NCBI GenBank assembly: GCA_015039365.1
Contig: WION01000134.1
Coordinates: forward strand, 1-64,000
Length of the DNA: 64,000 bases
Reading direction: 5' to 3'
Source: Amanita rubescens
Taxonomy: Eukaryota; Basidiomycota; Agaricomycetes; Agaricales; Amanitaceae
The position numbers were made by a program, and so were the translations under genes. The notes under the pieces were generated by a model. The model was not told where the DNA came from. It made no database searches and saw nothing but the letters and a program-made list of their open reading frames with translations. Of the stretch, positions 1 to 64,000 are shown piece by piece. Position 1 is the first letter of the stretch. The number at the start of each line of letters is the position of its first letter.

Positions 1-513
1 TGGGTATGGCTGTCCATCGTAGAACATCGTCGGGTGTGGATGGAAGCAAGCAATAGTGCAGGTGATAAATATGGACCGAGACATGGAAATAATACAGATA
101 GACGCCCGATGTCAAGTCCCACACGGGATATCGGTTATGCACATCATCAAATGTCTTTATAAAGGCTGGCTGAAACCTGCACCATGCCTTTTCTCGCTTC
201 ATCAGAGCCTCGTAGCGTGCCGCGAATGAGAGCGTGCAATACGTGTTGTCAACGACGCCCGCCGCATGACAGGCCAATCGATACCGAAGGATCACCGAGG
301 AATGTATGAAATTGTTGATTTGCTTTGATACCGGCAGGCACTTTCTGAGATCTTGTGCGTCTAGATGCATGAAAATTTCTTCGAGCAAATCGCCGGGGAG
401 TGGAAGTGATGTAGTGGGGTTGCTTATGCGATAGATTAAAAGACATGAAGAAAAACAGGCGTGCGGACGAACCACGTAGCTCCAGTAACATCGTCGCGAG
501 CGCTCAGAGTCAT
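1..513 (-). CDS. F-box domain protein, 5' part (runs off the left edge)
   Basis: The minus strand reads an F-box: LPGDLLEEIF, then LDAQDLRKCLPVSKQ, followed by an open frame (NTYCTLSFAARYEAL, later VWDLTSGVYLYYFHV) to the window edge with no stop. F-box proteins bridge Skp1 and a substrate in SCF ubiquitin ligases; the substrate part lies outside the window. The F-box frame has no ATG of its own. A 52 nt GT-AG intron at about 425-476 would join it to a short first exon starting with the ATG at 513, in the frame MTLSARDDVTGAT. That start and intron are inferred by eye. The F-box identity is clear from the motif. The family is expanded in agaricomycetes and most members have unknown targets. 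Confidence 0.62.
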
Positions 514-954
514 TAGTCGGACTTAGAAACCTTATCTGCCGTCATCACGGTGACCCCAGTGAGAAATGGTCCGGGTGGGGAACGAGCTGGAAATTTACCG
601 TTTTGCAGGCTCTTCTGCCGCAAACTACGTTTTTCTGCTTTAGAATAAATGTGGCAGGGCCAGTACTTAGAATTGCGCGCGTAGCAAAAGTACAATCTGC
701 GTGAATCTGGTTGATACACCCTATCCTTGATCGCGTCATGGAATGGTGGGTAGTATACCTCTTACCGCAAATGTGACCATTCCTAACACTCAGCACAAGT
801 CATCTCTCGACTAAAGCGACCACGGCAGCAAGCCACGCTAAATGACTTAATGGATTAGATACTGATAGGACTGAACGCCAACGATATATAAATGTCCAAG
901 AAAATATATATCTCAGCGATGCAAGAAAGTGTATTTTTCGCTCGTAGATAAAAA
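514..954. other. Intergenic, convergent or promoter space
   Basis: About 440 bases between the start of the F-box gene and the stop of the next gene. Short ORFs here lack domain motifs and consistent splice sites. Presumably it holds the F-box gene promoter and the 3' end of the esterase-like gene. Confidence 0.5.
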
Positions 955-3312
955 TTACAAAGGGTATTTGAGAGCAAGATAAACATCCACCTGGATGGTG
1001 GCGTTCCTATAATCATCGGTAGTGATATTGACCGGAACATCTGGATTGTCATAGAGCGTCAGCAATGGAACGTTGTCGATATCGTATTTCGGCCACTCGT
1101 ATAGGTTCTGGCCGTTCGGGTCTTGCTTGTTGACAAAGTTGATTAGATAGTCCTGAAGATCACCTTTGTCGTAGATCATGAGGACATCGGACCCTTGGAA
1201 CTACGGTACCATGTGCGTTAGTATCTTGGTTTGGTTTGTGAATATCTATCGCTTACCGATCCAAGGTAAGGCGTCTGCTTGTAGCGCTTGCTAACTAAAG
1301 ACACCAAAGATTAATGATCGATCCGAATCACGTGAAAATACTTACGGAATGACCAGCATGGTTGCTTGTTATAGACTTGCTGGATGAAGGAACGACGAGG
1401 AGCTTGCCAAACCAAGTCACCCTTGGCGGCTGACTGACGTTTGTATTCTGGACCCAGGTCGGCATTGGCATCACCGGTGTCAAATGGCGAACCGGCACTT
1501 GGGGCTGGTTGATGAGCACCGAGAAGCATGGAGAGTTCCTGGGGTTGAATATAGGGGAACATGTTGCTGTGGGCATAGTTGCCGAGCAGTTGAGTAGTGC
1601 TGTAATTCGATGCGTGAGAATGATAACATTAACAGACTCAAAAGACAGGTGCCATACGTAATGTTTAAGTTTGAAAAGGAGAATAGCGTTGACTCATCGT
1701 CAACGTTACCTAAAAATAGTCAGAATGAAACGATACAGAAAATTAGGGTCGCACCTATGACAAGAGGGATTGGCGCAACGTGGTCCAGTGCCACCAACTC
1801 CTGAGCAGTATTCGTGAGGAAAATACCATCGGATCGTGGCCACCAAGCTGGGATGACCGACTGAGAGATGCGTCACATTCCGTGCAAGTCAAAAAATCAA
1901 CCAAAGCGTACCTCCCAGGAGAAGACATTGGGCTGGCCATCGATAGCAGCCCTCAGCTTTTCGTAAGGCACCTGCCTCATGCACTCAACCTTATCCACTT
2001 CCGTCGGGCAAAGTTCACTCGAAATAGCATTCCAGTAACGCTGGCCATGAACGTTGTCCATATAACCGAACGGACTGGGTGCACCAGATTGCATGAAAGC
2101 GGCGTGGAACAAGCCTTCGGTGTTGCCACCGTTTGTGATCATTTGAGAACCGACGGAATACGCGCCAGAGTTTTGACCCCAACTGTAAGGAGAAACTTTA
2201 GCCAAGTAGAAAGCTAATTGAACGTTGAACCCACATTGTGACTTTGGTGGGATCTCCTCCGAACGACGAGATGTACTTGTTGACCCACCGAAGGGCCAAA
2301 CGTTCTTGTCACTCGATATTAGAGAAACGAACGGAGCGACCGCGACAAGACTTACGATCGTAAAGACCAAGGTTTCCTATGCCAGCATTCCTGAAGACAT
2401 CGCCGCCCATGAAACCAAAGCCTTATCTTGCGTTAGGCCACCTTCACGCCCAGTCATACCAACACGTACCGCCAATACTAGCAATAAGATTCAATACGTA
2501 TGACTGAAAGATCCAAAATGACCTACCGATAGTTCATGCTGACATAGATTATGGGTTGGTTGAGAGCTACTGAACGAGTGATGATGTTGGAGCCATCATA
2601 ACTATCAACACGCTTAGCACGTCACTTTGCTTCGTGAAATTCTGAACACTCACGTTGAGCTGCCGCTAAATTGGAAGAAACCTAAAAGAGATGTTACTTC
2701 GATACACATTCAATCAATGCATAAACGCGGGTCACCTCCATGGAACCACTGCAAGGAAAAGCGACGTTAGAGAAGGTCGTATAGAATAAAGCCGACGGAC
2801 CACAACGACGGGTAACTTTTCGTTGCCAGAGACAACAGGAGTCAGCACATTGATCGTAAGGCCTGTTAAAGGGATTTTAATCAATTGTAGAAGAGTAGGC
2901 TTGGATAATTACAGTCTTCGCTGTCTGGCTTAGAAACTTGATAAAGAGTGTTGTTCAAGTAATCCAATATCTCTGGCGAGACACCGGGCACATGGGGAAA
3001 TTTCCGGGCCACCTGGGTACATGACGGGCCAAACTTCGTGGCATCATAGTGACCGCTGTAGGAGCCGTATGACTCTGGAAGACGATAACGCAAGTTGCCG
3101 ACACTATCCTAGCATCAGGCACCAATATACGAGACAGATGAGGCGCATTTAACTTACGGCGGTTGTGCGTAGGGAATGCCCAGATATTTGTTCACTCTCC
3201 CATCCGTTGTGCCTACAAAAGTACCTTTGTCCAAGGTGACCTTTGTCGATGACGGAGCAGCGCAGGTGAGATATACGTGAAGCGCAAGCGCGACAAGAAC
3301 TTGAAGCTTCAT
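955..3312 (-). CDS. Secreted carboxylesterase/lipase-fold protein (type B family) with a degenerate catalytic triad
   Basis: Start ATG at 3312 gives a signal peptide (MKLQVLVALALHVYLTCA), then GTFVGTTDGRVNKYLGIPYA, SEDC-LTINVLTP, the oxyanion-hole WFHGG, the NYR-IGGFGFMGG block, GNLGLYDQRLALRWV and GGDPTKVT, the order seen in type B carboxylesterases and fungal lipases. About ten short introns are needed and all join in frame. Two catalytic positions differ. The nucleophile elbow, usually GESAG, reads WGQNSGAYSVG, so Ser is Asn. The His loop, usually GTFHGSDLL, reads GSFQGSDVLMIY, so His is Gln. The acid region DDEST keeps Glu. The coding frame is otherwise intact to TAA at 955. I infer a secreted protein with the family fold but probably without normal esterase activity, possibly a binding or decoy paralogue. 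A Ser sits next to the Asn, so weak activity cannot be excluded. Confidence 0.85.
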
Positions 3313-3351
3313 AGCGAAGACTTCTACTCAACATTCTTCCACAACCTTCAT

Positions 3352-3358
3352 TATATAT
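3352..3358 (-). promoter_or_regulatory. TATA-like element of the esterase-fold gene
   Basis: TATATAA on the minus strand, about 40 bases upstream of the ATG at 3312. Position and sequence fit a core promoter, but the transcription start is unknown. Confidence 0.45.
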
Positions 3359-3359
3359 G

Positions 3360-4193
3360 AATCAGGCACATCAAAGACCGATGTGACGCCGAATGGACGA
3401 GGTATATTCCCATATAGCAGAGACCCTTTGACTTTTCCGCATCGCAAACTGCAGTCCCGAGGCTTTAAAAAAACGCGCCATCATGAAGAGCATTCAAAAC
3501 ATACCGTTAAAAAACGGTTGATTGATTGACGAATGTGAATGAGCGCCGACCTGAAGTGTGTTTGATGACAATTCGCCAGTATTAGTCGTCGTCGTGCTGG
3601 CTTTCCGTCTACTAGCCGATTCGCTGCAAACTAGAACCAGGCATGTCAAACTCGGCGCCACATAGTCCGAGTCTATTGAAATACACGTAGTAACTTTTTG
3701 GATTTGCTGGCAGTTGTCCGAGTCCGAGTCAGGATGGACCAAACATGACATAATACCGTTATGGTAAATCAGTACGAGAGCGAGCGTCGCTGGAGCGCCG
3801 ACACGAACCTTGCGCCCGATTTCTTCATATAAATCCACACATTTTCGTTAATATGTTCCAAGTAGAGGAAGGATGATCGATGAAGAGGAAAACCGAATCA
3901 TCTTATCTTATCTCTGCATGTTTCCCACGTTTATTATTTTTTACTTTGCGAGTGACCTTGCTGCGCAAGGTAACAAGGTAAATTATACTATGAGTGTAGG
4001 GAAATAAGCAGTAATACTGGCAGAACCGGAGGCTCGTTGTCTGACTGAGCTTAATCCCTCAGCAAATAACCGATCGCGCTAATTACATGTAACTTTTCTT
4101 CATTCACGGTGGGAGTTTTTCTAGTGGTATAAAACGTTCGTCACAGACAGTATTCTAATCGTACACATACATCGATATTACTCTATATCTAGT
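3360..4193. other. Intergenic stretch without a supported gene
   Basis: About 830 bases between the promoter of the esterase-fold gene and the stop of the old yellow enzyme. A 114-codon minus-strand ORF (3494-3838) shows no recognisable domain, signal peptide or splice partners. The stretch probably holds the esterase-like gene's upstream region. Confidence 0.45.
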
Positions 4194-5724
<1,531 letters not shown>

Positions 5725-6945
5725 TTTTCTGCAGAGAGATTCAAAAGACCGAGTCGGAGATGATGCTGTTCAGCCCGTCGTCTCCGATTATAAGCACTCT
5801 ATGGCCTGTGAAATATGTGACGAAATGGGATGATCAGTAATACCGATATGACGCCGTGCATCGACCTGTAAGCGTCATATCAGACCTGATCAATGATTTG
5901 TAAAGCGGCGCCACTCGAACACCCAAAGATGGTACACTTACGCGCTAGTATGGAGTTACTTAGGAATACGTCTCCTTGAGGTAGTCCAACATCAGTGCGT
6001 TGAAATCGGCGTCCAGAAACTGATGTTCTTGATACCGAGTTTGTTGGTCGCGATGCTCTAGCCAAACTATCGTTTAAAGTTTCCGAATAGAGAGAGCTGG
6101 TGTCTAATGCCGTGTTGTCGCGTAGGCCGATTCGAAAGGAAGTTCAGGATTCGCCCCTGAGTTAGTGTTCGCTAAGGATAACCCGCGGGTATGCGGGTAC
6201 GATGGGTACGGGTATGTCACGGTACGCGCCCACGTGTGACGCGTACCCGCTTGAGTCACAGATGCCGCGTCGCTTCGTTCGCTTGGTCGCTCATTATTGT
6301 TCTCGCCATCACCACTTTTTATCCCAATACGCATGGCAAGTCCGCGGGCCTCGCACTTACCACCGCGGCTGTGGGGAACGAGATAAGTATCATCTTGATT
6401 GTTTCTTCTGTTTCTCACTGACATATCGACAGAGACTCCATTTTGCATTTTGATTTCTCGCCAAACAGAACGGCAGGCGAAAAGAGACCGACGTCAATGG
6501 AAACCTGTCCTCGTCAATATATTACCGCATATGCAATAGCAAAGGGTGCATGATCCCCGGTAGTCTCAGCCAGACGCTCCAGCTGCTCCCTTTTGCTCGG
6601 TCACCGTCAAGACGCCCCTCGTCCCCTCCACCGTATCCAAACACTGGCGAAAGGTGGCCCAACTCTGGACGAGGATTCGCGTCACCCCAGCTTCTTGTCA
6701 CCAAACCCGCCTTGACCACATAATTGCGATCGATACGACCCATCCGCACCTCTCGCCTTGTCGGACAAATGTTCTCGCCCCATCGATGCGAGATATAATG
6801 AATGGGACTTTACTCAACCAGGAATGCGATATATTACTGATAATCGATGACACGACAATGCCACGTCAGCATGTTTGGAATATAACATTATTAACAGAAT
6901 ACCATCATCGTGAACATTAACCGTACAATCTCTGGTTGCCAAGAT
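5725..6945. other. Intergenic stretch with a GC-rich GGGTACGGGTA-type segment
   Basis: No gene is supported in these 1.2 kb. Around 6180-6255 the sequence is built from GCGGGTACG and GGGTACGGGTA motifs and ends in the complementary GCGTACCCGC, giving an imperfect inverted repeat of about 60 bases. Overlapping plus and minus ORFs across it are products of the repeat. Confidence 0.45.
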
Positions 6946-8085
6946 TCAACAGTTCAAAACTATCCTATCGCCAATACGGATATCGTAATGAAAATCAGCA
7001 AGTTCGGCGAACATTCTAATGGCTAGTATGCTCTTCTCGTTCCGCGTCTTTTGCGGGCAGTCATCACAGGCAAACACGTAACCTTTTGGCATAATATTGG
7101 TCGAGTGGTCTATCGCCAACGGCACATGTCCCTCTCTCGGACGAGGACACGCTACACCCCTGACTGCATCATGAATGTACGCTCGTAGGACACCAGGCGC
7201 AGGAGGAGGCGGGTCCATAACACGGTCCACAGGCAATTCCTGAGAAAGCAAGGAAATCGCATCACGCAAATCGTGTATGAATTTGAATCCGCTGTGCTTG
7301 AACGGCATCTCTGTTAACCTTGGGATGCAAACCTTTTGCAGAACACAGGGGTGGCGAAGGATTTGGTTGTAGACGTAGTGCAATGTCTCGGCAAGCCCGA
7401 CGTCCAAAGGGTCGCTTTCGTTATCGTCAAAGACGGACAGCTCCTTCAAATTAGTCGTGGAGTGGAGCAGGAAGTCGGTGAATGCAGTTTCGCATGACAA
7501 GAACCAGCGTAGCTGCTCGCCCACCGAACATTGTATCCGATTGTTGGTCACGTCCAAGACCTCAAGACGGGGACATGCAAAGTGGTGTAGTAGGTCCATG
7601 AAGTGACATTGTGCATCGCGTATCTTGATACTTTTCATGGCTTTTAGTTGTTGCCGGTCATAGAGGAGCGGTGGCATGGATTGCTTTGTGCTATATGTTA
7701 TCATTTTGAATTCAATGTTCTGAAGTGAGGTGCACATGGTGAGGACGTGTACGGCGACAAAGAGGTTGACCTTGCCGATTGACAGGCGCGTGAGGGCGGA
7801 GTAATTTGCGATGATTGGTGCGTGAACGGGAGAAATTCTGGGAATAGCGAGGCTCGTCAATTGCCTGCAGGACGAGAAGGATTTGAGGAGTCGAAGGGTC
7901 ATCTCCTCAGCGTCCTGAAGAGAATAGGGCAATGCTGGATCAAACGTGATAAGGATGCCCTGGGCCTCAACTGGAGGACTGCGGAGTAACTTCATACACG
8001 TCGTTGGATCGTTGAGGCAGACATGCAAATCGGCGTATAGGCTTTCCATCCTGCTTTCATGGATAGAATTAGCAATGAAGAACAT
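6946..8085 (-). CDS. Hypothetical LRR-like protein of the fungal F-box family, no F-box visible
   Basis: A single uninterrupted 379-codon frame from ATG 8085 to a stop at 6946. The opening (FIANSIHESRMESLYADL, CLNDPTTCMKLLRS) and regular leucine-spaced blocks (CRQLTSLAIPRIS, YSALTRLSIGKVNL, CPRLEVLDVTNN, TTNLKELSVFDDN) resemble the leucine-rich substrate part of agaricomycete F-box proteins. No F-box is present in frame, and none is visible in the 80 bases up to the TATA element. It is therefore either a member that lost the F-box exon or a stand-alone LRR protein. It lacks a signal peptide and membrane segments and is probably cytoplasmic. The C-terminal CDDCPQKTRNEK resembles a small Cys motif. 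The function is not known. Confidence 0.7.
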   Translation of the reverse strand: MFFIANSIHESRMESLYADLHVCLNDPTTCMKLLRSPPVEAQGILITFDPALPYSLQDAEEMTLRLLKSFSSCRQLTSLAIPRISPVHAPIIANYSALTRLSIGKVNLFVAVHVLTMCTSLQNIEFKMITYSTKQSMPPLLYDRQQLKAMKSIKIRDAQCHFMDLLHHFACPRLEVLDVTNNRIQCSVGEQLRWFLSCETAFTDFLLHSTTNLKELSVFDDNESDPLDVGLAETLHYVYNQILRHPCVLQKVCIPRLTEMPFKHSGFKFIHDLRDAISLLSQELPVDRVMDPPPPAPGVLRAYIHDAVRGVACPRPREGHVPLAIDHSTNIMPKGYVFACDDCPQKTRNEKSILAIRMFAELADFHYDIRIGDRIVLNC

Positions 8086-8165
8086 GAAGCGTCAGTAACG
8101 CACAGAAACGGAGGATAAGCAAGACGAGGAGTGGAGAACAATAATGGCCCAGAAGATCCAGGGCC

Positions 8166-8177
8166 TTATATATATAT
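8166..8177 (-). promoter_or_regulatory. TATA-like AT run upstream of the LRR-like gene
   Basis: A (TA)n run about 80 bases upstream of ATG 8085 on the minus strand. It supports transcription of the LRR-like gene starting close to its first ATG. Confidence 0.4.
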
Positions 8178-8454
8178 GCGCAGACAATTGCCACCAAGAC
8201 AGCTATTTAGGTGGCCACAAATGACGTTAAGCGAGCATTGTTTGAAAGCTTTGCAATTGATGTCAGGGAGGCAAGCACTGATCCGCAGCGCTTGAAAGAG
8301 ATAAAAGGCGATCTGATTTCGTAACAATCGGGAGCTACGACGGCAGGTGGCAACGAAGGAGACCACGGGCAACGTTCATAAGGCTCGAAAGATGAATTTA
8401 AATCATTCAGATTAGACGGGACATGAATACCTTGCGGGCCGAGCATGACAAAAA

Positions 8455-9280
8455 TTACTCTATGATACCGCTTGAGGTGATTGTGACCTTTACCCTCGGC
8501 GTCCCAGATGTCGTACCCGCAGCTTCGATTCGCCTGACCAAGAGCATCCCAGTTTTAACTTCTCCGAACACCACATGTCGATCGTCCAGCTTTGGGAATA
8601 AACTAAGCTCACTGGCAGCTTAACATGAAGACGAAGCTTACCCAGGGGGTAATGGCAGTTGTAATGAAGAACTAGAAGCGATCCGTACATCATATGCCTC
8701 GCAAAACCCACAGAATGCGTACCTGCGAGCCGTTCGTGTTTGGTCCGCTACTGGCCATGGACAACAAGCCAGGCTTGGAATGTTGTAATTTGAAGTTTTC
8801 ATCTAAAATATTGTGAGTTATGTTTTCCTTCAATTCTAGCATTTTTATACCTGGAAACCACCTTTCCGGGTAGATAGATTTCCCGCCCCTGCCATCATGA
8901 TGCGTGATATCGCCACCTTGGATCATGAACTGCGAAGAACATCAATTCATGTAAGACAAGTAAAAATTCCATGAATGAGCACGTTAGGCATTATCCGATG
9001 GAACGTACTGCCGGCGTAACCAAACCCATGTTGACCCGTTGCCAGCTCCCGGAAGTTGCGGGCTGTTTTCGGAACAATGTCATCGTACAACCTGAAGACA
9101 AGGCGCCCTGCTTTCCTGTAGTTGATAGCAATATCAAACTGTGTAAAATGACTCGATGAAACTTGACGCGTCTTAGTCGCGGGGAATAACTCACGAATAC
9201 GAATGGGCTAAAAGGTTGAGACGTTAGACTTCCAAGATAGGTATGAAATATGAGGCTCACAATTGACGTCCTCCCGACAT
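8455..9280 (-). CDS. Cyclophilin-type peptidyl-prolyl cis-trans isomerase
   Basis: Single-domain cyclophilins catalyse Xaa-Pro cis-trans isomerisation and bind cyclosporin. The spliced reading from ATG 9280 is [107 protein letters not shown], ending TITSSGIIE. The catalytic Arg of FHR, Phe of FMIQGG, Trp of TPW and His of RHVVF are all present. The gene is cut into at least seven exons by 50-60 nt introns. Exon 1 is 9261-9280 and exon 2 only 13 nt (9195-9207). All junctions keep the frame to TAA at 8455. No targeting signal is seen, so it is probably cytosolic or nuclear. The length of about 165 residues is normal. Confidence 0.9.
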
Positions 9281-10000
9281 TGGTAATGCCCTTCCAAAAC
9301 TTTTCCCACCAATTTAGCTCCACGCTCACGATCACGTGCCAAATCAACCAATTGTGTAATTTTCTTTTCTTAGTAACCCCCGAACTGAAATAACCTCTCC
9401 AGACCGATGAAAATAAGAGTTTCAGGATTAAACTCGTGCAATGACAATGGAACTGTCGCCGGCACAGTTTTTCGAGTCGTCAATGGGATGATATCGCGAT
9501 GACGTTTGGTCATTTGTTCGGCTTCAACTCGCTGCTAAAAGCCAAGAGCTATATGATCCCATTACCAACGTCGAGTATACGACTCTCTCGGGAAAACAAT
9601 CTATTTAGGGACGATTATACCAACTGAAGAACGGAACTCTATATTTAGATGGCGAAAATCCTCGGAGGTCAGGCGTCAAAACTTGCGGGACTCCGTCCAC
9701 GAGCTAATTTTCAGGATGTCAGGCGCGGCGAGGATTGCACCAGTGCAAGAACATGCCGATATTTGTGGTAGACAAAACTTGAAGCTATTCATTGAGCGGT
9801 TAACACGAGAGAACAATTAAAGGTGATATTTCAAAAGTTCGGCTCTACGTTACTAGTAACATCCCAGGGTATATCTATAGCAACCATATATGAAAAAGGC
9901 GGAGATGGATCAAGTGAAGGAAAGTGTTCGCAAAAGATCGTGGAAAGTGAGACAAGCTACACAAGGGTATAAATTCGAAGTCGATGTTTGAGGTGCGATC
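9281..10000. other. Intergenic stretch, upstream of cyclophilin and downstream of gene A
   Basis: No supported gene. Near 9880 it has a TATATG-containing stretch resembling those found 3' of genes B and the His-rich relic, so its right part is probably the shared 3' flank of the duplicated secreted-protein genes. Confidence 0.4.
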
Positions 10001-11201
10001 TTAGGCCTGGCCCGGAGTTTTGCCCGAGGGAGAAACCTGGCCGGGAGTCTTGCCTTGGGGAGGGGCCTCCCCGGGAGGCTTACCATGAGGAGGAGGAACC
10101 TGGCTGGGAGTCGCGCTGGGGGGCGGCGGCGGAATATGGGTGGGAGTTTTGGCGGGGGGGGGAACCTGACCGTGAGGTTCACCTTGGGGATGAGCCTGGT
10201 CTGGAATCATGTCACGGGGAGTAATTTGGCCTGGTGTTTTTCCAGCAGGAGGAACTTGTCCGGGAGTTTTGTCGTGGGGCTGAACCTTGCCGGGGGGTTT
10301 TCCATGGGGAGGGGCCTGGCTGGGAGTGGCGCTGGGGGGCGGCGGAAGAATATGGGTGGGAGTTTTGGCGGGAGGAGGAACCTGACCGTGAGGTTCGCCT
10401 TGGGGAGGAGCCTTGTCTGGAATCGCATCACAGGGGGTAACTTGGTCGGGAGTTTTTCCGCCAGACATTTGTCCAGGAGTCTTATCAGTGGATGGAACCT
10501 TACCCGGAGGTTTGCCATGGGGAGGAACATGGTTGGGAGTTGCGCTGGGGGGCGGCGGAGGAATATGGGTGGGAGTTTTGGCAGGAGGAGGAACCTGACC
10601 ATGGGGTTCGCCTTGGGGAGGAGCCTTGTCTGGAATCACGTCACGGGGAGTAACCTTGTCGGGAGTTTTCCCAGCAGGAGGAAGTTGTCCGGGAGTTTTG
10701 TCTTGGGGAACCTTGCCGGGGGGCTTTCCGTGAGGAGGAGCCTGGTTGGGAGTTGCGCTGGGGGGCGGCGGAGGAATATGGGTGGGAGTTTTGGCAGGAG
10801 GAGGAACCTGACCGTGCGGTTCGCCTTGGGGAGGAGCCTTGTCTGGAATCGTGTCACTGGGAGTAACTTGGTTGGGAGTTTTTCCGCCAGACATTTGTCC
10901 AGGAGTCTTATCAGTGGGTGGAGCCTTGCCTGGAGGTTTGCCACGGGGAGGAACCTGGCCGGGAGTTGCGCTGGGGGGCGGCGGAGGAATGTGGTCAGGG
11001 GTTTTGGAAGGAGGAGGGACATGGTCCAGAGTTTTGCCAGGCGGAGGGACGTAACCAGGAGCTTTGCCAACGGGAGGAACCACGGCGGCAGCAGCTACAC
11101 TGATGAGGGCAAGAGCAACAAGGCTCCCGAGCGCAGTGAACTGCATGAAATGCGTGAGTTGACCATGATCATAATGCTCGCAGCAAAATCTTTACCTTCA
11201 T
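10001..11201 (-). CDS. Cluster gene A: secreted proline-rich repeat protein
   Basis: Preferred model: exon 1 is ATGAAG (11196-11201), intron 11141-11195, exon 2 10001-11140, giving 381 residues. The signal peptide MK-FTALGSLVALALISVAAAA is followed by five tandem units of about 71 residues with motifs HIPPPPPSATP, PHGKPPGK, DKTPGQ, GKTPDQVTP and PPQGEPHGQVPPPAKTP. It ends GKTPGQA. There are no cysteine pairs, membrane segments or known domain. The alternative start, ATG at 11146 (MQFTAL), is inside the predicted acceptor and is disfavoured because genes B, C, D and E cannot use that position. Expected to be secreted, extended and wall- or matrix-associated; the function is unknown. It is the closest relative of gene C by its HGKP and KTPG motifs. 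Confidence 0.8.
10004..11040 (-). repeat. Tandem array of about 215 bp coding repeats in gene A
   Basis: Five in-frame copies, each starting around the SATP/HGKP block and ending at the next PPPAKTPTHI block. Copies differ by scattered substitutions and small in-frame indels (for example MSGG versus LPPAG). The high identity explains why long antisense ORFs appear on the plus strand. Confidence 0.75.
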
Positions 11202-11288
11202 TGTTGTTCGGGGGGTAGAGAATTCGGAAGTCGACTTCGAAAACGGGGGAAGGTGCTTGTCTGAAGAACGAAGGCATAGCCGGAGCCT

Positions 11289-11375
11289 TTTTATACCTTT
11301 TCGACGACATTACAGGCCGGTTGATGTGGATGATGATTTCAGAATTTCGAGATATGGCGTATGGTGCGTCCGCAG
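11289..11375 (-). promoter_or_regulatory. Cluster promoter of gene A
   Basis: TTTATA core (11289-11294, read as TATAAA on the minus strand) 88 bases upstream of ATG 11201, in the context AAAGGTATAAAAAGGCTCC. An imperfect palindrome GTGCGTCCGCAG lies at 11364-11375. The same two elements at similar spacing precede genes B to E. Confidence 0.6.
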
Positions 11376-13055
11376 TTCAAAGGAGGTGTTGTTATGTTAA
11401 CATTCTCACTCGCGGCGTTTGAGGAACTCGCTTTTTTTTTGCCACAAGAAAGTATATCTGCACGCCATGCCGTCACGCCAAGAAAACACTAGTTCCATAT
11501 GGGAGCCGCAGCAATAATGTTGTGCTGGGTATCCAATGTCAGCGCACGACTTGTCGATACCCTCAAGAGAAGTCCGTAAACCGTATCAGTGCGTTTTTGC
11601 ATTAGGCGGAACCAGATGATTCGAAGTCAGCCACTTCAGAAGAGCATAGCCAAATATAGCAACTAACTTCAAGATTGCGAGAGTCAAATTCTACGCGAAA
11701 TACAATGAGGGCCAGTGTACCTTTTCTCGTGAGGATATGGCCGGAAGCTTTACACGAGTGCAAATGTGAATCATACATGCTGTAACATGCGAACCCGGGC
11801 AACAATTCCGGTACCGGCGTTGGACACAGTATAATCAATCTTCTGCGCAGCACTTACTACGTTTTTTAGTCTCTTTATTTTCGGGTTCGGTTTCATGGCA
11901 ACCGCACGCGCGATTGACAAACGCAATGTATCAAAGGGAGAACGAAAGAAGGATCTAGTTCTGAGAGATTGAGGATAAACCACGTTAACAATACAGCATT
12001 GAACATCAAGTTATGCCAGCGGAGTGGTGCGGACTCTCATCTTGGCCTCCATTCAAGCTAACCTTCGAATCCGCTGATCTAAAAAGTCTCGGAAACCTGT
12101 CAACGCCACATGTCATCCGCACGCATCTATTCGTGATACTTCCCCGTATAGAGCACAAAAGAATTTTAACAGTCAAGGATGGAGATTTATGGCAAGACGA
12201 TGAACAAACGGAAACGAACTGTCTTCACGGCTCGTGTCACCCTCCCGCTTGGCTTACGTCTGACGTGAGGGCGCTGGCAGCTACGCGATGAGTGGTCGAG
12301 AAGGCAGCTTTCAAATGCTTCACAACCGGCACATGTGTAGTCAAGGGGCGTAATTCACGATCCTATCGAATTCTATTCCAGACATAGGTATATAGTATAT
12401 GAGGCCGCATATAGTGAAAAAGGAATGCGTGAGGGCAGCAGTCCGTAGGTACTACGGATAGATTCAGGGTAGTATTTGAGTTTGACACTAGGATTGTTCT
12501 TCGAGTAAGAATATTATGGCAGGCGCAGTTTACATTGTACAACTCATTTAAAATTTCCGACCGTTTCCTGATGAGAACGAAGACACTGGTTCTCGTGCGG
12601 TTGTGAAAAAATCATCTTGTCTCGAATTTCCGGCTGCGCTATCCCTGTGGTCGCGGAACAGATGGCTGACTTCAATCACTTGATTCCGTCTAATGCAAAG
12701 ACACAACAATGCGATTTTAAAGCCTTCATTCATAAAATTCCAGGCTGGCATGAATACACGACACAACGCTACTGCTGCGGATGCAACTGATTTCTTGGCG
12801 TGAGGTACGGACTGTCATGTGGTAAATATGGGTTTCTGAAACGGATAATTGATATAATAGCCTCTCCTTTGGACTGCGGATGCAACCTTCGCCATGTCTC
12901 GAAATAGAAGTCACTAGCCATCGCCCACGCTGACCGGTGTGCAACATCGTCGAAAAGGTATAGAGGATTTTGCTTTGCCTTCTTTCTCGGAGAAGCATCT
13001 TGCCTGGATTCTTCAAACGTGAATTCCCCATCTTTGCTAACTCACTGAAATGACA
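11376..13055. other. Intergenic stretch with traces of cluster flanks
   Basis: No intact gene seen. The segment 11885-11960 (GGCAACCGCACGCGCG) resembles stretches near 13415 and 19865. The segment 12330-12420 (ACATGTGTAGTCAAGG, then TATATAGTATATGAGG) resembles the 3' flanks of gene B (14088 onwards) and of the His-rich relic (16195 onwards). These point to duplicated units whose coding part is gone or unrecognisable. Confidence 0.4.
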
Positions 13056-13367
13056 GTGAAGGTACAGCTCTTGCTGTAAACTTTATGAGTGCATTTGTGC
13101 ACTCCATTGCTTTCGGCAGTATCGTTGTCCTCGCCCACATGATACATCCGCGTCACTGCTCTGGAAAAACTCCTGGCCATGTTTCTCCACCTGACAAATT
13201 TCCGGCCTGTATTCCTCTTCGCCCAGATTCATATTCCTCCTCCTAGCACGACTCCCAGCCGGGTTCTTTCTCTCGGAGAGATTCCTCCTCATGATAAATC
13301 GCCAGAAGATGCTCCCGCCGCGGTGAAACTCCCGAACAGGGTTAATACTGGTAGTACCCCGCCGTAA
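13056..13367 (+). pseudogene. Inverted, decayed copy of a proline-rich cluster gene
   Basis: On the plus strand, GTGAAG-GTACAGCTCTTGC at 13056 matches the start and intron donor region of the family, but ATG has become GTG. The acceptor reads GTGCAC instead of a -CAG. The following frame SIAFGSIVVLAH resembles the signal peptide, then GKTPGHVSPPDK matches the A/C repeats. A frameshift near 13230-13240 moves the reading to PPPSTTPSRV, EIPPHDKSPEDAP and a stop at 13365-13367. Start loss, acceptor loss and frameshift together make this a pseudogene, and it is the only family member found in the opposite orientation. Confidence 0.7.
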
Positions 13368-14286
13368 ACGCCAACTTTTAGACTTGTATTGATGCGTACC
13401 TTTATTGATATCTTTCAGCTTCGCGGCAACCGCGCACGTGGCATCAACAGACGTGATGTAACGGAGAAAGAGAAGTCAACCGAACAATAATCTTCGGGAA
13501 AATTGACGTCAGCCATGGTCTGAGGTATAAGCTACAAGCTATCCTGCCTATCTTTGCAAAATCGTCGGTCTTGAATCCGCGTCCTCCGTCATACGAATTC
13601 GCTCTCTTCGTGTCACCCTGTATATATAGAGGGCGAAAGAAGTATTGGTATTCTGGGAGATAGATCAATGATAGAACATGTTTGTCGTCTTGATAAAATA
13701 ATTGTGTATGTATGACTCATCCGACCTTCGGAGTCAAGTCTATATTCAATCGCATTGACAAGTAAACACATCCAGGTGTTGAAGGATGGGAAAATTGCTG
13801 CTTCGCCGATATTGGAACCAACCGGAAAGATGGAACGGAGGATATGAGCGGAAAAATGTCACTGTCAGCGAAGCAGAAGAAGGTATCGAAGTAGGATTTT
13901 GAACTTGGACAAAAACGCAGCAAACGAAAAAGGTCGTGCACAGGCTCTGGGTCAAATATGTGCAAAGCGATAAGATAAGGATGCCAGTGAGGAGATCGTG
14001 GGAACGGAATAAAAGGTTGTTCAACGTTCAATGTTCGTTCGCGAAGCAAACGCGTTTGGTGGTCGATAAAACAATTTCAAGTAAAGAATTCGCACATGGA
14101 TAGTCAAAGGGATCTGATTCAAAATTCCCGTTCGAAGTCCTATACTACTACAGAGGGCATATACAGCATCTATATATGGAATAGGAGTGATGAAACGGGT
14201 CGGGACGAATGAGTAAAGAAACGCATCGATTCAAATATGGGGGTAGGTGGAGCGTTAAGCCGAGAGGTTTGCCACGGCGGTGATGA
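13368..14286. other. Intergenic stretch between the inverted relic and gene B
   Basis: No supported gene. Two overlapping minus-strand ORFs (13717-14049) show no domain or splice pattern. The right end (14088-14200) holds the 3' flank shared with the His-rich relic, including a CATCTATATATGGAATAGG stretch. Confidence 0.4.
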
Positions 14287-15339
14287 TCACTGTTGGTCAG
14301 CAACTGCATCGTCACGAGGAACATGGTGATGGTGGTGATGTTTATGCTCGGTAGTTTCCTCGTCGCGGGCGACATGGTGGCGGTCGTGGTCGTGGTCGTG
14401 TTTGTGCTCGGCAGTTTCCTCGTCGCGGGCGACATGGTGGTGGTGATGGTGTTTGTGCTCAGCACCTTCCTCGTCACGGGCAACATGGTGGTGGTGATTA
14501 TGTTTATGCTCAGCAGTTTCCTCGTCGCGGGCGACATGGTGGCGGTGGTGGTGGTGGTGGTCATCGTCGTCGTGTTTATGCTCAGCGGTTTCCACTTCGC
14601 GAGGAACATGGTGGTGGTGATGTTTGTGCTCGGCAGTTTCCTCGTCGCGGGCGACATGGTGGTGGTGATGGTGTTTGTGCTCAGCACTTTCCTCGTCACG
14701 GGCAACATGGTGGTGGTGGTGATGTTTATGCTCAGCAGTTTCCTCGTCGCGGGCGACATTGTAGTGATGGTGGTGTTTATGCTTAGCGCCTTCCTCATCA
14801 CGGGCAACATGGTGGTGGCGGTGGTGGTCGTGTTTATGCTCCGCGGATTCCTCGTCGCGAGCAACATGGTGATGGTGATGGTGGTGTTTATGCTCAGCGC
14901 CTTCCTCGTCACGGGCAACATGGTGGTGGTGGTGGTCGTCGTCGTCGTGTTTATGCTCCGCGGTTTCCTCGTCGCGAGCAACATGGTGGTGGTGGTGGTC
15001 GTCGTGTTTATGCTCCGCAGTTTCCTCGTCGCGAGGAACATGGTGGTGGTGTTTATGCTCGGCGCCTTCCTCGTCGCGGGTAACATGGTGGTGGTGACGA
15101 TGATGATCATGGTCAACAACTGCGTCATCGCGAGCAACTATATGGCCGTGAGGCTTTCCATGGCCTGGAATTTCGTGATGAGGAGGGACATGGCCCGGGG
15201 CTTTGCCATGGTCAGGAGCGGGAGCGGCAGCAGCGACGCTGATCAGGGCAAGAGCAACGATGCTAGTGAGCGCAGTGAACTGCACAAATGCATCAGTTGA
15301 CCATAATCGTAATGTTTACAACAAGAGCTTTACCTTCAT
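14287..15339 (-). CDS. Cluster gene B: secreted histidine-rich repeat protein
   Basis: Exon 1 ATGAAG (15334-15339), intron 15280-15333, exon 2 14287-15279; 332 residues. At the acceptor the sequence is GTGCAG, so the ATG used for a naive start of gene A does not exist here and the mini-exon start is needed. Signal peptide MK-FTALTSIVALALISVAAAA, a short linker with APGHVPPHHEIPGHGKPHGH, then 14 units of the type VARDEETAEHKH followed by 4-8 His and some Asp, ending ADQQ. Such His/Asp-rich units suggest binding of zinc, nickel or copper, but this is inferred from composition only. The linker shares HGKPHGH and PRD/ARD with genes A and C, so B looks like an amplified derivative of the same ancestral repeat. 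Confidence 0.8.
14300..15110 (-). repeat. Tandem array of His-rich RDEE units in gene B
   Basis: Fourteen units of about 54-66 bp, each encoding (A/P)RDEExAEHKH plus a variable His/Asp run. Variation is mainly in the length of the CAC/CAT run, as expected from replication slippage. One unit reads PREVE. Confidence 0.75.
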
Positions 15340-15427
15340 TGTTATGCAGCGAGTAAGAAGTCAAGAGTCCGGATTCGAAAAAAAGGCAAGAAACTTGTCT
15401 GAAGAATGCAGCCATAGTCGAGGCCTC

Positions 15428-15548
15428 TTTATACCTTTTCGAATACCTTTTCAACGACTGTAAAATCCAAACACGCCCCGGTAAGTCTGGACGATGACCC
15501 CTGTCATGTCAGCATTTTTTCGAACTACGGCATGTGCTGCATCCGCAG
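15428..15548 (-). promoter_or_regulatory. Cluster promoter of gene B
   Basis: TTTATA at 15428-15433 in the context GAAAAGGTATAAAGAGGCC, about 90 bases upstream of ATG 15339. The palindrome-like CTGCATCCGCAG is at 15537-15548. Shared with the other cluster genes. Confidence 0.6.
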
Positions 15549-16403
15549 TCGAGAAGATCCCACTCGTGGCGTTTGAGGAGTCCCGAGAGACTATGTATAC
15601 CTACCATTATGCCGTCATCATGTGAAAGTATAGGAGCTGTGGCAGGAATAACGTTGTATCGGATATTCAAGGTAGTGATAATTTGAAGAAACGACAGCTT
15701 CAAGTGGCGCTATTGCGCTGGTATTCGTCCGGGCAGTGACAGAATGGGTTATGTGACCGTCCTTCTATATATAGCCTAGCTATATTTGTATATATTTATA
15801 TTTATATTTCTGGACCCTACCCTATTGCAGCCTGTCTCCTGTTGCTCGCTCGTATTATTCCAACGCAACGTCGCTAACTCGCGAAGCTGGTTAGCCATGG
15901 TTTGAGCTATTGCGGAGAAGAGACGAGTGGCGTGGATTCTTATCAGAATTGTGTCGCGCTCCATATGGGCCCGGTACCCGACCGGGAGAGCAGATCCTGC
16001 GTCGCAGGCGTTGACAGCTTTAGACAGCTTTCAACTTCCTCGAGTCCTTTTTTATCCTTCTCCGTTCGCACGGCTAAGCTCAGTTGCTACTATTTTTAGA
16101 TTGCGTGCCAATCAACAATGATTGAACAGGTGTCAGCCCCTGTCGCGCTCCAACAAGGTAAGTTTCCGACAAAAGAACTTTCGACAAATGCTCGTATATG
16201 TGCAGTCAAGGCAATCTGGTTCAAAAAATTGTATCAATTTTCTTATTCTACGTCTTACTATACACGTACAGTATATATAGCATCTAGACATAGAATAGGT
16301 AGAGTGAAAAATAGATCAAGGCAGTCAAGTCTACTGGATGGGCATAAAGGAAGAAAGTTACATAACGATTCAGATTTACATGTTGCTATTTTGAGACGCG
16401 GTT
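15549..16403. other. Intergenic stretch between gene B and the His-rich relic
   Basis: No supported gene. The left part is gene B upstream DNA. The right part (16190-16330) has the GTGCAGTCAAGG and CAGTATATATAGCATC motifs of the shared 3' flank. An AT run TATATTTGTATATATTTATA lies at 15781. Confidence 0.4.
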
Positions 16404-16775
16404 TCAAGCCTGGACTGGGTTTGCCTCATTGCGGGGGACATGGTGGTGACGGAGGTGCTCAGTACTATCGGCGCTAGCCTCGCGGCGGGGGATATGGTGG
16501 TGGTGATCGCAGTTGTGGTCACTGGACTCATGGTCAGCATTATCGGCACTTGTCTCGTCGCGGGCAATATGGTGGTGGTGGTGGTCGCGGTGACGATCAT
16601 GGTCATGATGACGGAAATGGTCGGCACTATTGGCACTTGCCTCGTCGCGGGCAATATGATGATCGCGGTCGCGGTGGTGGCCGTGGTGACGATCATGGTC
16701 GGCACTATTGGCAGGTGGTGGTGGTCGCAGACTCGCAGTGACGATCGTGGTCACGATGACGGGCACTATGCCGGT
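16404..16775 (-). pseudogene. Truncated His-rich cluster gene fused to distal promoter DNA
   Basis: The minus strand encodes units ARDEASANSADH, ARDETSADNADH, RREASADSTEHL and VPRNEANPVQA with His runs, clearly related to gene B. It ends in -QA like genes A and C. There is no core promoter, ATGAAG exon or signal peptide. Instead the repeat region abuts, at about 16775, DNA (GTGTGGACGATGAC, then TATGTGCTGCGAAC at 16820) that in gene B lies upstream of the palindrome. A deletion from distal promoter to the start of the repeats explains this. An ATG-started ORF to 16835 includes that promoter DNA and is not a genuine N-terminus. Confidence 0.65.
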
Positions 16776-17499
16776 CAGTGTGGACGATGACTCTGGTCTC
16801 TCCATTCGACAAATGGTATGTGCTGCGAACGACACCGAGGAAGTAATATTATGAGTTCACTTCGTTCAAAAATCTGTGTGTAGCAGCGATAACGTCGGTG
16901 ATACGTGGAATCGGGATCAGAGGTTTAGAAGTCGATGTCGAGAATAGAACACATTTTTTTGGACTGGATGCGCATCTGTCCCACCTAAAGTCGTAGGCTT
17001 TCGGGATGCTGTGTCTCGATCCGGCACAGTATCACATTGGACGTACCAACATAAATTTCGAGATCCGATAATAAAATTGCGTGATCTGTTGATGCTAGCA
17101 TGTCTGAATACAGCCAATATTGCCACCTGGCGCGGGTGGTTAGTCAGCCGAATATGGATGAGAGTGACAATGAGCTTGCATGCTTTGGGAACTTATTTAA
17201 ACCCAACGTAGGAAGTCACCTAATAGAGGCGAGATTAGCCTGCAATAAGTGGAAGTGGTGCGGCTGTCGTTATAAATGTAACGATAGATGTGCGCTACAT
17301 GGGGAGATGGGACGGCTGGGCTGAGAGAGAGCTGTCGACGCCTATGTGGGCAGTTTGGACCCGCAATGGGTTTGTATGAGCTGGACCGGCCGGTGCCAAA
17401 AGCTCGGCTCGGCTCCAAGAAGAAGCGACTATCCTGGAACGCCGTGAGCTGTTTCTTCGCATCCTCTTGATCTCTCAAAATAATGAGTCGTCAAGTAGC

Positions 17500-17850
17500 T
17501 TAGCTTGCTAACGTGAGTGACTGCACTTGTGTTCTTTCTGCCCTCCGAGCGCCCAATCAGTTTTCCCAGGGAATGCTGACACAAATTGATCATATCTAAG
17601 TGAAATGGAGATTTATGTAATTGTTGGAGAACATACCTGGTGCCAATGACCATAATCCAAAGCCTCTTGTGTCGATAACAACACCCAATCATCTTGTTCA
17701 CAAAACGGCATTTGCTGCGCGCACAATGGAGGAGAGACTATTACGGAATTGCGTTAGTGAAGACCGTATTTGCCGTAAGGCTTGCCCACAGTACAATAAT
17801 AATGTAACGTGTTTTACTCCGGAGGGCTGGATGCCGATGTGCCGATTACG
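17500..17850. repeat. Segmental duplicate, copy 1 (orphan cluster promoter)
   Basis: Resembles 22240-22620 in order and orientation: TAACGT-GAGTGACT, TTCTGCC-TCC, TTCCCAGG-AAT, TGCTGCGCGC-CA at 17713-17725, ATTTGCCGTAAGGC, and CGTGTTTTACT-CGGA. It contains the palindrome element but no downstream family gene. The long plus-strand ORF starting at 17621 runs through it and is not kept in the other copy. Confidence 0.55.
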
Positions 17851-17859
17851 GGTGTTTAG

Positions 17860-20455
17860 AATCCAAGGTAAGCAGAGAGCCATTTTTCAACATTCTGGTC
17901 GCGCACTTAGTTGCAAACCATTAGCGCATTGTGCATGTATGAGTGAGACTCTGAGAGTTGCGCTTCGGAACGGGGCGAAATCATTAGTCAGCGCTTCAAC
18001 CAACCGTGGGAGTATCGATGATATTAAAAGACTTACTAAATCGAGTAAGAATATCCTGCCGAAACTACTACCAGCTCCTCGGACACGTGTGTGTAGTTTC
18101 TCCCTGAACAAGTTCTCGGCATTAACTTCGGTACATTCACCTTCGTCAACGATTGGACCTATCATGTCCAAAAAAAATTCAAGCCGCTTTGCCGAGACTT
18201 ACATTAAGTTACGGCCCGACATTTGGGGCCCCACTCACGTCACGTATCTGTTCATTTTGGCTTACTTCGCGACGCCAACCCATCTAAAGTCAGGTTCCTT
18301 TTATCGGCGCGTGCCTTTGCTATTCAAAGAGAATTGACTAACTAGCTGTTTTTGTGCAAGTTCAATTATACTTGGTGTTGAAAGGTATACGACGTTCAAT
18401 GGCCACTGTATGCTCAATGATCTAGTTCCTTCGAGGCCCAAATCAGATTTCACAGAAAATGTCAAAGCTGTCAAACTTCTCAGCTTGTTCCCGATGTGCC
18501 GACATGAACTGTCAGGATCATAAGGTGGAGGTATGAGAGCGGCATTACGCTACTATGTGCCGTGTACGTGTTCAGGTTCAACTACATTTAGCCTCGAGGC
18601 TACCTTTGTCACGTATATTTATAGACCGCGTTGATTTATCTGTCCATAGGTATCTAAAGCGGAGATCCGGAGAAGCTCGACGGATCCATCATGCACGGCT
18701 CATCCCATCTTTCAGCTTGGATTGTATAACTTTTCTCTCAATAGGGTCAGCGAGCATCTCGCGGTAATTAATCACGAAGTATCACGCGCCGTGACATTTT
18801 TCTCCGGTTCTTCTCCAATGCACAAATGTAGGTGATCAACTGCGGACCATTATTGTGGTATGCCCGTGTTCTTCGCAATGATTTGGAATTATAGCATTCG
18901 TATGACTGAGTCTCACATTAGATTGACTCATCACGTATGATCGTTGTTGGCACCCCCAAAAAAACTTATCCGGAGGGCAATGTCATGTCCAAACTTGATG
19001 AAAGTTGGCGCTTTGGTTGCCGGATATAGACAGATCGGAAACCTGTTCCATTTTTTCCTTCCTCCGTGACTCGCGCTATATACAACTCACGGTGACAATC
19101 GCAGGAGTCGGAATCATTTTTCTGTGAGTTTTGGATTCTACTTTTGGCTTAATTGACTTTAAGTGGTAAATATGTCTTTCAGCAGCATCAGTAGGAGCAT
19201 ACACTGTACACATAGACGAACATTTCGGCCGAGTCCTTAATCATGTCTCGACGACTATTTTGGGTATGCTTCGAAGTTTACAGGCTCGATTTCATATACA
19301 GTAGGTCCCACTTTTCTATTGCTCTTTTTGGGTGATGTCCTGAGAGAGAATTGAGCTTGGTCTTCCCTTGCGTGGGTCTTGGAGTCGAGAGTTATTCAAG
19401 TGCGGGCCCTCGGAAGTCGTAGATGGTTTGTCAGGCAAGTCGTTGCGACATATATGCCATACGCGCGTCGCTTCGATGGCCCTGTCAGTGCGTTTCTCCT
19501 GCTCGCCCATTTTTGCTTAATACGTGCGCAACCAGAGCACCGTCATGTGGTTCATGTTTCTGCAATTCTTTTCTATATTGTGAACTAGAAAAGACACCTA
19601 CGCTGATACGGCCCCTAGCTAAAGAATATGTGAAGGAGATCAAGGAAAGAAAAGAGCAGAACGTTGTCCAGCGCCTCTCGCCGTCATACGTAATCAAGCG
19701 AAGAATTAAATGGTCAGAAGCTTTACGTTCTAGATGCGAATGATACACGATACTGAAGCGAAGAACGTTTGTGATATTGAACGTGTAAAACCTGCTGCGC
19801 AGTTTATCTAGTTACTCTACAATGGATGACAGATAAGATTCAAGATTTGGGTCATCTTCGTGTTTCTGCTTCGCGGCAGCCGTGAGCGTGGATTAAACTT
19901 ACAAGGGGAGCCAAAGAATGAACTGATAGTCTGAGTTATGGGCGACAAGGCATGCCAACGACGAGGAGATATTTTTAGGATGTGTGGATAAAAAAAGACT
20001 TGGAAGCGGAAAGTCGTCGGAACGCCACTGATATATTACCCGCAAATGTGCATCACGCGGGAACTTTTTCGTGAGCCAATTCGCCCTCCAGTTTTACCGT
20101 GAACTGCAGTGTGGAGTGAGAATGGATGGCAGACTTTCGAGGGAGGGCAACAACTCGCCGAGGGCGGCGAAATCAGAATTTGATACAGGTGTCAGAAAGT
20201 GCACTGTGAGGCTTGATCAAATGCCACAAACAACGATCTCATTACATTCTTCCTCAGAACATCTCATGGTCTTAGATGATGAGTGTTGGCAGAATTACAT
20301 GCTCTCGTATCATGAGATTACAAAAAAAAAAGATTGCAGTAAATGGAACCAAGATCATGAACGATCATATGTCAAATAAGGTGGGAGAATATAGCGATGG
20401 ATAAAGCTACTGGTCCATACAAGTCTAAGAATTTGGTTCTGGGGCGGAGTCTTAT
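17860..20455. other. 2.6 kb without a supported gene
   Basis: Only short ORFs without domains or consistent introns. Near 19860 (GCTTCGCGGCAGCCGTGAGCG) it resembles 11885 and 13415, another sign of duplicated cluster flanks. A TATACAGTAGGTCCC stretch at 19296 resembles a pogo-type terminus, but no partner end was found. Confidence 0.4.
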
Positions 20456-21544
20456 TTAAGCCTGGCCAGCATGGGGTGGAACCTTCCTGTGGGGCTTCCC
20501 ATGGGGAGGAACATGGTCGGTGTCGCGGGGCATAATATGGCCAGGAGTCTTCGGAGGCGGAGGAGGAACATGACCATGAGGTTTGCCATGGGGAGGAACC
20601 TCATCAGAAGCGTCATCGCGGGGGTTTATGTGACCAGGAGTCTTTGCAGGCGGAGGAGGGGCATGGCCATGAGGCTTGCCATGGGGAGGAACCTCATCCG
20701 AAGTCTCGTCGCGCGGGTTGATGTGGCCAGTCGGAGTCTTCGGAGGCGGTGGAGGAACATGGCCATGAGGCTTGCCATGGGGAGGAACCTCATCAGAAGC
20801 GTCGTTGCGCGGGTTGATGTGGCCGGGGGTCTTTGCATGGGCATGGCCATGAGGCTTACCGTGGGGAGGAACCTCGTCCGAAGTATCGTCGCGCGGGTTG
20901 ATGTGGGCGGGAGTTTTCGGAGGCGGAGGAGGAGCATGGCCACGAGGCTTGCCATGGGGAGGAACCTCGTCCAAAGTCTCGTCGCGCGGGTTGATGTGGC
21001 CAGGAGTCTTTGCAGGTGGAGGAGGAACATGACCGTGAGGTTTGCCATGGGGAGGAACCTCATCAGAAGTGTCGTCACGCGGGTTGATGTGGGCAGGAGT
21101 CTTCGGAGGCGGAGGAGGTGTATGGCCACGAGGCTTGCCATGGGGAGGAACCTCGGCCGAAGTCTCGTCGCGCGGGTTGATGTGGCCAGGAGTCTTTGGA
21201 GGCGGAGGAGGAGCATGGCCATGAGGCTTGGCATGTGGAGGAACATCATCCGAAGTCTCGTCACGCGGGTTTATGTGGCCGGGAGTTTTGGCGGGAGGAG
21301 GAGCATGGTGGGGTGGTTTTCCATGCCGGGAAACCTCGCCAGAAGTTGCATCACGGGGAACAATATGACCAGGAGTTTTGGCATGCGGAGGAACATGTCC
21401 AGGAGCTTTACCAACAGGAGGAATCCCGGCGGCGGCAGCGACACTGATGAGAGCAAGAGCAACGATGCTACTGAGAGCAGTGAACTACATAAATGCGTCA
21501 GTTGACCGTGATCATACTTTTTACAGCAAGAGTTGTACCTTCAT
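20456..21544 (-). CDS. Cluster gene C: secreted His/Pro-rich PPHGKP repeat protein
   Basis: Exon 1 ATGAAG (21539-21544), intron 21485-21538, exon 2 20456-21484; 344 residues. At the acceptor the bases are ATGTAG, so reading from that ATG would stop at codon 2; with the mini-exon start the frame is fully open. Signal peptide MK-FTALSSIVALALISVAAAA, then GIPPVGKAPGHVPPHAKTP, then ten units of about 31 residues: INPRDETSDEVPPHGKPHG, H(A/V)PPPPPKTPGH. One unit is shortened to HAHAKTPGH. Ends HAGQA. No cysteine and no domain known. Predicted to be secreted; the His spacing could bind metal or polysaccharide, which is inference. It shares KTPGH and HGKP with gene A. Confidence 0.82.
20500..21420 (-). 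repeat. Tandem array of about 93 bp units in gene C
   Basis: Ten in-frame units of the type INPRD-x5-EVPPHGKPHGH-PPPPPKTPGH. Alternating A/V after HGH and PPK/PAK suggests that two-unit blocks were duplicated together. Confidence 0.72.
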
Positions 21545-21624
21545 TGTTATTCAGCGAGTAGGAATTCGACTTCGAAAACGAGCTAAGACGCTTGTCTGAA
21601 GAACGAAGGCAAAGTGGAGGCCTC

Positions 21625-21718
21625 TTTATACCTTTTCGACGACGTTACACATGCCAAATTCAGTAGACAAAAACTTCTAGTTGTCTCATCCGTGAAATGA
21701 CATATGCTGCGCCCGCAG
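21625..21718 (-). promoter_or_regulatory. Cluster promoter of gene C
   Basis: TTTATA at 21625-21630 (AAAAGGTATAAAGAGGCC), 81 bases from ATG 21544, with the palindrome CTGCGCCCGCAG at 21707-21718. Identical in layout to gene D. Confidence 0.62.
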
Positions 21719-22239
21719 CATTACAATTAGCGGCTAGAAAAGCGGGATATCGCGATAATATCGTTTCAGAGGATCATCCCTGAAGGAGCTAAATCCAGAC
21801 TTCAAAACCTGAACGGTAGTAATTTTGACTGGCAGATGGGTGGAGTCGGCGCACTAACTGCCGTCCGTTCCTGGTGCGCTTATTCTAAACCATCCGGCCA
21901 TATTGGCCACTTGCTTGAGCTACAGAGCACGATAGGGCGTCATCTTACGGCTGTCGACAATACCGGGTCTTGACCCTAGGGTGTTTTGACGAATGTCCAC
22001 TACGATGAACGGGCGCAACTAAGACACATATTTCGGCAACAGGTCCGGCAGGACGTTCTTTAGGAGTTTCCAGGAGTGTGAGAGCCATGGCTATCAACCT
22101 CGTCTTGTAAAAAATCGATTGCGCAATTTTTTCTTCGTTTTGTTGCCTAACCAAAACTGTCAGCGAAATTGAGTTTTCGAAACACGCCGCTGTTAGCGGT
22201 TGCGAGATCATCCCCTAACCTGCACAAAAACGTTCAGAG

Positions 22240-22620
22240 GTTGTTAACGTTGGTGACTCGGGTTTGTCTTGTTCTGCCTTCCAAACGCGCACATCCGTGT
22301 TCCCAGGAAATCCCGGCAAAAGTCGACATATCTATTATCAAGGAAGAGTTAGCACAAGAATGGATCTAAAGGAATGACATACCGTGTGATCAGGATAGTC
22401 CGAAACATCTTTAATACCTCGACTACGATGACAGAAACTCCTAGTTGTCTCATTCAAACAACGATTGCTGCGCGCGCAGTCCAATAATTATCCCCGGTGC
22501 GGTCGAGAAGCTATGATTTGCCGTAAGGCCAGCGCAACGTGCCAAGACCATCGGCGGGGTAGTAATTTCGTGTTTTACTGCGGAAGCGCGACGATTAAGA
22601 GAGTGTGTTCAAGCGGAGAG
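22240..22620. repeat. Segmental duplicate, copy 2 (orphan cluster promoter)
   Basis: Matches 17500-17850. Carries a perfect CTGCG-CG-CGCAG palindrome at 22468-22479, preceded by CTAGTTGTCTCATTC as upstream of gene C (21678). No family gene lies next to it on the left; the nearest is C. Confidence 0.55.
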
Positions 22621-23147
22621 CGTTTCACAGCATAGCTTGAATATTCTTGACGTGTGTTTCCAGGCCATTAGTGACTAGTGAGTACTAGTGAGCAGTATAT
22701 GTGACAGCGAAAATTGCTGGCGGCGTGCCAGTGATTAGTCATCCTCACCATCGTGGGAGAGAGTAAACAAACGTGGCAGTGACGGAAGTTGATAACCGAA
22801 ATGATCGAGGAAGGATCGTCAATCATCGATCATCCCGCCATGTGGGCACATTTTCAAAAATAGGAAAACTCGGTTACGGAACACCGCATAGACTACCTTT
22901 GGAGTTGGGCGGAGAGGTCGCGTAATGACCTTGTAGGACGCAAAAATAAAGATTGCTTCAAAAGAGACAGACGAAGCACCCGAGGATAAGACCGAGAGGT
23001 CTGATTGTCACACAGGCAGGTAGTCATGAACACAACAGGCAATGCACAATTATTTCCATCTCGCATACTCTGATCCGGTTACATCAGACTACGTGAAAAA
23101 GACAACGAAGTAGTAAGTGTTCTATATGATGCGACCACTCCAGTACT
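22621..23147. other. Intergenic stretch 3' of gene D
   Basis: No gene supported. Contains a short local duplication GTGACTAGTGAGTACTAGTGA at about 22671 and poly-purine stretches. Confidence 0.35.
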
Positions 23148-23574
23148 CTAGTTCTTGCAAGAGTCGTTTTGGCCAAGGTCGCAAGTCTTTCCATCCTGCT
23201 GGCAGGTGTAGAGGTTGCCAACGATACAATTGTCGGGGTTGCCCACTGTGCCGCAGAAATTACGTGGCGATCCGTTGCACGTGCAAGCAGACTGAACGCA
23301 TTGCTACAATCGACTCAGAACTCATATCACGAGGGTGAGCAATTGATTCTTACATCATTAGTGGTACCAGTGTTGGGATTCTGGTTGGTAGTAGTTTTGC
23401 CGGACCCTTGGTTCTGGGCGGGGGTATTGGGGTTTGGGTTCTGGGTTTGTACCCCGGCGGCGGCGGCGACACCAACGAGGGCGAGCGCAATGATGCTACC
23501 GAATGCAGTGAACTGAACAAATGCGTGAGTTGACTATGGTCATATAAAGTTTACAGCAGGAGCTGTACCTTCAT
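23148..23574 (-). CDS. Cluster gene D: small secreted protein, Asn/Gln-rich linker plus eight-cysteine domain
   Basis: Exon 1 ATGAAG (23569-23574), intron 23513-23568, exon 2 23354-23512, intron 23304-23353, exon 3 23148-23303; 106 residues. No ATG exists at the acceptor (GTTCAG), so the mini-exon start is the only one available. Signal peptide MK-FTAFGSIIALALVGVAAAA, linker with TQNPNPNTPAQNQGSGK and NQNPNTGTTND, then a C-terminal domain with eight Cys spaced C-x4-C-x-C-x7-C-x8-C-x7-C-x6-C-x7-C, containing CTCNGSP, NFCGTVGNPDNC and KTCDLG. Both exon joins are phase 0. Size, signal peptide and cysteine pattern are those of an effector-like or small secreted protein; I do not recognise the domain. 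It matches gene E. Confidence 0.78.
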
Positions 23575-23659
23575 TGTTTTATAGTGAGTAAGGTTGAGAA
23601 GTCGAGTTCGAAGTCGAGGAAAGGTGTTTTGGTGAGGACTGAGGGTAAATCGAGGCCTC

Positions 23660-23760
23660 TTTATACCTCCCCGCCCGATACATGCGTCAAGCTACATCGA
23701 CCACCATTCCTCGTGATCTCTTCCAAAACAAGAAAAAAACGGCATTCGCTGCGCCCGCAG
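23660..23760 (-). promoter_or_regulatory. Cluster promoter of gene D
   Basis: TTTATA at 23660-23665 (GGTATAAAGAGGCCTCG), 86 bases upstream of ATG 23574, and the palindrome CTGCGCCCGCAG at 23749-23760. Confidence 0.62.
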
Positions 23761-25585
23761 TCCCGAGGAGGGACTACTATCATAATTAGGCGTAAGAGAA
23801 TAAATTCGGTAATGTGTGGTAATGCGTGGAGACCGGAGGTTTGAAAGTCGATCGTTGACACGTGGTATGAAGTACCGTATACAACTGTAGGCTTTTGGAA
23901 TTGGTGGTAGATGGCATAGTGTCGACGTGTCGTGTGAGTGGATCATAGCCGGGGGCGACCGACCACCTGGATATGTTTGAGTGTCCTTTACGATGACAAA
24001 ATGTTTGTTGCGGCATTACTTAAGTCTGAAAGGATATGCTCTCCGGGATCCTTGTGAGGTGTAAGCATGACGCTATAATGGGCGACCTTGGCTGTGAGCT
24101 TGGTCTTGCGACAAATCTCTTCGCTGTTTTGCAGCACGGTTGGCCGCTTGTAGGAGAAGTGAACCGGGCGCAAACTTTCCTCCGATATGCTCCTGGTCCA
24201 TTAGGAAATGTACACTTCTCATCTAAATGTCAGGGTGGTCAGTCACCAGGGGCGAAAAAGTGACACAAACCATCTATAGATGCTGCCATTTGTTAAGATG
24301 CTGCGGCTCTGATGCAGATAAACATACCTTAGGTAAAGCCCTTTTGGTGAAACCATCGCGTTGCTACATGTCAACTGTCCGAGTGGCCCACGTGGCCAGA
24401 GCAGAGATGAAATGGACTGCGGACACACTCATATCACCCTCAAGCGCTCAGCAAAGTTCGGTTGTGTCGCCCGTGAGTTAGCCTGCTTCTCTCCGGATCT
24501 TCATTTGTTCCCTGTCGCCCGCTACTTTACTCCAATAGCTGGTTTCCTTCCATGCCTCGAGTCGCGTGATGGCCGGTTGGGAAATAAAGCACCAATCACT
24601 GGCATGGCACTAGGAGAGAATGAAATCAACGCTTCACCGCCATCCGCATAAATTGAGTCATGTTCGGCCATTGCCAAATACAGCATACTTTCCCACCCGC
24701 ACCGGAGAGCGAACAGCACTTGGTTAGAGTTCACGCGCTCTAATTCCGGGGTGGCGACGCGTTCGAGCTCGGGGACGATCTCACCAAAAGTGAGGTGGAC
24801 GTCTGCAGGTCCCATCGACTGACGGCTCAGAGACGAGCCATTTAACATGTTCCGCCCAGCGTACTACGTGAACGAGAGGAGAACAGTATGGAAAGAAGCG
24901 AGGAACGCTGTGTGAGACCCGGTAAGCCCTGCTTCCTCTATTACTTCATATCTGATGGGCTACATCATATAGGCATATAGGCACAGTTGATGGACATTGA
25001 AGAGAGGAATTGACCTAAAGACGACGGGGACACCACCAGAGGCAAGTGCATATCGCTCGTTTACGACTCTAAGTCGCATTTCATCAATCTAACATTTATT
25101 GACCAATGACCAGCCGTGGAGAGTATCGCAAAGAGAGCGCAATGCATCGAATCCACTACGTATTCGCATTTTGGTGGCATGGCAGCATGTCCTACGCTCA
25201 TCGTATGCGCGAACGCAAGGGTTGTTGCTGCCACTGGCGGCGGCGCTTGCGGCAGCCTTGAATGGAGAGGCAGTATCATGGATCGGTTTAGGGTAGGAGT
25301 GGGAGTAGCAGCTTAATGTTCACGCTGGTTCACGACGGGCCACGGTGGGTCACGGGAGTCGTTGTGTCGTTTATGTCGATATGGACCGTGCCACAAGCTT
25401 CTGAGGCTGCCGTAAATTTTGGTTCTAAAATGAACGCTTTACGAGCCATGCGCAATCATCTGTCTCAAATTGTCCAATCTCGATACGTCGTACTACGGGG
25501 AACAAAATATGGGTACATCACACTACAGGGAACGCACAACAGAACGGAACATAGAACAAATTTCACACGACAACAACTTCAAAGC
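23761..25585. other. Intergenic stretch between genes D and E
   Basis: No supported gene. It includes a fragment (24570-24720) resembling 32430-32640 (see repeat entry). A 108-codon minus-strand ORF at 24522-24848 overlaps that fragment and has no domain. Confidence 0.4.
24565..24725. repeat. Dispersed repeat, copy 1
   Basis: Shares TGGGAAATA, ATGGCACTAGGAGAGAA, AACGCTT, CCGCCAT and ACCGGAGAG-GA-CAGCAC, in order, with 32430-32595 on the same strand. Probably a degraded mobile-element fragment; no termini were found. Confidence 0.5.
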
Positions 25586-26180
25586 TCAGTACCTCCTGCA
25601 AGTGAACTTGAAACCAAGGTCACAAGTCTCTCCACCTCTGAGACATTCGTAGAGGTGATCTTTAATACAATGTTCGAAGCGGGGTTCGAAGCGGGTTTCC
25701 TGATGGCCGCAGAATTCGTGCGGCCTTCCATCGCATCTGCAACTGGACCTCACGCACTACAACCACATATTAAAAATCAAATCACGGGCATAGTTGAGCT
25801 ATTCTTACGTGTTTGGGAAAGCCAGGGTGTCCAGGAAAGCCTGGAGGGCCGGGATGTCCGGGTCCAGGAGGGCCTGGGGGGCCGGGATGACCAGGGCCAG
25901 GAGGGCCAGGAGGGCCTGGGGGGCCGGGATGACCGGGGCCAGGGGGGCCTGGAGGGCCGGGATGACCAGGGCCAGGGCCGGGAGGGCCGGGGTGGCCGGG
26001 TCCACCGGGGCCGGGAGGGCCAGGAGGGCCAGGCGGGAAGGGTTCACGGGCCGCAATGGGACCAGCGGCGGCTGCGACGCCGATGAGAGCAAGAGCAATG
26101 ACGCTACTGAAAGCAGTAATCTAGGCAAATGCGTAAGTTTACGACTGTCATAAAGGTTACGGCATGGACTCTACCTTCAT
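25586..26180 (-). CDS. Cluster gene E: secreted collagen-like protein with eight-cysteine C-terminal domain
   Basis: Exon 1 ATGAAG (26175-26180), intron 26121-26174, exon 2 25809-26120, intron 25757-25808, exon 3 25586-25756; 162 residues. Signal peptide MK-ITAFSSVIALALIGVAAAA, short linker GPIAAREPF, then about 70 residues of Gly-Pro repeats built as GP-GHP-GPP-GPP, that is collagen-type G-X-Y triplets with a regular two-residue interruption, ending GFPGHPGFPKH. Exon 3 encodes the gene D cysteine domain: C-x4-C-x-C-x7-C-x13-C-x7-C-x6-C-x7-C, with CRCDG, EFCGH and GETCDLG. If the second intron is not removed, a stop follows ten residues later at 25782, so the splice decides whether the Cys domain is made. 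A 12 bp local duplication (RFEP/RFEH) explains the longer C4-C5 gap. Triple-helix formation is possible but unproven. Confidence 0.78.
25809..26045 (-). repeat. Collagen-like Gly-Pro coding repeat of gene E
   Basis: About 24-33 bp units (GGC-CCT-CCT-GGC-CCT-GGT-CAT type codons) giving GPP, GPG and GHP. The plus-strand frame is also open (25316-26086) because of the repeat and is not a gene. Confidence 0.7.
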
Positions 26181-26258
26181 TGTTATGAGAAGTTGAGGAT
26201 TCGAATTCAACACAGAGGCAAGAAATTTGTCTGTTGAGTGAAGCCGAACCAAGGCCTC

Positions 26259-26351
26259 TTTATAGCTTTTCGACGACGTTGCACAGAATGAATATGTGAT
26301 GGTGATTCCTAACTTCCTCGTTCGAGAAACGGTATGTCTTGCGGCCGCTGG
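26259..26351 (-). promoter_or_regulatory. Cluster promoter of gene E
   Basis: TTTATA at 26259-26264 (AAAAGCTATAAAGAGGCC), 79 bases from ATG 26180. The palindrome is degenerate here: CTTGCGGCCGCTGG at 26338-26351. Confidence 0.55.
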
Positions 26352-29300
26352 GGACTATTTTGATGGTTCAACCACTAAGGGCGTCAGGAGGTGCTCGTGT
26401 TTGCCTCAAAGCATATGCGATCACTATCATGCCTTGATGCAGTAAAACGTGAACCCTGTGTTCCTGGGAAGCCCCGCCAACAACAGAATCGGCTTAGATT
26501 GAATTTCAATGTTCAATGTTTATAGGAACGTGCAGCAGTGAGTCAATACCCGCACGCGGGCAAATGTCAAGCCATCAGCTCATTTTCGCATTTCAGCGAG
26601 GCAGAACGAGATGGTTAGAGGATATTGACTTACGATTGAGTGCAAAATTATCATTCTCCATATTTACGTGAATTAAGCCCGTGATGGTCAGCCGCTGTTC
26701 TCCATTCGATGAAAGGGTTACGGGTTTACGCGGGGGTTGATACGAATCGTCAGGATTTGAGAATGGAGATGTGAGATCGACGCTATGCTAAATAGTATGG
26801 ACACTGTGAACAGGTTTTATGACAGGAGACATGCGAGGAGCGCTTGGGCTGTGTTCTGGCTCGTAGTAAGGGCTGCGTGACCAGGACATGTTAAACCCTA
26901 TTATATTTTTTTGTTGTGAGTCCTTCAAGGCGGTGAAACAGGAAAGTCCGTTGGCTCACCAGTTCCTTTCTTTCGGCGTCCTTAGATCGCTATTATGTCG
27001 AGAGAAGTCGCGCTCGACAGGAGTTAATTTTTTTGTTCCCTTTATGAGTTCGGATGCTCGTATACACGATTTGTCCTACGCTATTTCGCCAGGCATGACA
27101 GCGCCACATACCACTAGGGCGCCTGGAGCCTTTCTAGCCTTGAAGGAGCTATATGAATTTTGCATCGCATGACCGGCGTGACTATACTTGAAGTTGTCGA
27201 CAGCATGTAATGCTGATCACCGATCATGATGCTAAAATACATGGATCACGGGAATGGCACGATGACCAAATTCGATAATGACTCGCATGGTGGTTTTGCA
27301 ACAGATTAGATAATTTTCGAGCACGTCTTCACAGCTTGTCAAAATTTACCGCAAAATATATCTCCACAACGAACATAATAACGGGAGAAGAAGTTGCGAT
27401 TATAGAAGTCCTCAGCAAATCATTGATGCCAAGTAACTTTCCGAGGAACCGGATCTCGGCCGCCTCGAGTACATAAGGTGTTGTTATGTAATCTGCACTA
27501 AGATTGATTTGTGTCAATAACGGCGCAAGGTCATATTTTCGACTGACCTGGGCCCAACGGACTAGTCTTTGTGGGCCGATCCCAAGAGAGACTTGCCGCA
27601 GGTACAACGTTTTCAAATATCCATTAGATTCCAACAAAGATGCGGGGAAGTATCACTTGCTTATTTCCATGCTGATGTTTGGAACTTTAAAGCATACCCC
27701 TTTTTGCGCCGCCAACCTTTATACGGATGCCTTGCTTCTTGAACCGGAAATTGCACCAACTAAATCGAGTCAAATGCTGTGGTGTGAACGCCCTTTTGTC
27801 GCCTTAAACCGACTGCTAGCCGCCAACCCTAATAACATTATTCAAGCTAGCGGCACCGAGATATGTTTTTCCACAGCGTCGACTACAGTGTGGGAGTAGA
27901 TGCAGGAGGAAGATGGTCACAGTGAAAGGGTATCTTACTCATTGGACAGCCATGGTGCAGTGCGTCGTGTTGAGAACGTTTAGCTTCTAGTTTTGGAACT
28001 TGTCCGCCTGAATCAATTATGGAAAGAAAGACAAGTTTGTCCCATCCCCTGATCGTGCCCGATATTAATGCCCTGCGTTTCCTGTATGATATGGTTTAGT
28101 CTTTCCTAAGACGGGCTTTGTGGTCTATGCGGATGGAGCTAAGGTCGCAAAAGACCCTCGAGTCTTTCCTCAACGAAGCGAAATGGGACCGTGCGGATAC
28201 TGACGTCGAGAGCCTCTCAAAATTTCTCCCTTGACGATCCCTTCTGCCTCGTGAACCAGCCATCGAGTATCACCACAAGGACAGGTCGGAAGGTGAGATG
28301 GGTTGGCTCGTCCTCTCCGCCCTCCAAGTTCCTAGCTTACAGGTCATTCGTTTTCCCGGGAAACGCGAGAACATGCCGATCAATGTCCATGACAAGGCAG
28401 CTCATTCTTATTCGGAATCTTCGGTTGACATCCGTTTCAGAATGCCTTCAAGTTCTCCCGAGAAGGTTGACGAACTAGCGAAAAAATGGAAATATGAATG
28501 GATGACAGAGGTAAAATCTAGGCTTTGGGAAGATTTCAGTGATCATCTTTGCCAATGTTATACAGTGATCGGCGACTGTACAGGCCCAGCCGAGAGTTTG
28601 TGTTCGGCACATCTGGTAAACGGATCACTAGGCGAGAATGGTTTGCGGTTGGCATGGAGGACAGCGACATCGCCATGAAACGCCCGGTTGTTTCCCGTCC
28701 CAGGTATCATGACCATCAGCACCCAAAATGTTATACACGAAAGGGATGGTCACGACCATAACAGCCGGTGGCATTGAAAGCGATAGTATCGGAAGACTTT
28801 GATGGAAGATGCCAACGTGCCTGAAATGAGGCAACTCGGGGTTGATTGATGTGCATTTACTCGCTAAGAGTGAAGGGAGAGCCCCGTCACTCTGACGAAG
28901 GAAGGAAGGTGGGTAAAGGAGTCGCTGTGGGCCAAGAATGCGGCTTTAGTCAACGATGTTTTTACGGGGTGTTTGATATTAACGTACAGGTTTCAGCCTT
29001 TCACTTTCATAACTCTGAGCAACGCATTTATAAAAAACAACCCGCTGACATCGCTAGCGATTTGAAAGAACTGCCTGGCGTGGGGCCCAAGTGCAACCAT
29101 TTCGCTGTACCGTTAAATTGCGACTGTGATTGAAGCAACTGATTCTGTACTTTTCAACCACATACGTGGAAGATGCTAGCCCACTCTGTAGCCCCACAGT
29201 CGGTACAGTGAAGACATCAACTGATGGAACCATTCTGGACGAAATCCAGAGGGATGGTCAAGAAAGGCGAACGAGAAGAATATGCGACATACACTGCGCA

Positions 29301-30225
29301 GCGGATGAAAACTACGAGATGACATCACACGCCTCGTGTAAGTGTTAGAGGGAGATAGGATACCATCTTGCGGAAATGAGACACGTGGACTTGAGGTTGA
29401 GCGCTAGGTGATGTTGACGCGTCGGAATACGACGATGACAGGTGTTTTTGAAGGGCGTAATGCAGGGATCTACACGAAGTCAATACGCGACAGAAAAAAG
29501 GACGATTGTAGAATAACACATACTCAAAGCGCTTTTGCCTTATAACCTAGTCAAAAATTCGACCTGCACGCAGATCGAACAGGGATGGCACTGCATTGCC
29601 CTTTTTAAGTATTTTGAGCGTCGCGTTCTCCACCAACGAGGTTGATAAGATCATATCGAGGGCTGAACGACGCATTAGTTAACATAGCGCCCATAATATA
29701 ACATTTCTGGATGCTTAACTGTTCGTTTCTTCTGCGGAGGCGGAGAAGACATGTGCGCCGTGGGAATTTAAAAAATTCAGCCTTGATCCGATACTATGAC
29801 GGTCAGTTACTTCTCGGAAGAATTTTAAACGTGCTTTGGTTCGACTCGAAAGTCTTAAGCCCGGGACCCACGACAAGGAAGCACGAGGAGATAACCCCTT
29901 TCCCGGGAAAAAGGAAACACGCACCTTAACACCTTCAAGGAGACGTAACTAAAAGAAGAGTCAAGAGAGAGACGGTTGAAACAAGGTGTGCAAATTGAAA
30001 CATTGGGGTCAGGAAACCGCGAGCAGCGAGTAGTTTGGCTAGGACTCTCACTGTCCACCATCTCCATCATTCCCTCTTGACGAAAAAAGAAGAAAAAAGA
30101 AGAAGAAAAAATGAAACCTACCGATCTGGGTACGAGTCACTTGCTTTGCCGTCATCCTCGTATGTTCTAGATATCGATGTAATCTAGGAACTTTAGATGT
30201 TCAGGGGGAGCAAGAAGAGACAGGA
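26352..30225. other. 3.9 kb gene-poor stretch
   Basis: No gene could be modelled with confidence. Possible exon-like pieces: 28130-28235 plus strand (MRMELRSQKTLESFLNEAKW) and 28400-28680 plus strand (SSVDIRFRMPSS, then VDELAKKWKYEWMTEV), and 27329-27650 minus strand (YLKTLYLRQVSLG). They may be remnants of one or more genes, but splice sites do not link them into a frame. Confidence 0.35.
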
Positions 30226-30229
30226 AATG

Positions 30230-32260
30230 AAAGGAACCTCCGCTCCTGATGATGGTCGCCCGCCGTGGCTTGCCGTTCCCCATGGATTCGAGAGAACACC
30301 TGCGACAGTGGAGACGTCAAGGATCAAGGGGAACGAGAAAAGAAATCGATTGTCTTGACCCGTCGTCGCCCACCGGTCTTGACGTTCGCCCGTGAAAACC
30401 AGCAACGTTGACAACAGAGACGCAGGAACGAAATGAAAAATAAACGCCCATTCTTCATTGACTTCATAGTCGACCGCTCCGGCTTGATGTTCGCCCGTGA
30501 AGAGGGGCAACCCCCGGCTCTGATGGAGACATCAACTACGAAAATAGCGAAGAAAGAAGGGAACGAAATAAAATTTGTTCATCTCGTGTCGAATCTTCTG
30601 CCCGTCGCCGCCCGCCTGATTTAACGTTCGCCAATGGGAACCTGTGGGTATCAGCGTTGTTGATGAAAAGTCCGATTGAAAAAGGAAAAAAAAGGGAGAG
30701 AGAGAGAAAGAAGAAAGTACGAAACCACATTGAAGCGTTTTTTTATGTTTTTAACTTTTTTTTTCCTTTTCCCTTTTTCCGTTTTTTTAAAAGATTTTAT
30801 GCGCATATGGGTATATGGGGATCGTCCGCCTGGAGTTGACGTCCGTCCATCTAGGGAAGCCGAGCAAGGAAGCAGCCAAAGAGAAAGAGAGAGCAATCCA
30901 GATATGGGTTTTCTTTGCACTTTAGACTTTTTTTTGTTTTTTGTTTTCATGAAAGCGAGCAATGGAATCAGAGACGAGAGACGAGAAAGGTGCGCCAGCG
31001 CTCTAGATGGTTTCGGGTTTTCATTTTGACCGTTGTTTAGTGAATTGACCAACAGCCAGAGCCAGGGGGAGAACAGAAGCAGCCGCAGAGGGAAACGGAT
31101 CCAGAGGAACAGAAATTATTACTTTAAGGCCAGGCCAGGCCGCGGCGACGAAGGATTTGGACGTTACGTCGATGGAGAAGAAATGAACCACGCATCTTTC
31201 TTCGTCTGTCCCCCGCGGCATATTCTCGGATCTTTATTCGTTTCGCCGTCGCCCGCCTCACTTGATGTTCGCCCGCAAGCTTAAATTGTCAGCCGTGAAA
31301 GCGGGAAGAGGGACAATGCGGATTGAAATTGAAGAGAGGGAAGAAGAAAGGATAGCGAATGACCTACATCGCCGTATCGGCAAATCGCATTCTTGATTCG
31401 TGGCACACTGCCGCCCGCCCCGCTTGATATTCGCCCGTAAAGTCAAGAAGAAAGATCTGCAACCAGCGAGATGAGAGACGAGAGAGGTGTGCCAGCGCTC
31501 TCGACTCTTTTCGGGCCTATCCTCTGCTACGATCTATCCAGCGCCTGCTTTTTCGTGGATTTTGATTGGTGTCCTCGCCGCCCGCGTCGCCTGACGTTCG
31601 CCCGTGAGCTACAAGAATCAGCCATAGAAAGGACAATGCAGAGCATGGACAAAATCGAAGAAAGAAGAAAATAGGACCCACGCATTTCCGTATCGGAAAA
31701 TTTGTTGTGGCACTGTCACCCCCCCAGCTTGATGTTCGCCCGTAAAGCCGAAAGAAATATCTTTACCAATGGAGACGTCAACGGCAGAAGTCAAGGAGAT
31801 CATGAAAAGAGACGAAATCTGCCATCTTCCATTGCGTAACGATTCCTCTTCCCCTCATCGCCCGTTGGCTTGACGTTCGCACATAGGAATCTGTGGGTAT
31901 CAGCAACGTCGACCGAGGAGACAAAAAGTCCGATTGAAAGAAGAAAAGAGAAGAAAGTACGAAACCGCTTCTAATCGTTTTATACCCTTTTTAAGTTTTT
32001 TTTTGCTTTGTTTTTTTTCGGCTTTTTTTTAAAGGTTTTATGCGCATATAGGTATATGTGGGTCGTCCGCCTGGAGTTGGCGTCCGTCCGTCTAGTGGGG
32101 ATATCGGGAAAACCAAGCAAAGAGATAAATGAAAAGATCCGGGTTTTCTCCGAGTTTCAAATTTTTTTTGGGTTTTCATAAAGAAGCGAGCCATTGAACC
32201 AGAGGAAACGAGAGAAGGAGAAAGGTGCGCCAGCGCTCTAGGTTTTGAAATCGTCCTGAA
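30230..32260. repeat. Diverged tandem/nested repeat array
   Basis: A core motif GAYGTTCGCCCGTGAA, usually preceded by CGCCGCCCGCC, recurs on the plus strand at 30381, 30486, 30623 (degenerate), 31264, 31426, 31593, 31731 and 31872. Most copies are 105-170 bases apart and are followed by ATGGAGACGTCAAC and GAAGAAAGAAG-type purine tracts. Two longer blocks (30627-31020 and 31877-32250) are diverged duplicates of each other; they share TGTGGGTATCAGC, AAAAGTCCGATTGAAA, ATGCGCATAT-GGTATATG, CGTCCGCCTGGAGTTG and GGTGCGCCAGCGCTCTAG. No coding region is evident. Likely a composite of non-coding element copies. Confidence 0.65.
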
Positions 32261-32429
32261 TTACCAGAGGTCACCAGAGCAAGACACGGGCCCGAGGACA
32301 GACGCGGCGCTGGTGGCGACTGTAATATAAAAAAGTCATGTCACCCGAGAAGAGATGAAAGAATAAACACCCCCGCGCTCCACTCTGAGATGATCTTCTC
32401 CCATCGTGGGTTTTCATTCATGCCCCGCG

Positions 32430-32640
32430 GTCGCCTGGGGTCGCCTGGGAAATACAACGTCAGCCATGGCACTAGGAGAGAACGGAAAAGAACGCTTTGA
32501 ACCCGCCATCTTGTTCGCCATCCCTGGAGTCGTCCTGCTGTCGCCGAACATTTTCCCGGCCATACCGGAGAGTGAGCAGCACGGGCTTGGTCAGGGCTCG
32601 CACCCTCTACTCTCGGGTCTGGCAGCATCGCAAAGGGATC
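32430..32640. repeat. Dispersed repeat, copy 2
   Basis: Partner of 24565-24725, with the same ordered motifs. It adjoins the 30.2-32.3 kb array, suggesting that the element family extends to this point. Confidence 0.5.
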
Positions 32641-33060
32641 CAGATGACGGCTTGACCAGAGCGCGTCTCATCCACCCCCTGCTAGCGTCGGGTTTCCCTC
32701 CGTATTCGGCTTGAAGGGATGGTCGTCAGACATTGGTGGTTATTCTTAATAGAACGACCGCTCACCAACATTCTGTTTTTCCACTTGCCCCCAATACTCC
32801 ACTGAACCTAAAAGAGTTAGAGAAAGTACGGAAGAGAATGGAGGGTGGTTGGAGAGAAAAGGAGAGACGAGATATGAAAACTTACACGCTGCCAGTCGCC
32901 AGTCGCCAGTGCTCGGGGAATCTAGGAAAAATCAATCGAAGAAAGGGAGAGAAAAAGGAACGGAAAGAGAGGGAGGAGGGAAAGCGATCAGAAAAACAAA
33001 CCAAGGGCTCTCATCCCTGCTATCCAAGACGCTTCGCCCGGCGCCTCAATGGTACTGCGG

Positions 33061-34175
33061 CTATATGAGAAAGGGCAGACATATAGAGCAAGTGGAACCG
33101 TACCAAGACGTATTTTCTTCTTCCGTCGGTAATGCCCCCGAAGGTCCAGGGGAGCCACAGCGCGTACCGTCTCCTACGATCTGATGGTCTTTAGCACCGT
33201 CGTCACCAGTGAACATCTGCGCCGTTCCGTGCCAATCCATGTCCAGGCAGAGTCCCTTCACCTCCGAACCGTTGTACCCATCCAGGAACGACTCGTCAAA
33301 TCCTTCGACCACTAACTTGGTTTTGGAGCCCGGTTCGAGGAGTCGCCACAGACACGAATTTGACCATTTCCCGGACTGTAGTTCCGTGAACATCGAGAGT
33401 GGTATTTTAAAGTAGCCCAACGGTTGTTCGCTTTCAGCCCCTTCATCAGGCACCCTGTCGGCCTCGGCCTTCCTTTCTTTGATGCGGGCATCCACCCATC
33501 CGCGGGTACTGTCATCGCACAAGTCCAAAACGTCACTCAACGACCATGGACTATAAAGTTCTTGTATGGAACTGCGTTCATCGTCGGCATCCCAACCGCT
33601 TTCGTCAACCTCTGACTCGAGAGCGATGGGCATACCACCTAGACCGTGGCGCTCTGGAGGATTTTCTATGTCGCCATTGAACATGTTAAGATGAAAATTG
33701 TTATGGAGGAATGGGCTTCACTTGCCTCCAGCGACGGACGCGGCACCGTTGTTGGGACGAGCATCATGATTGGGCGTGATGGCTAAGGCACCCTTGTCAG
33801 CCTTCGTCTAGCCGTGCTTTTTGCCGTTCTTACCTTGGTCACCATTTTCCTTACTCGACGTGTTCTCTGCACATGCCAAGGTCAGACTCGGGTCCCTAAG
33901 AGACGTGGCAACTTACTTTTTCGTACTAAAGCGCCCCGCGTCCCAGAAGACGTCAGCTTCGCCAGCGAGGTTAACATCTTGCGTTTGACGCTCGAGAACA
34001 ATTTTCTCGGTTTTCTATGCGTGCTCATCAACTTGAATGGCAGAAAGGAGACCCACCTCTTTGCAGCCGTCAACCCACTATGGCGCCCGCCCGCGGTGCC
34101 GTCTTTGGTGGATGAGGCCGTACCATTGTCATGATTGACGATGGGAGTAGCACGGTTTTCAAAGTGGTTGTTCAT
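33061..34175 (-). CDS. Conserved-looking hypothetical protein, intron-rich
   Basis: Modelled from ATG 34175 (MNNHFENRATPIVNHDNGTA) with exon 1 33917-34175 and at least three short introns that keep the frame (joins at NTSSKENGDQ, AITPNHDARPNNG and NPPERHGLGGMPIALESE). It continues ESGWDADDERSSIQELYSPW, ARIKERKAEADRVPDEG, QPLGYFKIPLSMFTELQSG, LVVEGFDESFLDGYN and ends SICLPFLI. NHD and GG motifs recur twice near the N-terminus. It is hydrophilic, without a signal peptide or membrane segments. The middle part (SMFTEL, GYNGSEVKGL) looks globular. I do not recognise the family. Confidence 0.6.
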
Positions 34176-36062
34176 GGTGTATGATATGATATGAGCGATG
34201 GTTATGCAGTATCACAGATGGTAGTCGCAGGTTTAGGTGAAGAAAAGAAGGGCTAGGGGCGGTTGGATTGTTTTGAGTTGGTGGCTGACCATTGTGATCT
34301 GGGCTGACAGTCCATCCTGCTCCACTCTCCGTGCCTCGAACACGCCAAATTCGCATATCATTAACTTTTTCGAATCCACGAGATCGTCCGGTCAATAAAT
34401 AGCTAAATTTGAATGTGTACATGTATTATATATTTAGTGGGAGCTAGCTGCGTACTCTGAAGACACTATCAGACGTGGCCTAAAGCCTATTCAGTCCAGA
34501 CTCTTCCCATAAATTGACTAGGGATGCATGGATATAGGCGTTTTTTTAGTGTCATACAAAAACTTTCGCAGTCGCCATTCGAGGCACTGATCAAGGTATG
34601 TCTGCGTCCAGCGTCAGCGCCGCCGTGACGTCACCGGGCCACTCACTTCACATCTCATCTACAGCCTATGTTATACATGATGGATAGAGTTATGGTCTGA
34701 GGAGGCCTCAACCTTACTCCAGGACCGTATCCAGAAAAGGTTTGCTTTAGAAACGGAGACTCCTCGCTACCATACACTAAAATGTAACGCGGATCTTCTC
34801 CTCCCGGGATCTTTCGCTCGATTCTGCTTGATACTAAAAGCTTCGCTTATGGCCTGGAGTTGATTCCTTCAACACAGTTGTCATTGTCCCTCCTCCTTCA
34901 TATCGAATAAGCCCACCACCACTGCTATTGCCTACGGTCCTACTTAGCGAGAAGGGCCGGTCCGAGACCGCCAGTGACGGAACGATCGCCAGCACGAGTT
35001 GCCGCGAGCTCAGTGCTTTCAACACCGCGGCGCACGGCGACAACAGCCAGAAGCACACTGCGTGCTCAGACCATGCACTACGTTCCCGACTCACCGGCGC
35101 TCAGCTGTACGATCACGCCGAGCAACGATATCTTGATGCTCTGCCTTGTCATCACTTGGCCAGTGACCTTCTTTCAAATGCTTCGTAATGTGCCTGCCTT
35201 TGTCAATTTCTTCAGCCGCTGCTAGTAATTGTATCCTGTGCACGGTTGAAATATTCACGCATGTCATTGCCAGTCCCAAACGTCGCGATATCACGAACAT
35301 TATGCTCGTGCAGGATTGTGTAAATGTCGCCTTCTTTGTCAATGCCATTGGCAACGAGTACTAGCCAATAATCCCCAAGGAAACCGAGTACACCTGACTA
35401 TATGCGAGAGGTATGCGAAACACGGGAGGAACTCCGAACTCGCCTTCGCTCTGGCTCCTGTCAAAGGTCAATCAAAGTCTGACGGTCCTCGTGTGCAGCA
35501 TAAACGATAAAACCAAGATCGTGCCGGCTCTGGCAGGCTCATGGCACAGTTGTGGAGATTGCTGGATAACCTAAGATGATGATACGTACCATAGTCACGA
35601 GCTAACCTAATGTCAACTATACCTCGGACCGGGTAAACCCAAATGGCGATCGTTGACTTTCATATGACCAGACGGCCTCTACGTTCTGGGGTGCAATCTC
35701 ATTTCCACTGTTTCTATTCGAAATGAATGCAAATTGATAGAGTTGTACATGATGTAATTGTATGCATGGTTCACGATGCGAAGCGTTTCCTGTCCCGTTA
35801 CATGTGTCATAATCATAGTACATACAAGGGAGTTGCCTGATCTAGTTGTTGAGTATGCGCAATGCAGATTGAAATGAATAATGACGAATGTGTCGTAATA
35901 AACCCGAATAAATACCAATGCAAATGCAAAGTCAATGATGATGGGTAATATATTTCCAGAAGCTCGTGTACACCACAAAAAGAATGTGAACGATGAAGTC
36001 TGCCGAGAATAAGGTAAGGACCAGATCTGATGATGACTCGACGTGCCTTGCGGCAATAATAC
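34176..36062. other. Intergenic stretch, 1.9 kb
   Basis: Upstream region of the hypothetical gene (left) and 3' region of the kinase (right). Overlapping ORFs on both strands at 34830-35360 have no motif or clear splice structure. No RNA gene was recognised. Confidence 0.4.
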
Positions 36063-39000
36063 TCACCAGATGATACCTGCTGCGCTGGCGGTCTTCATCA
36101 CACCGTTACCCCCGCTCTTACTCCTGCTGTTACCGCCGCTTAATGAACCTAACCACCTCCCGGCTTCGATCGGCATCTTCACAACTTTGTGCAGGTCAAA
36201 CCCGCTGCCGCTACCCTTGCTGAGCAGGTTCGGCAACCAGCTCCGCTTCCTCCGACTACCTCCCTTGCACGGCTGCTCGCCAGCTTCGTTTTTTGTCACA
36301 TCTGATGAGTCTACATCTGGATTTTGGGCGTGTTTTGTTAAGACAGGGACGGGATAGGATGGAATAGATAATGGAGGGTCGGGAGGAAGTTGTTTATTCA
36401 GAGACATCTCATGCGCGGGTTTTCGATCCGGAATAACGAGGTTTCCGACTTTTGACCATCCGTTCACTGTCCAGCGGCGGTTACGAGGTGAGGATGTAGG
36501 AGACCGTCGAGAAGAGAGTGCCGGAAAGCATTGGGAGGCGCTAGGGGGTGTGCTCGCTGGACTAGGGACCTGTGACGAAGGAATTTGCGCAGGTGATTCT
36601 GGACGTGGGGGAGTGGCGGGAGGAGACGTCGACGCCGATGAGGACGCGGCTGTGCCTTCGGGAGTAGATAGGGGAGATTGACTAGACGCTGAGAGGGCCT
36701 CCGCTGCTGCTGCGAGAGTGGAGAGAAAAAAAGAGGGTTGCTCCGATTCAGAGTCTGGTCGGTGAAAAATGGACCCGATGTGAACCGTGGCACGCCTCGG
36801 ATGCCGCGATGCGGGGGAATTACCGCCGCGCCTTGGTTGTGGTGCAGGAACGGTCCCTGAGCGGACGGGTGAACGGCCTCTTGTCGAAAGAAGACGTCTC
36901 GGTGGGCTGCTTTCCTTCGTAGGAGGCGGGGTTGGTGTCGTAGAATCGATGGGCGGGGATGATTGAGGTGAAGATAAGGCCTCTTGAGTCGTAACCGGTG
37001 TCCCAAGTGATCTCTTCGGCGCTGTTGAATCGCTCGTGTGCGGACGAGGTGGTGTTTTTTGCTGTGTAGGAGAGCCAGCCCGAGATAAGAACCGCATGGC
37101 GATGAAGAGTGCTGTGGGCCGCCCGGGTTTGGCTCGCACCGGCGTCTTGGTGTTACATTCCTGCTCGCATTGTTCTTCGGCGGGTATAGACTGAGCTTCG
37201 AGAAAACGCTGAGGCTCCAGTCGTCGTTCTTGCGAGTCTGGAACGTTCGATTGTAATGCGCCGTGCGGTGACTCTGTGATAGATCTTAAAGGAGGTAGAC
37301 ACGAGTCCCCATCATTCGTCAATTTGGCATGATCATCAACGTGAAATGTGGGCTGACTTTCTTCCCCTTTGACTTTACCACCAACCGAATCACTCTCATC
37401 TACGTGAGGAACACCTAAAACCTCCTCCTCCTCCTCAGTTATTCGCACCGCACTCTCCTCGGGGGAAGGTGCGTTAGACCTGCGAAAAGTGTAATATGGA
37501 CTTCTGATTCCTCCCGTCTTCACAGAAGCGGCGCCGAATGCGATACTCCAATCACTTGTCATGCTGGAGTCGAGGAACGAAATCCTGCGTTTCTGGGCCT
37601 CCTCGCCTAGGTCCGAGTCCGACCATTTGGCGCGCAATGGCGAGACGCCGGCAGAAGAAACGGAATATCGAGATGGAGACGAGACGGAGACGCGGGTGAG
37701 GGAACTGGTGCGCCAAATGCTGTCTCCCTTTGACGGCGAAGCCATCTCTGTGTCCCTAGACGGTGTCAATTGTTGCGCAACATGATCATCGGCGAGTAGG
37801 ACTGACGAGGGGTCATCGTATTTTGAGCTTTCGGTGGATATAGACTCTATCGTCAAAAGGTCTCGTGGACTTTTGGGGCTGTGGAGGGTCGAGGGGTCGG
37901 CAAAGAAATAAATAGAGGATGAAGTAATATCTCCGTACTCGTGTGCCGTTTGCATCGTGTCTGAACTTCGTGTTGATATAGAGGCCATGCTCGCTGAAGA
38001 TAAATAAGAGTTCGTGAGCGGCGTAAGTTGTCGCCATGCATCCAGATGCATATCGAGAGTGAGTTCTGGTTTCTTTTCCGCAAAGCCATGTTCGAGATGA
38101 GATTCAGATGGGGAAAAGACGAGCCCGACGTGTGATGGTCGAGCGACGTGGACATAGGGTTCGCGAGACGTGTCAGAAACAAGACCATCATCAAGATGGA
38201 AGTCAACGTCCGGCGGGTATCCGTATGTCGATTTGTGAATGGGTGAGGGGGACGCGGAGGACTCGCAACCCCAGGTAGCCTTTGAGGATGTAAAGTCCGT
38301 CCAAGGCGCGCCAATCGACGACATGTCGTCCTCACCAAAACCAATGGAGGGCGTCCGGCTCGCGAAAACAATCTCGGACGTCGACGTCGCCGAATCGGCG
38401 CTCCATTGAGATGTCTCCGTGACCACTGGGGCCAACGCAGACTTTGTCGAGCGGGGAGGTATTCCGGCCAGCGAGTCTGCGATAGCTCTGCTGCCCTTGC
38501 TAGTGTCACAGTAATCTTCGCTGCTACTGCTACTACTACTACTGCTGCTGCTGCTGCTTTCGTCGACGGAGTATACGCCCGGTTTCTTCCGCCAATCATC
38601 AGCTGTGTGTTCATCAATGTCGTTAACGAGTTCTTCCTCCTCATCGGAGTCGAGGTCCATGCCGGCTTCCCAGGGACATCTAGCCATGCTCCCTTCGAAC
38701 AAAACGCCGTCGCAATAGAATGAGTCCATCATCTTCACTGCCCGTCGGACCTCCGCCAGAGTGATACGCGTACGCCAGTTGACGTCTAACATACGGAGCA
38801 AAAGCTGGTTCGCCGCCCGTGAGATGGGCAGAACGCTAGGCAAGAATGTCGCGGGATCATGCAGATAGGCCTGGAATGTCGGATCTGAAGCCGTGGCAGA
38901 CTTCCAAGGGTTGCGGCCCGTAGCGAGATTAAGCAAGACGATGCCTAAGGACCATACGTCATTCGCTTGGGGAGAGTAGTAACCATCCGGGGCGAACTCT

Positions 39001-39703
39001 CCGCCTTGACATTCTGTAATGAAAGGGCAATTAGCATAAAGCTCGCGCAATACGTCGTAAATGGATAAATCGGGATAAGAAGCTAATACATACCGGGACT
39101 CATGTGATACACGCTGCCGGTTCTGAATTCGTCACTCATCTTCTCCGTGGTCGCGAGGCCGAAATCAGTGATCGCCACCCTAAGACCACTGTCAAAGCAT
39201 AGAACGTTCTCCGGTTTCAAATCCCTGTGATAGATGCCCAGGTTATGACAGTATTCCACAGCGTCTAGCAGCTGTAAGAAGATATGCCTGATTAACTCAT
39301 CATTGCCGAGGTACTTGCAGTTGCGTAAGATCTGCGTGAAGAGATCGTGATCTGGGGCATAGTCGAGAATGATGTAGGTGACGTGATGCTGTTCGATTAC
39401 CCTGTGGAGTGTAACAACTCCGGGGTGCACCGAGGCAAGTTGGTGCAGTGCGATTTCACGGATGTGGACGTGGCGCTGGCGGGGGCTCGCGTTGGGGGGC
39501 GAGATTAGGCATTTTACGGCGTACGACTTTAGGTGGCCCGTCAAAGAGAGCGGGTCAATGTCGATGGCACGGTATACGACGCCGTACCCGCCGACGCCGA
39601 GGACCTCGACTAGCTCCAGGGAATGTCCGTCGATGAGAGTACCAAGAGGAGGGTGAACGGGACTCGGGGCGGCGCTGGGATATTTGTTGTTAGACATCTT
39701 CAC
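36063..39703 (-). CDS. Ran1/Pat1-like serine/threonine protein kinase with long disordered tail
   Basis: Two exons: 39094-39703 and 36063-39013, phase-1 intron; 1186 residues from ATG 39703 (a second ATG two codons later is equally possible). Kinase domain at about residues 28-310: glycine loop GVGGYGVVY (36-44), AVK with Lys 64, HRDLKPEN (159-166), DFGLA (180-184), [14 protein letters not shown] in the activation segment, [19 protein letters not shown], ending [14 protein letters not shown]. This matches the fungal Ran1/Ksp1/Sks1 class that links nutrient state to growth and meiosis. The remaining 870 residues are Ser/Pro-rich and acidic, with a poly-Ser run (GTC/AGC repeat near 38525-38560) and a basic C-terminus. 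The stop codon at 36063 overlaps a GTGAGT, so an extra 3' exon cannot be excluded. Confidence 0.88.
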
Positions 39704-40634
39704 AAGTGGGGCAAAGGGAAGAGGCGCAAATGAAGAAACTGCGGAAAAGAAGTATAAGATGTGATATGGAACGGGAGGATGGAAAACTCGTGAAGAGAAC
39801 CAGGCCGTTCGACAACAGACAGACCAAAGGGAGGAAGGGATGAGTCGGAAGACAAGGACGCAAAGACAGCAGCCTTATGTATGGCCATACATAACTTAGT
39901 GAAGTGCATGATTTGACGGCCCTGATAGGTGAGGCCACCACGAGGTTGATGTCACATACAAACACACTAAGCGCATCCGCCAACGTTGCCGATGATCTAA
40001 AAAAGGAATCTGTGAAAGACTGTTTAGAGTTGACACTCACGAGAGCGGTTACACTCCGGAAAGTTAGCTATTCAATGGATTTGTAAACTGAGGGGGACGA
40101 GTGATGAAGGACCCGGTGCGAGTTTAAGGTGGAGCGATTGGTTTTCAGCCACGCGGCAGATTCTTTCTCGATGAGGAGGCAATTTTTCTGGAACGTTGAA
40201 CACGGCTAGGTGGAATCAGGGAACGTCCACGTCGTCTACAAACCTTAGAGTACCAGATGTGATACAGAGTGTGAATCAACTCACGGCAGATGACCTTACG
40301 GCAACTCGTGTTCAAAGCCACAATCCCATCCTGTGAAGGATAACAGGACGCCTCCACTGCGGAGATAATCACAGATGCTATGAGTCGCAATTGCGCCTGT
40401 GTGAGGAAAAGCGGGCCATGTTCATGAACGTGGTTTCGGCTCCTTTGCGGATTCGTAAGGGAACACAGCCATACAATGAAGTTTACGCGATGCTTAGAAT
40501 GGAGCAAGAAATTCCTGACAGGTTTTGATTTGATGAGGCATCAACGTGTAGATACCAGATTGGGTTTCCGGCTTTTCAAACATCTACCCGAGGATCCGGA
40601 AGGGTTAGACGTCAGATACTGCAGGTCAGTTCCC
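39704..40634. other. Divergent intergenic region between the kinase and the KEN-box gene
   Basis: No supported gene. A 120-codon minus-strand ORF at 40145-40507 has no motifs. Likely contains both promoters. Confidence 0.4.
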
Positions 40635-41080
40635 TAGATGTGCAACAAAGAGAGCTCGGAGAGCATCGGGAGACACCATCAAACATTGACGCCAGGGCTT
40701 CAATCTAGCCCATCCGAGTGCGATCAAGAGCGGACCTATGCTCAGGCCGAAACTTCCGAAAAGCATGAGGCGGAACATCACGTGAGAAATTCGACACGAG
40801 GTAAATGTCACGTGATCACTTTCCAATTTAAGTCACAATGTGTTCAACGACGAACATCGATTTCTTTAGCGCCAAACTTTCTTCGTCCGTCACTCGTCTT
40901 TGCCGCCTTTGCGCTCAACATTCCTTTGTCTCCCACTTTGTTCCTTGTTGGTTCTAACCATAACCTACGCAATGCCACCTGTCCTCCGTTCTTTCGCCAT
41001 TTTTCAGGATACACCTTCTACCCGGGCCGAGGAAGCACCCGCACCAAAGCAGCCAAAATTGGCGCTGTCGCTGAAGAAAG
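40635..41080. repeat. Source copy of an inverted segmental duplication (promoter and 5' CDS of the KEN-box gene)
   Basis: Resembles, in inverse orientation, 53545-53800: GATGTGCAACAAAGAGAGCTC, CGGAGAGCATCGGGAG, GCCAGGGCTTCAATCTAGCCCA, TCGTCTTTGCCGCC, CGCTCAACATTC, TTCGCCATTTT, GAGGAAGCACCCGCACCAAAG. The copy here includes the functional start of the KEN-box gene and is probably the original. Confidence 0.65.
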
Positions 41081-42023
41081 TGACACGTTCTTCCTCATCG
41101 AAATCGGAGAATTTTGTTTCTCTTGACAGCGCCCCGATCACAACACTGGATAAGGAGAACTTTCATCCGGTGACAGGCGAGCGTGCGGGCCTTGACGCTG
41201 CGGATAAGAAGCGAAAGGACGGATCCAATGTATTGGTGACTAAGGTACATAATCCGCCTCGACCACTGGCGGTGAAGAAGCACAAGAAGGAGTTGAGCAT
41301 CGTGCTCAGGGATGAAGGTTCACCTACCAAGAAGCGTAAAGCTTCCGCGCCTTCTGAGCGCACCGCTGCGGTTGGCACCAACTTAAAGGTGGCAAAGGCA
41401 AAGGCAGGGATTACGACAAAGGAGGTCAAGGTGATAACGAAACCCAGAAAATCAACCACCACGAAGAGAACGACGACACGTCCCCGTACTCTGTCCACAC
41501 TGCCTAAAGTTGCGGAAGAAGAGGCCGTTGGCGACGAGCTCAAGGGTGGACGGGGAGAAGCGAAGGCAAAGAAACCCGTTCAATCGCGGTTGTCACAGGC
41601 GGATATCGATTCCCGTTGTTACGAGTTAACCGTGAAACCCCTTGCCGACGTTTCCCAAGCGTATGAAGATATATTTCAGGACATCAATACTCGAGAGGAC
41701 AAGCCCAAGTATCAATCAATGAAGGTGACGAACGACGTTTTGCATGATCCGTACTGGCTTATTGACTACTTTGAAAGGAAACTTCCGCCGAACCAGAATT
41801 ACGAGATTTCTATGCTCCACCCATCCCAAGTTCGACTAGTTTGCAGCTCGGCTCATCTCGCAAGTCACCGTTTGAAGAACCGACAGGCTCAAGCAAAACG
41901 TTTACGACCCCGGAAAGGAAAGCAATCTATGCTGCGTTTACGTTCTCCTCCCCTTCTCCGTCAGGCGAAAGGTTTAGCAAAACAGCGCGTGCGGGAAGTA
42001 TCCCTCGCCTAGAACTTGCATAA
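40972..42023 (+). CDS. KEN-box, lysine-rich nuclear protein (possible cell-cycle regulator)
   Basis: Exon 1 40972-41724, phase-0 intron 41725-41777 with TTGAC branch region, exon 2 41778-42023; 332 residues. Without the intron the frame would switch, and only the spliced version gives the serine-rich C-terminus (SSTSLQLGSSRKSPFEEP, ending AGSIPRLELA). The N-terminus reads MPPVLRSFAIFQDTPSTRAEE. A KEN box lies in TTLDKENFHPVTGE near residue 65, nuclear-localisation-type SPTKKRK near 125, many TP/SP sites and Lys-rich low complexity. KEN boxes mark substrates of the anaphase-promoting complex, so a securin-, sororin- or shugoshin-like role is possible. Nothing here proves it, and no orthologue is recognised by eye. 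Confidence 0.72.
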
Positions 42024-43426
42024 AAGGCCATTGTGGTCCTATGACCTGGAACATAACACACGTGCCGAAAGCATGTTTTCACCTCCGTCATACGAATTGA
42101 TATCGTTCCTAAAGTCCTGCGAATCCCCGCGCGATGCCGTACCAACATTTATGTCTCACTTCAAGATATATAGGTTCATCGACCGAAACAGATATGTTCT
42201 CCGTTAATTTCTCTATGCACAGTTTACACATGCGCTGCACGCTGTTATCCCGTCGAGCTGGACGATTGCTCAATTTCATGTTCTCTCTGCATGCATTGTA
42301 TTCGCGCATCATTCACATTACCACTCACTCACGCAAAAATAGGATACCGACCTTTTTCATCACGAATGTCAATCATACTTTCACTATAGTTTGGATTACT
42401 GAAATATCGCACACTGCATTACGTCTCACGCAGCATGCATCTTAGGTCGTTGAATTTATTTATCATCATCATTGGTTTCTGCAACACATGACCGGTTTTT
42501 CTTCAGTTTAGTGATATTGTCCATAGTTGCTTTCATTATTTACTATATAACATACCCGTTTTGCGTTCGATGTGAGAAAGCCCGAACACACGCGATCGCC
42601 CACCGCTATTCGTCATATTTGGCAGGTCGGCATCGATGAATTGACAACTTGATGGCTTTTCTTCAGCTAATCACCGGGCTCTTCAGAATAGCTATACCGT
42701 CTTGTTGAATGCTCGAGTTGCTCAATCCGGGAACGCCGATCTTATCTGGCGTCCCGACTATTTTTACTCGCATCGGTACCGCTGGCCGGCGACCCTCCGG
42801 TTCAACAATGCGCACCCAACTCCACTCTCCACGCTGCTCCATGCCGCCTCCGAGCCTGACCAAACTTGGAACGTTGCTATCTCCAGAAGAGTCAATTTCA
42901 GCGCATCGTGTGAGAATCTTTAGTTCATCCCCATCTCATCGCGTCTCACCTCCGGGGACTCGTTATCATTTGAATTGCAGCAACAAGTTGTGTCCACTCA
43001 GCAAGGTACTGAGTTGACAGCTCTGACTGCAAAACGTTGTGCCGTCACATCATCCACATGGTCCGTACCCTTCAAAACATTTTCTATTGTATTGAAAAAC
43101 CTTACGACAGCGCTTATCTCGCTTCTGATGCCTTTAAAGAGGAGCTTGGAGTTGATGACGTGCCTATCTGTTGCCGCGCCGCCACAAATCAAGGTCTGGT
43201 CGTTATCGGTTGCCCTTATGGAACGAAGCCTTAGGATATATAAAACTCGAAACGCCGCTCGATGCTAATAATTCCCTCCCTTTTGTGGCACCTTCCTTGG
43301 GGAGGACCGTTTGGCACACCGGTAGGGCGCTCGTCTCTTTCGGTGACCGTACAATAATCGCTTAGATTCTAGACCGCTTCCTGATCACCTCATCGGCATC
43401 AAGCCTAAGCCTAATCACGCGACCTC
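42024..43426. other. Intergenic stretch, 1.4 kb
   Basis: Several overlapping ORFs at 42660-43370 on both strands (for example LLNPGTPILSGVPTIF on plus) look moderately codon-like but have no recognisable motif and no supported start. The right end is the promoter of the permease. Confidence 0.35.
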
Positions 43427-45938
43427 ATGGGCTTACTAAAGAAGCTAGAAGTGAACCGGGCCCCCGGTTTAACGTACAGCCAACAGTTCTTAAGCGTACG
43501 TGTTCGACGCTGACGCTGCCTCACTTCCTTCATTTCCCTGTTTCTTGATGTTGCTTGATCCGCTCAAATCGCTCATTAGAATGAAGACTTGATGCCAGTA
43601 CCGCCTGAGAAGCGCAAATGGGCTGGGAGGAACTTTATATTCTTGTAAGCATGGCAATCGGGTTACATCGCTGTCAACATCATTTGATATGAACTGCTCC
43701 TCAGTTGGATAGCAGATAGTTTCAACGTGAACACGTGAGTGACAAATTAACGTTGAGATACGACCGTGGTCGACTTGTTTTGGTATAGATGGATGATTGC
43801 ATCGTCCATGATTCAACTGGGCCTATCTTGGTGGCAGGCGTGGATATGCGTCTGGGTCGGCTACGGTTTTGTTGGGCCGTTTGTCGCGTTGAATGCACGT
43901 CAAGGTGCTCTATTCCACATTCCCTTCCCCGTGGTCATCCGTACGAGTTTTGGTTTGTTCGGAAGCCTTTGGTGCACATTTAACCGCGGTGTAATGGCGT
44001 GGTGCGTGGTGCTTCCATTTGTTGGGAATTCTATTGACTGGCTGATAAAGCATTTGGTATGGCGTGCAAGCAAGTATTGGAGGCGACTGTGTCAGGGTAA
44101 TGCTCAGATCCATGTGGCCAAGTGTTAACAACATCCGTACGTATTCTTCTCCACGGCGACCGCGATGTGACTTGGACTTATTGAACTAAACAGCGAACCA
44201 TTTACCCGTCTCGTCTGGAACAACAACTCGAGACTTCATGTGCTTCTTCCTCTTCTGGTTAATTTCGCTCCCGGCCATCTGGTTCCCAATACATCAAATG
44301 TACGTCGCAGTTTGTCATTTTGGCTCTCACATCATTCGAGGAACGCTCGTTTACACGCTATCACCAGCCGTCACCTCTTTACAGTCAAAGCCATCGTGGC
44401 CCCGACAGCTGGCATCGTTTTCTTCATTTGGTGCATAGTGAAAGCGAAAGGCGTTGGGCCCATTATATCTCAACCCGCGACGGTACATGGCTCCGAGCTG
44501 GGATGGGCAATGATTGTCAGTCTCATGTCATGCATAAGCAACATGGTTACTCTCATTGTGCAAGTATTCCTGCATGTTCATCGTGACTGGGATACGAGAT
44601 TAACCAATGTATCTGAAACAGGAATGCCCCGGATTTTGCGTCTCGAGCAACGACGCCATCCGCTGCGCTTTTTCCCCAGCTCTTCTCAGTCCCGATCACA
44701 TTCTCGATCGTCAGCTTCTTGGGCATTATTGTTAGCTCGTCGAGCATGACAATTTACGGGGAAGCGGTTTGGTCTCCCCTTGATTTATTGGATAAGTTCT
44801 TGGATGGGAAGCCTTCTCATGCGACGAGGTTTGGAGTACGTGTGCCATTCATCAATTAGAAAGATCGTGTCGAAATGACGGTTCTCTGTTTAGGTATGGT
44901 TCATCTCAGCGTCATTCATAATCGCACAGGTACGTATCACAAGCATATATGGCATTATTACCGCCAAGACCGCTAAACACACGTCATCTTTAGCTTGGGT
45001 GAGTCTCGGCCTCCTGGTTCTGACGTTTGCTGACCATCACCTCCTAAAGCATGAATATATCCGCAAACTCTATCAGCGCAGGTTGCGATCTGACATCTCT
45101 CATGCCGCGTTACATCGTGCGTTCCTAACTAAACACCTTAGTTCACGTTTTCATTCCCCGACGTTCTTTTTTAGAACATCAGACGTGGGGGTTACATCGC
45201 AGCCATCGTAGGGATTTGCATGATGCCGTGGAATCTTCTTAAGAGCAGCAGCGAGTTTACTAATTATCTTTCTGCTTATTCTGTGTTTTTGAGCTCCATT
45301 ACGGGCGTCATGGTCAGTATCCCACTGCTCTTGCTCACTGTTTGCGATTTTCTCATCAAACACCACGCGCAGATTACGGAATATTATATTATAAGGAAAG
45401 GTCACTACCGCATAGTTGACTTGTATGACACCAAAAGGGACGGATGGTACTGGTACACGTATGGTATTAATTTCCGGTGAGCATCGTCTTTTGAAATAAA
45501 CACCCCCTCGAGGACCTCACTCGTCCCTTTCCTCCACGCAGCGCATATACAGCGTATATTGCGGGAATCCTCATCAATGTTGTCGGATTCGCTGGTGCCA
45601 GTACGTCTTCTTTCCTCCCTCCAACGCTTTTCCTCGCTCTAACTCTTCCCGTCACTATAAAAGCTGGACGACACGTCCCATTGGCTGCCACGCGTATCTA
45701 TCAGTTGGCTTTCTTTACCGGTTTCGGTGTCTCTTCCATCGTTTATTATCTTCCTCAACCGTGCGTTCCCGGTCCCAGGTAGAGCAGACAGGTTTAAAGA
45801 GGTTGACGAATCGCATTATCTTGATGAGATGGATGGGAGGACGGATTGGGAGGAAAGGGAGGAAAGTCAAGAGGAGGAGGACAACGTCAGCACTAGCAAG
45901 AGTAAAGACGATGGGTTGTTGATTTCGGTTGATGTTTG
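43427..45938 (+). CDS. NCS1-family nucleobase/nucleoside permease with a one-base frameshift near the C-terminus
   Basis: Importer of uracil, uridine, allantoin or thiamine type in the plasma membrane, 12 helices. Spliced start [20 protein letters not shown], then [158 protein letters not shown], all family landmarks in order, in at least 13 exons. One intron (about 44554-44630) uses a GC-AG donor. In the last exon TAT-TAT-CTT is followed by an extra C (45753/45754): as read, the frame ends at TAG 45780-45782. Without that base it continues [14 protein letters not shown] to a stop at 45938. All helices precede the shift, so only the cytosolic tail is affected. Confidence 0.85.
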
Positions 45939-46212
45939 AATCTAGCGACCTGTGCGTAAATGTGAAGTTGAACTTTTTTTCTTTTTTTTTGGATTTTCTA
46001 TTCGACGATAGGCGACTCCATGCTTGCTTTCGAACTTGCGCGGGCATCTTCGAAAATCGCTCATGGAAAGAAGTGTTCTTGTGAATATATAGCCGAGAGA
46101 ATCCGTGCGCGTATGACGTTAGGGGTTCTTCGACGTCTCTTCACGTTCACAAATATAGACTTGAGGCTTCTGGACTTGCACGTTCCATGACGACCAACGG
46201 CTTTTTGTTCTC

Positions 46213-46661
46213 ATGGTTCCTTCGAATTCCGCTAAGCGAGTCAAAGCTCTGCCGACCGCAGTCGTCCAATTATGGCGCAGGTATAGAGACCGGTGCGAAC
46301 ATTCTAGGCTCTGGATCAAGGTTAATCAAGTAAGTTGTTCCCGATTTTGTTCTCCGATGGTAGATCGAACTTTTAAATAAACTCTCACGAGTGCATGTTG
46401 ACGTTTTTCGAGGTCGTTGATGCTATCGATAGTTCGGGGACAGGTGGAACTACACGTTCCGAGTCCGGGGCTGGTAGTACCGAGACGCAACCAACTACTG
46501 TCGACCCTGGCGGTTTACCGGAACGCAGAAGGTCACCTGCGTACTTGAAACGCCCTGCAGTGACGGAGCTTCTCGAGGAGGCCTCGTGCTTTGGTATTCG
46601 TGGTCCGGTTCAACGCCGGTACGCCGACTTCTGGGCAATGGGCACGTTCAACGGTGGATGA
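46213..46661 (+). CDS. Small hypothetical protein
   Basis: Two exons, 46213-46329 and 46413-46661, joined in phase 0 at VNQ-VVDAIDSSG; 121 residues. Begins MVPSNSAKRVKALPTAVV, then LWRRYRDRCEHSRLWIK, a Ser/Thr/Gly-rich middle, RRRSPAYLKRPAVTELLEE and FGIRGPVQRRYADFWAM before the stop. Basic, no signal peptide. The donor GTAAGT and a clean open frame support it, but no homologue is recognised. It ends about 110 bases before the Mutator-like insertion. Confidence 0.45.
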
Positions 46662-46771
46662 TGCATATCATGGGGAATAGACACTGTGACTTTGAGTATG
46701 TCTTGTGCTTCCGTACTGAGCACTGACCTTGTAAATTTCCACATTAGAGATACCGGAAATGTCATTAGTTC

Positions 46772-46780
46772 ATCGACCAC
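46772..46780. repeat. Target site duplication, left copy
   Basis: ATCGACCAC, repeated exactly at 47748-47756 on the other side of the inverted repeats. Confidence 0.85.
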
Positions 46781-47747
46781 AGTGAACGCTATTCACCCAA
46801 CACATTTTACGTATCACGTGACCCGGCAAATTCCGGAGTTTGGACTTGGGCGAGGTGACGGCTCAACGCCGCGCGAGCAAGATGGTAGTAAGTACCCACA
46901 GCTGTCTGGTGCTTGATATAATATATTGAGAAAATACAACTGGTCCTACTATGATGCGAAAACTGGTGAGAAAGATCAATGGCAGGCTGATCCAGTGGGG
47001 GTGGGCAAGTCAAGGGGTGAGTTGTTGTCAGGCATTGCTTAACACCCCAAGGGGGCGTGGGAGGTGGTGTCAGTCTCATTGGAGTACCCAGGAGCCGTGG
47101 AAGGTGTCACTACGGCTGAGGAATCGAGTGCAACCTTGTTGGAGGCGATTTTTGTTTTGTTTTTAGGGTTGTTTCACGCAATTCTCGCTACAGAAGCCTG
47201 GAGAGAGGTTGTTTGAGGGTTGAGAGGGGGTGGGGGTGAAGGATAATGCAAGCACTGAGAGCAGGGTACCGATTTCTGTGTTGGTGGCTTCGCTTGCTGG
47301 ATGTGTGATGTGGGTTTTGAGTTCAAGCGTTTTTATTTTTAAAAGACCGGTGAACCGGCAGCCCAACTACACTACTACCGTCTACGTAGCGAGGAGCAGA
47401 CATGTGAAGTGTGGCCCCACTGGAGGCAGATGTCGCACTGACGAGAGGCCTTGCGTAGGACCCAAGGGCGGGCAAGCGTGGGTGTCGGTGCCAATACTTA
47501 GAAGTTTGGGGAGATTCGTCATCCGGTTCCTAAATGATATCTGAAGTTGAGAAATTATGAGTTGATAGGACGCACCTGAGACCTCGTAGCTCCAACAATC
47601 CGGGTGCTCTTTCATCACGATGGCGTTGTTATCAGCGATTCGCACACCAGTGCTAGTGGCGTTGAGCCGTCATCTCGCCCAAGTCCAAACTCCGGAATTT
47701 GCCGGGTCACGTGATACGTAAAAAGTGTTGGGTGAATAGCGTTCACT
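46781..47747. mobile_element. Non-autonomous Mutator-like DNA transposon, 967 bp
   Basis: The ends 46781-46870 and 47658-47747 are inverted copies of each other over 90 bases with two mismatches, beginning AGTGAACGCTATTCACCC. The element is flanked by a perfect 9 bp direct repeat, ATCGACCAC (46772-46780 and 47748-47756). Long terminal inverted repeats with a 9 bp target duplication are the signature of the Mutator/MULE superfamily. The 790 bp interior has no transposase-like ORF, so it must be mobilised in trans. Two mismatches between termini suggest a recent insertion. Confidence 0.88.
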
Positions 47748-47756
47748 ATCGACCAC
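47748..47756. repeat. Target site duplication, right copy
   Basis: ATCGACCAC, the right partner of 46772-46780. Confidence 0.85.
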
Positions 47757-48007
47757 TCAGCCATAAATTCCACATGTCCCTTTTCGTGTCTTCAAATCTC
47801 ATTTTCCGGATGGCAGATGAACAACGTCGTTACCTCCCACTGCTGGGCAGCTTAAAAGTCGTCTCACGCTCGGAGGCGACCGTTCAATGCGGGTTGGCAA
47901 ACAAAGCAGAGGAAGGAATGTGGGTTTTGACAGGAGGTGAAAAGGTGACTGCATATGATGCGATAACCGTGTGCTGAAGATGCAATATATAATTCTTGAT
48001 GTTATAA

Positions 48008-48042
48008 TGATATGATAATTTACGTCGTACGAACGGCCAAGA
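48008..48042. repeat. 35 bp perfect direct repeat, left copy
   Basis: Begins TGATATGATAATTTACG and ends GAACGGCCAAGA. An identical copy lies at 49320-49354. The 1.28 kb between them has no recognised gene. Confidence 0.8.
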
Positions 48043-49319
48043 TAATTCCGAGGCCTGAAAGGACTCGGTCTCTTCCTGGTGCGGCTTGACCCGAGACATG
48101 GTGCGGCTTTACCCGAAAATGGCTTCTTGCTGAATCACTGGTAACAATTGCGCTCGTCACTCGAATCGTGGAATCCATGTTGGCGAGTCTATTCTACGAA
48201 CGATTGTCCATGCGGCCTACATCAGATGATGCTTCTTCACGACGAAACGCTCCCTAGCACGCTCAACATGCTCGATCTGACTCTGTGGCATTTGGATATA
48301 GATGTCAGTCCAGCCAGGGAGGCGGACACGGGTGTTTTCGCCAGAGCTTGCGGTGATAGTAAGTTTTTACTTCTTAGTCTCATCGTCACTGAGCTTTCCT
48401 CCAGTTCTGACTCTTCTCATAGATCTCATCTCAGTGGGTCCCAGTCCTGATTGCTATAGCTCTGGCTCGACAGAAGCCTGTTGCCACAGCCAGCTTCACC
48501 GATAGCCCTTACCAGAACTGTACAGCCTTCTTCACATTCGCAACCTGCTCTTATACCCCGCAGCTCTGCGGCAATGACAATTGAGAAATCCCAGAAAGAG
48601 CGGCAAATGGCGGAAAAGGCTCTCAGATAAAAGGGAGAGAGAAGTGGTAACGCTGCAAGTCGTCTAACAAGGAGATGGAGAACGAGCTACATGCGATGCC
48701 ACGTCGAGCACCACGACATCCTCCAACCTTCCCATGATATCTTTCCCAGCAGGGAAGGGCGCATACGACGGGATCACCTCATCTGGAATCTTATGTTTCA
48801 GCGTCGTCCATCTCTTCTGAGCTGCACCTTTTCGGATAAAGTCTTGTCGAGCATCATGGGCGCTTCGTTTGGGATTCTCGCAGCTCAAGTCGTTGATTCC
48901 CGGGCAACAAGGAGGATCAACGATGACTCATGAGTGCTGCTCAAGCACCGCCCCCCTTTTGGGGCCATTTTCGGGTCTAGCCGCACGAGTCTCGGGTCTG
49001 GTTTCCCTTCCCGAGCATTACTGTGTCGTTTCCTCAGGCGATTGCTTCGATCAAGACACGGTTGGGAAAGGGTGTCAGCAGGGCAGAGGGAGATTTTATT
49101 GGATCGGTTGGCGGATATGTCTGCATCGGGCATGTGTTCACTCGGCAGGTAATGATATCGTCAAGGAAACGCTCAAACTCTCTTTGACAAGATCGTATAT
49201 GGTGGTCCATCATTAAGTAGTCACAGCGTAGCGTAGTAATGAGTTGATTATGCTATATGAAGCCCTATAGTCCCTGGCCTCGGACCTTGCCACGTGAAGC
49301 GGTGGCCCACAATTCCAAG
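48043..49319. other. Segment between 35 bp direct repeats, possible gene fragments
   Basis: No complete gene. The minus strand 48664-48915 has an open frame DPPCCPGINDLSCENPKRS, FIRKGAAQKRWTTLKHKI, IPSYAPFPAGKDIMGR that looks coding, but there is no start. Plus strand 48240-48358 reads LTLWHLDIDVSPAREADTG up to a GTAAG donor-like site. These may be remnants of one inserted or rearranged segment. Confidence 0.35.
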
Positions 49320-49354
49320 TGATATGATAATTTACGTCGTACGAACGGCCAAGA
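49320..49354. repeat. 35 bp perfect direct repeat, right copy
   Basis: Identical to 48008-48042. Lies about 110 bases upstream of the ALY/Yra1-like start codon. Confidence 0.8.
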
Positions 49355-49465
49355 CCGATGTCTTAAAATAGCTCCATTACTTATGTAATAACACGCTATC
49401 TTCTATAGCCGCTACTAGTAGAGCGCTCGAAGCAACCAGGTCAAGGCCCTTCTTACTCTACACTA

Positions 49466-50358
49466 ATGCAAGCACAGAATCGACCTGTTCGCTTCAACGG
49501 CACCGTCAGCTCAAAACGTCATCTCCTTGGAAACCGGGCAGGACATGCGCCCCCTGCCTGGCGGAACCAAGGTGTCGCAGTTCCGGCGGCTGGCAATGCG
49601 GCTACAAATGGGAAGGGAAAAGATACGGGGAGCAAGATCTTATTGAGTAAACTGCCATTTGATGTGGGTGACAAGGAGGTTGAGGTATGTGTCTTGCCCT
49701 TGGTGCCAAAACGGAACGCGGACGTTTTTTTTTTCTCCCTTGCGATAGGAATTGTTCAAGAAGACAGTGGGCCCTCTGAGAGACGCGTTTTTGATATACA
49801 ATTCTCAAGGAAAGTCGAAAGGGATGGCCGTCGTTACGTTTCAACGGTCTGGAGATGCTGCGGTTGCGAGAGCAAAGTATGATGGAAAGATTGTCGATGG
49901 ACGTGAGTTTCCCATTTTGGATTTGTGTGCTTTGGAGGGGGGATGGTGTTGACTCCGTTGGATAGGGAGACCGCTGAAAATCGAGATTGTGTATGATGAT
50001 GGACCTCCTGCGGGTGCTGCTGCCGCGATCTCTGGACAACCGTCTTTACTTGATCGAATAGGTCAAATAGCAGGCAATCCTGCGCACAAAACAGCTAAAG
50101 TTGGAGCTGCACAAACGTATTTACCTTTATCTTCATCTCGCGTTTGTCTATAGTGACATTTTCCTCAGGCAATCGCTAACGGTAGCACCAGTTACTGTTG
50201 CACCAGTGCCTCCTCGTCGCATACGGCAAAAGAAGGGACCCAAGAGACTAAAGAAACGTGTGGAGGAACATACCCAATCACGTCAATCTGCATCGAAAGA
50301 AGACCTTGACAAGGAAATGGACGAGTACAGAGCTGAGGCGGAAGCGATTTTGTCCTGA
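49466..50358 (+). CDS. ALY/REF (Yra1/Mlo3-like) mRNA export adaptor
   Basis: Nuclear RRM protein that recruits the export receptor to mRNA within TREX. Exons join as KEVE-ELFKKT, VDG-RRPLKIEI and GAAQ-TQSLTVAPV with three short introns. RRM: ILLSKLPFDVGDKEV (RNP2), GPLRDAFLIYNSQG, GKSKGMAVVTFQRSGDAAV (RNP1), KYDGKIVDGRRPLKIEIVY. The basic stretch RRIRQKKGPKRLKKR and the C-terminal SKEDLDKEMDEYRAEAEAI match the conserved UAP56-binding C-box. The N-terminal copy of that motif (usually LDKSLDEII near residue 5) is not seen: the first ATG gives MQAQNRPVRFNGTVSSKRH. Either an upstream exon is missed or the N-terminus was lost. The 35 bp repeat sits just upstream. Confidence 0.85.
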
Positions 50359-50562
50359 CCTCACTGCGTCTCGGGTTGCTGTCTGGACAATGGGCTTGGA
50401 ATACCCTTGCAGGTTTCCGGTTGTACTGATATATAGTTATTTTCATTTTTTCATTTTCAGTTACGTTACACTCCATGCGTTCCGTATTAGCAGTACTACC
50501 TAATAACATCACAATAACTTGAATCTTATCTAAGCGCCGCATCTTGAAACACAACACCCACG

Positions 50563-53026
50563 ATGGTCGCACCGCTCTACACGACAGACTCTGGGCTGCT
50601 ATTCCACGCAGGAAAGATCCTCATCCTCACAGTCGGCCTTCCAGCACGGGGAAAAACGCATATATCCCGCGCTCTAGAACGTTACCTACGATGGATGGGT
50701 GTCAAAACTCAAGTCGTATCCCTCGGCGATTACAGGCGCAAGACTCTCGGAGGAGCTCAGAAACTTCCAAGTGACTATTTCACTCTCGGTGAGTCTCTGT
50801 GGTCCCTGGTCTTTGGTCTTTTGTCTATGCTACTTCCCGAATCGTTCCACTGACGTTCTTTTCCCCCCAGGCCAAAAGAGTCCAGAAACGCTCCAATTGA
50901 GAAAGACAGTAGCAGATGGGTGCGAGAAGCTGATATGGAACTTTTTCGATGGGGGAGGTCAAGTCGTCATTTACGACGCGAACAACGGGTCGAGAGCGTC
51001 GAGGCAGTCTATCGCAGAAAAGTTTGATAAAAAGAAGATTCATGTGATATACCTAGGTGAGTCTAGCAGTTTGTTTCGTTATGGGGGGATGTGGTGCTTA
51101 CTTCTGTATGCGCTGCAGAAACTATTTGCGATAATAAGGAAATCATCGAGACGAATATTAGAAATGTCAAGATATCTTCTCCTGATGTGCGTTATGGGTA
51201 TTACAGCTCCAGGTTTGAGAATTAATGGATGGAATAGTATCGAGGATGGGATCCAGATGCCGCTGTGAAAGACTATTATCGGCGTATCAATGACCACGAA
51301 AAGTTTTATCAGACTGTAGAAGAGACTGAATGGCCTTTCATCAAGATAATAAATGTGAGTTATGCGGATTATGCTCGTGTTGGATGATCCGTAATCGTTG
51401 TAGGTCGGGGAAAAGATAGAAGTCAACGTAAATATCCAAATTTGTATTGTCAATGATGCGGCTTGCTGAATTTTTATACCAGAATATTCAAGGATATTTG
51501 CAAGTAAGCAACGTTCCGAGTATAATACCGTTCTGGATCGCCGACTCGGACTTATTAGAGCAGAATCGTCTTCTTCCTCATGAATATCCATAACAGATAC
51601 AGAACAATTTACTTTGCACGAGTAAGTAGAAGTTGCTCCCATACACTACTCATTGATGAGTCTCGCTCATAGTCTGGTCAATCGCTACTTGAACATTCAT
51701 ACAAGGCCGATTCGGATCTCTCCCCGGTAGGCTGGGACTACGCCGAGAAACTGGCAGAATTCGTACTCGAACGGAGAGCCAAGAATCTCGAAGCGAGAGG
51801 CATAGACCCCGCAGAAGGCAGACTGGTCGTACGTACAGGTCGTTTTAATCCCTATTGTCAAACCCGTACTGATGGACGTAGATCTGGACATCCACGCGAC
51901 GTAGAGCGCACCATACCGCATGGCCGTTCCTCGCCGCTGCACAAGCTTCGTTGGGCAGTACGACAGCATCTACGACCATATCGACGCCAGCGGAACCCCC
52001 TATGCCGGCCCCCACATTGACATTACCACCACGCCGACCGAACCTTGTTTCAATCTCCACAGCACCCGCACATCCATCCCCATTGGGACGAAGCGCCATC
52101 GCATCTCCAACTCCGTCCCATGGTGTATTCTCTTCCTTATCCTCAGCAGCATCAATGACATCTCTATCTCACCCCACTACTCCCCCTTCCCCCTTCTCAT
52201 CTCCGCCTTTACCTCCTCTAGCTTCTGCCAACCCAGCAATGGTCGCTTCTCCCTTGCTTAAAGTCAAGGTTGTAGAGAAACCACAGATGTTGGAGATTAA
52301 CCCTGGAATATGGGACGGATTAACTCCCAATTTGGCAAAGAAGTATTATCCTGGGGATTGGAAACGGTTTGTCAAGGATCCGTATAGTTATAGAGTTCCG
52401 AGAGCAGAGAGTTATCATGATTTAAGCAGTAAGTCGGGTTTCCGAATTCTCTTCTATAAATGCTAAAAAAAATTGGCGCGACGACAGTCCGATTGGAACC
52501 GGTATTAATCGAGCTGGAACGTGAAAAAGAAGACTTGTTGATTATCGGACACGCATCCGTCATTCGGTGTTTATTGGCGTACCTCATCGGTTTACCTGCA
52601 TCTGAAATCCCCGCGATCGAAGTGGCGCGCGGAGACTTACTCGAAGTCGTACCAACGTCGTACGGCGTGGTCAGCCAGGCACACCATTTCTGGGACGGAC
52701 CGGGGCGGATAGAGGAAGAAGTGTCGGAGTGTGGCGTCGAGTCTGAACATACCGAGGACGAGGAAGTCTCTCCAGAGGGAGTCGTGCACAAAGTGAAGAA
52801 GGTCCGGCAAGTGTATCGCGATGTCAACAATTTTTATGAGAATTATGCGGAGGATACGAAGGGTAAGAGGGTGCAGCTTGCTTCGGCTGTTATGGGAGAT
52901 GGAAAGGTTGGGATTGCAAAGACGGAGATGGACACAGTGTTGAGGGCGGTTGGTGGGATTAGTGTTAAGGGATCGGAAGTGAAGAAGGATCCGGAGGTGA
53001 GTGAGCATGTCTCGATGGATACGTGA
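50563..53026 (+). CDS. PFK26: 6-phosphofructo-2-kinase (Pfk26-type) with degenerate bisphosphatase site
   Basis: Makes fructose-2,6-bisphosphate, the activator of phosphofructokinase. Kinase domain from about residue 18: LTVGLPARGKTHISRALERY (P-loop), VVSLGDYRRK, GGQVVIYDANNGSRASRQS, KKIHVIYLE, SPDYRGWDPDAAVKDYY, ending IINVGEKIEV-NIQGYLQSRIVFFLMNIH. The phosphatase half follows: YFARSGQSLLEHS replaces the canonical RHGES, so the phospho-acceptor His is Ser, as in yeast Pfk26; RAESYHDL and LIIGHASVIRCLLAYL are kept. A Ser/Thr/Pro-rich insert of about 100 residues follows VIWTSTRRRAHHTAW. At least nine introns. The long C-terminal tail after EVVPTSYGVVSQ is acidic (SEHTEDEEVSPEG). Expected to be kinase-dominant. 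Note the P-loop 5' exon and last stop at 53026 are both clear. Confidence 0.9.
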
Positions 53027-53915
53027 GGTTTTGGGTGGGAAACCGATGTAATCAATAGGAAGGTAAGAGTATCGATATCGTTTGTATACGCGACTCATTG
53101 GCCAATGACGCGAAGGTACTTTTAGATTGGAATTACTTAAGCACTTGTGCCTTGCATCGCCTAATATGTGGAATTGAATTCGTATGGGCATACTCGGCGT
53201 CCGAGAGTTTGCGGGTATGAGAGAATGACAGCATCACCTACATGACGCTGTTAGTAAAACTGAGAAGAAAGAGATTGGACACCCGGTATCCTGTCACCCA
53301 ATGCCAACAGCTTTCCTTTCACTTTTCTCACATTATTCTCTCTCCATATAATTCCATCCATTGCTGCACTTTCACCTCAGTGTGAGAGAGTTTCACATAC
53401 TACTGCCTTCTCATACTGACGTTCATTGTGTAGTCTCTTCTATCTTAGGTACTATACTAGTCTGAATATACAAGACTGAGCCTCCATTCAGCATGGGTCA
53501 TATATTTAAGAACCCCTCGCTCGCTCCTGATCGGAATAGATGGGCTAGATTGAAGCCCTGGCGCCAGTGCTCCCGATGCTCTCCGAGCTCTCTTTGTTGC
53601 ACATCTAGCCCTTCAGCAACAGCGCCGATTCTGGCAGCTTTGGTGCGGGTGCTTCCTCAGAAGAAGGGATATCGTGGAAAATGGCGAGATAACGAAGGAC
53701 AAGAGGGATCGCGTAGCTTAGGTTAAAAGCAACAAACTTGGAGAAAGGCGAATGTTGAGCGAAAACGGCGGCAAAGACGAGTGACGGAGGAAGAAAGCGA
53801 CGGAGGAGGAAGAAAGTGATGGAAAGTGACCGGAGGAAGAAAGTTTTCTGGGTCTGACCTAAATCGGGAAGTGGACACGTGCCAGACTCCTATGTCGAGG
53901 CGATAAAGGCAGTCC
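53027..53915. other. Intergenic stretch holding the inverted promoter copy
   Basis: No intact gene. 53545-53800 is the decayed inverted copy of 40635-41080 (see repeat). Short purine-rich GGAGGAAGAAAG repeats occur at 53780-53850. Confidence 0.45.
53545..53800 (-). repeat. Decayed inverted copy of the KEN-box gene 5' region
   Basis: The reverse complement reads TCACTCGTCTTTGCCGCC, CGCTCAACATTCGCC, TCGCCATTTTCCACGATATC, GAGGAAGCACCCGCACC, GCTGCCAGAATCGGCGCTGT and GATGTGCAACAAAGAGAGC, all with counterparts around 40640-41070. The copy starts near the position equivalent to the gene's ATG region; substitutions and indels make it non-coding. Confidence 0.65.
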
Positions 53916-54332
53916 GAAAGGATTCTGGACGGGCCTTCACCTCATGTTTTGCAATCTCCCGCCTCAGAACGTATCTACACATTGATGGAGCAATCACGGT
54001 CTTGACGATGTTATGTAAGACGTTGGATCGAGGCGGAAGGATTCTGGACGGACCTTCACCTCATGTTTTGCAATCTCCCGCCTCAGAACGTATCTGCACA
54101 TTGATGGAGCAATCACGATCTTGACGATGTTATGTAAGACGTTGGATCGGGGCGGAAGGATTCTGGATGGACCTTCACCTCATGTTTTGCAATCTCCCGC
54201 CTCAGAACGTATCTACACATTCGGTCTTGACGATGTTATGTAAGACGTTGGATCGGGGCGGAAGGATTCTGGACGGGCCTTCACCTCATGTTTTGCAATC
54301 TCCCGCCTCAGAACGTATCTACACATTGATGC
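53916..54332. repeat. Minisatellite, four copies of a 119 bp unit
   Basis: Copies begin at GATTCTGGA 53921, 54040, 54159 and 54265. Units one, two and four contain CTTCACCTCATGTTTTGCAA and CCGCCTCAGAACGTATCT. The third is 13 bases shorter (ATTGATGGAGCAATC partly lost). Mismatches between copies are few, so the array is young. Short ORFs in it repeat GGRILDGPSPHVLQSPASER and are artefacts of the unit. Confidence 0.85.
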
Positions 54333-54435
54333 CTCAACTTCTGGAGTCCCAGTCACTATAAAGCAAGAACCAAATGACCCACACACTCAGATACCCTTTT
54401 TGTGCGCGTATATCCTCATTTCTGCCGTTTTCACT

Positions 54436-55582
54436 ATGAGTTCTCTCATCACTACCACCACCGAATGCAACTCCGTTCCCCATGTCGGCACCCAAATGGC
54501 GGTTGTCGTCTGGGTCCAGTTCGTCATGATGGGCCTACAAGGCTGGACCTTGCAAAGCATCGCCATGTGGCTCGAACTTACGAGCTATCGGCTTGAAAAA
54601 GTGTATCATTGTAAATCCACCACCCGTAATCAACACGAATTCGTCATTTACGAGTTCACCAATGAACACAAGAACAAGCTGGAACTGCGTTCCGACCGCT
54701 CCGTTGGCGAGCGCAAAGATGGTTCGTCCTCTTCTTCGTTCAGTATTGGTGTTGGTGGGTCTGCCCCCCCCCAAGTCATCGCCAATATCCAAATCATCCT
54801 GACGTCATTCATCAGAAAATGAAAGGAACTCCCATGTATCCAGTTCTCCATCAGATACCTTTCCGTCCGACCTCAGCACGAACCAGCATCTGGCCGCCGA
54901 TACAGTTGTCCGGATCAAAGGTCATCCCACTCGCTCTCAAGTTTTGAGGACCATTACGTTCGATGGTGACCGTTCATTACGCCCCAGCCTCTGGGATGTC
55001 ATGATCCTGATCCTCGTTGTGCACAATGATAGTGCCTTTTACACCCTTCTTAATCGGCAATGTTACTGGTTTGCCGATACTATATTTGGCTCCCTAGAAA
55101 AGTGGGCAGCGAATCACAACAATGGGACAGTGGTTACAAGCGAGAAAAGGAGTGCGAAGTGGGGGATGCGCCGAGGATCGACTGGAAGCCGTGGTATTGT
55201 GACGGTTCATCGTCGCAATGCACTGCACATTGATAAGATCTGGGCAGACTTCGAAAAGGAGAGGGAAGCTATGACCCACCAGGTAAGTTTTTTCTTCTTA
55301 ATTTTCTTCCTAATTCTGTTGGAGATGCTGATGGAAGGAATTCAGAAAGATGAGTATGAGCGAGCGAGAACGGAGGAGATCGAAAAAACGAGACAACTTG
55401 CTGACGAAGTGAGAGAGCTCAAACAGTGCCAGCTGGAATTGAAAAGTAATGTTTGTGAATGCCAAATACTGCCAAACATCTTGCAACACCGTCGCCGTCA
55501 CAGCATAAATGATATCCACCGCTCATCTAGGCGTATCAGCTACAGCCTCTCAGACGTTCCCCAAAGGTGCAGGTCATACTAG
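54436..55582 (+). CDS. Hypothetical basidiomycete-type protein with C-terminal coiled coil
   Basis: Exon 1 54436-54748, intron 54749-54815 (67 nt, removes the frame shift around a nine-C run), exon 2 from 54816, second intron about 55283-55346. Reads MSSLITTTTECNSVPHVG, YHCKSTTRNQHEFVIYEFTN, DTVVRIKGHPTRSQVLRT, FDGDRSLRPSLWDVMILIL, LLNRQCYWFADTIFGSLEKW, ALHIDKIWADFEKEREAM, then a charged helix ARTEEIEKTRQLADEVREL. The NRQCYWFADTIF block is recognisable as a motif of uncharacterised agaricomycete protein families often found in many copies. No transmembrane segment. The function is unknown; the start is 80 bases after the minisatellite. Confidence 0.65.
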
Positions 55583-55721
55583 GACTTTGATATCGTTAAC
55601 TCATACGAACATGGTCGTATATGCCCTATTATCTGCCTAACTTCTTCCCTAGCACGTACCCTAGTTACATTTTCGCCACCTAGGCTCCTGATCTACCTGG
55701 TCTAAAGATACATTTCAAATC

Positions 55722-58039
55722 TCAGAGTCGTTGCTGCCTCCTCGTGAACTTGACCGGGACATCCTGCATACCAAGCGCAAGACTGACTTTTGGCTGGAAC
55801 ACGCGTGCCTTCCATTCCTCTTTGCTTTCACCAGTTTTCAACATCGGTTCAACCTGCCAGTCACGAAGTAGCATAGTAAGGAAGGCAACAGCCTCCGTGA
55901 CTGCAAATTTACGACCGATACAGGCCCTCGCGCCTAATGGTGTCTTGTATGAGCACGATGTCATTGATTAACGAAACGGTGCAAGACATACCGACGCTGA
56001 ATCCAGTGAACAGCTCTGATTCCAAGTTCTCTGTGTGGTACCAGCGGGACGGCTTGTACTTTTCGGGTTCATCGTAGTATCTTGGGTTGCGACCTGTACC
56101 ATCACTAAATAACCGATAAAACCTCCATCAGATCCATAGACGTACCGAGGGCTACCACGTCTGTAATCACCTACAACTATATTTTCGGTATGGAAGTGGA
56201 CAGCAATGCTAACGTACATACCATTGTTCCCTTGAGAATGGGAAGCGTAGTAAACCCTTCTTGGCCAACTGGCTTCGGAATCTTCAAGACTGTGTCTTTC
56301 GTCGATTCACGAGTCAGTATATATGCAGGTGCTAGTCCAGCGTTATTAGAAGCTTTAGTATATGAGAAAAAGCGGCATACGGAACAACCGAATCGATTCG
56401 AGGAAAGCAGAAAGGACTTTATTCAACTTGTGGTAATCTTCGAAAGCCTAATATCATGTGCGGGATATATCTGGCGTTAGCAACAGTAAGAAAGCAAACA
56501 TACAGGATCGCGATCGTATCCAACAACTGACTCGATTTGCTCAACAAGTTCGGTTTGAATTTCGGGATCCAAGGCTAAATATACCATTGTAGCGGCAAGG
56601 GAAGTAGCAGTCGTTTCTTATAGGACTTAGTAAATACAAGATCCGAGACGTAGAGCGCCTTACCATGTCCGGCGATGAGCATGGTATAGACATTTCCAAT
56701 CTACGAAAAAACGTCAATGCCTAACACAGCAGAATTGCTGGCATACATACAAGCTCCTGTTTACTCAGCTTGTATTTGCCAGCTTCATCTTCGTTGGCTT
56801 GTACGAGCATCGTGAATGCGTCGCGTCCCAAGTCCGCACCCTTGCTATTCCGGACTAAAAACTTCCGCTGATCCACTTGCGTCTCCATAAAACTCATAAC
56901 CTGCCGAAAAGCTGCTCGAGCCTGGCGAAATCTGGGACCAACGAGTTATGACTTGGTAAGGAAGCGAAGCTATCACGGACTTACTTGGCGAGCGGAAGTG
57001 ACGTCAACCAGAATGCGAAAATCAGCAGTGGCGAATTATCGCCCACAACCTGTATTGCTTGCTGAAGAGACATTGACCCGTCATCTGCTTTGGGCGGTGC
57101 TGCCCATTTGAACGGGACGCCGAAGCCGCAAATTTCAATGACAAGTAAAGCAAACTTGGAGGATGAGTAAAATACACCTCGACTCTAAAAAGGAAATACC
57201 TTATGAGTGAGGTCTTGGAAGACTGGTACTTGAATCTCGTTCCGGTCTGTCCATTTCTCCGAAGCGATCATATCGTGGTATATAGCAATACTTTCTTCAA
57301 ATACGTGTTCGTACCTAAATTTGGGTTAGAGTGAAAGAGAAAGCTGATTCACAGTGACGAACAATGCATTATTAAAAGAAGGCCCGACGACACGGCGATG
57401 CGTCCGCCATGTATCTCCATTCGCAGAGAATAAGTTCATACCCCATAATCTAGCATGCATTAGAAATCATAATACAGGGATGGCATAACATAACACTTAC
57501 AGCAGCGCTGCACCCGCAATATCCGGTTTGATAAAGCTCGCGTCCGGCCCACTTTGCGCAATTTGGCGCATAACTTCAAGATTACTAGTTAGAAAGACGG
57601 GTGAGCCGGACAACACCGGAATCATGCGAACAGTATCCGTTTTATATTTCTTGTATACTTGTATGCGACATGTCGTGAGCGCCCTGACACGTGGCTTAAG
57701 ACGTATAGGCATTGCTTACGATCTTCTCCCCAGGGGAACAAGGCAGTGGGGTTCCACCAGGTCATTGGAATTAACACATTGCCGATTAAGGACAATGGCT
57801 GGAGGCCAACTCGAGGACCAGGATAGTCGGGGGCAGCCTGTCGATAGGATATAAACATTCGATGATGATAACATTATCGGAAAGCGACGGACCCATAATC
57901 CCTGGTAGTAACGAATTGCCCTCCCTGCAAGAAAGATAAACACGACGGAAAGTGCTATCTGGACTTTATTTGACGCGGCATTCGATATCCACTCTAGAAC
58001 GATCCTGAAGAGCGACGAGTTTTGAATGTTGAAAGACAT
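55722..58039 (-). CDS. Cytochrome P450 monooxygenase
   Basis: Heme-thiolate oxidase of the endoplasmic reticulum. ATG 58039 gives MSFNIQNSSLFRIV and a membrane anchor VQIALSVVFIFLAG; an in-frame ATG at 58081 is an alternative. Landmarks in order: the Pro-rich hinge APDYPGPRVGLQPLSLIGN, KYKTDTVRMIPVLSGSPVFL, WGMNLFSANGDTWRTHRRVV (helix C), I-helix LIAGHETTATSLAATM, ExxR in FLESIRLF, PERF-like KYKPSRW, and the heme loop FSVGARACIGRKFAVTEAV with the axial Cys, ending PVKFTRRQQRL. About a dozen short introns are needed, all keeping frame. The I-helix AGxxT acid-alcohol type and normal length suggest an active enzyme. Resembles CYP5150-like or related agaricomycete clans, but subfamily assignment is not possible by eye. 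Confidence 0.88.
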
Positions 58040-58682
58040 TGGCCTTGTCTTGAAGTTGCGACGTACGCCTGTGATTGACAATTGTGGACTTGTGGAAATC
58101 GTGAAGTCTTGGGGGTCTGAAGTGCCTTGTTAATACGTCAGACGTAAGTATACCCGCGCACGGTGCAGTAATAATAATATTAGTCCCACCTAACGATCAA
58201 CAGCGCCCAGCGACCCTGGCTGCCGCCCAGTTACCAATAACACGCGGCGGCGCCGCGGCCTGATTCAATTCCACCGTAGCATTGATATTAATATTCACAT
58301 CAGCATCCCCTCAGTGTGCTGAGATATGGGAAGGCGTTCACGTGAGATTAACTTAAAAGTTAATCGTGCTCGATGGTTTCCGTAAAACCCTCGGGGATAA
58401 AACCAGGTTGACGTGCGTTCTCCCATTCGTCGCCTCTCCATCGCCCTCACTCTCCCTATCTTCATCTTCATCTTCATCAGCCCTAGCCCTCGCCCTCGCC
58501 CTCAGTCCTCCTGACTCGGATCTTCAATCCGATTATCAGTCACTTTCAAGATCGTCCAATTTGCGACCGCCACGCCCTTTCCCCCTTTTTACCATTGCCG
58601 CTGTTTTTTCTTGTGTGCGTCAAACTGTCTCAGAACAGCCGAATCTACTAAATCCATCCTGAAGTTGACGAAAGGCAGGAAA

Positions 58683-58922
58683 ATGCAGAGTACGGCCACT
58701 GCCAATCCTCGCGATGATGATACGAAGAAGTCGGATACAAAAGCCTCTAACCAGAGTTCTGTTGATGAACTTGGGGCACAGTTGATAGTTATAGAAACTG
58801 ATGTAGATTTGGATCCGGAGGCAATCGCTGCCATCGAAGACCTCCTGGATATTGACCCTCGCAGAGTGAAGGGTAGGGATTTTAAGGTAGTGGCCGTGAA
58901 CCGTAGGCGTCAAAGCAAATAA
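58683..58922 (+). CDS. Small acidic-basic hypothetical protein
   Basis: Single exon, 79 codons, MQSTATANPRDDDTKKSD, SSVDELGAQLIVIETDVDLD, PEAIAAIEDLLDIDPRRVKG, ending RRRQSK. The pattern of acidic helix followed by a basic tail looks protein-like, and an in-frame extension upstream without ATG (from TTG 58611) is open too. No domain recognised. Confidence 0.4.
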   Translation: MQSTATANPRDDDTKKSDTKASNQSSVDELGAQLIVIETDVDLDPEAIAAIEDLLDIDPRRVKGRDFKVVAVNRRRQSK

Positions 58923-59026
58923 AGAAACGGAAAGACGGTGAGGAAATTCCACGACACATTTTTATATGTTGAGCTGACGTAGGGGCCCCGAACAGAAGTT
59001 TTTCAAAAATTGTTTTTGTATGTACA

Positions 59027-59396
59027 TTAGTTCCTCGATCGGTAGCGCTATGAAGTAGGTAGTATTGCACACGACAATTGTACAGAAGCTCAGAGATACC
59101 TGACGGTGCTTCGTCGTACCGAGCTCGAGTTGAAGATAAGGATAGCAGATACGCTGGATCATCTCGTACCAGCCCGAGTGCCAGTTCAAGTCGATTGCGG
59201 CGGCCAACGTGCAAAGTATTAGTTCAAGTCTGTTTTTGCATGTACGGACGACGTCCTTGAGTGAATATATTGAACCGGGTGAGGACCAGGATGTCGAGTC
59301 CTGTGAGGGTGTATATGTATTGTGAGATACAAGCGAAGACCCCTTTTCTTCTTCCAGCAAGCAAGAGATCAGCATGCTTCTAGACCTCTGCTGCAC
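59027..59396 (-). CDS. Possible small hypothetical protein
   Basis: Minus strand from ATG 59396: MQQRSRSMLISCLLEEEKG, SPGSIYSLKDVVRTCKNRL, LILCTLAAAIDLNWHSGWY, RICYPYLQLELGTTKHRQ. A GT-AG intron after KHRQ would end at YRSRN and a stop at 59027-59029; unspliced, the ORF runs to 58962. Reads like coding sequence, but it has no motif and no neighbour evidence. Confidence 0.3.
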
Positions 59397-59510
59397 TTTA
59401 AAACCTTAGGCGCCAATCCCGTTTTTGCGTTCTTCCTGTGCTGGTGGCCGCCCATGGCGAGTATCTCCCAAGAGAATTTGTAGGGTTAAATATCCATATC
59501 AATTTCATCC

Positions 59511-60047
59511 ATGATGCATCAATTCTACATACATCGGAGTTCTTCTCCATCGGATTCTATTTCCCATACTGGGCGCGTCTCGGTAGGCAATGTCGATGTC
59601 AACCATAGCGTAAAGAATGATGCAGTCAGAAAAACAAGCTCTGCCAAAAGAGGATAGACTGGTGTTGGAACCGACGTCGAGCGAGGCGGCCGTGCTTCTC
59701 AAGTGGTTCGTTATCGGTTTTCGGAAGATCCGGGGAAGAGCTTGCAACGCCTATGGTCGGCATTTCGCGCAATAAATTGGGAGGTGGCTGTTGACATTCC
59801 CGATTCTCCTGACGAGAGATGGGGGGAAGGCTACTTGGTCTTCACGAGAACGATGTTGGAAGTTTTGGCTGCTTTTGTCCTGGATGTCTTGCAAGAAGGG
59901 GATCTACTATCCGTTTACGACCCCTTTGTTGAATACGGTGTTCAGCCCGACGACGATAGAGTGGTTTGCGCGCTGAGCCTGCAGGGTAGAGGGTCCGACG
60001 TGGTGTGGTCGTGTTTGACGAGCCGCGTCTCGGCTGACCAGCTCTAA
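59511..60047 (+). CDS. Hypothetical protein
   Basis: Two exons, 59511-59582 and 59658-60047, phase-0 join (TGRVS-TGVGTDVERG); 153 residues. Begins MMHQFYIHRSSSPSDS, then VRYRFSEDPGKSLQRLWSAF, WEVAVDIPDSPDERWGEG, MLEVLAAFVLDVLQEGDLL, VYDPFVEYGVQPDDDRVV and ends SRVSADQL. The donor GTAGGC and acceptor GATAG fit, and the frame is interrupted on both sides if not spliced. No domain recognised. Confidence 0.52.
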
Positions 60048-60289
60048 GCTCTTGTCTTTTTTTTAACATAACATGAGTCGGGGTTCAGGACTATCTAGTT
60101 ACAGTCGAACTGTAGCGACGAAATACGAATTACGGTTACCGGTAGCTAGCTTTCACCCACGTGGTCATCCCCCCTGCGCACATCCCGAAGGGACCGGCTC
60201 TTATCACTTCGGCCTCGGAATACGTCAGTTTTGCTCCTACGGAGAAGGGGACCTAAATAGTTTTTCTCGCTTCCTCCCCTGGCCTTCAC

Positions 60290-60540
60290 TACTCTCTCTC
60301 TTGCGTGCGCCCAGCCTTTCTGGCTCTCACTCTCTCGCGCGCGCGTGCATTCACTTACCCCCACCATCCTGCGTCTGTTGTGAGGGTATACGTAACCATT
60401 CGCTACTATCTTCCCTCACTCACCAACTCTCGCTCTCTTGCATGCACCTACTAGCCTTTGTGGCCCTCACTCGTGGGCGTGCGCATTCTCTTGCCCCCAT
60501 CATCCTGCATTTCAGTTGTGAGGTATGTGACCCTTTCGCT
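60290..60540. repeat. Two-copy CT-rich tandem repeat
   Basis: Two diverged copies of roughly 140 bases: CTCTCTCTTGC, CCTTT-TGGC-CTCACTC, GCGCGTGCATTC, CTTGCCCCCA-CATCCTGC and GTTGTGAGG recur. The ORF at 60073-60633 spans this and is not considered a gene. Confidence 0.5.
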
Positions 60541-60547
60541 CACTCAC

Positions 60548-61402
60548 CCTTCAAAGGTGATGTGGGCTTGTTGGGTGAACGATGTCTCATGTGTTGCTAT
60601 GGAGTGTTGCAGAAGATGTCACTACCATGCTAAAGAACAAGGTCCTTCAGCCGGGAGATCGTATCAAGACAGGAAATGATGGGAAATGATGGGGAGTTTC
60701 TGTACTTCGGTTAGCGTCGGCAAAGATCGCATGACCTTCACACGACTCAACGTTGAACATCGACGCAAGAATGGACTCGTTTTCCAGGTTTCTACTCCAG
60801 TATTCATAACGTCCCTTGACATGGACACCCTTGTGAGATGGTATAGAGCAAGCCCAACAAGGCCGTTGTGTGGCGCCTGATCAACAGTGACTCTCCGTGC
60901 AACCGTCATCAGGTCATCTGTCTCAGGTCTGATAGATTGCATCACAAGACATATGTAAGTGCATCAAGCGTCCTGCTTAGCCAATGAATTAATGGGACGC
61001 CCTCAGCAACGATCGTATAAAATCCGAGTCTTCTGTCTCCATGCTATACCTTCGGAGCTGGCCTCCGTTACTGCACCTTCTAGGTACATTTTCCTTACTC
61101 GCCTCTTCCATCCTCAATCAAACGTTGTCTATCGGGTTCTCAACATGCTCTTCTCATACGCGCTGCTTTTCTTCCTGTTCCACCACTTTTGTGGCCGCGG
61201 CTCCGCTGCAGAAAAGGTACAACGGGTTTTGGGACTTCTCGCCTCATAAGGTTTTTTTAGCGGCTGGTGGTGGTGAGTGGACCCGGGTCAGTAGACCTAT
61301 TTTCCAGCTCTTCCCGATGTGTATTTGACGCACATGACAGGAGTCTGAGGTAATATTAATATTTTGTATTCACGATCGCAATTATTCACCCTTCACAGCC
61401 TC
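60548..61402. other. Stretch with no gene recognised
   Basis: About 850 bases. Short ORFs on both strands (60664-60945) without motifs. Confidence 0.4.
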
Positions 61403-62192
61403 AAAATTTAATAAACAAGATCAAATGGCTAATCAAAGACGCTAAAACCGAGCATGGCTCGTTTCAACAGCTCTGCGTTGAAATAGGTGGTACCACCATC
61501 GATAATGTTCATTCGTTGACAGTCGACAAAAAACCTGGAAGTGACCTTGTTGGTACTTGGGAACGAAGAGGAACGGTAAGCATATCGCAACTTGAAAGCA
61601 CAGACGTCTCTTACACACAGCGGATCTCATGCTACAGGGCAGCAGGATCAAAATTTCCAAGATCAAGGTGTATGGGCAAGACAATTTCGATTTCGATGTT
61701 TTATCGGAGGGAAACGTAAATGCAAGAGAAGGGGGTCTGCCTGAGCCTGGTTTGAAAGATTTTCAATTTAATATTGAACTTTTAACGGCCAAGGGTGGTG
61801 TGTGGGTCAAAGAGGCCAGTTTTACAAAATTAGATTATTCTCAGTGTATATCTGACATCGTTCCAGGCAGAACAACTCACATTCAGTGAAATGCCTGACC
61901 CTAACCGCAATTTTTTGTCCCGGAATGTATTGGCGGTTGAATATTCCCCTGGTGGCACCAGATCCGGATTAAGTAAACTTCCTTGGGGCGATGTTAATCC
62001 CGCCCATACACGACTCTCTGGTACATGGGAACAAAAAGCAACGGTAAGAATATCGCGATTTGAAGATGTACGTGTCTCTGACGTTGGGCTTCATATAGGC
62101 TAGTAAGATTGAAATTGTCGAACGGACTGTTAAACGTGGACTCAATCATCGTGAGTCGTACCCTGAATATTTTTTCAAAATCATATAAGAGG
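61403..62192 (+). CDS. Unrecognised gene with tandem, degenerate second unit; 5' end unresolved
   Basis: Open exon from about 61403: PQNLINKIKWLIKDAKTEHG, CVEIGGTTIDNVHSL, GSDLVGTWERRGT, then an intron (about 61580-61637) and GSRIKISKIKVYGQDNFDFD, LPEPGLKDFQFNIELLTAKG, WVKEASFTKLDYSQC. A second unit 61891-62192 repeats the signature: GLSKLPWGDVNPAHTRLSG, TWEQKAT, intron, ASKIEIVERTVKRG, stop at TAA. So GTWE-x3-T followed by xSxI(K/E)I is duplicated. No ATG is found in frame at the 5' end, so the start may lie further upstream across another intron, or the locus is a fragment. Confidence 0.38.
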
Positions 62193-63208
62193 GGACGTGG
62201 AAAGGCGTAAGTGCAGGACATGAGGAGGGAAAGTGAAAGGCAAAATCGTACACTGAGCCTTTTGTGCCCGTGGGGGTACTGGCGAGGCGTAATACTACTG
62301 GAATTACATTATCATTTGCCTGACGTACATCGATGGTCCACACTAAAAAACTTTTACCATGCCGCGAAGTGTCGAGTCCGTATTAGGCTAGTGTAAACGT
62401 AATCTGACTTGGCGCGGCTGAAAGCGGCGAGATTTCTGGTGACCGATTCGAATCAACGACGACCGGCCGTGCCACATATGGAGGCTCTTGTTCCTCCAGA
62501 AATTGCTGCAGAGCCCACCCAAACCCTCTCAAATCTTGATTTCCACCAGAAGGAATGTCGGCCTGCCACTCGCTTCCCGTGTTTCGCTCACTTTAGCCTA
62601 GCGCCGAAAACGCCGTCAATGAATTAATGACACCTCGTACGCTCTCCAGAGCTGCATCTGCTCGCCCTTGCCCAGTCCACGATAGCGGCATTGTAAAGTT
62701 GTAAGTCGCTTCCCCGATCTCCGTCAGTTGCCCCCTCGGATCGCAACTAAATGCGCTCCTTTTCGCTCGTCCTCACTATTCAGGCGTCTACTCTTCCGCC
62801 CCTCGTTCTTTCGGAACTTGAACGCATCCTGCTCCGAAGTCCCCTTCAAACCGAAAGCAGGCGAAAAGGGAACGGTTTCAAGGAGAGGACTCAAGACCTG
62901 TCCTTGTCAATATCTTCAGACCTAGACGACATGTTGGTCGCCTGGCTTAGATTCAGCGTCTGCCTTCTCTCGTTTGGCTTCAAAACAAGGAGGAGAAAAG
63001 GGACTCTTTTTCCTTAAATTCGTCGTGAGATTTACCGTAAGACAGAATGAAAAAACGCGTGCACACGGCTCAGTTTCAGTTTCCTGGAAAGGAGAGCTTG
63101 CTCGACGGCAGACATATACAGTAGAACCTGTCATAACCCATACCCCTCGGTTACGGCAAAAATGTATGGGTTATGGCGTGTATGGGTTGCGAGAGAGTTA
63201 AGATTAAA

Positions 63209-63225
63209 CCTAACCCTAACCCTAA
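63209..63225. repeat. Short CCCTAA (TTAGGG-type) run inside the element
   Basis: About three units of CCTAAC. TTAGGG is the telomere repeat of most filamentous fungi. Here it is an interstitial trace, too short to indicate a chromosome end. Confidence 0.6.
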
Positions 63226-63299
63226 TCCAATTATATAATGACTACTATAAAGCTTTCGGCGTAAAATAATCAGTGATTTTAGTTGTAGTCAGTGTGCGA

Positions 63300-63672
63300 G
63301 CCTGCTCCAGGCGTGTTTCACTGTTTGGCGAGTGAAGGATGCCAACGTGACCTCAAGTTTGCATGCAATTGGGTCATGGATGCCGTCAATGTAGTGTTTG
63401 ATGGTAGAAGCTGCCCGAAGCACTTCCTGATAGGGCGAGGGTTAGCTGGTGTATCGTCATCACCACCGTCGTTACACGCCTGTTCCCGCTCTTTCCGTGC
63501 CTGGAGAACTGCCTGGCAGATCTCCTCTTCCGTCGTTTCATCAATGACTCAAAACTCATCAGCCGGATTCAGCAGTGCATCAATGCACATTCTATTGCCC
63601 TTTTGAAGCATTCCTCGTGTGGTAAGGCCCTCAAGAGCTTCCTCAATGTCCTTCTCTGCTCCAGAGATAGGG
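63300..63672 (-). pseudogene. Pogo-type transposase C-terminal remnant
   Basis: Reading the minus strand: ISGAEKDIEEALEGLTTRG, MLQKGNRMCIDALLNPADEF, then an in-frame TGA, VIDETTEEEICQAVLQARKE, DDTPANPRPIRK, a frameshift, and AASTIKHYIDGIHDPIACK, LEVTLASFTRQT. The acidic TTEEEI-VxAV segment and the STIKxYI-LE-LxSF-RQT ending are typical of the tail of fungal pogo transposases. The catalytic DDE part is missing. One stop and one frameshift show it is dead. Confidence 0.65.
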
Positions 63673-64000
63673 CTCTCAGCCAGAGTCCTTTTTTCAGAAG
63701 CTCGAGAGAAGGCATGGGTACCATAGTTCAGAAATTGACCGAAAAATCAACTAATTTTTTGGGCACATCAATCCTATGTAAGCATGATTAAGTATGGGTT
63801 ATTGCTTCGGATACGTATGGGTTATGGGTTATGGGTTAGTTATGGGTTATGCTACCGTTACCAACTCGGTTACTCATAAAATCTATGGGTTACCGGAGGT
63901 TATGGGTTATGACAGCCATGGGTTATGACAGGTTCTACTGTATATTCATCCCATTACCTTGCTTGAAAAGCAAGGTTTATTCGTAGAGAGTTTCTGTCCC

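Follow-up and report, generated by a model that had tools for sequence, protein, structure and literature searches.

Amanita rubescens, the blusher, is an ectomycorrhizal mushroom. The described systems closest to the five genes analyzed here (A to E) include the Kex2-processed repeat proteins (KEPs), such as Rep1, Hum3 and Rsp1 of Ustilago and MiSSP8 of Laccaria, which, in the consulted parts of their descriptions (PMC6339444, PMC7329392, PMC9769878, PMC4617103), share with A, B and C a signal peptide, near-identical units and regularly spaced Arg; for some agaricomycete KEPs produced in Pichia, the consulted part of PMC9769878 reports cleavage after a single Arg. By contrast, the family described here carries a single (A/P)-R-(D/E) motif with no KR, RR or KK between units, and the relatives of A, B and C include members with a Cys domain and no repeats. 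The Gp-HYP apoplastic effectors of the nematode Globodera pallida (PMC4617103) likewise combine conserved regions with central tandem repeats varying in number, sequence and order. They differ in that the variation in A. rubescens is known from contigs of one assembly and its branches differ strongly in composition; an apoplastic location and a host target would be putative for its proteins. Similar to gene B, the DELD His/Ala-rich proteins of Piriformospora indica, a basidiomycete associated with roots, are secreted, rich in His and specific to their species (PMC3192844, consulted part). However, membership of B in that family was rejected: B lacks the C-terminal RSIDELD and ends in VADQQ, has 332 aa as compared to 101-135, and is built from acidic ARDEE units. 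As with the effector-like small secreted proteins (SSPs) of ectomycorrhizal fungi (PMC7550596, consulted part), the proteins analyzed here are predicted to be secreted and apparently species-restricted. Under the definition of less than 300 aa with a signal peptide (PMC10705924, consulted part), D and E are small, whereas A, B and C exceed the limit (Table 1). Induction in symbiosis defines the mycorrhiza-induced SSPs (MiSSPs), whereas A to E are known here from sequence alone.

The common 5' cassette and its promoter elements

Genes A to E span exactly positions 10001-26180 of the window, i.e., the 64,000 nucleotides analyzed from contig WION01000134.1, and all five lie on the minus strand (Table 1). 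Each has an ATGAAG exon 1, a first intron of 54-56 nt and a near-identical signal peptide of the form MK[FI]TA...ALAL...AAAA (translations inspected by eye), with a TATA block and a palindromic element upstream. An nhmmer model derived from the five cassettes recovered each of them, as expected by construction (E 1.8e-90 to 4.2e-101), and independently found a sixth copy, F, as well as three upstream-only pieces (E 3.3e-7 to 8.3e-6). In F, GTG stands where the start ATG is expected, the intron acceptor AG is gone and a PGHV-like remnant lies downstream. Neither tRNA nor Rfam matches were detected in the window.

Table 1. Genes, remnants and promoter elements of the cluster, with positions in the window
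Feature	Position	Strand	ATG	Structure or remark
Gene A	10001..11201	-	11201	exon 1 11201-11196 (ATGAAG), intron 1 55 nt, exon 2 11140-10001; stop ends at 10001; 381 aa
TATA block of A	11282..11306	-		
Palindromic upstream element of A	11355..11375	-		4 mismatches to family form
Degraded sixth cassette F	12843..13180	+		nhmmer E 1.1e-45
Gene B	14287..15339	-	15339	intron 54 nt; 332 aa
B promoter	15420..15548	-		TATA block 15420-15444, palindromic element 15528-15548
B-like His-rich remnant, fused	16379..16856	-		adjoins piece of upstream element; no TATA block, no signal peptide
Piece of upstream element alone	17658..17745	-		E 3.3e-7
Gene C	20456..21544	-	21544	intron 54 nt; 344 aa
C promoter	21617..21718	-		TATA block 21617-21641, element 21698-21718
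Piece or extra copy of upstream element, 5' of C	22424..22484	-		E 8.3e-6
Gene D	23148..23574	-	23574	exons 23574-23569, 23512-23354, 23303-23148; 106 aa
Palindromic element of D	23740..23760	-		
Gene E	25586..26180	-	26180	exons 26180-26175, 26120-25809, 25756-25586; 162 aa
E promoter	26251..26350	-		TATA block 26251-26275, diverged element near 26330-26350

The cassette belongs to a larger gene family dispersed well beyond the cluster. The pattern ATGAAGGT...AG[AT]T[CT]ACTGC had 75 matches in the genome as compared to none in the reversed control, and about 16-18 cassette loci were counted. The plan of start, intron and signal peptide was identical in kind across 15 aligned sequences, among which M2 and M3 are probably one locus in two copies. 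Cross-branch identity of the cassette parts was 0.65-0.88 (10 sequences), whereas 40 sets of unrelated pieces, aligned like for like as a multiple-alignment control, gave 0.36 (0.31-0.42) with 42% gaps. The initial annotation had proposed five genes with one common 5' cassette; all five are present, F comes in addition, and the similarity persists under proper alignment. It had also described the first intron and the palindrome as nearly the same in A to E, which holds in part. The first intron is present in all five, but a special conservation was rejected, with an identity of 0.72 as compared to 0.67 for intron 2 (six sequences). The palindromic element is likewise present, but it is imperfect and has a different core in E (CAGCGGCCGCAAGACATACCG, 5 mismatches). 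An intron-1 hairpin (ACAGC…GCTGT) was rejected as well: paired bases amounted to 78.6% as compared to 78.0% in shuffles, a value matched by 245 of 500, and its covariation was reached by 146 of 500 shuffles.

Regarding the promoter, the TATA block stands out in cross-branch conservation (0.88), whereas the palindromic element (0.73) is at about the level of intron 1 (0.71). The 21-base element was found 43 times in the genome with up to 2 mismatches and never in the reversed control, and each of the 43 copies is on the strand of a family exon and no more than 600 bases upstream of it, a position that is in part due to common descent. In family member H, TATA is missing from its customary position; for J, M1 and M3, the palindromic element gave no ungapped match with 6 or fewer mismatches. 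Since the promoter blocks are held in common, co-regulation of A to E is plausible.

Proposed spacer instability and the eight-cysteine exon

Gene A encodes Pro-rich repeats of 71 aa (213 nt) without a Cys domain, B units of about 17 aa of the type VARDEETAEHKHHHHHH and C units of 31 aa of the type INPRDETSDEVPPHGKPHGHAPPPPPKTPGH. In D, an Asn/Gln/Thr spacer precedes an eight-cysteine exon, and in E this exon follows a collagen-like GPP spacer; the public record P0001 (106 aa) is 99% identical to D and starts with MP where D has MK. These tails had been considered unrelated, which is partly right. However, homology among A, B, C and the paralogue J continues past the signal peptide into the start of the mature protein (for each of the six pairs, 0 of 1000 codon shuffles), and D and E have the eight-cysteine exon in common, preceded by an intron at the same place. 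No remnants of this exon were found at A, B or C, as six Cys queries against the window gave matches below E 0.1 at D and E and nowhere else. The 3' flanks of A to E showed little or no similarity, the best pairs being A-B (19 as compared to a shuffle maximum of 17) and D-E (17 as compared to 15). Across the family, members range from a signal peptide plus Cys domain up to long repeat proteins without that domain, and several are non-repeat. The spacer is nearly absent in G (public model P0004) and short in M and O. It measures 24 aa in H and 29-35 aa in members of the D type, whereas E has about 85 aa (113 in a further contig copy) and the E2 copies have 105-120 aa.

We therefore propose, as the likely explanation, that A to E are members of an A. 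rubescens small-secreted-protein family which grew by duplication of genes together with their promoters and in which the spacer is unstable. The common plan consists of the palindromic element, the TATA block, the two-codon exon 1 and a signal peptide opening exon 2, often followed by a short stretch to Ala/Pro-Arg, the spacer closing exon 2, intron 2 and the eight-cysteine exon 3. The spacer can be nearly missing or run to hundreds of residues, presumably growing via slippage or unequal recombination, and in the A/B/C branch it makes up the entire mature protein, the Cys exon being gone. The family genes may be jointly regulated, and their products may act outside the cell, at the surface of the hypha or the interface with the host; a coat or matrix role and a host-facing one fit the data alike. 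The initially suggested locus making repeat proteins is thereby modified: secreted proteins have been duplicated with a common 5' unit and tract lengths differ between copies, but the unit belongs to a wider family with a Cys-rich exon 3, three of the tails are homologous and several members are non-repeat.

Searches for homologues returned 4 matches, all from A. rubescens, in one search, and 5 A. rubescens sequences plus 2 metagenome fragments in a second one; for gene C, none of 8000 scored candidates in the protein collection reached E ≤ 0.001. We read the family as fast-changing and, on these word-based searches of the protein collection, as lineage-restricted. In the literature search, which covered main texts outside subscription journals, the family is unnamed in the titles and abstract openings found. 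A profile search of solved structures gave 18 weak matches, the best being alphavirus envelope glycoproteins (E 0.037), taken as chance among Cys-rich sequences, and an AlphaFold model of the Cys family (4 sequences; mean pLDDT 40.6, pTM 0.16) was unusable.

Several near-identical versions of each gene were assembled, and thus repeat length change and amino-acid constraint can be measured directly. The length of exon 2 varied among contigs with nearly identical 700 upstream bases: 309 as compared to 393 nt in E (upstream identity 100%), 1125 as compared to 912 nt in A, a difference of exactly one 213-nt unit, 966, 1059 and 1110 nt in B, and 414, 369 and 402 nt in E2; D, which has no tandem repeats, measured 347 nt in all four contigs. 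Unit-sized differences could also come from assembly collapse of tandem repeats. A frame that stays open as far as expected was seen in 5 of 11 contig copies of A, 5 of 10 of B and 2 of 6 of C. Because upstream identity is about 100% (88-99% with many gaps for C), the frameshifts in about half of these copies are probably long-read assembly errors; it is possible that they mark real pseudogenes. These frameshifts, together with the degraded cassette F and the fused remnant inside the cluster, would fit a locus of mostly decaying, functionless duplicates whose low-complexity tails are by-products of slippage. We regard this as improbable, as six comparisons of intact copies gave dN/dS values of 0.16-0.47 (A 0.47; B 0.21 in two contig pairs; C 0.16; E2 0.24 and 0.19), changes are in excess at third positions (e.g., 10/13/46 by codon position in C), and unit motifs are preserved in B, C and J.

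Single-arginine sites and the possible fate of the repeat proteins

The composition of the mature parts (His 35% in B; Pro 32% in A; Pro 28% and His 13% in C; Pro 30% and Gly 23% in E) would suit full-length structural or metal-binding proteins of the extracellular matrix, the Pro-rich and collagen-like ones in wall or coat and B, rich in His, binding metal, and the P. indica DELD proteins (PMC3192844, consulted part) provide a precedent for His-rich secreted families in root fungi. Yet no Pfam domain was detected in A to E at the cut-off, and E as a collagen-like protein (PF01391) was rejected at 15.6 bits as compared to the curated cut-off of 27.2. We consider a matrix function possible rather than probable.

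As a supplement to the proposed family history and not as its replacement, A, B, C and J might be multi-peptide precursors, in which a kexin-like Golgi protease would cut behind each regularly spaced Ala/Pro-Arg that precedes Asp/Glu and so set free peptides of about 17 residues from B and 31 from C. In E, H, M and O, this site would mark where the propeptide ends. With units anchored on residues other than Arg, Arg was kept in 14 of 14 units of B and 17 of 17 of its allele, in 9 of 9 units of C (8 then followed by D/E) and 9 of 9 of its allele, and in 6 of 6 units of J (5 followed by D). Moreover, E, E2, H, M and O each carry one AAR, APR or VAR a short way past the signal peptide, and the single-Arg cleavage of some KEPs is in line with such processing. 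On the other hand, only 2 of 4 units of A carry the Ala/Pro-Arg site, no such site is present in the D, G and K types, and the motif could persist by common descent alone. Dibasic KR, RR and KK are absent from A to D, and E has one RR near its C-terminus. A, B and C, in contrast to D, have at least three near-identical units, and an N-terminal signal peptide was seen in all five translations; however, the usual KEP criterion fails without dibasic sites between units, and a canonical KEP was rejected. Altogether, we find such precursors somewhat unlikely. It is unlikely, too, that one promoter and signal-peptide unit would feed two classes of products, namely disulphide-rich effectors and, after repeat takeover and loss of the Cys exon, polyproteins cut after single (A/P)-Arg into acidic His- or Pro-rich peptides whose number would vary between haplotypes.

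With respect to the family as proposed above, a single genome offers a graded series from a small cysteine-rich secreted protein to a repeat protein, in which the spacer goes from hardly present through short and long forms to being all that is left, and which suggests how such a turn could happen. Should cleavage at the Arg sites take place, fungal repeat precursors would have to be defined more widely than by dibasic sites.

Gene cluster and cassette remnants

The five secreted-protein genes (A to E) lie where the initial annotation had placed them, from the end of the A stop codon at 10001 to the E start codon at 26180. All five are encoded on the minus strand, and the observation of a five-gene cluster with a common cassette stands. 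Each gene begins with an ATGAAG exon followed by an intron 1 of 54-56 nt and encodes a signal peptide of the form MK[FI]TA–S––ALAL––VAAAA, as judged by inspection of the translation; because of this signal peptide, we consider secretion of the predicted products near certain. The five-cassette model additionally matched a degraded sixth cassette (F), in which GTG replaces the start ATG and the acceptor AG is gone, and three upstream-element pieces without a cassette. A His-rich stretch in the window appears to be a B copy with a deletion. One of the cassette-less pieces (22424-22484) precedes the element that belongs to C by about 0.7 kb, and long antisense open frames over A, B, C and E are probably by-products of repeat composition.

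Features of the window beside genes A to E
Feature	Position	Strand	Evidence
F, degraded sixth cassette	12843-13180	+	model of five cassettes, E 1.1e-45
His-rich stretch beside upstream-element piece, without TATA block or signal peptide	16379-16750		sequence
Palindromic-element pieces without cassette	22424-22484, 17658-17745	-	
Antisense long open frames over A, B, C, E	9992-11215, 14287-15297, 20429-21502, 25292-26083	+	
Shorter element-core sites away from any cassette	5139-5154, 12775, 50008, 57506		
Protein kinase gene, domain split over two ORFs	36066-39874	-	Pkinase E 2.9e-31 and 2.9e-6
PFKFB-type gene near cluster	50678-52463	+	exon matches to PF01591 (6-phosphofructo-2-kinase) and PF00300 (histidine phosphatase)
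Tandem repeat	53918-54331		unit about 119 bases, 3.6 copies, 91% matches
381-aa ORF	6949-8091	-	sub-threshold LRR match

A. rubescens is mentioned in a study of mycorrhizal genomes (PMC7550596). The assembly comprises 75.7 Mb in 786 contigs, and the window belongs to contig C40 (135,341 bases). Near-identical versions of the cluster region occur on up to 11 contigs, mostly at 97-100% identity and frequently with frameshifts, and there are five versions at 39 kb of the window. Copies of this kind suggest uncollapsed haplotypes and unpolished long reads; the multiple versions stem from haplotypes and probably also from redundancy. Within the kinase gene, the stretch 39200-39700 is carried by five contigs at about 100% identity, and part of the 381-aa ORF has four more copies at 93% identity (C215, C190, C535 and C382).

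In a protein search, the gene D protein was 99% identical to "hypothetical protein F5887DRAFT_1002043 [Amanita rubescens]". P0001, the public model for this gene, starts with MP, the present one with MK; we think that the former missed the two-codon exon, since the family-matching records P0002-P0005 start with MK. Two public models depart from the family plan, P0001 by its MP start and P0005 (family member H) by its missing Cys exon, and both look mis-spliced.

Conservation of the cassette and its promoter

The similarity of the cassettes persists in a proper alignment. Among ten representatives drawn from four branches, identity across branches was 0.88 for the TATA block, 0.73 for the 21-base palindromic element, 0.71 for intron 1, 0.70 for the 5' UTR and 0.65 for the third positions of signal-peptide codons, against 0.36 (0.31-0.42 in 40 sets, 42% gaps) for unrelated 54-nt pieces aligned by the same method. 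Between the element and the TATA block, identity was 0.47 with 27% gaps.

With up to two mismatches the element occurs 43 times in the genome (0 in the reversed control); all 43 occurrences precede a same-strand family exon by no more than 600 bases, and some promoters carry two copies spaced 92 or 104 bases. The TATA block pattern gave 49 genome matches, counted irrespective of the gene to which each belongs, and 0 in the control. A shorter element core was observed 12 times in the window as compared to 2.4 expected, four of these sites lying away from any cassette. A shared regulator of the family promoters is plausible. Common descent explains much of the promoter similarity, because the element is no better kept than intron 1, family member H lacks the TATA block, and J, M1 and M3 fit the element only with gaps.

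A gene family with variable mature parts

A search pattern combining start, intron and signal peptide matched the genome 75 times (0 in the reversed control), and hand-merging of near-identical contigs reduced these matches to 19 loci, among which one on C92 looks like chance and C50:42123 is broken. We estimate 16-18 cassette loci, only an estimate because some remaining loci may be alleles, and one that leaves out diverged members overlooked by exact patterns. The left part of the window is matched by contig C28 in reversed orientation, and beyond this overlap C28 bears three further members, E2, H and G; if the overlap represents one locus, their distances to the left of window position 1 are roughly 5, 13 and 17 kb, and they are oriented opposite to A and B. 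Of two metagenome fragments, P0006 reads MKV…, then apparently the same intron and the same signal peptide, and P0007 has the signal peptide in common; the gene plan is therefore present in at least one other sample.

The tails had been described as unrelated, which does not hold: the mature starts of A, B and C are homologous, as are the Cys exons of D and E. Genes A, B and C and their paralogue J (contig C343) aligned far better downstream of the signal peptide than codon shuffles did (0/1000 for each of six pairs), whereas their pairs with D or E did not, except marginally B-E (17/1000). D and E share a phase 0 second intron (50 and 52 nt) directly before the homologous eight-cysteine exon. 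Their spacers showed no similarity (898/1000 shuffles, the D stretch tested extending into intron 2). With six Cys-domain queries from different branches, D and E were matched, and at an E threshold of 0.1 no Cys exon was detected at A, B or C; another search would be insufficient alone, having overlooked the diverged Cys exons of members M and O. Spacers range from G, with the Cys domain almost directly behind the signal peptide (public model P0004), over 24 residues in H and 29-35 residues, with much N, T and Q or P, in the D type, to long collagen-like ones in E and E2; those of M and O are short. The cassette is the common gene start of a family, and the notion of a free-standing unit was not upheld.

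Repeat length, Arg sites and possible function

The distance from the intron 1 acceptor to a fixed point, measured per contig copy, was constant in D (347 nt in 4/4 copies) and varied elsewhere: for A, 1125 nt in 4/11 copies, 1124 in one and 897-913 in six, the 912-nt copy being shorter by one 213-nt unit; for B, 966 or 967 in 4/10, 1058-1059 in three and 1106-1110 in three; for C, 989-1014 in six; for E, 309, 393, 309 and 298; and for E2, 414, 369 and 402. The 700 bases upstream of these copies are 97-100% identical, C excepted (88-100%, many gaps). Frames are open to the expected end in 5/11 copies of A, 5/10 of B and 2/6 of C, and some length differences could be due to assembly errors. Among intact copies dN/dS was 0.21 for B (two pairs, identical counts), 0.16 for C and 0.47 for A; E2 gave 0.24 and 0.19 (about eight intron 2 codons included). 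Taken together, the repeats are length-variable while their residues look constrained.

The most specific clue to function is an Arg. Scored by anchoring units on other residues, it was present in 14/14 units of B, 17/17 of a longer B allele, 9/9 of C and of its allele and 6/6 of J, but in only 2/4 of A; an acidic residue follows in all those B units, 8/9 C units and 5/6 J units. E, E2, H, M and O each have a single Ala-Arg or Pro-Arg a short way behind the signal peptide. The Arg kept in every B, C and J unit, mostly before an acidic residue, would fit B and C as peptide precursors cut there by a kexin-like protease, and cuts after single Arg have been reported for some agaricomycete Kex2-processed repeat proteins made in Pichia (PMC9769878). 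We nevertheless hold this reading only tentatively, as KR, RR and KK, the published criterion for such proteins (PMC6339444), are absent between units in A to E. Uncut proteins with a structural or metal-binding role are about as likely.

The A to E family is real and coherent, and apparently lineage-restricted. It is of the same general kind as repeat-containing secreted proteins described from plant-associated organisms (PMC4617103); what is uncommon about the A. rubescens family is the range of tails borne by one gene start.
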